Origin: Planctomycetota bacterium
GTDB lineage: Bacteria; Planctomycetota; Planctomycetia; Gemmatales; Gemmataceae
DNA: 37,753 bases
Assembly: GCA_016873095.1 (NCBI GenBank)
Contig: VGYC01000057.1
Coordinates: 1 to 37,753 of the forward strand
Direction: 5' to 3'
Shown here piece by piece: positions 1 to 37,753 of the stretch (position 1 is its first letter; each line of letters starts with the position of its first letter). Position numbers and translations under genes: made by a program. The notes beneath the pieces were generated by a model. It searched no databases and had not been told where the DNA came from. It saw nothing but the letters and a program-made list of their open reading frames with translations.

Positions 1-29
1 TCGGGACCATCACCGCCATGCGGTAAAAC

Positions 30-75
30 GGGCCTGCTTCGGCAGACCCATCATAGGCTCGACCGGAGCCTTTTA
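30..75 (+). terminator. Two hairpins, the second followed by a T run
   Basis: The first hairpin pairs 30-37 with 42-49 (one mismatch) around a TTCG tetraloop. The second pairs 55-60 with 66-71 around a five-base loop and runs into TTTAT. Together they look like the end of a transcription unit entering from the left. Bases 3-26 could be the last codons of that upstream gene (frame 3, stop TAA at 24-26), but too little is present to identify it. Confidence 0.4.
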
Positions 76-169
76 TATTGACCTGCATCGGGGCACGCCT
101 CGTCGGTCTGAGGCGAAGCCTCGCTAGAATAAAAGCGGAGTCTCTTTCCGATCCGGAGGGCGCCGGCGA

Positions 170-1780
170 ATGGACAGTCAGACCCCGTCAAGAAACGGCC
201 CCGCCGAGCAGCCGGATGGACAGCCGGAAGCCAGGGATTTTTCCGGTCAAACGCTCGGAGAATTCTACGTGCTGCGCCGCCTCGGCCAGGGGGGCATGGG
301 ACAGGTTTACCTGGCGGAACAGACCTCCCTCAAGCGCAAGGTGGCGCTGAAAATCCTGCGCGACGACCTGGCCGCCGATGAGAAATCGCTGAAACGCTTC
401 GAAGTCGAGGGCATGAATGTTGCGCGCGTCACGCACGCCAACATCGTGCAAGTGTACGCCATCGGCAAGGAGAAGGGCCTGCACTTCATGGCCCTGGAAT
501 ACGTCGAGGGCCGAAACCTGCGCGACTACCTGAACAAGAAAGGCCCCCCGGAAACGCTGGTGGCACTGAGCATTATCCGTCAGGTGGCCGCCGCCTTGCA
601 CCGCGCCTGTGAGCTTGGCATCATCCATCGCGATATCAAGCCGGAAAACATCTTGCTCACGCGCAAGGCCGAGGTCAAGGTGGCCGACTTTGGCCTGTCG
701 CGCTGCTTCGCCGACAATGTGCAGCCGCTCAACATCACGCGCTCCGGCGTTAGCATGGGCACGCCTCTGTACATGAGCCCCGAGCAGGTGCAGGGGTTGC
801 CGGTGGATCATCGCGCGGACATCTATTCGCTGGGGGTGACCAGCTACCACATCTTCGCCGGGCATCCGCCGTTTCGCGGCACCTCGCCATTCGACGTGGC
901 CGTCCAGCACGTGCAAAACGACCCGCAGCCGCTCGGGCAGATTCGCCCCGATCTGCCGGCGGAACTGGTTGCCATGATCCATAAGATGATGGCGAAGAAA
1001 CCCGATGACCGCTATCAGTCCGCCCGCGAGATCGTCAAGGAAATCGGCTGCCTGCGTGACGCCATCGCAGGCGCCGCGGGCGGGAGTACGACCAGCACGA
1101 TCCCCAATCCAATCATCACCGTCGGCCCCTCTCCGCCCAGGCCGGCGGATTCCATCCTCACGCAAGCGCTGCCGGCCTATCGTCCGCGCAAATGGCTGGG
1201 GTGGCTGGTCGCCGGGACCATAGCGGCCGCCCTGATTATCGGCGTCGTGCTGGGACTCGTCACCCGCAAGCCAGCCGCGCCTTTGCCTGCCGGGCACGAC
1301 CCGTTGCTGGCGCAACTGGATCGCAAGCAGAAAGAGGAAGACATCGTCAAGCTTGTGCACGAGCGCGGTCAGTCCAAGGTGGCCCTCGATATCGCCGAGG
1401 GCCTGAACCAGGCCATCAAGCTCGGCTTCAGCTACCTCAAGGACCGGCGGCTCAACGAAGCCGGCGAGTTCTTCAAGGGGCTCGATGATCCGGGCATGAG
1501 CATTCAGCTGCGCAATCTCGGCAGGCTCGGCCAGGCCATGACCCTTGCCTTTCAGGACAAGCCTGATGAGTCCAATAACATGTTTATGGTCGCGCTTCGC
1601 ATCAAGAAGGACAACGAAAAGGGCTTCAATCGATCGATCGTCTTCAGCAACCCCGCGGTTCGAGAGATGGTCGCTGAAGCGCTGCACCACAATCACCGCA
1701 ATTCTCCGGCCACTTTCCCCGCCTGGCTGGAGCCGATGCGCCGGGTGCCGGACGTCGGCAAGCGGCCGGAGGCAAAGTAG
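170..1780 (+). CDS. Membrane-anchored Ser/Thr protein kinase (Hanks type)
   Basis: A 536-residue eukaryotic-like Ser/Thr kinase that should phosphorylate proteins in the cytoplasm. The glycine loop GQGGMGQVY is at 39-47, the ATP-binding Lys at 61, the catalytic HRDIKPEN at 153-160, DFG at 173-175 and the P+1 region GTPLYMSPEQ at 197-206. The catalytic core is therefore complete. A Pro-rich linker (about 310-340) leads to one membrane span at about 342-364 and a 170-residue helical tail outside the membrane. That tail has no PASTA or WD repeats and may be a sensor or protein-interaction domain. The start at 170 is supported by GGAGGG at 155-160. The stop is one base before the downstream dehydrogenase gene, so the two are probably co-transcribed. 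The kinase assignment is firm; its substrate is unknown. Confidence 0.95.
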   Translation: MDSQTPSRNGPAEQPDGQPEARDFSGQTLGEFYVLRRLGQGGMGQVYLAEQTSLKRKVALKILRDDLAADEKSLKRFEVEGMNVARVTHANIVQVYAIGKEKGLHFMALEYVEGRNLRDYLNKKGPPETLVALSIIRQVAAALHRACELGIIHRDIKPENILLTRKAEVKVADFGLSRCFADNVQPLNITRSGVSMGTPLYMSPEQVQGLPVDHRADIYSLGVTSYHIFAGHPPFRGTSPFDVAVQHVQNDPQPLGQIRPDLPAELVAMIHKMMAKKPDDRYQSAREIVKEIGCLRDAIAGAAGGSTTSTIPNPIITVGPSPPRPADSILTQALPAYRPRKWLGWLVAGTIAAALIIGVVLGLVTRKPAAPLPAGHDPLLAQLDRKQKEEDIVKLVHERGQSKVALDIAEGLNQAIKLGFSYLKDRRLNEAGEFFKGLDDPGMSIQLRNLGRLGQAMTLAFQDKPDESNNMFMVALRIKKDNEKGFNRSIVFSNPAVREMVAEALHHNHRNSPATFPAWLEPMRRVPDVGKRPEAK

Positions 1781-1781
1781 C

Positions 1782-2735
1782 ATGCATCGTATCGTCATTC
1801 CCGGCGACGACCCGCCGCAACTACAAGGTTCGCCGCACCTCGAACGACTGCGGCCCTTCGGCGAGGTGAAACTCTACCTCGACCGCCCAGCCGACGATCA
1901 GGAGAAGCTGCGTCGCCTCGAAGGCGCGACCATTCTCATCAATTCGCGCGGGGCGGTGAGATGGCCGGGACATCTCCTTCGGCAATTGCCGAAATTGCGC
2001 CTGATCGCCACCTGCGGCATCGGCACGGATGCACTCGATCTGGTCGCCGCTCGCGAGTTGGGCATCGTCGTTTGCAATATCCCGGCGCAGACGGCGCCAA
2101 TCGTCGCCGAGCATGCCCTTGCTCTCTTGCTGGCCACGGCGCGGCGCCTGGCTTTTCACACGGACGCCATCAAGAACGGGCTCTGGGTGTTCAAGGATAG
2201 TGTTTTTCTGCGGGGCAAGACGCTGGGTATCGTCGGCGCCGGTCCGATCGGCGTCGAGACTGCGCGGCTGGCTCGAGCCATCGGCATGAAGGTCGTCGCC
2301 TGGTCGTTTCACCCCTCTGAAGAGCGCTCGCGCACGCTTGACATTCCGTTTGTCTCGCTTGATGACTTGATTCGCTGCGCCGACGCAATCAGCATCCATG
2401 TAAAGCTGACGGAGCAGTCGCGTGGCATGATCGGCAAGCGTGAACTGGCGCTGATGAAGCCGGGCGCCTTCTTGATCAACACCGCACGCGGGGCGATCGT
2501 GGACACCGCAGCCTTGATCGAGGCTCTACGCGAGGGCCGGCTTGGCGGAGCCGGCATCGACTGCTATGACGAGGAGCCGCTGCCGGCGAATCATCCGCTA
2601 CTGAGCTGCCAGCAAGTCGTCCTCACGCCGCACAATGCCGATCAGACCCCGGAAGGCACGGAGATTCTCAACGGGAGAGCCGTGGACAACGTGGTCGCTT
2701 TTCTGGAAGGGAAGCCCTGTAATCGGGTCGTCTGA
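1782..2735 (+). CDS. D-isomer specific 2-hydroxyacid dehydrogenase
   Basis: A 317-residue NAD(P)-dependent 2-hydroxyacid dehydrogenase of the phosphoglycerate/glyoxylate/formate dehydrogenase superfamily, predicted cytoplasmic. The nucleotide-binding loop GAGPIG is at 152-157. The catalytic set is complete: Arg236 in NTARGAI, Glu264 in CYDEEP and His284 in TPHNADQTP. The chain lacks the ACT/regulatory C-terminal domain of long SerA proteins, so it fits a short hydroxypyruvate, glyoxylate or D-3-phosphoglycerate dehydrogenase; substrate cannot be read from sequence. The reading frame is open further upstream inside the kinase gene, but the ATG at 1782 gives the normal family N-terminus (MHRIVIPGDD). 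It lies one base after the kinase stop, implying translational coupling. It converges with the cadherin-type gene to the right. Confidence 0.88.
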   Translation: MHRIVIPGDDPPQLQGSPHLERLRPFGEVKLYLDRPADDQEKLRRLEGATILINSRGAVRWPGHLLRQLPKLRLIATCGIGTDALDLVAARELGIVVCNIPAQTAPIVAEHALALLLATARRLAFHTDAIKNGLWVFKDSVFLRGKTLGIVGAGPIGVETARLARAIGMKVVAWSFHPSEERSRTLDIPFVSLDDLIRCADAISIHVKLTEQSRGMIGKRELALMKPGAFLINTARGAIVDTAALIEALREGRLGGAGIDCYDEEPLPANHPLLSCQQVVLTPHNADQTPEGTEILNGRAVDNVVAFLEGKPCNRVV

Positions 2736-2793
2736 CGTGCGTCCGGCTTGCAGCCGGCCAAGGTTGCCGATGGGGTGGTGGAAACCGAGCAAG

Positions 2794-5700
2794 CTAGAGA
2801 CTCACGCCAGTAACCTTCAGTGCCGGTTTGCGGCGGCGCTTGCGACGCTTGTGAGCACGGGGCATGGCGACGGCGCCGGCAATGGCGGCGGCCATTGCGA
2901 AGCCGCAATCGATGCGTTCGTGCTTGTCGGCCACCAGCCATTCACCGCCGTCCTCGGTATTGAAGATCGGCTCGTCCTGACGGGCCAGCTGGGCGTAAAC
3001 AAAATCGATGGCCCAGTGCGCTGAAGATTCCTGTAGCTGCTCGGACTCCTCGGGCTGGCGATTGTCTTGCTGATCCAGCTGTTCGCCGGCGGGCACGACG
3101 GGCTGCGCCTGAGCGGGCTGCCCGTTGCCGTTCATCACCGGCCACAGCCAGTCGACGCTGAAGTGACGTTGCAGAAACTCGACATCATTCTCGCCACGGA
3201 GGTTGGCGAGGCGTATGTTCGCTTCCTCCCCTTGCTCGGCCGGATTATCGCCAAGATTGCCGGCAGCGGATGCCGTACCGCTCACAGTCAACGTATTCGT
3301 GCTGCTGGATAGCTCGGTGCCCTGCGAGACGCGCAAGACCAGGTTGAGGCGGCTGTTGCTGTTGAATGTGGCAGTGCTCACCGGGAAGGGCACACCCAGC
3401 GGGCTGGCGCTAGCCACGGCCGGCGAGTTGAGCACGTTTGCCGTCGGCGGCGGCGTTGCCGGGGCAGGCACGGCCACCGTGAACACCGTGCCGCCGAGCT
3501 CACTGATTTTCGGCGTGCTGAAATCGTCAATGGTCACGACAAACGTGACCACGTCCTTGCCTGGCTTGTCGCTGCTTGCGACGCGCGTGACGGAAGTCGG
3601 ATGACCGACAATGGCAATCCAGTTCGCGCCGTCGAAGTAGAGCAGTACCGGATCGGGGTCGTCGTGGTCGATCTCGAACTTGAAATTCAGCGTGGCCTGC
3701 GCGCCGGCACCGTCCTGAACGCCGGTTATGCGGACATCGAAAAAAGCCACGGCGGCGGCAGCGTTCTTTTGCCCGGCAATTTGAATGTTCCCGGGCGTGG
3801 AACTGACTGGGTTATCACCGTAGCCGGCAATCCACAAGGTGGCCGGGGTGGAACTGCCGGAGCCTAGGGTGAGCGTGCCCTGGGCAGTCGAACCTTTCTT
3901 TCCCTGGATTTCGCGTGTTTCGGCCGGCGCCCCGTGCGTCGCCGTTTGAGTCTGCGAGTCGCCGATGTTCTCCGGTTTGCCGAGCACTGTGTGCACGACA
4001 ACGGATTGCCAGCCGTCCTCGGAGCCGTCATTGATCGTGACGGTGATGACGAAATCACCCTCGCGGTCAAAGACTCGGGAAATCTGGAACGACTTGTCGT
4101 GGCTCAGGACAAGTGGAATGCTGCCCTTGCCATCCCCGAAATTGACGGATCCCGTCCAGGTTTCCGTTCCCGGATCGACAAAGAAACCAGTGCTTGTGTA
4201 GGTCGCGCCGATGCTCAAGATGGCGTTTGGGCCGAGCGTGACCTTCGGCGCTACGTTGGCCACTGTCAGCGCCAGCTCGCCAAGGGTCGTCGCCGACAAC
4301 GGTGAGAAGGATGGAACCTCTGTGACGGTCTCCGTCCCACCGAATACGCTCGCTGCCAAGAGCGGCGGAACCTCGCCGCCCAGGACGGAGGCGACCCACG
4401 CCCTAAGATCTTGCGGGATTTGTGAGGTCTCGACGGAAAGCGCCGCGACGCTCAATCTTGTTGTTACATTGTTTGGGACGGTGATGGACAGTCCGCGCAG
4501 CTGTTCAGCAGAAAGCAACCATGTGGCGACATCCAGCTGCGTGCCTGCGGATAGGACCGCACCCGGCGGCATGTTGCCAATCACGATGAAAACCGACTCG
4601 TCACTATCCGCCGGATGTGCCTGAATGTTGAGCGCGATGGCCGAGCCTTCCGGGCCGCTGGCGGCAGCGGTCGTGAGCGTCGGCGCCCCGACTTCAGGCA
4701 AGGCGTTTATTGTCAACACTTTCTGAATGGCCTGACCGCTGCTGTCCATTGCCTCGACCACAATGTGGTAGGGGCCATGTCCGTCGTTGAGCTTGGCGTT
4801 GGTCAGCAGCAGGTTGCCCTGTATTGTGAAGAAGTCGTTATCATTAACGCCTTCGCCCTGCACCAAGCTGAAAGAGTGTGCGTCGCCGTGATCCTGATCA
4901 ATGGCGAACAACTCACCGATGACGGTTCCCACTGGACTGTTTTCGCCAACGCTGGCCGCGCTAACACCTATGTCTGTTGGTGCATCGGCGGCATCGGTGA
5001 CCGTGATGTCGAAATCCTTGACCGTCGAAAGGCCGTCTTGGTCCGTGGAAGTGATGCGAATCGTAAAGGTCGACTGCACCTCGAAATCCAGCGGCTTGCT
5101 CGTAACCAGCTGGTTACCCTCAATCGCGAATGCCAGGTGATCGCTACTTCCGTCGATGGGGACGATTTCGTAGAGGAAAACGTTGTCCTGGTCGGGATCA
5201 ACGGTCGAAAGCAAGCCAACTACAGACCCAGCAAGGCTGTTCTCGTTGACCGAGGTCGCATCCAAGCTGATGTCGTAGGGCGCCTCATTCACGTCCGCCA
5301 CGCTGACATCAAAGTCCTTTTCCGTGGACTGGCCATCCTGATCCGTGGAGCGAATCCTGATAGTATGAGTTGATTGCGACTCGAAATCCAAGGGCGCATT
5401 GGTGACCAGCTGGTTTCCCTGAATCGCAAATGCCAGGTGATCGTTGCTGCCATCGATGGGCACGATCTGGTAGACAAAGTTGTCGTCGTTTTGATCGGGA
5501 TCGGTGGTTGACAGGTGGCCAACAACAGAGCCCGGCGGAGAATCTTCAGATATCACGTCGCCGCTGAGAACAATGTCGGTCGGAGGCGCCGGTGGCAACG
5601 CCTCCGTACCGAACAAGTCCAACCCGAGGTAGCTGGCTACACCACTGTCGCCGACGTTGCGAACCCCCGCCTCCAGAGTGTAAGTACCGGTGGTGGCGAA

Positions 5701-6228
5701 AGTAAACTGCCATGAGGTCCAAGACGTGGAGCCGTAGTTGCCGACCTGGGAGACGCTCTTGCTGAAGAGCGTTGCAATGACCGTACTGCCCGACTTGAGG
5801 AGCACTCGGCCGTCATCGTTGTATGGCAAGTAATCGGTTGTGTCGAAAAACGCGTGCCCGCTGACGGTCTGCCCCGCCTGGGCAGTGAAGGTCTGCGACA
5901 CCGAGACGTACTGGTTGACGGTGCCGGACTGCATCAAGGCGAATCGGCTACCTTGCGTCGCGGTGTACAGCTGATCGCCTTGATAGCTGCCAACAGTGGA
6001 AATGTTGCCGCCGCTGGTGGTTTGCGTCCAACCTGCCAGGCCGTTTTCAAATCCAGGATTGAGGAGGCTGACTGGATTGCCTTGGGCTGTGGGGACGACT
6101 CGGGTTTCGAGCAATTCCAGAGAAAGTGTCTGCCGAAGTCTTCTCCGTATGCTTCCTCGGCGCAACGCACGACGACTGGGGCTGTCCCCGCGGAATATGC
6201 GTCCAAATGGTGCGAGCAACAGCAACAT
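2794..6228 (-). CDS. Cadherin/PKD-repeat surface protein
   Basis: A 1,144-residue secreted or surface protein, probably for adhesion or envelope structure. The N-terminus has a basic region and the motif LELLETRVVPT near residue 40, a form of the LExR-type motif common on large planctomycete exported proteins. A beta-sandwich-like region (about 50-205, LLNPGFENGLAGW onward) follows. Three cadherin-like repeats lie at about 216-316, 317-417 and 418-510; the first two are nearly identical and carry DPDQ and STDQDG calcium-site-like motifs. A PKD-like domain is at about 658-750. The C-terminus has an acidic Gln-rich stretch, a short Ala-rich hydrophobic segment (GFAMAAAIAGAVAM) and a very basic tail (KRRKRRRKP). 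The ATG at 6228 was chosen over a TTG one codon upstream; no clear ribosome site is visible. Exact ligand and anchoring are unknown. Confidence 0.85.
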   Translation of the reverse strand: MLLLLAPFGRIFRGDSPSRRALRRGSIRRRLRQTLSLELLETRVVPTAQGNPVSLLNPGFENGLAGWTQTTSGGNISTVGSYQGDQLYTATQGSRFALMQSGTVNQYVSVSQTFTAQAGQTVSGHAFFDTTDYLPYNDDGRVLLKSGSTVIATLFSKSVSQVGNYGSTSWTSWQFTFATTGTYTLEAGVRNVGDSGVASYLGLDLFGTEALPPAPPTDIVLSGDVISEDSPPGSVVGHLSTTDPDQNDDNFVYQIVPIDGSNDHLAFAIQGNQLVTNAPLDFESQSTHTIRIRSTDQDGQSTEKDFDVSVADVNEAPYDISLDATSVNENSLAGSVVGLLSTVDPDQDNVFLYEIVPIDGSSDHLAFAIEGNQLVTSKPLDFEVQSTFTIRITSTDQDGLSTVKDFDITVTDAADAPTDIGVSAASVGENSPVGTVIGELFAIDQDHGDAHSFSLVQGEGVNDNDFFTIQGNLLLTNAKLNDGHGPYHIVVEAMDSSGQAIQKVLTINALPEVGAPTLTTAAASGPEGSAIALNIQAHPADSDESVFIVIGNMPPGAVLSAGTQLDVATWLLSAEQLRGLSITVPNNVTTRLSVAALSVETSQIPQDLRAWVASVLGGEVPPLLAASVFGGTETVTEVPSFSPLSATTLGELALTVANVAPKVTLGPNAILSIGATYTSTGFFVDPGTETWTGSVNFGDGKGSIPLVLSHDKSFQISRVFDREGDFVITVTINDGSEDGWQSVVVHTVLGKPENIGDSQTQTATHGAPAETREIQGKKGSTAQGTLTLGSGSSTPATLWIAGYGDNPVSSTPGNIQIAGQKNAAAAVAFFDVRITGVQDGAGAQATLNFKFEIDHDDPDPVLLYFDGANWIAIVGHPTSVTRVASSDKPGKDVVTFVVTIDDFSTPKISELGGTVFTVAVPAPATPPPTANVLNSPAVASASPLGVPFPVSTATFNSNSRLNLVLRVSQGTELSSSTNTLTVSGTASAAGNLGDNPAEQGEEANIRLANLRGENDVEFLQRHFSVDWLWPVMNGNGQPAQAQPVVPAGEQLDQQDNRQPEESEQLQESSAHWAIDFVYAQLARQDEPIFNTEDGGEWLVADKHERIDCGFAMAAAIAGAVAMPRAHKRRKRRRKPALKVTGVSL
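4981..5586 (-). repeat. Two near-identical cadherin-repeat coding units
   Basis: Two adjacent units of about 300 bases encode the first two cadherin-like repeats. They share long identical stretches at both protein level (for example SDHLAFAI, GNQLVT, STDQDG) and DNA level; compare about 5079-5170 with about 5381-5472. The third repeat (about 4700-4980) is clearly more diverged. This indicates a recent in-frame duplication. Confidence 0.8.
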
Positions 6229-6657
6229 CAACGGCTCGCTTGAACCGGACCAGTAATGGCAAATGCCATCGAGTTCATGCGAATGAGCGTGAGAAACTAG
6301 ACGGACACAGCAGTCACTACCGGGCGCGACGGATTGTTGGAGCAGGTTTCAGGCAAGCTTTCTGGAATCAGCATCGCAGAGCCTGGGCACCTGTCCCTGT
6401 TAATTCCCAAGGGGTAAGTCTGGCGGAAAGGTGCTGTAAAGTCAAACAGATTCTCAGAAAATCGCGATAATCGGCAAATGGCGCCAAGTCTGGCATGATG
6501 TACAGATGCACATTTATGCTGTGCGGCGGCTACGCAAGTTTCCCCGGCCCCTGCGGATTTTTGCTCTCCCCGACAATCGGAAAAGCCGTTATAACCCGCC
6601 CGCGATTTGGTCGATAATGACCGCGGACCCCGCACGAAGGGAACGAAGGAGGAGAGG
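6229..6657. promoter_or_regulatory. Divergent intergenic region
   Basis: About 430 bases separate the minus-strand cadherin gene from the plus-strand foldase gene, so promoters for both should lie here. The only element I can point to is GTTATAAC at 6588-6595, an 8-base palindrome that contains a good -10 hexamer (TATAAC). No convincing -35 element lies at the expected distance. AAGGAGGAGAGG at 6646-6657 is the strong ribosome site for the foldase. No conserved protein reading frame was recognised in the rest. Confidence 0.4.
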
Positions 6658-7605
6658 ATGTCGCGTTCAAGCAGAAACTGGCAATTCCTGGGGAGCCTGG
6701 CAATCCTGGCCATGTTCGCGCTGTCGGCCCCAGCGCAGCAATTCCCGCCCGGCAAGCCGGCCGCCGTCGTCAACGGCGAACCCATTCTCTTCTCGGACCT
6801 CAAGGCGCTCATGGACGATCGGCCGTCGCCGGTGCCGGTACCCAAGCAGCAGGAAGAAGCCATGGCGAAGGCGGCCCTCGAAGTCATCATCGAGGACCAG
6901 ATCATGCGGCAGTTCCTGCGCAAGACCGTCGCCCCGATCCCGGCGGCCGACGTCAACAAGGAACTGGCCAGCCTGGGCGAGGTTCTCAAGAAACAGAACA
7001 AGACCTACGAGCAATTCCTCCGTGAAACCAAGCAGACCGACGAAGTTCTCCGCAAGGACATTGCCTCGCGCTTACAGTGGAAAGCCTTCCTCAAGGCCCG
7101 CATCAACGACAGCATGTGCAAGAAATACTACGACGATAACAAGATCTTCTTCGACAAGGTGACCGTCCGCGCCAGCCATATCCTCGTCAAGCTCAATCCC
7201 AACGCCAGCCAGGCAGAGAAGCAGGGCGCGTACAACAAGATCATGGCGATCCGCCAGGAAATCGTAGCCAAGAAAATCGACTTTGGCGAAGCCGCCAAGA
7301 GGTATTCCGATTGTCCCAGCAAGGACAAGCTGGGGGACATCGGCTACTTCCCATACAAGTTCGTGGTCGTCGAGCCGTTCGCTCGCGCCGCGTTCTCCTT
7401 GCCGTTGCACGAGGTTTCCAACGTGGTTGCCACCGATTTCGGCTACCACCTGATCAAGGTGACCGATCGCACCAAGGGAGAAGCTTCCAATTTCGAGCAG
7501 ATCAAGGAAGGCATCCGCGAAGTCTACGCCCAGGATGTCGATCTGTACTCGAACATCATCAGCGAGCAGCGCAAGACGGCGAAAGTTGAAGTGTACCTGA
7601 AGTAA
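6658..7605 (+). CDS. Secreted parvulin-type peptidyl-prolyl isomerase (copy 1)
   Basis: A 315-residue exported foldase of the SurA/PrsA/PpiC class, which would isomerise X-Pro bonds or chaperone proteins after export. It has a signal peptide (1-27, ending SAPAQQ), a SurA-N-like helical region (about 35-165, beginning VVNGEPI) and one parvulin domain (about 167-271) with ASHILVK including His174, DIGYFPYK and FGYHLIKV including His264. An upstream in-frame ATG at 6607 exists, but the start at 6658 directly follows AAGGAGGAGAGG and begins a normal signal peptide. A paralogue follows after an 80-base gap. A Cys in YSDCPS (219) is conserved in both copies. The parvulin domain is clear; client proteins are unknown but may include the exported proteins encoded next door. 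Confidence 0.9.
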   Translation: MSRSSRNWQFLGSLAILAMFALSAPAQQFPPGKPAAVVNGEPILFSDLKALMDDRPSPVPVPKQQEEAMAKAALEVIIEDQIMRQFLRKTVAPIPAADVNKELASLGEVLKKQNKTYEQFLRETKQTDEVLRKDIASRLQWKAFLKARINDSMCKKYYDDNKIFFDKVTVRASHILVKLNPNASQAEKQGAYNKIMAIRQEIVAKKIDFGEAAKRYSDCPSKDKLGDIGYFPYKFVVVEPFARAAFSLPLHEVSNVVATDFGYHLIKVTDRTKGEASNFEQIKEGIREVYAQDVDLYSNIISEQRKTAKVEVYLK

Positions 7606-7620
7606 GGGGTGGGAATACGT

Positions 7621-7664
7621 GCCGCTGCGGCCTGGGGCCGATTTGGTCCCAGGCCGCGAGCGGC
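7621..7664 (+). promoter_or_regulatory. Strong intercistronic hairpin
   Basis: A long stem-loop between the two foldase genes. Bases 7621-7639 pair with 7645-7664, with one bulged G at 7658 and one G-U pair, around a five-base loop (GATTT). There is no T run after it, so it is not a classical intrinsic terminator. It ends about 10 bases before the AAGGAGG ribosome site (7673-7679) of the second foldase gene. It may stabilise the upstream mRNA 3' end, attenuate transcription, or set the ratio of the two proteins. Confidence 0.65.
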
Positions 7665-7684
7665 ACACAAGCAAGGAGGTGCGG

Positions 7685-8587
7685 ATGTTCGGCTTCAGAA
7701 ATATCATGCGAGCGCTGGGCAGCGTGACCGCGCTGGCCATGCTTGTCGTTGCTTCGACCGCCCAGACGGTAGCGCCGACGCAATCGTCCTCGGTGGCGCC
7801 AACGGCGGACAAGGCAGTCGCCAGCGTCAACGGCGAGACCATCATGGTCTCCGAGGTGCAGAGTGCGATAAACGACGGCGCCCCGAAAGATGAAGCGATC
7901 AAGGAACTGGTTGACGAGATGCTCGTTCGCCAGTTTATCCGCAAGAGCGTGGCCGCTCCCACGGCGACCGACCTGGCCGCCGAGCGCGAAAAGCTGATCA
8001 AGCTTGGTGTCAAGAAGGAAGTCCTGCCGGCGGACAACGTGCTGGCCGCCAAGCTGCAATGGACCGCCTACGTCAAGGCGCGGATCACCGATGACATGTG
8101 CAAGAAGTACTACAGTGACAACAAGGTGTATTTCGACAAGGTGACCGTTCGGGCCAGCCATATCCTGATCAAGGTCAAGTCCGACGCCAGCCAGGCTGAG
8201 AAGCAGGTGGCCTACAACAAGGCAGCCGCCATCCGTCAGCAAATCACCGGCAAGGAGATCGAGTTCGCCGACGCGGCCATGAAGTACTCCGAATGTCCGA
8301 GCAAGGAGCGCGGCGGCGACATCGGCCATTTCGAGTACAAGTTCGCAATGACCGAGCCTTTCTCGCGCGTGGCCTTCGGCATGCAGATCGGCGAGGTTTC
8401 CACCGTTGTGGTCACCGCGGCCGGCTACCACATCATCAAGGTCACCGACCGCTCCAAGGGCGAAGCCTCCGAATTCGCGAAGTGCAAGGAATGGGTCCGC
8501 GAGGCCTATTCCCGCGACGTGGACCTGTACCAGGCCATCGTCAACCACCAGCGGCAGACCGCCCGCATCGACATTCTGATGAAGTAG
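7685..8587 (+). CDS. Secreted parvulin-type peptidyl-prolyl isomerase (copy 2)
   Basis: A 300-residue paralogue of the preceding gene with the same order: signal peptide (about 1-27), a low-complexity Ser/Ala linker, a SurA-N-like helical region starting VASVNGETI, and one parvulin domain (about 152-256) with ASHILIK (His159), DIGHFEYK and AGYHIIKV. Long stretches match copy 1 (for example DKVTVRASHIL, SDASQAEKQ against NASQAEKQ, DRSKGEAS against DRTKGEAS), so the pair arose by tandem duplication. The start at 7685 is set by AAGGAGG at 7673-7679 and gives a clean signal peptide; the longer in-frame form from 7619 would bury it. A terminator-like hairpin follows the stop, closing the foldase unit. 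Its partners and division of labour with copy 1 are unknown. Confidence 0.9.
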   Translation: MFGFRNIMRALGSVTALAMLVVASTAQTVAPTQSSSVAPTADKAVASVNGETIMVSEVQSAINDGAPKDEAIKELVDEMLVRQFIRKSVAAPTATDLAAEREKLIKLGVKKEVLPADNVLAAKLQWTAYVKARITDDMCKKYYSDNKVYFDKVTVRASHILIKVKSDASQAEKQVAYNKAAAIRQQITGKEIEFADAAMKYSECPSKERGGDIGHFEYKFAMTEPFSRVAFGMQIGEVSTVVVTAAGYHIIKVTDRSKGEASEFAKCKEWVREAYSRDVDLYQAIVNHQRQTARIDILMK

Positions 8588-8603
8588 AGTTGCCGGCAAA
8601 AAT

Positions 8604-8650
8604 CAAAGCCGCGTGTGGCATTAAATTTGGCCAGGCTGCACGCGGCTTTG
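8604..8650 (+). terminator. Terminator-like hairpin after the foldase pair
   Basis: Bases 8604-8615 pair perfectly with 8639-8650 (12 base pairs, CAAAGCCGCGTG-type arm). An inner TGGC/GCCA stem pairs 8616-8619 with 8630-8633. The right arm ends CTTTGCC and is followed by ATTTTCC, so it could work as an intrinsic terminator for the two foldase genes. Confidence 0.7.
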
Positions 8651-8685
8651 CCATTTTCCGCCATCGGGCACTTTCCCCTATCCGT

Positions 8686-8708
8686 CTATAACATGAATAC
8701 TGTTATAG
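8686..8708. promoter_or_regulatory. Perfect palindrome, possible operator
   Basis: The sequence CTATAACA - seven bases - TGTTATAG is a perfect inverted repeat of 8+8 bases. It lies about 50 bases before the start of the first HEAT-propeller gene, downstream of the preceding terminator-like hairpin, and so in the expected promoter/operator position. Each arm includes a -10-like TATAAC, and GTTATAAC also appears upstream of the first foldase gene (6588-6595). It could bind a dimeric regulator; no matching -35 element was found. Confidence 0.5.
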
Positions 8709-8757
8709 TGGGGTTATGGGGCCGTTCGCGGTCCGTCTAACCTGGGGGATTCGTTGC

Positions 8758-10446
8758 ATGAAAGCTGGCATGTGGTTGACGGCGGCTGTTTTCTTTCTGG
8801 CAGGCCAGCGTGCGCAGACCCAGGAAAAGATCGCCGAAAAGGTAGCCGAGAAAGAGCCGGATTCGCTCGCCGATGATCAGAAGGCCCTGCGCGACGTGGG
8901 CGTCAAGACGGACGGACCGTCGCTCCTCGAGTATTTTCGCAAGCGTACCTTCGCCGAGGCGGATCCGGTGAAGGTCAAGAATCTGATCCGGAACCTGGGT
9001 GACGAAGACTTCCAGGTTCGCGAGAAGGCGCATCTGGAGTTGATCAACCTGGGCCCCAGCGCGGTGGCCGGCCTCAAGCAGGCGGAAAACCACGCCGATT
9101 CAGAAACGCGACGCCGCGTCGCCGATCTGAAGAGCGTCATCGAGGCCAAGGCCGATCCCGCCGTGCAGGCCGCCGTCGCGCGCTTGATTGCCCGCATCAA
9201 GCCGGCCGGCAGTCCAGAAGTCATCCTGGCGTACTTGCCGTTCGCGGCCGATTTGACCGTCGTCGATGAGCTGAGCACCACTCTCGGGCAAGTTGCCGGG
9301 GAAGGCGACAAGGTCGATCCGCTTGTTTTGAAAGCAGTCGAGGACAAGCATCCGCTGCGCCGCGCCGCCGCGGGCCAAGCGCTGACCGCCCTCAAGGGCA
9401 GTGCGCATCTGCCGGCGGCCCGCAAGCTTCTCAAGGACAGCGACCCAACCGTGCGGCTACGGCTGAGCATGGCGCTGGTGAAGCGCCGCGAGAAAGAAGC
9501 GCTGCCGGTGCTGATCGATTCGCTTGCCGTCTTACCGCGTGAGCAACTGTGGCCCGCCGAAGAACTTCTGGGCCGACTGGCCGGTGAGAAGGCGCCCGCC
9601 GTCTCACTCGGCACCAGCGAGGTTGACCGCAAGGCCTGCCGTGATGCCTGGGTTAGGTGGCTGGAGACCGAGGGCAGCAAGCTCGATCTCGCCAAGGTCA
9701 ATTTTGCCAATGCCACTCTGGGTTACACCCTGCTGGTGCAGCAGCGCAACAACGGCGGCGGTCAGATTCTGGAACTCGACAAGGCTCGCAAGGTCCGCTG
9801 GAGCTTCGACCTCAACACCTATCCTGTGGACGCCCAGATCATCGGTCCGGACCGTGTCCTGGTGGCCGAGTACCAGGGCGGCCGCGTGTCCATCCGCGAT
9901 TTCAAGGGCAACGCCAAGTGGGAACTGGGCGTCAACGGCAATCCCATCGGCGTGCAGCGTTTGCCCAATGGCAACATCTTCGTCGTCATGCAGAATCGGC
10001 TCACCGAATACGACCCCAAGGGCAAAGAGGTATTCACGTTTCAGGGCCCGCTCATGTTCCGGGCCCGCAAGCTGCCCAACGATGAGATCATCTTCATCAC
10101 CAACGCCGGCCAGCTGGTCCGCATGGAGGCCAAGACGCAAAAACAGATCAAGAACTTCGGCGTCGGCAACCTGGCCAGCCTGTTCGGCAACGTCGACATC
10201 ATGCCCAACGGCAATATCCTCGTGCCGCAATTCCAGAACAATCAAGTGGTCGAGTTCGACAAGGACGGCAAGCAGGTTGGCAACGCCGTCTCGGTGAACT
10301 TTCCCAACTCGGTCGTTCGTCTCTCCAACGGCAACCTGCTGGTGGGCAGCTTGAATAACCGGGCGGTGACCGAGTTCGACCGCAATGGCCGCGTCGTCTG
10401 GAGCCATCAATCGGACGGCATGGTCTTCAACGCGCGACGGCGCTGA
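8758..10446 (+). CDS. Secreted HEAT-repeat/beta-propeller protein (paralogue 1)
   Basis: A 562-residue exported protein of unknown function. After a signal peptide (about 1-20) comes a charged stretch, then an alpha-solenoid of HEAT-type helical repeats (about 75-300; for example DSDPTVRLRLSMALVKRREK). A beta-propeller-like domain fills about 320-562, with recurring LPNGN, MPNGN and LSNGN turns followed by strands and ending in FNARRR. The propeller resembles PQQ/NHL-type repeat domains by eye, but no PQQ ligands or enzyme motif are evident, so a scaffolding or binding role is likely. The start at 8758 was preferred to the in-frame ATG at 8716 because it begins the signal peptide. It is first of three tandem paralogues, with only 39 bases to the next. 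Confidence 0.85.
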   Translation: MKAGMWLTAAVFFLAGQRAQTQEKIAEKVAEKEPDSLADDQKALRDVGVKTDGPSLLEYFRKRTFAEADPVKVKNLIRNLGDEDFQVREKAHLELINLGPSAVAGLKQAENHADSETRRRVADLKSVIEAKADPAVQAAVARLIARIKPAGSPEVILAYLPFAADLTVVDELSTTLGQVAGEGDKVDPLVLKAVEDKHPLRRAAAGQALTALKGSAHLPAARKLLKDSDPTVRLRLSMALVKRREKEALPVLIDSLAVLPREQLWPAEELLGRLAGEKAPAVSLGTSEVDRKACRDAWVRWLETEGSKLDLAKVNFANATLGYTLLVQQRNNGGGQILELDKARKVRWSFDLNTYPVDAQIIGPDRVLVAEYQGGRVSIRDFKGNAKWELGVNGNPIGVQRLPNGNIFVVMQNRLTEYDPKGKEVFTFQGPLMFRARKLPNDEIIFITNAGQLVRMEAKTQKQIKNFGVGNLASLFGNVDIMPNGNILVPQFQNNQVVEFDKDGKQVGNAVSVNFPNSVVRLSNGNLLVGSLNNRAVTEFDRNGRVVWSHQSDGMVFNARRR

Positions 10447-10485
10447 CCGGATCGTTACACATGGCCAGCGATCTGTTATTCGCCA

Positions 10486-12162
10486 ATGAAGTTAACGACT
10501 TCGATTTCCTGGGTTCTTGCCGCCGGCTACGGATTGCTGGTCGCGTCGTTCGCGTGCGCGCAGCCAGGCTCCGATCCGCGCGCCCAGAATGACGAGCGGT
10601 TGCTGCGCGAGAAACAAGTCGGCACCGACGGCCCAGCGCTCATACGTTTTTTCAAGTCGCGCACGCCGACGCCCCAGCAGATCGCCGAGCTTTCCGCCAA
10701 GATCCAGCAACTTGGTGCCAGCTCTTACAATGATCGCCAGCAAGCCAGGGCGGACATCATCAAGGCGGGCGAACTGGCCAAGCCATTGCTCTTTGATGTG
10801 CTGAAAGACCCCAAGGCAAATCTGGAGACCGCACGCCGCGCCGAGTTGTGCCTCAGGCACCTGAACGAGGGCAACGAGGCGGTCCTGGCGGCTGCCGTCG
10901 CGCGAATGCTGGCCCGTGTGAGCCCCATAGGCGCCCACCAGACGCTTATCGACTACTTGCCATTCGCCGACGCTCAGGTCGTTGAGGACATCCAGAGTGC
11001 CCTGGCCACGCTCGGTGCACGAGACCCGGAGCATCGCAAAGTGCTCACGCAAGCTCTGCACGGCGAGCATCCCAATCAGCGCATCGCAGCCGCGGTCGTG
11101 CTCTGCCGACAACGCACGGCCAGGGACCTGGACATCGTCGCGTCCTTGCTCAATGACCCAATTCCCTCCGTGCGATTGCATGTCGCCCTGAAGTTGGTGG
11201 AGGCCAGGGAGAAAAAGGCCATTCCCGTGCTGATCGAATTGCTCGGCAAGTTGCCGCCGGGCAACGCCTGGAAGGCCGAAGAGATGTTGATTCGTCTGGC
11301 CGGCGACAAGGCGTCAACCTTCGCCCAGACGTCGGACCTGCCGCCGGTGAAGCTTCAGCAATCCTGGAGTGATTGGTGGGCCCTCGCCAAGGACAAGATC
11401 GACCTTGCCAAGCTCGACCTGGCGCAATCATATCTGGGGCTGACCTTGATTTCGCAGATGGATCCGCGCGGCACCAACGGCAAGGTCTACGAGTTGAAGC
11501 CCAGCAAGGAAGTTGCCTGGCAGATCGATGGACTCCGCTATCCGCTTGATGCGCAAATTGTCGGCAAGGACCGCGTTCTCGTGGCCGAGTACCTCAATCG
11601 TCGCGTCACGGAGCGTGACCTCAAGGGCGTCATCCATTGGGAAAAGCAAGTGGACATGCCAATTGGCTGTCAACGGCTCAGCAATGGCAACACCTTCATC
11701 GCCACACGGCGGCAACTCTTGGTCGTGGAACCGAGCGGCAAGGAGGCGTTCAATTACGTTCATCAGAACACGAGCATAGCGGCGGCCACGCGGCTGCGCG
11801 ACGGCCGCATGGTCGTTGTCAGCACCGGCGGGCAGCTAACCTGGCTCGACGCCGCCGGCAAGCCGGTCCGTTCTTTCCAGGTCGGTGCGGTGTACACGAT
11901 GGGAGGCAATATCGACGTCTTGCCTGGCGATCGCATCCTCGTACCAGAATTTCGCAGCAACCGCGTCGTTGAATACGATGCCGAGGGCAAGCCGCGCTGG
12001 CAGGTCAGCGCGCAGCGACCGACCTCGGCCGTGCGCCTGCCTAACGGCAACACGCTGGTCGTCAACATGCTTGGCCAGCAGGTCGTGGAATTCAATCGCG
12101 ACGGCCGAGAGGTGTGGAAGCACCAGACGGACGGCCGACCCTGGCGCGCCCGCCGGCGCTAG
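10486..12162 (+). CDS. Secreted HEAT-repeat/beta-propeller protein (paralogue 2)
   Basis: A 558-residue protein with the same build as its neighbours on both sides: signal peptide (about 1-25, ending SFACAQP), the shared block GTDGPALIRFFKSRT, HEAT-type helical repeats (about 70-300, for example NDPIPSVRLHVALKLVEARE) and a C-terminal propeller-like domain with LSNGN and LPNGN turns, ending WRARRR. The copies are diverged throughout, so the duplications are not recent. The gap to the previous stop is 39 bases with no visible promoter, consistent with one transcript. No catalytic motif was recognised. The domain layout is well supported; the function is not known. Confidence 0.85.
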   Translation: MKLTTSISWVLAAGYGLLVASFACAQPGSDPRAQNDERLLREKQVGTDGPALIRFFKSRTPTPQQIAELSAKIQQLGASSYNDRQQARADIIKAGELAKPLLFDVLKDPKANLETARRAELCLRHLNEGNEAVLAAAVARMLARVSPIGAHQTLIDYLPFADAQVVEDIQSALATLGARDPEHRKVLTQALHGEHPNQRIAAAVVLCRQRTARDLDIVASLLNDPIPSVRLHVALKLVEAREKKAIPVLIELLGKLPPGNAWKAEEMLIRLAGDKASTFAQTSDLPPVKLQQSWSDWWALAKDKIDLAKLDLAQSYLGLTLISQMDPRGTNGKVYELKPSKEVAWQIDGLRYPLDAQIVGKDRVLVAEYLNRRVTERDLKGVIHWEKQVDMPIGCQRLSNGNTFIATRRQLLVVEPSGKEAFNYVHQNTSIAAATRLRDGRMVVVSTGGQLTWLDAAGKPVRSFQVGAVYTMGGNIDVLPGDRILVPEFRSNRVVEYDAEGKPRWQVSAQRPTSAVRLPNGNTLVVNMLGQQVVEFNRDGREVWKHQTDGRPWRARRR

Positions 12163-12233
12163 CGTAGGCGATGCTGACAGCGTCGTCTACAAGCTCAAGG
12201 AGTGAGCCGTTGACCCCGGCAAGGAACCCCACG

Positions 12234-13898
12234 ATGCTTCGCATGATTTCACTGGCCATTCTCGTTGGTTGCGTCAGCGTGCTGACCGGTGCCGCCGGCG
12301 GCGACGACAAGGAACGCATTGCTCACGATGAGCAGATTCTCAAGACGGCGAACCTCAAGAGCGATGCCGAATCGCTGGTGTCATTTTTCAAGCGGCGTAC
12401 CCTGCCCGTCGGGCATCAGCACAAGGTCAAGGAATTGATCCGCCAGCTCGGGTCCCAGTCATACCGCGAACGCGAGCAAGCGGCGGCCGAACTGCTCACG
12501 TTCGGTCCCGGAGTCGCGGAGTTGCTGCGTGCCGCCACCACGGACGAGAACCTGGAGATCGCCCGCCGGGCCGAGAAGTGTCTGCAGCGCATCACCGAGG
12601 GCGATCATGCCCGCGAGGTTCCCGCCGCCGCGGCGCGGCTGCTGGCCGCACGCAAGCCGGTCACTGCCATCGCCACGCTGCTGGATTTTCTCCCCTTCGC
12701 GGACAATGACGCCGTCGCTGACGAGGTCCGCAGCGCCCTGGCCGCGCTGGCGCTTCCAGAAGGCAAGCCGGACAAGTTGCTGCAAGCAGCCCTTTCCGAC
12801 AAGACTCCCCTCCGTCGTGCTGCCGCCGCCGAGGCCCTGATCCGCGCTCAGGCCAAGGAGTTGCTGCCCGATATCCGCAAGTTGCTCCGCGATCCGGATC
12901 CAGGGGTCCAGCTGCGCGTCGCCATGACGCTCGCTCATGCAAAGGAGCGCGAGACTGTTCCTGTCTTGATCGATCTGCTGCCGCGACTGCCGCTTGTGGA
13001 CGCCTGGCAGGCGGAGGACATCCTCTTTCGGATTGGTGAGAGCCACCAACCGCCATCGGTGTCGCTGGGCAAGGACGAAGCGTCGCGCAAGAAATGCCGC
13101 GATGCCTGGGCCGCCTGGTGGAAGGAGAATCAGCAGAAGGTCGATCTCGCCAAGCTGCGGGAAACGCCACGGCTGCTCGGTTACACGCTCGTCGTGCTGC
13201 TTGACCAGGGCACGGTCATGGAATTGAACGCCAAGAAAGAACCGCGCTGGCACATCGATAATCTCTCCTTTCCTCTCGACGTGCAGTATCTTCCCGGCGA
13301 CCATGTGCTGGTGACCGAGTATCACGCCAGCCGGGTGAGCGAGCGCGACTTGAAGGGCAAGATCGTCTGGCAAAAGCGCGTCGTTGGGCCGCTCGTCGGT
13401 CAGCGGCTGGCCAACGGCAACACCTTCATTGCCACTGATAGCGTCCTCATGGAAGTGGACGCGAAAGGAAACGAGGTTTCGACCGCGACCATCCCCGGCG
13501 AGCGCATCATGAAGGCGATGAAGCTGCCCAATGGTGAGATCGCCTGCCTTACCACCGAGGCAAAGATGGTCCGCATGGACGCGACCGGCAAGATCCTGTT
13601 CAGCTTTCAAGTGCCGCTGACAACGAAACTGTTCGGTGGCCGCGTGCACATGCTTTCCAATGGTCATGTGCTCGTGCCGCACAACGGCGAGAACAAGGTC
13701 GTCGAGTACGGCGGCAACGGCAAGCCGGTCTGGGAAGTTGCCTGTGATCAGCCCGTCGCTGCCACCCGCCTGCCCAATGGCAATGTGCTCGTCACCAGTA
13801 TGCTTCCCAACCAGGGCGCCATCGAGTACAACCGCGCCGGCAACGCCGTCTGGCAATACCGCTCCAACACCCGTGTCACCCGCGCGCTGCGACGATAG
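12234..13898 (+). CDS. Secreted HEAT-repeat/beta-propeller protein (paralogue 3)
   Basis: A 554-residue protein, third of the tandem set. Signal peptide (MLRMISLAILVGCVSVLTGA), the shared block SDAESLVSFFKRRT, HEAT-type repeats (about 55-285, for example RDPDPGVQLRVAMTLAHAKE) and a propeller-like C-terminal domain with LANGN, LPNGE, LSNGH and LPNGN turns, ending RALRR. The frame is open back to 12171, but the ATG at 12234 begins the signal peptide and follows AAGGAA (12221-12226). The gap to paralogue 2 is 71 bases. All three end in a short basic Arg-rich tail. The set probably forms one operon. Function unknown. Confidence 0.83.
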   Translation: MLRMISLAILVGCVSVLTGAAGGDDKERIAHDEQILKTANLKSDAESLVSFFKRRTLPVGHQHKVKELIRQLGSQSYREREQAAAELLTFGPGVAELLRAATTDENLEIARRAEKCLQRITEGDHAREVPAAAARLLAARKPVTAIATLLDFLPFADNDAVADEVRSALAALALPEGKPDKLLQAALSDKTPLRRAAAAEALIRAQAKELLPDIRKLLRDPDPGVQLRVAMTLAHAKERETVPVLIDLLPRLPLVDAWQAEDILFRIGESHQPPSVSLGKDEASRKKCRDAWAAWWKENQQKVDLAKLRETPRLLGYTLVVLLDQGTVMELNAKKEPRWHIDNLSFPLDVQYLPGDHVLVTEYHASRVSERDLKGKIVWQKRVVGPLVGQRLANGNTFIATDSVLMEVDAKGNEVSTATIPGERIMKAMKLPNGEIACLTTEAKMVRMDATGKILFSFQVPLTTKLFGGRVHMLSNGHVLVPHNGENKVVEYGGNGKPVWEVACDQPVAATRLPNGNVLVTSMLPNQGAIEYNRAGNAVWQYRSNTRVTRALRR

Positions 13899-14337
13899 TA
13901 TTACCAAGGAAAGCGTAGTACAACTTCACGCATGGCTTGATGGGTGTAACGAAGCTCCTGCCCATCAATCGATCCGCGACAAGGCAGTAGCCATCGTTCG
14001 GCGATCTCGCAAGATCACGCGACCGTGACCGCATCATTGCGGCCCGTGTCGCGATCTTGACTCGAATCAATCGGCATTTCTGACGCACCAAGAAAACTCG
14101 GGTGAAGCGTGGCAAACCTTGCCGGACTTGCCGGTGCTGCGCCCATTGCGGCACGGTCAAAGTCTTCGGGCTATTCGGACCATGCGCGGCCTGCCAGACA
14201 TGCCAGGGATGGGTAAAGGGGGGAAGGACTGTTTTCCGCCGGTGTTGCGAACCGAATCGATTGGCAGGGGAAAATGGATGTCCCCGTGGCGGCCGGCGCG
14301 CGGAGCGGGCCTGCCGCATGGCCTGGAGGGGTCGCGG
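13899..14337. other. Intergenic region with hairpins
   Basis: About 440 bases without a convincing gene. TTGATGGG (13937-13944) pairs with CCCATCAA (13961-13968), a possible transcript-end hairpin after the HEAT-propeller genes, but with a 16-base loop and no T run. A small perfect hairpin lies at 14003-14016 (GATCT/AGATC). A Cys-rich reading frame opening at 14102 crosses the right end of the region and is discussed separately. A promoter for the following outer-membrane gene should be here, but I could not pick one out. Confidence 0.4.
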
Positions 14338-15699
14338 ATGCGCTCCACAATCTATTGCCTTGGTTTGGGATTGGCCTGGCTGCTGGCGAATGCCGGTGTC
14401 CGGGGCGACTCACCGTGGGGCACTCCTGTCCAGGCACCTTCCGCTACGTCCGCGTCCGGGGCGACTTTGCCGACGATCGTGCAGCTTGGCCGCCCGGAGC
14501 CGCTTGCCCCCGAAGGCCACACTGTTACTCCCGTGAGCGCCACGGTCGCTTCCCCGAGCCAGCCCATCATCCGCGGCCAGGCGCCCGATGCGCTGCCGCC
14601 CGCGCCACCGCCGCTGCCGCCGCCGGCGCCGCCGCCCAGCGGTGTCGTTGGCGTTCCGGGTGTCACGCCACCCCCGCCCCCGCCGCCGCCCGGTGCTGAT
14701 TTGCCGCTGCTGGCGCCGATTGACAAGGAAGAAGCGTACAACTGCGGCGTGGTCACGCGCGAATCCAGAGCCGGCTTGTTCGGCGGCGCCTGGGACAGAA
14801 CCAAGGAGTTCGTCGGCGGTGCGCCGGGAGCGGTCACCGGCATCTTTCAGCCCGGCCCGGATCGCAAGCTCTTTCAGACGGACCATCGCTTCGATGCCTT
14901 CGCCGCTCCGGTCAGCTTCCCGTTCTACGCCACGCCGCCCCAGGCCACCACGGAAGCAAAGGTGCTGTTTCTTTACGATGACGTTCTGCCGAACCAGCAG
15001 GCGTTCCCCAACGCCGATAACTTCTTTCTGGGAGGCCAGCTTCGCCTTGCCGTTACCGACTGGCTGACCCTGGAAGTCAACAAGCTGGGCGGCATGTGGG
15101 TGCGGCCGCCCGGGGCCGGCACGCGCAGCGGCTTCAGCGAACTCTGGCTCGGACCCAAGTTCACGCTCATCAAGAATGAAAACAGCGGCAGTATTCTGGC
15201 TGCCGGCCTGACCTTCCAGGTCCCGGTCGGCTCCGCCAACATCGTGCAGCACACGGGCAGCCTGTCACTTGCACCTTATGTCAGCTTCGCCCAGAAGTTC
15301 TTCCCGGACTTCAAGTATGGCAGTATCATCCTGTGGAACACCACCGGCTACGCCTTTCGCACCGACAATGTTCGTAGCGAATACCTGTACTCGATGTTCC
15401 ACGTCAACTGGGACATCCTGAACCTGCACATGTTCTACCCCGAGTTTGGCATCGGCTGGAACCTGTACACTCGCAACGGCAATGCCGGCAATCCCGCGCC
15501 CAACAACTTCGAAGGCAACGACTGGTTCAATTTCGGCAATCCATTCGCCGGCCGGAGCAACCTTTCGCTGTCCACTGGACTGCGCTGGAAAATCAACGAA
15601 CACCTGCAAACCGGCTTCGCATTCCAGTTCGGTGTGCTGCGCACTCCCAACAACTGGGAGAACTGGGGTGCGACCGTCGACTTCCGCATTATCTATTAG
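14338..15699 (+). CDS. Outer-membrane beta-barrel protein with proline-rich spacer
   Basis: A 453-residue protein predicted for the outer membrane. The signal peptide is about 1-24. A proline-rich spacer at about 87-119 includes a run of eight prolines. The rest is a set of amphipathic strands typical of a beta-barrel (for example DWLTLEVNKLGGMWVRPP, SGSILAAGLTFQVPVG) and the chain ends in a terminal aromatic residue (FRIIY), as expected of a barrel-assembly signal. The frame is open from 14119, but the ATG at 14338 gives the signal peptide and follows GGAGGGG near 14325. The Pro-rich part may span periplasm or peptidoglycan. It resembles planctomycete barrel proteins of unknown function; I cannot tell whether it is a transporter or a structural porin. 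It converges on the FkbM gene, 10 bases away. Confidence 0.75.
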   Translation: MRSTIYCLGLGLAWLLANAGVRGDSPWGTPVQAPSATSASGATLPTIVQLGRPEPLAPEGHTVTPVSATVASPSQPIIRGQAPDALPPAPPPLPPPAPPPSGVVGVPGVTPPPPPPPPGADLPLLAPIDKEEAYNCGVVTRESRAGLFGGAWDRTKEFVGGAPGAVTGIFQPGPDRKLFQTDHRFDAFAAPVSFPFYATPPQATTEAKVLFLYDDVLPNQQAFPNADNFFLGGQLRLAVTDWLTLEVNKLGGMWVRPPGAGTRSGFSELWLGPKFTLIKNENSGSILAAGLTFQVPVGSANIVQHTGSLSLAPYVSFAQKFFPDFKYGSIILWNTTGYAFRTDNVRSEYLYSMFHVNWDILNLHMFYPEFGIGWNLYTRNGNAGNPAPNNFEGNDWFNFGNPFAGRSNLSLSTGLRWKINEHLQTGFAFQFGVLRTPNNWENWGATVDFRIIY

Positions 15700-15709
15700 A
15701 AGCGATCGG

Positions 15710-16507
15710 TCACAGATTGGGTGATCGAGACTTCGACCCGATCAGTCTGGACTTGCGCGTCGCGAAAAACAGGCCCAGTCCGGACAACGTGGTTTGTCCC
15801 GGTTCCAGAACGGTCGGCTGGCAGCTGACCTGGAATCCCTGGCTCGTCAGGTGCTTTTCCAGAAGGGCCGTGGAGAAGGTGCCGGCGCCGGCGACCTGAT
15901 AGCATTCGGGGAATGAGCCAAGGTGATATTCGCCGCAGATGGCATCGATGCAGTCGAGATGCCGGGCCGTGAGCAGGATGGGCCATTCGGCGCCCTCGCA
16001 ATCGAGCTTGACGAGCCGGATGCGGCGCTGTCCGTTTTCGCTGGCGTTCGCCACAAGCTCATCAAAAGCCACTGTAGCCACGCGGCAGGCTTTCGCTCCA
16101 GCTTCGGCAACGGCGCCGGCGCCTGTGTTGCGCTTGTCGGCGTGATTGGCGAACGGCAAATCGGCGACCGCCAGGTCCGACCGCCAGACGATACGATTGT
16201 AGATGCAAACGCGCGGTCCATGGCCGCGCAAGTTGCGTTCCAGAAGGCAGAAGTTATTCGCGTCGGCCTCGTAGCAGAAGACACGACCCGCCCCGCGGCG
16301 TAGAACCGCGAGAGCGAAAGCGCCGGTGTGAGCACCAACATCAACGATCACGTCATCAGGCTCGAAGCGCTCGCACAGCCGATACTCATTCCGAATGACC
16401 ACATCGCGAAACAGTCGCCGGTCAATGGTCCCCGGCCGGAGCCGCCAGCGCCAGGGCTTGTGCCGCAGCAGCTGATAGCGTCGCTGAATTCCACCCAGTA
16501 GGCTCAT
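15710..16507 (-). CDS. FkbM-family methyltransferase
   Basis: A 265-residue SAM-dependent methyltransferase of the FkbM type, which commonly O-methylates sugars or secondary metabolites. The SAM-binding motif I is DVGAHTGAFA (about 56-65), followed by the acidic YEAD at the end of strand 2 (about 79-82). A later acidic motif VKLDCEGAEWPIL is typical of FkbM. I chose the ATG at 16507; the frame can be extended 12 codons to a TTG at 16543, and neither has a clear ribosome site. It is transcribed away from the HU-type gene and toward the barrel gene. No glycosyltransferase neighbours are visible, so the substrate is open. Confidence 0.82.
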   Translation of the reverse strand: MSLLGGIQRRYQLLRHKPWRWRLRPGTIDRRLFRDVVIRNEYRLCERFEPDDVIVDVGAHTGAFALAVLRRGAGRVFCYEADANNFCLLERNLRGHGPRVCIYNRIVWRSDLAVADLPFANHADKRNTGAGAVAEAGAKACRVATVAFDELVANASENGQRRIRLVKLDCEGAEWPILLTARHLDCIDAICGEYHLGSFPECYQVAGAGTFSTALLEKHLTSQGFQVSCQPTVLEPGQTTLSGLGLFFATRKSRLIGSKSRSPNL

Positions 16508-16583
16508 GAGGCCATCGTAGCCGGTTCGCACGAAAATGAGCAACCGGAAGTGGTCGAGCCGCGTGAGGCTTCGCGGAGTTCCC

Positions 16584-16612
16584 TTGACATTACCCTATGC
16601 TGTTATTACACT
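16584..16612 (+). promoter_or_regulatory. Sigma-70-type promoter for the HU-like gene
   Basis: TTGACA (16584-16589, a perfect -35) is followed 17 bases later by TACACT (16607-16612, a four-of-six match to -10). The predicted start of transcription is near 16619, giving a leader of about 60 bases before the GTG at 16679. This is the best promoter match seen by eye in the window. Confidence 0.65.
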
Positions 16613-16678
16613 TACTTACATCAACCAGCCTGACGCGGATGCGGTCGGCCCTTTTTTGACCCTAGCTGGAGAAGACCT

Positions 16679-17041
16679 GTGACCAAGAAAGAGATCGTGC
16701 GCGACATTTCCGAGCAGCTTGGTTTGACTCAGCTCAAGACGAAGGAGATCGTGCAAAAGACCTTCGATGCCATCCTCGAGACTCTCCTGCGCGAAAAGCG
16801 CATCGAGCTACGGAATTTCGGCGTTTTTGAAGTCAAACGGCGCAAGCCGCGCAAGGCGCGTAACCCGCGAACCGGCGAACGCGTTGATGTCGAGGCCAAG
16901 AACGTGGTCACATTCAAGCCCGGCAAGGAAATGGAAGAGCGCGTTCGCAATCTCGATCGGGAGCCGCAACTCGCCGGCGCCACCCTTGGCGCGAACCCAG
17001 GCGACTCGGAAGTCAACGGCAAGGCTCGTAAACGCCCTTGA
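16679..17041 (+). CDS. HU/IHF-family DNA-binding protein with C-terminal extension
   Basis: A 120-residue bacterial DNA-bending protein. The N-terminal helices ([16 protein letters not shown]) and the DNA-binding arm, including the signature NPRTGE at 62-67 with the neighbouring basic KRRKPRKAR, are all present. It should act as a nucleoid or architectural protein. The family core ends near residue 92; a further 28 residues form a Gly/Ala-rich tail ending KARKRP, not found in E. coli HU. Translation starts with GTG at 16679, supported by GGAG at 16668-16671. It has its own strong promoter upstream. The call is firm; whether it behaves as HU or IHF is not decided by sequence. Confidence 0.93.
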
Positions 17042-17161
17042 GCAGCCCGCAACGACGCTTCGTCGCGGAACCATCACCCACCGCCGTCCATATAAGACCG
17101 CCAGACAGACAAGCCACGCGAAACGCCGGCGATGCCCCGAGTCCTGCTTCCGGGAGCGACC

Positions 17162-18514
17162 ATGCTGAACCTGCTCGGCCGCCAGTTCAAACTCTGCGAT
17201 GGCGTGTCGCGCCGCGGCTTCTTGCGAATCGGTGGACTGGGACTGGCAGGTTTGACCTTGCCCGCTGTTCTGCGGATGCGAGAAGCTCAGGCATCGAACC
17301 GGCGGCGCGACAGCGCCGTCATCCTTTACTGGATGGCCGGCGGCCCCTCGCACATCGACACCTACGACATGAAACCGAACGCACCGGCGGAAGTTCGCGG
17401 CCCATTCCGCGCTTCGCCGACGCGGGTCTCAGGGCTATCGCTCTGCGAACTCTTGCCCGGACATATCCGGATCGCCGACAAGCTCGCGATCGTCCGCTCG
17501 TTGCACCATGGCAACGCCAACCATTTCGACGCTTCGCACTGGGCGCAGACCGGATACCACGTGCCGAACATCATGGGCCGTGGCCAGCCTTACCCCGCTC
17601 AGGGCGCTGTCGTTTCCCGATTGCGCGGCGCCAATCGGCCCGACATGCCGCCGTACGTTTGCCTGCCGGAAGGTTACAGTCCAAACCTTGGCTTCTACCA
17701 GCAAGCTGCCTACCTTGGGGCGGAGCACAACCCCATCGATGGCGGTGGCGAGCCAGGCTACCGGGGACGCATCTTGCAGCCGACGTTCTTGCCGCCGCGT
17801 GAGTTGTCGTTGCCGAGGGTTGCCGACCGCCGCGAACTGCTGCGCCGCATCGATGTCCTGACGCGCCGCGTCGAGTCCAGCGGCGAGTTTCGCGCCATGG
17901 ACAGCAGCTACCAGCGTGCCTTCGGCCTGATCACGAGTCAGCGTGCCAAAGATGCCTTCGACCTATCTCGCGAGCCGTTGACCTTGCGTGAGCGCTACGG
18001 CACGCATGCCTGGGGCAAGGCGGCCCTGCTGGCCCGTCGTCTCGTGGAAGCCGGTGTCACCTTCGTGACCATCAACCACTACGAGGCCGACATCGACTGG
18101 TGGGACGACCATTACACCATCGAGCGGAATCTGCGCCGCCGCTTGCCACTATTCGATCAGGCGCTGTCGTCGCTAGTCGAAGACCTGCACGTGCGCGGCC
18201 TTGGCGACCGCGTCCTCGTCGTGGCGTGCGGCGAGTTTGGCCGATCGCCGCGTATCGACAGTCTTGCCGGTCGTGGACACTGGAATCGTGCTTACAGCGC
18301 GCTGCTGGCCGGCGGCGGCATCCGGGCCGGCCAGGTCGTCGGCGCCACTTCGGCCGACGGCGGCGTGCCCAGCGACCGGCCCCTTCTCCCCGGAGACCTG
18401 CTCGCCACCATCTACCGCGTCCTCGGCATCGACCACGATTCGATGCTGCCAGATCGGCAGAACCGCCCGATCCGTCTCTGCGACCCGGGCCAGCCTATCG
18501 CCGAGCTTTTCTGA
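17162..18514 (+). CDS. DUF1501 exported protein (Tat signal)
   Basis: A 450-residue protein of the DUF1501 family, which is distantly related to alkaline phosphatases and sulfatases and is greatly expanded in Planctomycetes. The N-terminus has a twin-arginine signal (SRRGFLRIGGLGLAGL), so a folded, possibly metal-bearing protein is exported. Family motifs include WMAGGPSHIDTYDMKP, GEFGRSPRI, GRGHWNRAYSALLAGGGI and a C-terminal GDLLATIYRVLGID. The ATG at 17162 is preferred over one at 17132 because it opens directly into the Tat signal. Family members are often paired with DUF1549/DUF1553 proteins; one lies in this window but 16 kb away. The reaction is not established. Confidence 0.9.
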   Translation: MLNLLGRQFKLCDGVSRRGFLRIGGLGLAGLTLPAVLRMREAQASNRRRDSAVILYWMAGGPSHIDTYDMKPNAPAEVRGPFRASPTRVSGLSLCELLPGHIRIADKLAIVRSLHHGNANHFDASHWAQTGYHVPNIMGRGQPYPAQGAVVSRLRGANRPDMPPYVCLPEGYSPNLGFYQQAAYLGAEHNPIDGGGEPGYRGRILQPTFLPPRELSLPRVADRRELLRRIDVLTRRVESSGEFRAMDSSYQRAFGLITSQRAKDAFDLSREPLTLRERYGTHAWGKAALLARRLVEAGVTFVTINHYEADIDWWDDHYTIERNLRRRLPLFDQALSSLVEDLHVRGLGDRVLVVACGEFGRSPRIDSLAGRGHWNRAYSALLAGGGIRAGQVVGATSADGGVPSDRPLLPGDLLATIYRVLGIDHDSMLPDRQNRPIRLCDPGQPIAELF

Positions 18515-18683
18515 TTCGATTCGGGTGCACGATTCAGCAGCGACCCGCCTGAACCAGCTACAAACCATCTCCTCGTGCCTCAGGGGACGTGATCGCGCAA
18601 GCCATGCTCCGCGCCGCGTTTGTCTTTCGAAGCCCCGCAACACCGGGAAGAGGATCGCGGGGCCAATAAACGAGGAGGCACAC

Positions 18684-19016
18684 ATGTCCCGATTCCATTT
18701 CATGACGGCCGTTGCCATCTTGAGCGTACTGCTCGTCGGCGTGGGCACCAGCGCTGCGCAATCGCCCTTCGTGAACCTGCCGGGGCAGGGGCCACTGATC
18801 GCGAACTACGGCTATCAGGGCTGCTCGCCCGCGCCGGTGATCACGGTTGCGCCGCCGGTCATCGCCGCGCCATTCTTGCTGCCGCCGGTTCGAGTGTTTC
18901 GGCCGGCGCCCGTTGTCACTGGGCCGATCGGGCCGATCTGGCGGCATCGACATCACCGGGCGCACTTTCATCCCTGGCGTTTCTTTCTGCAAGGGCCGGG
19001 GATCGTCGTACGCTGA
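18684..19016 (+). CDS. Small secreted protein with His/Trp-rich tail
   Basis: A 110-residue protein, not recognised as a named family. It has a signal peptide (about 1-25, ending TSAAQS), a Pro/Val-rich middle (APVITVAPPVIAAPF) and a C-terminal stretch rich in His, Arg and Trp (WRHRHHRAHFHPWRFF), which might bind metal or anionic polymer. The start at 18684 is set by GAGGAGG at 18672-18678 even though the reading frame is open from 18201. It lies 169 bases after the DUF1501 gene and converges with a second DUF1501 gene; whether it works with them is a guess. Confidence 0.65.
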   Translation: MSRFHFMTAVAILSVLLVGVGTSAAQSPFVNLPGQGPLIANYGYQGCSPAPVITVAPPVIAAPFLLPPVRVFRPAPVVTGPIGPIWRHRHHRAHFHPWRFFLQGPGIVVR

Positions 19017-19056
19017 GGGCGCTGAAGTCGCCGAAGCAGGACGCACCATCACAACG

Positions 19057-19082
19057 AGCCATCGGGGGCAACCCCGGTGGCT
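19057..19082. terminator. Hairpin between convergent genes
   Basis: Bases 19057-19067 pair with 19072-19082 (11 base pairs including one T-G) around a GCAA tetraloop. It sits in the 75-base gap between two converging genes and is followed on the plus strand by a T-rich stretch (TTCGTCTTGTC). It could serve as a terminator for the plus-strand gene and perhaps for both. Confidence 0.6.
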
Positions 19083-19091
19083 TTCGTCTTG

Positions 19092-20519
19092 TCACGTCAA
19101 GATGTCGCGGATCACCTCGCCATGAACATTGGTGAGCCGGCGGCGAATGCCGTTGTGGTAGAACGTCAGCCGCTCATGATCTACGCCCAGGAGATGCAAG
19201 ACCGTGGCATGGAAATCAGGCCAGGTGACGATGTTTTCGACCGCTCGATGGCCGATTTCGTCGGTGCTACCGTATGTCATACCGGGTCGCAGTCCCGCGC
19301 CAGCGAGCCAGACGGAAAAGCCGCTCTGGTTATGGTCGCGACCCAGTCCGACCACGTTGGCGGCGGATTGCGTGAAGGGGGTGCGGCCAAACTCTGTCGT
19401 GAACAGCACCAGCGTGTCGTCGAGCATGCCGCGGCGGCGCAGGTCGCGCAACAGGCCGGCCACTGGCTGGTCGATACGGGCCGCCTCCTGCCCGTGGTTT
19501 TGCCGCACGTTTTCGTGCCCGTCCCAGTTGATGCGCGGGTTGCCGAACGATCCGCCGGAGAAGAGTTGCACGAAGCGCACGCCTCTCTCGATGAGCCGCC
19601 GCGCCAGCAAGCATGCTCGCCCGAAGTCCGCCGTCTGGGGCCGATGCAGGCCGTAGAGATCCTGGGTTGCTAGCGTTTCACGCTCGAGGTTGGCCACTTC
19701 CGGAATGGCCAGTTGCATGCGTGCTGCCATCTCGTAGCTGCGAATCCGGGCAGACAGGGCATCGTCACTGGAACGTTCCGCGAGGTGCCGCCGATTCATG
19801 CGCGACAGCAACTCCCGAGTCGCCTGGTCCGCGTTCGGGCCGAGGTCGCGGGCCGGCATGAGGTCGTCGAGCGGCGCGCCGCGGCCGCGTATGGCCACGC
19901 CCTGGTGACGCGCCGGTAGAAAGCCGTTGCTCCAGTTGATTGTTCCGCCCGCCGGCAAGCCGCGCGCGTCCGGGATGACAACGAACGCCGGCAAGTTGTC
20001 CGTCTCGCAGCCCAGTCCGTAGGAAAGCCACGAGCCCAGGACCGGAAAACCGTTCAAGCGGAAGCCGCTATTCTCTTGAAACGTCGCCGGCGTGTGGTTG
20101 GACGTATCAGCCACCATCGAGTTGATGATCGTTAGCTGATCGGCGACCGCGCCGATATGCGGAAACAGCTCGGACACCCAGATCCCGCTGCGGCCGCGCT
20201 GCCCGAATCGCCAGTCACTCTGCCGCAAGAGTCCGACCTGGCCGAAAAACACGTCCGGGCGCTCGCTGCCGACCAGTGAGCGGCCGTGCAGTCGTTCCAG
20301 CGCCGGTTTGTAGTCGAAGGAATCGACCTGACTTAACCCGCCGCACAAGCAGATGTGGATGGCACGCCGTGCCCGCACGGGATGATGCGGCGGCGGATCG
20401 CCCGAGTCGCCGGGTACTACTGCGGCGTGCAGATGCTGATCGCGTGCCAGCAACTCCGCCAGGGCCGCCCCACCCAGCCCGCAACTCATCCACGACAAGA
20501 AACCGCGACGATCCAGCAT
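19092..20519 (-). CDS. DUF1501 exported protein (second copy, long form)
   Basis: A 475-residue DUF1501 protein. The N-terminus MLDRRGFLSWMSCGLGGAAL is a Tat-like signal with the twin arginine. Motifs include CLCGGLSQVDSFDYKP, NWDGHENVRQNH, TTEFGRTPF, GRDHNQSGFSVWLAGAG, YGSTDEIGH and DFHATVLHLLGVDHERL, so the putative metal-site residues of the family appear complete. The frame is open to 20744, but the ATG at 20519 has GGAG seven bases upstream and gives the family N-terminus; 20525 is a close alternative. It is only distantly similar to the other DUF1501 protein here, so this is not a local duplication. The gap to the divergent DUF3500 gene is 200 bases. Enzymatic activity is unproven for the family. 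Confidence 0.9.
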   Translation of the reverse strand: MLDRRGFLSWMSCGLGGAALAELLARDQHLHAAVVPGDSGDPPPHHPVRARRAIHICLCGGLSQVDSFDYKPALERLHGRSLVGSERPDVFFGQVGLLRQSDWRFGQRGRSGIWVSELFPHIGAVADQLTIINSMVADTSNHTPATFQENSGFRLNGFPVLGSWLSYGLGCETDNLPAFVVIPDARGLPAGGTINWSNGFLPARHQGVAIRGRGAPLDDLMPARDLGPNADQATRELLSRMNRRHLAERSSDDALSARIRSYEMAARMQLAIPEVANLERETLATQDLYGLHRPQTADFGRACLLARRLIERGVRFVQLFSGGSFGNPRINWDGHENVRQNHGQEAARIDQPVAGLLRDLRRRGMLDDTLVLFTTEFGRTPFTQSAANVVGLGRDHNQSGFSVWLAGAGLRPGMTYGSTDEIGHRAVENIVTWPDFHATVLHLLGVDHERLTFYHNGIRRRLTNVHGEVIRDILT

Positions 20520-20719
20520 GGCCATGCTCCGCTGGCATGAAGTGGTCAAGGCGCCCAGGACAATTCTAGCAGATGCTGCCTGCAGGCCGAGGGCCAAACA
20601 ACCCCAACTCTCGCCCGAGTCAAGAAAACGGCAAGTGCAATCTGGCCAAGCAACGGCCACTCCCATAAGGCGAATGACAACTGCGTTAACGAGTCGACAC
20701 TTCAAATGAAAGGGCCGCC

Positions 20720-21799
20720 ATGAAGCCTGCCCGCTCCCTGCCATTTTTCCTCACGCTGTTCGCGATTGTCGCGCTGCTGTCGCTGGCCGGAGCGTTCGAC
20801 GGTGTCAAGGCGCCGCCGGATGCCATTGATTCGCCGGAGGTTGCCCAGGAACTCGTTGTGGCTGCGCAGCGGTTCAACGATGCGCTCGATCCGAAATTGC
20901 AGGCGAGCTATCTGTTTCGCGATGCGGAACGGGGCAACTTTCACTTCTTTCCCATCGCTCGGCGGGGATTGCCGTTGAAGCAACTCAAGGTTGGACAGCG
21001 CCAGCTCGGCCTGGCGCTGATGAGCGCCACGCTCAGTCACGTCGGCAATCAAAAGGCGCTGACGATCATGAGCCTGGGCGATTACTTGCGTGAAACCGAC
21101 AAGACGCCGAACGTCCATCGCGATTCCGACCAGTATTACATCACCATATTCGGAGATCCCACGCCGAAAGGGACATGGGGATATCGCTTCGAGGGATTTC
21201 ATCTGTCGCTGAACGTGACGGTTGTCAAGGGGCGCTGGATTTCGGTGACGCCGTCGTTCTTTGGGGCGATACCGGCCACCGTTCCGGATGGGCCGCGCAA
21301 GGGGCTCCAGGTTCTGCAACAAGAAACCGAGCTGGGGCGTGACCTGGCCAGGTCGTTCACCGCCGACCAGCGGCAGATCGGCTTCGGAAAGATCCCGGAC
21401 TTCAAGACCGAAACCGTGGGTGGGCTCATCACGGGCAATCAGCGCAAGATCGAGCGCGGCAAGCCGCGCGGCGTGGCCGTGTCGGCAATGACGGTCAAGC
21501 AGCGCGAGGTTCTCATGAAGCTTGTCCGGGCTCACATCGGACGCATCCGCAAGGAACTGGCGGACCAGGATCTGGCACGCATCGATCGGGCGGGCACGGA
21601 CAAGATCCATTTCATCTGGGCGGGCGGTCTCAAACCCGGCGAGCCGCACCACTATCTGATTCAGGGACCGACGTTCCTGATCGAGTACGATAACACGCAA
21701 GACGGCGCCAATCACGTTCATTGTGTCTATCGCGACTTCGACAATGACTTCGGGGACGCCATGCTGGAGCATTATGACAAGCATCACCAGCAACCATGA
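20720..21799 (+). CDS. DUF3500 family secreted protein
   Basis: A 359-residue protein with a signal peptide (about 1-26) and the DUF3500 pattern: an N-terminal FNDALDPKLQASYLF, the central GTWGYRFEGFHLSLNVTVV and the C-terminal HFIWAGGLKPGEPHHYLIQGPTFLIEYDN block. DUF3500 proteins are widespread in Planctomycetes and their biochemical role is not known; the conserved His and acidic residues suggest a hydrolase or ligand-binding site but this is inference. The ATG at 20720 follows AAAGGG. The next gene starts 49 bases after the stop and is probably co-transcribed. Confidence 0.85.
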   Translation: MKPARSLPFFLTLFAIVALLSLAGAFDGVKAPPDAIDSPEVAQELVVAAQRFNDALDPKLQASYLFRDAERGNFHFFPIARRGLPLKQLKVGQRQLGLALMSATLSHVGNQKALTIMSLGDYLRETDKTPNVHRDSDQYYITIFGDPTPKGTWGYRFEGFHLSLNVTVVKGRWISVTPSFFGAIPATVPDGPRKGLQVLQQETELGRDLARSFTADQRQIGFGKIPDFKTETVGGLITGNQRKIERGKPRGVAVSAMTVKQREVLMKLVRAHIGRIRKELADQDLARIDRAGTDKIHFIWAGGLKPGEPHHYLIQGPTFLIEYDNTQDGANHVHCVYRDFDNDFGDAMLEHYDKHHQQP

Positions 21800-21848
21800 G
21801 CCTCACGCCCCCACGCGAATCACTGGCCTGCCACAAGCGAGGCGTTTC

Positions 21849-23087
21849 ATGATACTTGCACGGCCGCGGCGATCGTTGTTGCTGAGGACGACGCTCCTTT
21901 GCGTCGTCGCCTGCGTGCCGCTCATGCTGCATGCTCAACCCGAGCAGCCCGGCAACCCTGTAAAAAAGAAGATCATTGCCTGGGGAGGGCTTGACTGGTA
22001 CAGCCCCGAGAATGTGCAGACCAATATCCGCAAGTTCGAGGAGCTTCCCTTTGACGGCATGGTGCTGCAAGGATTCAAGGCCAAGACAGTGGGCAAGGAT
22101 GTGATGTTCGACTGGCTGTGCTTCGGCAAGGAACGATTCGAGCGCCGGCAACTGGCCGAGACCATCCAGACGTTGAAAAGCATCAAGTTCAAGCGCTTTA
22201 CCGATAATTTGCTGCGCTATAACGTGACGCCAGGCGATGTGGACTGGTTTGCGGATTTCGACACCATCTTGCACAACGCACGGCTATGGGCGGCAGCGGC
22301 GCGGGAAACCGGGATGAAGGGCTGGCTCTTCGACGTGGAAGATTATCAGGGCCGAGTGTTCGACTACAAGAAGATGAAGTTCACCGGCAAGAAAAGCTTC
22401 GCGGAATATGCTCAGCAAGCGCGGCTGCGCGGCCGCGAGTTCATGAAGGCCGTCCAGGAGCCCTTCCCGGACATCGTCGTGTTTCTGGCGCTGGCGCATA
22501 GTTACGTCAATCGTGCTCCGCAGGCGATCAACCGCTTGTCGGAGCTGGAATATGGTCTCTTGCCCGCATTCTTGAACGGCATGATCGAGGCAGCGGGTCC
22601 CAAGGTCCGCATCATCGATGGCCATGAGCAATCCTACGGCTATCTCACCGCCGAGGACTACTACCGCGGCTATCACGCGACCCGGCAGAAAGCGCTTGCG
22701 CTGGTGCCGGCGAATGTCCATGCCAGGTACAACGCCCGCATGGAAGTCGCCATGGCGCTGTATGTCAACTACCTGTTCGCTTCGCCCGGGGCGGCCCGGG
22801 GGCCTACAGCCTTTTTGACGGCAAAGGAGCGCTTGCGGCTGTTTGAGCACAATGTCTACCACGCCCTGAGCGTCACGGACGAGTACGTGTGGTGCTATAG
22901 CGAGCGCTTGTGCTGGTGGGAAAAAGGCCATGCCGTGCCGACGCCCGACGGCGCGCTCGATGCGCTCCGTGAGGCCCGCAGGAAATACGACAGCAACCAG
23001 CCTCTGGGCTTTGACATGACCGAACGCATTGCCGCAGCCAGGGCAGCGGAAAAGAAAGCGCATGACCCAGGAAAGCGCAAGTCGTGA
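21849..23087 (+). CDS. Secreted protein of unknown function, possible TIM barrel
   Basis: A 412-residue exported protein I do not recognise. A signal peptide (about 1-31, ending MLHAQP) is followed by WGGLDWYSPENVQTNIRKFEELPFDGMVLQ-type segments, where strand-helix alternation and Trp/Tyr-rich loops (for example GWLFDVEDYQG, WCYSERLCWWEKG) suggest a glycoside-hydrolase-like barrel. Candidate acidic residues occur in DVEDY and DEYVW, but the active site cannot be assigned. The frame is open back to 21723 inside the DUF3500 gene; the ATG at 21849 was chosen because it begins the signal peptide, though its ribosome site is weak. It follows DUF3500 by 49 bases. Confidence 0.7.
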   Translation: MILARPRRSLLLRTTLLCVVACVPLMLHAQPEQPGNPVKKKIIAWGGLDWYSPENVQTNIRKFEELPFDGMVLQGFKAKTVGKDVMFDWLCFGKERFERRQLAETIQTLKSIKFKRFTDNLLRYNVTPGDVDWFADFDTILHNARLWAAAARETGMKGWLFDVEDYQGRVFDYKKMKFTGKKSFAEYAQQARLRGREFMKAVQEPFPDIVVFLALAHSYVNRAPQAINRLSELEYGLLPAFLNGMIEAAGPKVRIIDGHEQSYGYLTAEDYYRGYHATRQKALALVPANVHARYNARMEVAMALYVNYLFASPGAARGPTAFLTAKERLRLFEHNVYHALSVTDEYVWCYSERLCWWEKGHAVPTPDGALDALREARRKYDSNQPLGFDMTERIAAARAAEKKAHDPGKRKS

Positions 23088-23119
23088 CCGATCCGCCCTG
23101 GGATAGCACTTCTTTCGCG

Positions 23120-23505
23120 CTATCCGGGGTTTCGTTCTTTTGGCCTTGGTTCTTTCTTGCTGGCCTTGCCGGCCTGGCCGTGGACCGTGAGGCTGAGCTG
23201 TCGAAGACCACCGTCGTCAAGGTAGATGTTGAGCTGGTTATTGAACGGGCCCTCGCCGGGCAGCAGCTTGCATTCAATCTGCCCGGACCCGACGGGGAGT
23301 TCTACGAGGTCCGGGTGCTTCAAACTGAAGCGGCAGTTGCCGCCTCAGCACGTGTTCCCGCCCAGGACGCGGATCGGTTTGTCCGAAGCATTCTGGTAAC
23401 GGTAGACAACGATTAGCTCTCCGCCGGCAATCGCGTCCGGAACCTCGACAGCGCTCTCGGTGAGTTGCAGTTCCTATCTGGAGTCATCGGGACAGCCGAT
23501 CGCAC
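23120..23505 (-). pseudogene. Broken DUF1573-like gene with two lesions
   Basis: The minus strand encodes a protein-like sequence interrupted twice. A GTG at 23505 with AGGAGG seven bases upstream (23513-23518 on plus) opens VRSAVPMTPDR. A one-base shift near 23474 then enters the frame ELQLTESAVEVPDAI, continuing through VVYRYQNASDKPIRVLGG and NTC to an in-frame TGA at 23345-23347. After it the frame continues GGNCRFSLKHPDLVELPVG to a stop at 23120. A DUF1573/Ig-like beta-sandwich is suggested by the alternating strands and the Cys-containing GGNTC..GGNC turn. The two halves read as one protein only if both lesions are repaired, so this is a pseudogene or carries assembly errors. Reading TGA as selenocysteine is possible but unlikely. 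Confidence 0.6.
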
Positions 23506-23628
23506 CGTACGACCTCCTCTTGGCCGGTCAGGCTCTTTTACTTATCCTGGTCACTGGCAATACGAGCGAGTTTGGTCGGGTCCCAGGCCTGACGCTCGAA
23601 AACTGACAAGCATAGACGATTCAAGGCA

Positions 23629-24468
23629 ATGAACTGGTCCACTCTCACCCACAAGCAGCGTGTCCAGCATCTCGAGCTGGAAGGTTTCGTCGTGCTCCCC
23701 GATCTGCTGGACGCCGGGCAGATCGCCCGCGTCAAGGCGGAACTGTATCGGCTGCCGACCAAGGGGACGGATTACAGCGAGGCGCAGCGTTCCTGCTCCG
23801 ACGTACAGTGGACGGATAGCCCGGCCGCCATCGATCTCATCGCTCAGCCAACCGTCATCGATTTCCTCGACAAGCTGTTCGGCGACGAGCTGATCTGCAC
23901 GTCGTGCGTGTATGCCGTCTCGAAACCGGGGCATCCGGGGATCGCGATCCACACCGATGCGCAGCCGTATGGTTCAGCGATATTTGGGATGCAGGCGAGC
24001 GCGCCGCGGCTGGTGCGGGTACTCTTCTATCTCGACGACCTGACGCCGGAGCGGGCGCCGTTCAAGGTCATCCCACGCTCGCACCTGTCGCTGCACGCCG
24101 ACGGCAATCCGTACAAGCGTTACCTGTCGCATCCGGACGAGGTGATGGTGCTGTGCCGGGCCGGGTCGGCGGCCATCATCCACCAGGCAGTCTTTCACGC
24201 CAACTTCCCGAACACGAGCGGCGAGGATCGCAACATGCTGGCCATCGCCTATCGCCCGGCGTGGGCCAGCCCGATCGCCGACGTTCCCGACTGGCCGGCC
24301 GACAAGGTGGCGAAGCTGCCAGGGCACGTCGCGCGCTTCTTCAAGAGCCTGAACACGCGCAACTTCGATTACAACGTCGGCAACCGCCCCGCCAACATGG
24401 CCAGCGACGCTCCCGGCATCAGCCCGCGACGGTGGGAGACGGAAGATGGACTGAACACTGAACACTGA
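23629..24468 (+). CDS. Phytanoyl-CoA dioxygenase (PhyH) family protein
   Basis: A 279-residue Fe(II)/2-oxoglutarate-dependent oxygenase-like protein of the PhyH family. The double-stranded beta-helix shows the metal motif HTD (His108, Asp110), a distal His in IIHQAVFHANF (His185 or His190) and the oxoglutarate-binding Arg candidate at 201 (GEDRNML). It likely hydroxylates a small molecule; the substrate cannot be inferred. The ATG at 23629 is the first in frame after a stop and gives a normal PhyH N-terminus (LELEGFVVLPDLL). The last codons lie inside a 7-base tandem repeat that continues past the stop. The next gene, a Gfo/Idh/MocA oxidoreductase, begins 26 bases later in the same direction, suggesting a shared pathway. 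Confidence 0.88.
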   Translation: MNWSTLTHKQRVQHLELEGFVVLPDLLDAGQIARVKAELYRLPTKGTDYSEAQRSCSDVQWTDSPAAIDLIAQPTVIDFLDKLFGDELICTSCVYAVSKPGHPGIAIHTDAQPYGSAIFGMQASAPRLVRVLFYLDDLTPERAPFKVIPRSHLSLHADGNPYKRYLSHPDEVMVLCRAGSAAIIHQAVFHANFPNTSGEDRNMLAIAYRPAWASPIADVPDWPADKVAKLPGHVARFFKSLNTRNFDYNVGNRPANMASDAPGISPRRWETEDGLNTEH

Positions 24469-24487
24469 ACACTGAACACTGAATACT
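24452..24487. repeat. 7-base tandem repeat (TGAACAC) across a gene end
   Basis: About five head-to-tail copies of TGAACAC, the last one degenerate (TGAATAC). The array starts inside the final codons of the PhyH gene, supplies its stop codon (24466-24468) and fills the gap up to just before the next ATG at 24495. Slippage here would change the PhyH C-terminus and the spacing to the next gene. Confidence 0.9.
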
Positions 24488-24494
24488 GCTTTCC

Positions 24495-25532
24495 ATGAAA
24501 CGCTATCGCGCGGCTATCATCGGACTGGGATTCATCGGTGCGGCGGATCAGGTTTCCGGCGATGCACTCGGCCAGCGCGTTGTTGACCTGGACGGCACGC
24601 ACCTGGCGGCGCTCGAAGGTAATCCGCGCGTGGAGCTTGTCGCCGGCAGCAGCCGTGACGAGGGGCGACGGCAGCGCTTTCAGGAACGGACCGGCTGCCG
24701 CACGTTCGCCGACTGGCGCGCGTTGCTCGACAACGAACGGCTCGACATCGTCAGCATCGCGACCTACGCGCCGACGCACGCGGAGATTGCAGTCGCCTGT
24801 GCGGAACGAGGCGTCCGCGCTGTCTACTGTGAAAAGCCGATCGCCACGCGGCTGGCCGACGCCGAGCGGATGCTGGCGAGCTGCGTCAAGGCGGGTACCT
24901 TGCTGGTCCTAAACCACAATCGCCGTTTCAATCCGAACTATCGCCGGTTGCGCGATGCGGTCGCCGCCGGGATGCTGGGCGACCTCACGTCGGTCAATTT
25001 GCAATGGGGCACGGGCCGGCTCGGCAATGTCGGCACGCACCTGATCGATGCCATGCTGATGCTGACCGGCCGCACGGTGGAGGCGGTCAGCGGCGCGCTC
25101 GATCCAGCCGGGAAGCCGGATTGTCGTGGCGCTGCGTTTCGCGATCCTGGCGGCTGGGGACTGCTGCGCCTCGAGGGCGGCTTGATGGCGACAGTGGACG
25201 CGGCAGACATGGCCCGCCTGCCTGCGCGGATCACGCTCAACGGCACGCTGGGCCGCGCCTCGACCGGCGGCATGGACGTGGCCATCGAATTCAACGATGG
25301 TCGCCACGAAAGCTGGCCGGCCCCCAACGACGGCAAGTCGTCGATGGATCGTGCCGTCGCCGAGATTGTCGCCTGGCTGGATGGCACGGATGGCACGCCG
25401 TTTCCGTATGCCGCGCAGGCCGCCGTGCATACGCTGGAGACGATTCTCGCCTTCCATGCTTCGCATGAACGCCAGGCAGCATGGGTGGAGCTGCCCTTCA
25501 CCGACAAGGCACGAGAACTACGCAGCGGCTGA
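24495..25532 (+). CDS. Gfo/Idh/MocA family oxidoreductase
   Basis: A 345-residue NAD(P)-dependent oxidoreductase of the Gfo/Idh/MocA family, usually acting on sugars or inositols. The Rossmann loop GLGFIG is at 10-15 and the family signature CEKPIA (Lys114) at 112-117. The expected His in the active-site helix occurs in NVGTHLIDAML. An unusually long loop (GAADQVSGDALGQRVV and onward) separates the glycine loop from strand 2. It begins 26 bases after the PhyH gene, the gap being filled by a tandem repeat; no good ribosome site is visible in that repeat. Substrate is unknown, but the nearby enolase-superfamily gene supports a sugar-acid theme. Confidence 0.9.
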   Translation: MKRYRAAIIGLGFIGAADQVSGDALGQRVVDLDGTHLAALEGNPRVELVAGSSRDEGRRQRFQERTGCRTFADWRALLDNERLDIVSIATYAPTHAEIAVACAERGVRAVYCEKPIATRLADAERMLASCVKAGTLLVLNHNRRFNPNYRRLRDAVAAGMLGDLTSVNLQWGTGRLGNVGTHLIDAMLMLTGRTVEAVSGALDPAGKPDCRGAAFRDPGGWGLLRLEGGLMATVDAADMARLPARITLNGTLGRASTGGMDVAIEFNDGRHESWPAPNDGKSSMDRAVAEIVAWLDGTDGTPFPYAAQAAVHTLETILAFHASHERQAAWVELPFTDKARELRSG

Positions 25533-25693
25533 TGGCCTGTCACGGATCGATTGATTGGGGGGGGCGAGGCGCCTGCCGAGCCGTCAACGGAGTGATGCAT
25601 CTCTCAACGAAATCAACGAGAATAACTACGGACGGGGATGACACAAGTCGTCTGACCGGGAGAATGACGGCGTCCTGCGCTATCCGCGCCGCG

Positions 25694-26554
25694 TCACTTC
25701 GTGGTTGGTAGAATGCGCAGCTTGGGCGCCGGGTGCAGATACTGTCCGCGTGCCTTTTCGACTTGCTGCGCGGTCCAGCGCGGCTGGCTAGCGCGGGCCA
25801 GTTCGGCGAGAACCGGAGCCATTTTCCGCGAGTGCATGACCGTGAAATGTGTCGTGTTGAGGTGCGTCATGGGAATGCCCTGGGCCTGGAGGTCGTCCGG
25901 CCATTGCGAGGCTGGAGAAACCAGCCCGTCGCCGAGCGGACCGCCGCCCACGACGCAGACGAAATCGACGTCGGGCGGAATGCGCCGGTTTGCACGCTGC
26001 TCGGCCGCAGTTCGCCGATAGGTTCGCGTCAACGACTCGATGAACTTTTCCTGTGCATTATGAACGCTGATGTCAGCCTGGCCCCAGCTCGAACCCAGGT
26101 TCGGCGCGCACACCTGCACGACCCGTGTCACGCCGGCGTTCGGATGATCCTCGACGAATAGCCGCGCCAGCAGACCGCCGGCGCTGTGCCCGATCAGGAC
26201 GATCTCGCGGTAGCCGAGAAAGCGCAGCTTCCGCACGGCCAGAGTCAATCCCGGCGCCCTGGCGATGACTTCCACCGCGGCGTTCTGGCTGTAGCAGAAG
26301 GCGAAGACGTCAGCGGCCAGGCCGAGTTCGTGTACCAGGGGCGTGCCGGGTTGTTGCCAGGCGTGAAACTCCGGCTGGGTCACAGCGTCGCGCTGCAATG
26401 GATGATAGCGTAAACCGGATATCAGGATGACGGCCCGCGGATGCCTCGAACCGGCCTGCACGTCCTTTGGCAACGGAGCGACCTGCTCGAAGCGCGTTTC
26501 GATCTTGGGGTCGGTGCCGGGAAGCAGACACAGGATAGACAGGATGGCGGGCAT
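25694..26554 (-). CDS. Alpha/beta hydrolase, lipase-like
   Basis: A 286-residue serine hydrolase of the alpha/beta fold. The nucleophile elbow GHSAGG (Ser124) follows a strand (REIVLI), as in PGAP1/lipase-like proteins. A C-terminal His candidate lies in NTTHFTVMHS. The ATG at 26554 begins a short hydrophobic N-terminus (MPAILSILCLLPG) that may be a signal peptide or anchor; a TTG five codons upstream is the alternative. It is transcribed to the left, toward the Gfo/Idh/MocA gene, with a 161-base gap holding nothing recognisable. The likely substrate is an ester, but this cannot be specified. Confidence 0.82.
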   Translation of the reverse strand: MPAILSILCLLPGTDPKIETRFEQVAPLPKDVQAGSRHPRAVILISGLRYHPLQRDAVTQPEFHAWQQPGTPLVHELGLAADVFAFCYSQNAAVEVIARAPGLTLAVRKLRFLGYREIVLIGHSAGGLLARLFVEDHPNAGVTRVVQVCAPNLGSSWGQADISVHNAQEKFIESLTRTYRRTAAEQRANRRIPPDVDFVCVVGGGPLGDGLVSPASQWPDDLQAQGIPMTHLNTTHFTVMHSRKMAPVLAELARASQPRWTAQQVEKARGQYLHPAPKLRILPTTK

Positions 26555-26674
26555 GGCTGGCTGGCGCAAATCACGTGAGTGCCGCAGGTCGGGATTCCAG
26601 GCCCGGCCTGCCGGACAGCCCTGGTAAGCCGTCCTGCGCTGAGGCGATATCCTGGAACTGCGCCCGCGTCCAGA

Positions 26675-27823
26675 TCAATAATCTGCAATCGACCCGTCGC
26701 GCAGGCGTTGCCAGGGCCAGATGAAACGCTGGCCAGGATTGGCGGCCACCTTGGCCATATCGCGCTCGTTTACTTCGATGCCCAGGCCGGGGCCTTGCGG
26801 TAGCGAGGCGTAACCTTCCTTGTCCACGGTCCAGCTCTTGCCGATGAAGCGCTCGCCCCACTGGATGACGCCCGGCGCCGTTTCGTGAATCAACAGAAGC
26901 GGGATGGACGCGGCGACATGCAGGCTGGCGCTGGCCCCCAGCGGCGTGGTCGTGCAGTGCGGTGCCAGCGGCACGAAGTAGGCCTCGGCCAGGATCGCGA
27001 TCTTCTTCATCTGCGTGATGCCGCCCGTGTGGGCCACGTCCGGCTGCAGGATGTCGATGGCGCGCTCCTGCAAGTACGGCAGCATCTCCCAGATGGTGCG
27101 ATCGCGCTCGCCGGTGGCCAGCGGGATGCGGATCTGCTCCTTGAGCCGCTTGAAGACCTCGATGTTGCCGGGGACGGCGACTTCCTCGATGAACAGCACA
27201 TCATATGGCTGGATGGCGGCGGCGAACTGAAGCAACGTCGCGGGCGGCACGGCACAGTGCGCGTCGAACATTACCGTGCCGTCCGGGCCGACGCGCTTGC
27301 GGGTGGCGCGGATGGCCTCGACCATGCGCGTGATGTCGGAAGGGTTGCCGGAATGATCGTAGATGCCGTGCGGCGGGACCTTGTGCGCCTTGTCCGTGGG
27401 GTAGACGCGGATGCGCTCGCGCGTCGGCCCGCCCAGGAGACGGTAGACCGGCACGCCCCAGAGCTTGCCGGCGATGTCCCACAAGGCCATGTCGAGGCCG
27501 GCTATGGTGTGCACCATGAACGGCCCGCCGCGCATGTCGCGGTGCGAGCGATACAGCTTCTGCCAGAGATGCTCGATGCGCGTCGGATTCTCGCCGTCGA
27601 GCAGCTCGAAGAGCGATCGCGCCAGGAGTTCTGCCGCACCCGGCTCCAGGGCGCTGATCTCGCCCCAGCCATCGATCTTCTGATTGGTTTCGATGCGGAC
27701 AAAGACCCTGGAGCCAACGCGATGCGTGCGCAAGGCGCGGATGCGGATGGCGGAGCCGCGGTCGGCGACGTTGGCTGCGGGGTTTTGACCGGGAGGTTGC
27801 TGAAGCTGGTCGATGTCGTTCAT
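26675..27823 (-). CDS. Enolase-superfamily dehydratase (MR/MLE type)
   Basis: A 382-residue member of the mandelate racemase/muconate lactonising group. Metal ligands Asp187 (MFDAHC), Glu213 (FIEEVA) and Glu239 (TGERD) are present. The general base pair His289 (APHC) with Asp262 (LQPDVAHTGG) is intact. The DxH pattern at 187-189 resembles galactonate dehydratase-like enzymes, so a sugar-acid dehydratase is a reasonable guess, though mannonate or other aldonates are equally possible. The N-terminal capping domain is complete. The ATG at 27823 has no clear ribosome site. It is in the same direction as the hydrolase gene, 120 bases before it. It may act with the oxidoreductase to the left in sugar-acid breakdown. 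Confidence 0.9.
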   Translation of the reverse strand: MNDIDQLQQPPGQNPAANVADRGSAIRIRALRTHRVGSRVFVRIETNQKIDGWGEISALEPGAAELLARSLFELLDGENPTRIEHLWQKLYRSHRDMRGGPFMVHTIAGLDMALWDIAGKLWGVPVYRLLGGPTRERIRVYPTDKAHKVPPHGIYDHSGNPSDITRMVEAIRATRKRVGPDGTVMFDAHCAVPPATLLQFAAAIQPYDVLFIEEVAVPGNIEVFKRLKEQIRIPLATGERDRTIWEMLPYLQERAIDILQPDVAHTGGITQMKKIAILAEAYFVPLAPHCTTTPLGASASLHVAASIPLLLIHETAPGVIQWGERFIGKSWTVDKEGYASLPQGPGLGIEVNERDMAKVAANPGQRFIWPWQRLRDGSIADY

Positions 27824-28363
27824 GTTGGATTACATTGTGCAATGAGTTGGGAAGTCGGCCGGCTTGCCCCTGAAAATGATATTCATGTCAGCGCGCGCTA
27901 CCCGAATGTGACACCTTTTTTCCCAGGCCCAGGGCGAAACCCATGAGCGCCTGGCAATCGCAAGAGGTGTGGGGCAAAGACGTTACGGCGATGGACCGGC
28001 CGCAAGCCGACCGGCTGTGGCATGGCCTGGTCGCGCGCGGCAGCATGACACTGTTGACAAGCATGTGGAAATCGGGCAAGACCACGCTCTTCAAGCCGCG
28101 TACCGATCGGCCTCGCGGGATCGCCGTCTCTTTATCGCCTTCCAGATTGCGTCGGCGGTCGCCCAGGCGATCCGGGCTGCAATGGCCATGCTCCTCCTCA
28201 GTCAATTGAAACGCTCGCGCCCCTGACAAAAGACATATCCTAATCGATGTGACGGGAAAAAAGCAACGAAGCGCGGTGTCCGATGCGAATGCGTGCAGCC
28301 CGTCCAGGCGATCGGATACAAGGAAGGTAACAAGCTGTTCCTGCATGAAGAGGAATTCGAACT
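27824..28363. other. Low-content region with a gene remnant
   Basis: A 540-base stretch that appears decayed. It holds the AAA-ATPase remnant described separately (27943 onward) and otherwise only short frames that I judge to be non-coding on both strands. No promoter or terminator was recognised with confidence. Confidence 0.45.
27943..28209 (+). pseudogene. Truncated P-loop ATPase remnant
   Basis: An 88-codon frame whose first 50 residues look like the N-terminal part of a RecA/AAA_25-type ATPase: a WHGLVARGSMTLLTS strand region leads to MWKSGKTTL, a Walker A motif with Lys-Thr-Thr. After about 28092 the sequence becomes Arg/Ser-rich and no longer protein-like, and Walker B and all later motifs are missing. 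It is therefore probably the broken 5' end of a longer ATPase gene. The family link rests on the Walker motif and preceding strand only. Confidence 0.5.
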
Positions 28364-28615
28364 ATGAAAACCATTACCGTACCGCCCCGGTCGGCCGAGA
28401 TCAATGCACTTTTGCAAGAGGCAAAGGTGGAAGATCTGATTGTCCGCACAGAAAGCGGCGACGAGTTCATGCTAACTGCTGTCGGCGATTTTGATCGTGA
28501 GATTTGTCAGACACGCCGAAACGCCAAGCTGATGACCCTGCTCGACCAGCGAGCAAAACAGACGCAAACAATATCGCTCGACAATGTCAAGCACCGGCTG
28601 GGCTTGAGCAAGTGA
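28364..28615 (+). CDS. Antitoxin-like small protein
   Basis: An 83-residue protein resembling Phd/YefM-type or orphan antitoxin-like proteins: a short N-terminal strand-helix (PRSAEINALLQEAK), EDLIVRTESGDEFMLTAVGDFDRE, and a C-terminal ISLDNVKHRLGL helix of the kind that often ends such proteins. The start at 28364 has GAAGAGGA at 28347-28354. Its stop overlaps by one base the ATG of a small membrane protein gene, so the two are probably translated together. No recognisable toxin follows, so the assignment is tentative and an orphan role is possible. Confidence 0.6.
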   Translation: MKTITVPPRSAEINALLQEAKVEDLIVRTESGDEFMLTAVGDFDREICQTRRNAKLMTLLDQRAKQTQTISLDNVKHRLGLSK

Positions 28616-28935
28616 TGTCATGTTGCGCTGTCGAATCTACGAGGGCTTCGTCCATGCAGACGTATCCAGCTTCGACTTCGGTTTGGAGACGACTCCGGCC
28701 GTTATGGGCGGGATCGCTCATTGGAGTTGCCTTGATGGTCTTGTTCTTGACTGTTGGGAGTCCAGAGAACTGGGATTTCAGCGACCGGACCTATGTGCAT
28801 GTGTGGGAAGGACAGACTGGCTCTAGTATTGGCTTCGGCGACTACGCGTCTGTGCCATATATGATGCCGATTGTCGGATTCTTTTCGGGTCTAATGCTAT
28901 TTCTGTGGAGAAAAGCGCGCGCAACTAGGTGTTGA
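28615..28935 (+). CDS. Small two-span membrane protein
   Basis: A 106-residue protein not recognised as a family. It has two predicted membrane spans: LWAGSLIGVALMVLFLTVG and MMPIVGFFSGLMLFLW, separated by a Trp/Asp-containing loop. The ATG at 28615 overlaps the preceding stop (ATGA arrangement); a later ATG at 28654 is also possible and would remove a Cys-rich first segment. The frame continues open upstream inside the antitoxin-like gene, which adds some doubt. If the pairing is real, a membrane-acting toxin is a possible reading, but nothing in sequence shows this. Confidence 0.5.
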   Translation: MSCCAVESTRASSMQTYPASTSVWRRLRPLWAGSLIGVALMVLFLTVGSPENWDFSDRTYVHVWEGQTGSSIGFGDYASVPYMMPIVGFFSGLMLFLWRKARATRC

Positions 28936-28949
28936 GGGTAACAACGCGC

Positions 28950-29594
28950 TCAAGTAAGCTCTGATAGCCGCCCGGCGATCATGAGCGCGTGCATGCTGGC
29001 GGCGAGCGCGCCCTGCACATCGTTCACGGGGTCGTCGCCTACAAGCAAGATTCGTTGTGGCAGCGCATCCGCCGTGCGGCAAACCGCCGCGAAAAACTCC
29101 GGACTCGGCTTTCGCCAGCCGATTTCCGAGCTGATCACAAGCCAGGTCAACGGCTCAAGCTCCGGCAGGCCCGCCACGACTTCCCGCAGCCTGCGATCGA
29201 AGTTCGATGCCATGCCCAGCCGATAACCTCTGTCTTGCAACTGTCGGAGCACGTGGCCCGCCGAGGGATCGACACGCCAGGCCGCAGGCCGGGCGAAGTG
29301 CTCGTACAGGTCGCGAAAGCACGCGTCCGGATCGGCAGCATCGTCCAGCACGGCGGCGACAATGTTCTGCCAGCGCTGCCGTTCGCGTTCCTCGCTGGTG
29401 CGCAGGCCTCCCGCCAGATCGGCAGCCTCCTCGCGGGCGAAAGCGGCGGCGAAGCGCAGGCGAATCTCGTTGACGGTGAGCCGGCTGCCGTGGCGTCTTC
29501 CGACCTCGGCATAGATGGCGGCCGCCGAAGGTTCGGGGAATAACAGCGTCCCCACGGCGTCAAAAAAAATCGCTTGCACCTCCGCCGGAATCAT
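28950..29594 (-). CDS. HAD-superfamily hydrolase (REG-2-like)
   Basis: A 214-residue haloacid-dehalogenase-fold hydrolase. Motif I is FFDAVGTLL with the nucleophile Asp12; the usual second Asp two residues later is Val14, as seen in REG-2/HDHD3-like members. Motif II Ser lies in MASNFD, motif III Lys in GWRKPSP and motif IV acids in VGDDPVND. A helical cap lies between motifs I and II. It may be a phosphatase with altered acid/base chemistry. The ATG at 29594 is 61 bases from the divergent dapA start, so the two share a short promoter region. Confidence 0.85.
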
Positions 29595-29655
29595 GGTTCA
29601 TATCCTAGCAGGGACCGCCGCGTGCGGCTTATTGCGCGAACGAGGAACATCTGCC

Positions 29656-30555
29656 ATGAAGACCAAGGGTGAGCAATTTGCTGGACTGACGGTGGCGCTG
29701 ATCACGCCATTCAAGAACGGCGACATCGATTTCGACCGTCTCGGCAAGCTGGTCGACTGGCACGTCGAACAGGGGACCGATTGTCTGGCACCGGTTGGCA
29801 CCACGGGCGAGTCGCCGACGCTGAGCCACGAGGAGCACGAGCGTATCATTGCCGCCGTCGTCGAGCGCGCCCGCAAGCGGATCAAGGTCATGCCGGGAAC
29901 CGGGTCCAACAGCACCAAGGAGGCCATACGCCTGACGCGTTTCGCCGCCAAGGCCGGCGCCGATGGGGCACTCATGGTCGGTCCGTACTACAACAAGCCG
30001 ACGCAAGAGGGCTATTACCGGCACTTCGCCGCCGTGGCCGACGCCGTCGATCTGCCCATCGTGCTTTACAACATTCCCGGCCGGACCGGCTCGAACATCT
30101 TGCCGGAGACGATCGCCCGGCTGGCACAGCTGCCGCAGATCGTCGCTGTCAAGGAAGCGACCGGCTCGCTCGACCAGGCTTCGCAGATTCTCGCGCTGTG
30201 CAATCTGACGATCCTGAGCGGCGACGACAGCCTGACGTTGCCGCTGATGAGCATCGGCGGGCGGGGAGTGATCTCGGTGGTGGGCAACATCGTGCCCCGC
30301 GACATGAAGGCCATGGTCCGCGCCTTCGATGCCGGTGAACTCCACAAGGCTCAGGAATGGCATCGCCGGCTGTTCCCGCTATGCCGTGACATGCTTGGCG
30401 CCGCGACCAATCCGATTCCCATCAAGACTGCGATGAAACTCCTCGGCCAGGACAGCGGCGAACTCCGCCTCCCCATGTGCTCGATGGACGACGCCGGCGA
30501 GTCGCGGCTGCGCAAGACGCTCAGGGAATACGGACTGAGTCTGAAGGACGAATGA
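29656..30555 (+). CDS. dapA: 4-hydroxy-tetrahydrodipicolinate synthase
   Basis: A 299-residue class I aldolase that condenses pyruvate with aspartate semialdehyde in the diaminopimelate/lysine pathway, in the cytoplasm. The Schiff-base Lys166 is in VAVKEATG, the proton-relay Tyr138 in [10 protein letters not shown], and Thr49-Thr50 in GTTGESPTL. Length and motifs are typical of DapA, although close relatives such as N-acetylneuraminate lyase share this fold; the GTTGE and YNIPGRTG patterns favour DapA. The frame is open back to 29515, but ATG 29656 has GAGGA at 29642-29646 and gives the canonical N-terminus. No other lysine genes are adjacent. Confidence 0.93.
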
Positions 30556-30599
30556 TGAACGGAAGAGATAGGACGCTGTCCTTCATCCTTAAAAAGTGT

Positions 30600-30627
30600 T
30601 TGACCCTGTCGGAACAGCCGCTATCTT
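30600..30627 (+). promoter_or_regulatory. Candidate promoter for the ArsR-carA unit
   Basis: TTGACC (30600-30605, five-of-six match to -35) is followed after 16 bases by TATCTT (30622-30627, four-of-six). It lies about 40 bases before the start of the ArsR-type gene, in the right place to drive it together with carA. Confidence 0.5.
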
Positions 30628-30668
30628 AGGCCTAGCATCCCGAAGAAAACAAACCAGGAGGGACAGCC

Positions 30669-31079
30669 TTGAGCACCATGACGGCTGAAGTTGTCAAGCC
30701 CCGCGCGACGAAACCGCCGCCCAGGCCGGCATCGAAGATCAAGGCGTCGGAACGCACCATCGAAGGCTGGACGGAGATTTTCAAGCTGCTGGCCGACCGA
30801 TCGCGACTCAAGATTCTTCTCGCCCTGGCCCAGGATGGCGAGATGCATGTGTCCGCCCTGTGTGACCTGCTGGGACAATCACAGCCTGCCGTCAGCCATC
30901 ATCTCACTCTCCTGCGCATGCGCAACCTGGTAGGCTTCCGCCGCGACGGCAAACATAACTTCTACCGGCTGAACTCAAATCTGGTCGGCGATCTTCTTGA
31001 GCAATTCTTCACCGACACAGGCAATGGCCACAAGCTCCTGCAATTTGATGATTTCTCACTGGCCTATCGGAAAAAATAG
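30669..31079 (+). CDS. ArsR-family winged-helix transcription regulator
   Basis: A 136-residue DNA-binding protein. A basic Pro-rich N-terminal tail (KPPPRPASKIK) precedes the winged helix: LLADRSRLKILLALAQDGEMHVSALCDLLGQSQPAVSHHLTLLRMRNLVGFRRDGKHNFYRL-type order, with the recognition helix QSQPAVSHHLTLLR. The ELCVCDL metal site of ArsR/SmtB is not present (only one Cys, in ALCDLL), so a metal-independent signal is likely. Translation starts at TTG 30669, because GGAGGG (30657-30662) is correctly spaced for it and too far from the ATG at 30678. The stop is three bases before carA, indicating tight coupling; it may regulate carA. Confidence 0.85.
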   Translation: MSTMTAEVVKPRATKPPPRPASKIKASERTIEGWTEIFKLLADRSRLKILLALAQDGEMHVSALCDLLGQSQPAVSHHLTLLRMRNLVGFRRDGKHNFYRLNSNLVGDLLEQFFTDTGNGHKLLQFDDFSLAYRKK

Positions 31080-31082
31080 TTC

Positions 31083-32201
31083 ATGTCGGCAACGCAAGCG
31101 AAACTCGCTCTCGAGGATGGCACGATCTACACCGGCACGGGATTCGGCGCCGCCGGCGAGACATTCGGCGAAGTCGTTTTCAACACCAGCATGACAGGCT
31201 ACCAGGAGGTGCTGACCGACCCTTCGTACAAGGGCCAGCTGGTGGTCATGACCTATCCGCTCATCGGCAACTACGGGATCAATCTCGAAGACCGCGAATC
31301 GGCCCGGCCTCAGGTGGAGGGCTTCATCGTCCGCGAGCGCGCACGCTGGCCAAGCAACTTCCGTTCCTCGGGCACGCTGGAGAGTTACTTCGCCGAGCAC
31401 AATATCATCGGTCTGGAGGGCATCGACACCCGCGCCCTGGTCCGCCGACTGCGCGTCCGCGGCACCATGACCGGCATCCTGTCCACCACCGATCTCGACG
31501 ATCACTCGCTGGTGCGCAAAGCACAATCGTACCCGAATATCGTCGGTCGCGATCTCGTCAAGCAGGTCGTGCCGGACCGAGCTTCCAGCTGGGAGGAAGG
31601 CTTCATCAGCCCGTTCGCTTCTCAGGAACTGGCGCCGCGTCCGGGTTGCCCACACGTCGTCGCACTCGACTTCGGCATGAAGTGGAATATCCCGCGCTGC
31701 CTGGTGCAAACGGGTTGCCGTGTTACCGTAGTCCCGGGCACCGCCAGCGCCGACCAGGTTTTTGCCCTCAAACCCGACGGCATCTTCCTGTCAAACGGCC
31801 CCGGTGATCCCGAGCCGCTCAGCTACGCCATCGACACCATCCGCGGCCTGGTCGGCAAGAAGCCGATGTTCGGCATCTGCCTGGGACATCAACTCCTGGG
31901 ACTGAGCCTGGGAGCGAAAACATTCAAGCTCAAGTTCGGCCATCGTGGTGCCAACCAACCCGTCCTCAACCGGCAAACCAACAAGGTCGAGATCACCACG
32001 CAGAACCACGGTTTCGCCGTTGCCCTCGACTCGCTGCCTGCGGACCTGGAGCCGACGCACATGAACCTCAACGACGGCACGCTGGAAGGGATGCGCCATC
32101 GCCGTTATCCGCTTTTCAGCGTGCAGTACCACCCGGAAGCTTCCGCCGGCCCGCACGACAGCACCTACCTCTTCGAGGAGTTCCGCAGGATGCTGGCGTG
32201 A
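31083..32201 (+). CDS. carA: Carbamoyl-phosphate synthase small (glutaminase) subunit
   Basis: A 372-residue glutaminase subunit that releases ammonia from glutamine for the large CarB subunit, feeding pyrimidine and arginine synthesis. The N-terminal CPSase domain begins ALEDGTIYTGTGFG and includes FNTSMTGYQEVLTDPSY. The class I amidotransferase domain has the nucleophile Cys266 in GICLGHQ and the His350-Glu352 pair in QYHPEAS. All catalytic residues are intact. It starts three bases after the ArsR-type regulator with only a weak ribosome site, so coupling is expected. carB is not adjacent in this window and must lie elsewhere. Confidence 0.97.
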   Translation: MSATQAKLALEDGTIYTGTGFGAAGETFGEVVFNTSMTGYQEVLTDPSYKGQLVVMTYPLIGNYGINLEDRESARPQVEGFIVRERARWPSNFRSSGTLESYFAEHNIIGLEGIDTRALVRRLRVRGTMTGILSTTDLDDHSLVRKAQSYPNIVGRDLVKQVVPDRASSWEEGFISPFASQELAPRPGCPHVVALDFGMKWNIPRCLVQTGCRVTVVPGTASADQVFALKPDGIFLSNGPGDPEPLSYAIDTIRGLVGKKPMFGICLGHQLLGLSLGAKTFKLKFGHRGANQPVLNRQTNKVEITTQNHGFAVALDSLPADLEPTHMNLNDGTLEGMRHRRYPLFSVQYHPEASAGPHDSTYLFEEFRRMLA

Positions 32202-32502
32202 CAATCTTGTTCACGTTTCGCGCTCGGTGGATATTGTCGGCGCTTCGGCACTCCGGTGGCATTCCGCGGGGCCAAGGAGTTGGACTTGCCTGAGGAGGAA
32301 GTGGGAGAAGATTGGGAAGCAGTCCTCAAAGCAGGCAAATCGATGGTGCTGGCATACATTGACCGCCCGAGTCTGGGTCGAGATCGGTTGCAGAGCGCAT
32401 TAGCGGTTACAATCGGGTTTGTTGACGGTTCGCTGGAAAGCGAGGCGTCATCAACCAGCGATTCACTTGCTCTTCCGTATCGCCGACGGGTACAATCGCA
32501 AC
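32202..32502. other. Region between carA and the RelE/ParE-like module
   Basis: About 300 bases. A frame from a GTG at 32256 has an acidic, protein-like segment (LDLPEEEVGEDWEAVLKAGK) but no ribosome site and no recognised family, and it could be a gene remnant. TACAAT at 32491-32496 is a good -10 element only seven bases before the next ATG. Confidence 0.4.
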
Positions 32503-32503
32503 A
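32491..32503 (+). promoter_or_regulatory. -10 element for a likely leaderless gene
   Basis: TACAAT (32491-32496, five-of-six match to TATAAT) lies only six bases before the ATG at 32503, so transcription would begin at or next to the start codon. TTGCTC at 32467-32472 is a weak -35 at 18-base spacing. No ribosome site precedes the ATG. Confidence 0.4.
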
Positions 32504-32865
32504 TGGACACAAACAACGATTCACCGGCGATGGATGATGTGGTCCAGGAGCTGCCCTTTGCATGCCAGGCGCTCTACGACCTTGCGGCGAAGTTCAAGGA
32601 ACTATCGAGCAGGGCGCCGCACGATGTCTCTCTGCGGGAGTTGGCGGCCAAGCTGGAGCAAGCGCATCTTGAAGCGCGCAGCGCGCTGTTGCAGCTTGAC
32701 AGTCGACTACGTGCGGGCCTGGAGTTCGCACCGGAAGTCCGGCGCCTGGCGTTTCAGGACTTCAACGAGGAACAAGCGATCGCCGGCATCCGCGAGATTG
32801 AGCAAACAGGCGGAGCGCAACTGAAGGACTTTATGGCCGAGCTCGAAGAGGCCAGCCATGGCTGA
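32503..32865 (+). CDS. Putative antitoxin-like partner of RelE/ParE-like gene
   Basis: A 120-residue, mostly helical acidic protein that I do not recognise by family. Long helices (for example DVSLRELAAKLEQAHLEARSALLQLD split across two turns) could form a coiled coil or dimer. Its last eight bases overlap the start of the next gene, which looks like a RelE/ParE-fold protein, and this gene order (helical protein first, RelE-like second, overlapping) suits an antitoxin. No DNA-binding motif is clear. A second in-frame ATG at 32530 is an alternative start. No ribosome site lies before 32503, but a -10 element sits directly upstream. Confidence 0.5.
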   Translation: MDTNNDSPAMDDVVQELPFACQALYDLAAKFKELSSRAPHDVSLRELAAKLEQAHLEARSALLQLDSRLRAGLEFAPEVRRLAFQDFNEEQAIAGIREIEQTGGAQLKDFMAELEEASHG

Positions 32866-33178
32866 GGCGACCAACGGTCGTTTACGCTACCGCGTCGTCT
32901 ATTCCGAACTCGTCCGCCGCCATACTCGCCAGCTTGTCTTGCGGGCTCGTGAGTTAGGCGTCTCCGGCGAAGTCATCGCAGCCATCAAGAAGATCAACGA
33001 TCTGCTTGAAAGGTATCCGAAGTTTGGCGATCCGCTGCAGGAACTTGTTCTGGAATCTGCGCAAGAGTGGATGGTCACCGTACCTCCCTTAGTCGTGAAA
33101 TACATCGTCAACGACGCGCGCCGGCTGGTTATGGTCGTCACGCCATTCGCGCCGCTTCCAGATACTGGTCTGAACTGA
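32858..33178 (+). CDS. RelE/ParE-like toxin candidate
   Basis: A 106-residue basic protein with the RelE/ParE-like pattern: an N-terminal YRVVYSELVRRHTRQLV strand-helix, a helical middle (AAIKKINDLLERYPKFGDP), and late strands MVTVPPLVVKYIVNDARRLVMVVT. RelE/ParE-family toxins cleave mRNA on the ribosome or poison gyrase; which, if either, applies here is not visible, and catalytic residues are not obvious. The ATG at 32858 lies inside the previous gene (eight-base overlap) and follows AGAGG. The overlap supports a two-gene toxin-antitoxin module, but orphan RelE-like proteins without toxicity are common in Planctomycetes. Confidence 0.6.
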   Translation: MAEATNGRLRYRVVYSELVRRHTRQLVLRARELGVSGEVIAAIKKINDLLERYPKFGDPLQELVLESAQEWMVTVPPLVVKYIVNDARRLVMVVTPFAPLPDTGLN

Positions 33179-33230
33179 CGGCCGCGAGCGCGTTCGCCGA
33201 GCGCGTTCTTCGAACGCGAAACGTAAACAG

Positions 33231-34454
33231 CTACACCCGTCTCCCCGCCAGATACACGTCGCGCACCTGCAACGAGCGGTCCAGCACGACCAGATCGGCG
33301 ACCTTTCCCGGCGCGATGCTGCCGAGGTCGCGGTCGCGGCCGGCGATTCGGGCAGGCGTCAAGCTCGCCATTCGGATAACCTCCATCAGTGGAGCTTGTG
33401 TCAAGTGCTGAAATGTTCGCACGGCGTGGTCCATGCCCATGACGCCGGAGGCGAGGCTCTTGCCGTCCGGCATGATGCCGACACCGTCGCGGCGGATGAT
33501 TGGTTCGCCGCCATCGCGTGGGCCGAAGATGTAGTCGCCATCCGGCATGTCGAGGGCGCGGTTGCAGTCCGTCACCAGTGCCAGCCGTTGCGGCCCTTTG
33601 ATCTTGGCCGCCAGAAGGAGCAACTCGCGATTCAGATGCTTGCCGTCGGCAATGACCTCCGTAGTCAGCTCGTCAAAATAGAGAGTCGCTTCCATGACGC
33701 CGCCGCGCATCGGGTAGGTCTGCTCTTGCCGCAGGCGGGCTCGGTCCGACATCGCACAGAAGAGGTGATCGACGTGGCGGACGCCCCAGGCGATGGCGGC
33801 CTCCATCTGCTCGAATGTGGCGTGCGAATGGCCGACATTGCAACCGATGCCGCGTTCCCGGCAGGCGCTGACAAAGTCCTCCGCCCCCGGCAGTTCCGGC
33901 GCCACCGTGGCCCGCAAGATACAGTCGGCGAACTCAAGATAGCGCTGAAACTCCGCTCGCGTCGGCGGCCGCAGCGGCCCGGCCGGATGGCAACCACGTG
34001 CATCCGCGCCGAAATACGGGCCGTAGAGATGGGCCCCGAGCACGCGTGCACCGCGTGTGGCCATGTCGCTCCGCCACAAGTCCCGTTCTCCGAGCCCATA
34101 ACACTGTCTGCGGCAACATTGCAGGAAGGCGATGATCTGCTCGTGCCGAGCAACCGTGCTGGTCGGCAGCAAGCTGGTCGTGCCGTGACGCAGATGGGCG
34201 CGGCAGACAGTGCGAAAGGCGTCGTCCGTGCCGTCCATGAAGTCGGCGCCATCACCGCCATGCACGTGCAGGTCGATGAAGCCGGGCGCTAGATAGTCGC
34301 CCTTGAGATCGACGATGCGCGTCGCTGTGTCGGAAGTCGCCCCGTGGGCAGCGCCGACCGCCCGGATCCGTCCCTGTACGACCTCGACCTGTGCCTCGGC
34401 AAGCACGCGGTCTTCAAGAATCACCGACGCGTTGCTGAAGAGGATTGTACTCAT
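33231..34454 (-). CDS. NagA-like amidohydrolase with altered metal-site residue
   Basis: A 407-residue amidohydrolase of the N-acetylglucosamine-6-phosphate deacetylase type. HVHGG is at 63-67, metal-site His209 (GHSHATF) and His230 (HVDHLF), and catalytic Asp296 (VTDCNRA). The motif that in classical NagA is HLEGP, whose Glu is a zinc ligand, is HLYGP here, with Tyr144 (codon at 34023-34025) replacing Glu. It is followed by GCHP. A similar HLYGP/HFYGP pattern may mark a NagA-like subfamily, so activity or substrate may differ. The start at 34454 has no strong ribosome site. A terminator-like hairpin separates it from the upstream DUF1549 gene. No sugar-kinase or nagB gene is adjacent. Confidence 0.85.
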   Translation of the reverse strand: MSTILFSNASVILEDRVLAEAQVEVVQGRIRAVGAAHGATSDTATRIVDLKGDYLAPGFIDLHVHGGDGADFMDGTDDAFRTVCRAHLRHGTTSLLPTSTVARHEQIIAFLQCCRRQCYGLGERDLWRSDMATRGARVLGAHLYGPYFGADARGCHPAGPLRPPTRAEFQRYLEFADCILRATVAPELPGAEDFVSACRERGIGCNVGHSHATFEQMEAAIAWGVRHVDHLFCAMSDRARLRQEQTYPMRGGVMEATLYFDELTTEVIADGKHLNRELLLLAAKIKGPQRLALVTDCNRALDMPDGDYIFGPRDGGEPIIRRDGVGIMPDGKSLASGVMGMDHAVRTFQHLTQAPLMEVIRMASLTPARIAGRDRDLGSIAPGKVADLVVLDRSLQVRDVYLAGRRV

Positions 34455-34463
34455 AAGGTAAAA

Positions 34464-34490
34464 AGCCCACGGGTTATGGCCCCGTGGGCT
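34464..34490 (-). terminator. Intrinsic terminator after the DUF1549/DUF1553 gene
   Basis: On the minus strand a perfect 10-base-pair stem (34481-34490 with 34464-34473) with a seven-base loop is followed directly by TTTTTACC. This is a classical Rho-independent terminator. It lies between the upstream DUF1549/DUF1553 gene and nagA-like gene, so the two are separate transcription units. Confidence 0.85.
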
Positions 34491-34574
34491 GGGAAATCAT
34501 TACCTGCTTGTTCACGCTTCGCGCTGACGACAGTTTCGGGCACAAGGGACTGGCGGGCGCGATCGCGGGCATTA

Positions 34575-37337
34575 TCAATGCCGGAACAGGAACTCCTTGG
34601 AGTTGATGAGCGCCCAGTGCACGTCTTCCCAGGCCTTGCGCTTGTCCACGGCCAGCGTGGTCTTGACGGTCATGTCGCGCCCGTCGCGGGTCACTGTCAA
34701 CGACATGGCCGCACCGGGGGCCTTCGCCGCCAGCGTGGTGAAGTACTGGTCGACACCCGGAATCATGGCAGCGTCCATCTGTCGGATCACGTCGCCGACC
34801 TTGAGGCCCGCCTTCGCGGCAGGAGAGTCCGGCGTGATCTCCTTGACCTGGGCACCGGGACCGGCCTTCGGCGCCACCACCTGCGCTCCCAGAAGGGACG
34901 CGGTGACGTGGCTGAGCATGGCAGCGGTCTCACCGTCGGTCGGCGTGCGCGACAGCGTGACCAGGAAGATCTCACCCAGCACCTCGCGATCGGACAGCTT
35001 CTTACCGAGCAGCTTGCCGATGCGGTTGGCCGGATTGCGGAGCCGATCGTTGACCGCCGGGCCGTTGATCAGCTGCAGCGCCTGGGCAAGGTTGCTGTCG
35101 TTCTCGCGTTCGCACTCGCAGGCCAGTTCGCGGGCCGGCTGGCCGAAAGTCTTGAGGAATGGGTTGTTGACCTCGCCATCCGGCAGCTGGGCGGCACGCG
35201 TGCCCATCGGCACGCCCGGGAAGCGTTCCGGCACGTCGGTGACGAAGCACAACGCATCGAAGAGCTGCTCGGCCGTGTGCAACTTGGTAACGGCATGCGA
35301 GAAATACTTGTTGTCATCCTTGTTGAAGTCATTGGTCTGGGCGCTCAACTGATAGGTCCGCGACGTCATGATGGTGCGGATCAACTTCTTGACATCAAAC
35401 TTGTTCTTCACGAAGTCCCTGGCAAGCTCGTCGAGCAACTCATCATTGGCGGAAGGATTGGAGTCGCGGAAGTCGTCGACTGGATCGACAATGCCGCGGC
35501 CCATGACGTGGAACCAGATGCGGTTGACGACGGACTTGGCGAAGAAGGCGTTGTCGGCGCCGGTCAGCCAGCTGGCCAGCACTTCACGACGATCCTGGCC
35601 AGGAGCCACTTTGGCCTCGCCGCCGCCCATGAAGCGTGGCGGCATGGTCTTGCCGGTCCGCGGCTGTACGATCTCGCCGACCCGGCTCACATAGATGTAT
35701 TCGGCGCCGTTCTTCTTCTGGGCATCACCCGGCTCGAACGGGTCGCGACGCTGCTTCACGCGGGCGAAGAATGCCGCCAGGCTGTAATAGTCATCCTGCG
35801 TCCAGCGCTCAAACGGGTGGTTATGGCACTTGGCGCACTGCATGCGGATGCCCATGAAGAGCTGCGCAGCCGTTTCGGCCAGGTTGGATGGGTCACGGGC
35901 GATGCGGTAAAAGTTTGCAGCCGGGTTGGAGAACGTGCTGCCGCCCGCCGTGATCACGTCGCGGATCACCTCATCCATCGGCGTGTTCTTGACGATGTGG
36001 TTCCGCAGCCATTTCTGGAAAACGAACGTCCCCTTGGTCTCGATGGTCTTGCGCGTGCTGCGGAAAACGTCAGACCACTTGAGCGTCCAGAAATCGGCGT
36101 ACTCAGGTCGGTCCAGCAGACTGTCAATCAGCTTGGCCCGCTTGTCGGAGTCCTTGCTGGCCAGGAAGGTCTTGACTTCCGCTGCCGTCGGCAACACCGC
36201 GCACAGGTCCATGTAAGCCCGGCGGATGAACTCCTGATCGGAGCACAGTTCGGAGGGCAGGATGCTGAGCATCTTCAGCTTGCTGAAGGTCAGCTTGTCG
36301 ATGTAGTTGTTCTCGGGCGGGCTGGTCCACTTGAAACCTTCCTTCGGCTCGAGATAGGTGATGCGGACGGGCAGCATTTCCTCGATGTACCGGCAAAGGA
36401 TGGCAACCTCGCCACCCTGATTGAACTCGACCAGGCCGTTGCTGTTGACGCTGGCGATGGCCGTATCGCTGCTGGTGAAGTTACACAGACGGGTCACGTC
36501 CTTGGTGGAGCCGTCGGAGAAATAGGCGACAACGGCAAGCTGCTGCCAGCGGGCCGGTTCGTTGAGCACGCGGGCACCCGGCAGGACATCGATTTTCTTG
36601 ATCGTAGGAAGAGTAGCCGGATCGTCCTGCATGCCCTCGCTGAGCCAGGCATGCATCACCTTGGCGGGAATGCTGTCGGCCGGGAAGCGCTGGCCGCCTT
36701 CGTGCGGGATCTTGCCCAGGCCCTTGAGGAGGATCATACTGGCATCGGCGCCAATGCGGGCGGTGCGCCGCCCGAAAACATCGCGCGTCAGCTCAATATA
36801 GTCGGCAGCCGGATCGTACCCTCGCAGGCTCAGCTTGAAGCCGTTCTTGCCACTCGGTGTTCCGTGGCAGGCGCCGGAGTTGCAACCGCCGACGTTGAGG
36901 GCGGCAATCATGTCGTTGCGGAAACTGGCCGGCTGCGGCTTCTCCATGCTGCTCACCGTGACCGGGACCTTGACGCTCTGGTTGCCGACCTTGATGTTGA
37001 GCGCCGTGGCGCCATTCTTCTGTGGGAGCAGGAAAAGATTCTCGCCGACGTTGATGATCCCGGCGGCCTCGACCGAGGCGTCGCAGAATGCGGTCAGGTC
37101 GCGAACGCTGCCGTCCGCATACTTGCCAGTGACCACCAGTTGCAGAACGCTCTTGGGGCCCGAAAGGTTGACGGCAGCCGGCTGCACGATCAGCCCGACA
37201 GGCTGACCAATGGCCTTGACGCGCTCGGCCGCCTTCTCGGGAACGGCCGCACTCGCGCTCCCGCTCAAGACGCAAAAACCCACCACCAGCGCGGTGACGG
37301 CAAGCCAACGGCCAAATTGTTCGCGAAGAATCGTCAT
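34575..37337 (-). CDS. DUF1549/DUF1553 exported protein with nested PDZ domain
   Basis: A 920-residue exported protein of the planctomycete DUF1549/DUF1553 type. Signal peptide is about 1-31. An Ig-like/BIG2-type domain (about 45-130) and another near 250-330 flank a cytochrome-like motif CNSGACH at 152-158. DUF1549 is about 345-530 with CAKCH at 501-505, a c-type haem-binding pattern. DUF1553 begins near 585 and is split: a PDZ-like domain (about 820-897, VKEITPDSPAAKAGLKVGDV) is inserted before the family end HWALINSKEFLFRH (907-920). The family may be electron-transfer related; function is unproven. ATG 37337 was chosen because GAGGA is properly spaced for it and not for the ATG at 37343. 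A terminator follows. Confidence 0.88.
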   Translation of the reverse strand: MTILREQFGRWLAVTALVVGFCVLSGSASAAVPEKAAERVKAIGQPVGLIVQPAAVNLSGPKSVLQLVVTGKYADGSVRDLTAFCDASVEAAGIINVGENLFLLPQKNGATALNIKVGNQSVKVPVTVSSMEKPQPASFRNDMIAALNVGGCNSGACHGTPSGKNGFKLSLRGYDPAADYIELTRDVFGRRTARIGADASMILLKGLGKIPHEGGQRFPADSIPAKVMHAWLSEGMQDDPATLPTIKKIDVLPGARVLNEPARWQQLAVVAYFSDGSTKDVTRLCNFTSSDTAIASVNSNGLVEFNQGGEVAILCRYIEEMLPVRITYLEPKEGFKWTSPPENNYIDKLTFSKLKMLSILPSELCSDQEFIRRAYMDLCAVLPTAAEVKTFLASKDSDKRAKLIDSLLDRPEYADFWTLKWSDVFRSTRKTIETKGTFVFQKWLRNHIVKNTPMDEVIRDVITAGGSTFSNPAANFYRIARDPSNLAETAAQLFMGIRMQCAKCHNHPFERWTQDDYYSLAAFFARVKQRRDPFEPGDAQKKNGAEYIYVSRVGEIVQPRTGKTMPPRFMGGGEAKVAPGQDRREVLASWLTGADNAFFAKSVVNRIWFHVMGRGIVDPVDDFRDSNPSANDELLDELARDFVKNKFDVKKLIRTIMTSRTYQLSAQTNDFNKDDNKYFSHAVTKLHTAEQLFDALCFVTDVPERFPGVPMGTRAAQLPDGEVNNPFLKTFGQPARELACECERENDSNLAQALQLINGPAVNDRLRNPANRIGKLLGKKLSDREVLGEIFLVTLSRTPTDGETAAMLSHVTASLLGAQVVAPKAGPGAQVKEITPDSPAAKAGLKVGDVIRQMDAAMIPGVDQYFTTLAAKAPGAAMSLTVTRDGRDMTVKTTLAVDKRKAWEDVHWALINSKEFLFRH

Positions 37338-37555
37338 GGTCATTTCCTCTTGCGAGCGTGGAGGTTTCAACCGGCAGGAAAGCAGGCGGGAACACAAGGC
37401 AAGGACGATAATAGTAGTGTACCGGGTTTCGGCGGCAAATGGAAAGCAAAATTTTCCGAAGAAGCTTAAAATAGTTGTAACAACCAGGGACGGATTGCTC
37501 CGGATAATCGTCTAGCGTCCTTGATCCCCAGAAGTTATCTCGTTTGAGTCAAGTT

Positions 37556-37753
37556 TCATGCAGGCACTTTCTGGGCCTCGATCCAATGGTCGATGTCTGC
37601 GTCAAGGCGTTCGAAGCTGTGGCGTAACGGATTGTCACTGTCAGGTTCGTCGGCGCAGACGTGGGCCAGGCCGGGGCGCAGGATGCGGTTATAGGTGCGC
37701 GTACAGAACATGGCGGTGCGCCAGCCCTGGTCTGTGACGCGGTAGCGGTGGGT
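37556..37753 (-). CDS. 3' end of a gene with a winged-helix-like C-terminus
   Basis: The last 65 codons of a gene whose start lies beyond the window. The visible part reads HRYRVTDQGWRTAMFCTRTYNRI, then LRPGLAHV, then a helix ending EAQKVPA and a TGA at 37556-37558. The YRVT..G pattern followed by basic helices looks like the wing and final helices of a winged-helix domain, of the sort found at the C-terminus of some transposon-linked or regulatory proteins, but the family is not certain. It is in the same direction as the DUF1549/DUF1553 gene, with a 218-base gap in which I see no clear promoter (TACACT near 37420 on the minus strand is a weak candidate -10). Confidence 0.65.
   Translation of the reverse strand, partial: THRYRVTDQGWRTAMFCTRTYNRILRPGLAHVCADEPDSDNPLRHSFERLDADIDHWIEAQKVPA

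Follow-up and report, generated by a model that had tools for sequence, protein, structure and literature searches.

An array of three old, position-specific HEAT-repeat and propeller paralogues in Gemmataceae, with PpiC-type genes upstream

Several bacterial protein families built on beta-propellers are close to the locus described here. BamB carries an eight-bladed propeller. ASST (PF14269/PF05935) catalyses its reaction via a histidine and, to our knowledge, has no solenoid, while BACCAC_01654 (3no2), a Bacteroides protein of unknown function, consists of a propeller alone. In the family Gemmataceae, one study gives 28 genes annotated bamB in Tuwongella immobilis (PMC8567305). The PVC membrane-coat-like proteins (Santarella-Mellwig 2010) are found in Planctomycetes, several per genome, and have an N-terminal propeller and a C-terminal helical solenoid in 1039-1287 aa (PMC2799638, Table 2). 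A cluster of C-terminal beta-propeller proteins is described from the pore-bearing membranes of Gemmata obscuriglobus in a further study (PMC5287468).

The window (the whole stretch analysed, 37,753 nucleotides of a Gemmataceae contig) carries three adjacent genes on the forward strand, each a reading frame with a single terminal stop, separated by 39 and 71 bp (Table 1). Over their full length, copies 2 and 3 share 39% and 40% identity with copy 1. Since copy 2 as query retrieves copy 1 at E 1.2e-105 and copy 3 at E 2.8e-112, chance or artefact is ruled out as the source of this likeness, and the three genes are tandem paralogues, as an earlier sequence-only reading had proposed. The FFK.RT block which that reading gave to all three is present in copy 2 (FFKSRT) and copy 3 (FFKRRT), but copy 1 has YFRKRT. 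Each copy begins with a hydrophobic leader, as judged by eye, so the proteins are probably exported. With regard to a lipoprotein signal of the BamB kind, the leader of copy 3 contains LVGC, and no cysteine common to the copy-3 orthologues was seen in leaders inspected by eye. The short gaps make co-transcription of the three genes as one operon plausible.

Table 1. Coordinates of the genes, domains and intergenic elements in the window.
Feature	Positions	Strand	Details
PPIase 1, PpiC/parvulin-type, SurA/PrsA-like	6658..7605	+	315 aa; ATG 6658, GGAGG upstream; Rotamase 84.4 bits
PPIase 2, PpiC/parvulin-type	7685..8587	+	ATG 7685 after AAGGAG, GTG 7679 possible; Rotamase 91.7 bits
Terminator-like hairpin, PPIase 2 to copy 1	8604..8650	+	12-base perfect arms, loop 23
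CGTCTA motif, promoter-like	8683..8688	+	common to first genes of arrays; second copy 8734-8739
Palindrome CTATAACA-n7-TGTTATAG, operator-like	8686..8708	.	overlaps CGTCTA motif; candidate by sequence
Copy 1 (alpha)	8758..10446	+	562 aa, HEAT solenoid + propeller; clade of 9 rows, SH-aLRT 100
Copy 2 (beta)	10486..12162	+	558 aa; clade of 8 rows, SH-aLRT 100
Copy 3 (gamma)	12234..13898	+	554 aa; clade of 32 rows, SH-aLRT 98
Copy 3 helical HEAT solenoid	12312..13130	+	model residues 2-274; AlphaFold2, HEAT_2
Copy 3 six-bladed propeller (predicted)	13176..13895	+	model residues 290-529
Copy 3 last strand, VTRALR region	13875..13892	+	model strand 523-528; register of P..A.R(LPNGN) repeats

The proposed combination of solenoid and propeller is supported by the structure prediction, which was run on copy 3. 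The AlphaFold2 model of its mature part (mean pLDDT 95.3, pTM 0.86) consists of helices at residues 2-274 followed by strands at 293-528, and the HEAT-type repeats are also recognised by Pfam HEAT_2 (PF13646) in all three copies (50.3, 33.9 and 53 bits against a cut-off of 27.7). Propeller families score above cut-off as well, Arylsulfotran_2 in copies 1 and 3 and PQQ_2 in copies 2 and 3; among family members, HEAT_2 is found in 80/80, PQQ_2 in 69/80 and Arylsulfotran_2 in 62/80. By their alignment to copy 3, copies 1 and 2 would adopt the same fold. In structural alignments (VIA-align; rows of the propeller only), copy 3 matches six-bladed chains at Z 20-25, best of all 3no2 (235 residues aligned, Z 24.6, rmsd 2.6), to which the array proteins add the solenoid. 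The model has 23 strands of at least 3 residues, where six four-stranded blades make about 24, and together with the repeats this points to six blades. The Arg-rich end seen previously is real, RR being the last two residues in 78 of the 138 family members; it is no separate tail, since the model places it in the last propeller strand, which may close blade 1. The idea of a basic C-terminal sorting signal was dropped in favour of this strand, its putative closing role being read from the register of the repeats.

The fused HEAT-propeller architecture occurs in at least 90 of 95 Gemmataceae genomes (E<=1e-80; assigned to the family through named relatives), the per-genome counts being lower bounds because 34, 15 or 10 candidates were scored. 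Outside the family, a class-wide sample gave 10 matches, all of them partial, among the matches listed. The tree, a quick one without bootstrap, in which 48 of 135 inner branches stay open and two rows are long, contains three supported clades, one for each array position. Moreover, when the copies of seven arrays were compared with each other, 125 of 126 best matches fell on the copy at the same position. Identity between the window and other species reaches 50-57% for alpha and 48-60% for gamma, whereas copies within a genome share 30-40%; for beta, which evolves fast (the window's copy averages 40% to its orthologues), the range of 36-47% exceeds the within-genome values less clearly. Judged by these comparisons, the copies are old and position-specific, and this orthology supports the earlier suggestion of distinct retained roles.

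The suggestion that the genes are kept together was correct for part of the family. The order 1-2-3 is present in at least 8 of 95 family genomes, from 3 genera, but elsewhere the alpha-beta-gamma set is split, lost or replaced; G020, for instance, has copy 1 on one contig and copy 3 on another. Copy 3 also belongs to a second array type, long1-long2-gamma-delta, whose order is kept across genera. Most genomes of the most-populated genus have one match among the matches listed, and therefore a lone copy can suffice. We found no conserved wider neighbourhood: apart from peptidyl-prolyl isomerase (PPIase) genes, neighbours recur only within genera or in few genomes. While "BamB" expansions in Gemmataceae have already been published, searches of the open-licence PubMed Central literature yielded no paper on this set of genes or their order.

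The unit of interest exceeds 8758-13898: two PPIase genes (6658-8587) and a motif at 8683, upstream of copy 1, also belong to it. Both had been overlooked in the sequence-only reading. PPIase 2 shares 51% identity with PPIase 1; Rotamase scores above cut-off in both, and SurA_N_3 does so in PPIase 1 and stays below in PPIase 2. The model of PPIase 1 (pLDDT 80.9) has SurA and PrsA chains as its top Foldseek matches, at TM-scores of only 0.3-0.5, and several of the SurA chains come from BAM complexes. The predicted make-up of these genes is thus of the SurA/PrsA type, an N-terminal helical chaperone domain with a parvulin domain, although neither protein reaches the NCBIfam equivalogs for SurA (60 and 39.6 against a cut-off of 394) or PrsA (65.5 and 50.1 against 361). 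In at least 10 of 95 genomes, from 6 genera, a PPIase gene lies immediately 5' of an array and is read in the same direction, a lower bound judged among the matches listed; the window has two such genes. Linkage is the minority state, and elsewhere the PPIase has neighbours of its own; G099, G102 and G104, in which the PPIase and the array fall on different contigs, count neither way. The isomerase histidine is lost in 6 of 10 array-linked PPIase genes (two lineages) versus 1 of 29 others, that is, genes without a family member within about 1.5 kb.

The hairpin that separates PPIase 2 from the array has a dG of -27.9, compared with -14.9 +- 3.0 for base shuffles, none of which (0/300) was as low; a scan of the gap did not list it, its loop being too long for that scan. 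Perfect inverted repeats of at least 7 bases, some of them weak, occur in 8 of 10 PPIase-array gaps, the shuffle comparison being for the window's only; our script found none in the gaps of L117 and L130. Because of the hairpin and of the distance from PPIase to array, which is 128-239 nt across ten mapped loci, a single five-gene operon is disfavoured, and the PPIases probably form a transcription unit separate from the array.

The CGTCTA motif is found upstream of 18 of 33 array-first genes, from 11 of 15 genera, versus 15 of 417 other first genes. As the motif was picked after being noticed and related loci remain among those counted (five from one genus in the array set), the Fisher value of 1e-14 is not a probability. 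These counts exclude 37 near-duplicate loci and genes with an upstream window under 240 nt, and score L124 as a miss although its contig begins inside the array; gene starts, here and in the locus maps, are approximate because genes were called by a simple script. In the alignment of the 18 rows, for which the window contributed its second CGTCTA (8734), CGTCTA is strong and a TTG near -23 weak. Copy 3 is itself preceded, at a distance of 50 nt, by a further CGTCTA. Promoters of ECF sigma factors carry CGTC at -10, and CGTCTA may be an ECF-type promoter element. Published ECF -35 boxes include GGAACTT and ATTGAAACCTTT (PMC8103513). A sigma-70 scan of the PPIase-array gap found no site.

Our preferred reading, which we hold tentatively, is that the products of the three genes are exported Gemmataceae paralogues of ancient origin and separate function, which act as non-catalytic scaffold or binding modules and are made together from one promoter. 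Alpha, beta and gamma would each join a HEAT solenoid of about 270 residues to a C-terminal six-bladed propeller, and each part would offer a protein- or ligand-binding surface, at the envelope or within the periplasm. On this reading the three would be partners that cannot replace one another, such as the subunits of a hetero-oligomer, as their position-specific conservation and the anchoring of two array types by gamma would be expected of such partners. The SurA/PrsA-like chaperone beside the arrays probably helps to fold or place their products. Against this reading stand the split, lost or replaced sets, the lone copies, the minority PPIase linkage, the hairpin, the post-hoc choice of motif and the fast evolution of beta.

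It is possible, if somewhat doubtful, that duplication instead produced three exported binding proteins that work independently and form no complex, each with its own ligand (glycan, peptide or cofactor), and that their co-location reflects only co-regulation. Many genomes hold single-copy and scattered members among the matches listed, copies within a genome have diverged to the low identities given above, and similar six-bladed propellers in solved structures bind peptides, RNA and small molecules (LRP6, Brat, BtuG-type). However, the orders 1-2-3 and long1-long2-gamma-delta are kept across genera beyond what co-regulation needs.

We consider it unlikely that the array, together with the adjoining SurA-like PPIases, assists the assembly of outer-membrane proteins as a set of BamB-like accessory factors. 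Its proteins share with BamB/PQQ_2 proteins the propeller sequence family (PQQ_2/BamB Pfam matches), the bacterial family, many paralogues and the envelope context, and the SurA matches from BAM complexes and the bamB annotations of T. immobilis fit this idea. They differ from BamB by the N-terminal HEAT solenoid and, in the copy 3 model, by six blades rather than eight; on NCBIfam equivalog TIGR03300 (cut-off 285.2), copy 2 scores 20.8 and copy 3 scores 16, with copy 1 unmatched. No bamA was noticed beside the mapped arrays, where a minority of neighbours was searched by name.

A periplasmic analogue of the PVC coat proteins, with solenoid-propeller units polymerising on a membrane as has been proposed for those proteins, is improbable. 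Both fold types, several paralogues per genome and a phylum with invaginated membranes are shared, and the G. obscuriglobus cluster, by its description, resembles the array in its C-terminal propellers, paralogues and related genus. In contrast, comparing descriptions alone, the array proteins have the opposite domain order and, at about 560 aa, half the size or less. An ASST-like or other propeller enzyme is rejected as highly improbable: despite LPNGN-type blade repeats, Arylsulfotran_2 matches in copies 1 and 3 and a six-bladed core common to ASST (Z about 20; ASST and sulfotransferase Cpz4 align at Z 20-22), no histidine column exceeds 25% of 138 members, in keeping with the absence of a catalytic motif noted earlier, and even the best-matching stretches span little of the Pfam models. 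The structural matches include an entry with the active-site change H436N.

For the preferred reading, the recurrence of the trio, its order unchanged, in some related species suggests that three separate roles have been retained. A bolder version, in which alpha-beta-gamma or long1-long2-gamma-delta form a family-specific hetero-oligomeric lattice or ring in the periplasm, switched on through CGTCTA by one ECF-type envelope regulator, with dedicated SurA-like chaperones that in two lineages lack the isomerase histidine, is quite unlikely; if true, the assembly would amount to a coat-like scaffold in bacteria whose domain order is reversed. How membranes are organised in Planctomycetes is a debate in which solenoid-plus-propeller proteins are central, and here a near-universal Gemmataceae family includes ordered orthologous subunits with a chaperone neighbour and a common upstream motif. 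The array thus provides a concrete gene set for functional study, and CGTCTA a handle for seeking its regulon.

Alpha, beta and gamma (copies 1, 2 and 3), the three tandem genes of the window, are full-length paralogues by sequence comparison: copies 2 and 3 share 39% and 40% identity with copy 1 over the full length, and copy 2 as query retrieves the other two at E values of 1e-105 and 3e-112. The gaps measure 39 bases between copies 1 and 2 and 71 between copies 2 and 3. The shared build proposed by the sequence-only reading was borne out, since each copy carries a hydrophobic leader (judged by eye) and a profile search detected HEAT_2 repeats and ASST/BamB-type propeller repeats in all three.

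Coordinates of the paralogues and of neighbouring features in the window
Feature	Position	Strand	Description
Cadherin/PKD gene	2794-6231	-	1145 residues; cadherin and PKD-type domains
PPIase 1	6658-7605		parvulin-type
PPIase 2	7685-8587		parvulin-type
Hairpin	8604-8650		between PPIase 2 and copy 1
CGTCTA	8683-8688		before copy 1
Copy 1 (alpha)	8758-10446	+	562 residues
Copy 2 (beta)	10486-12162	+	558 residues
CGTCTA	12184-12189	+	50 nt before copy 3
Copy 3 (gamma)	12234-13898	+	554 residues
Downstream gene	14119-15699	+	N-terminal part proline-rich
DUF1501 gene	17132-18514	+
DUF1501 gene	19092-20744	-
DUF1549/DUF1553 gene	34575-37397	-	PDZ domain at C-terminus

The predicted model of the mature part of copy 3, built from 80 sequences (mean pLDDT 95.3, pTM 0.86), is helical over residues 2-274 and places 23 strands across 293-528. 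Its propeller aligns with six-bladed chains over 230-240 residues. The closest structural match is 3no2, an uncharacterized Bacteroides protein (Z 24.6), followed by LRP6 and, later in the ranking, by ASST at Z about 20. The basic end, which had been listed as a block of its own, is real and common to much of the family (C-terminal RR in 78 of 138 members), yet it forms the last strand of the copy 3 model. The repeat register, R-V-T-R-A-L-R-R at the end of copy 3 against P-V-A-A-T-R-L-P-N-G-N in blade 6, suggests that this end would provide the strand absent from blade 1 and so close the propeller.

The architecture was followed through three genome samples. In the first (E<=1e-20), 25 of 41 genomes matched: every one of the 25 Gemmataceae genomes sampled and none of the 16 outside. 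A broader profile at 1e-80 matched 90/95 Gemmataceae genomes, covering 39/39 genera. Class-wide, at 1e-30, 42 of 148 genomes matched, including 32 of the 33 Gemmataceae among those listed; the ten matches outside the family each covered just part of the architecture, be it HEAT alone, the propeller alone or a longer fragment, the longest spanning profile positions 6-373 of 524 (G118) and 8-354 (G142). Thus, the full fusion looks Gemmataceae-specific, with distant partial kin elsewhere; relatives with the propeller alone occur in other phyla (L145 on). The window's own genome holds a fourth match, to the HEAT module only, within a 444-residue frame (G000:C336:3398-3922).

Dereplication reduced 177 members to 138 non-redundant ones, and a tree of these placed copies 1, 2 and 3 in separate clades of 9, 8 and 32 rows, with SH-aLRT values of 100, 100 and 98. 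The order 1-2-3 occurs in eight genomes of three genera (the window, L091, L094, L095, L099, L103, L110 and L111), and as L095 is nearly identical to L111 these represent seven distinct arrays, across which 125 of 126 comparisons gave the same-position copy as best match. Another kind of array runs long1-long2-gamma-delta, long1 and long2 having two HEAT modules each; it is complete in L035, L036, L117, L123, L130 and L131, and L105 and L115 carry long1-long2-gamma; gamma is therefore common to both types. Counterexamples to a fixed set exist: G020 has alpha and gamma on separate contigs and no beta among the matches listed, G072 has beta-gamma together with alpha elsewhere, and in many genomes the matches listed amount to a single one.

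The motif CGTCTA was first noticed by reading the gaps, where it stood ahead of each array, and was counted afterwards in the stretch between 200 nt ahead of each called start and 60 nt past it. It was present in 18/33 array-first genes versus 15/417 other first genes, and in 8/221 other inner genes, 5/53 single members, 2/68 inner members and 0/11 PPIases. First-order Markov copies of the 33 array-first stretches gave a mean of 1.27 with the motif and a maximum of 5 (500 rounds). It recurs in 11 of 15 array-bearing genera, flanked by a T immediately before and a T at +9. A weak TTG lies near -23, and the layout resembles that of ECF promoters, in which CGTC is the -10 element. One of the two inner-member matches precedes copy 3 of the window and is possibly an internal start or a chance occurrence.

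Directly upstream of the window array lie two tandem parvulin-type PPIase genes with 51% mutual identity; the genome has three members of this PPIase family, these two included, and one or two are found in 92/95 Gemmataceae genomes at 1e-30. At least 10 of 95 genomes, from six genera, have a PPIase as the next gene upstream of an array and in the same orientation (G000, G018, G043, G068, G069, G070, G083, G100, G101 and G103). In the PPIase tree the array-linked genes fall in five separate places amid unlinked ones, and the linkage was therefore gained or lost several times. Within the window, the strong hairpin in the gap before the array suggests that the PPIases are probably transcribed apart from it. 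For the PPIase 1 model (pLDDT 80.9, built from 9 sequences) the top structural matches are chains of SurA and PrsA, with modest TM-scores. The first catalytic His of parvulins was lost in 6 of 10 distinct array-linked PPIases versus 1 of 29 unlinked, the sole unlinked loss (L213) being in a genus whose linked PPIases also lost it. The six belong to two lineages (L201-L206) and may be chaperone-only forms; both window PPIases keep the His.

Several PPIases, linked and unlinked, have a divergent Gfo/Idh/MocA-like oxidoreductase gene (by eye; L123 363-1751, and the flanks of L175, L184 and L185), maybe the older neighbour, and the cadherin/PKD-type gene is divergent from the window PPIases. The product of the next gene downstream of the array had no Pfam or NCBIfam match and, by eye, is possibly an outer-membrane barrel. 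Members of the blast cluster of the two window DUF1501 proteins lie near arrays in some other genomes, probably because the DUF1501 family is large.

Set against known systems, the copies are not the BamB equivalog by the NCBIfam cut-off and not ASST by the histidine test, and PVC coat proteins have the opposite domain order. As the sequence-only reading had stated, no catalytic motif is visible: across the 138 aligned members no His column exceeds 25% and no polar active-site pattern stands out, which makes catalysis unlikely. We hypothesize that the copies would serve as co-expressed, exported, position-conserved envelope subunits with a scaffold or binding role, based in part on the periplasmic-type chaperone (PPIase) gene adjoining the arrays. 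The fixed copy positions would be most simply accounted for by a putative joint complex. Propeller expansion in Gemmataceae is already in print, with 28 bamB-annotated paralogues given for Tuwongella (PMC8567305); the novelty is thus confined to the solenoid-propeller architecture, to sets of copies specific to their position, to the linkage with PPIases and to the upstream motif.
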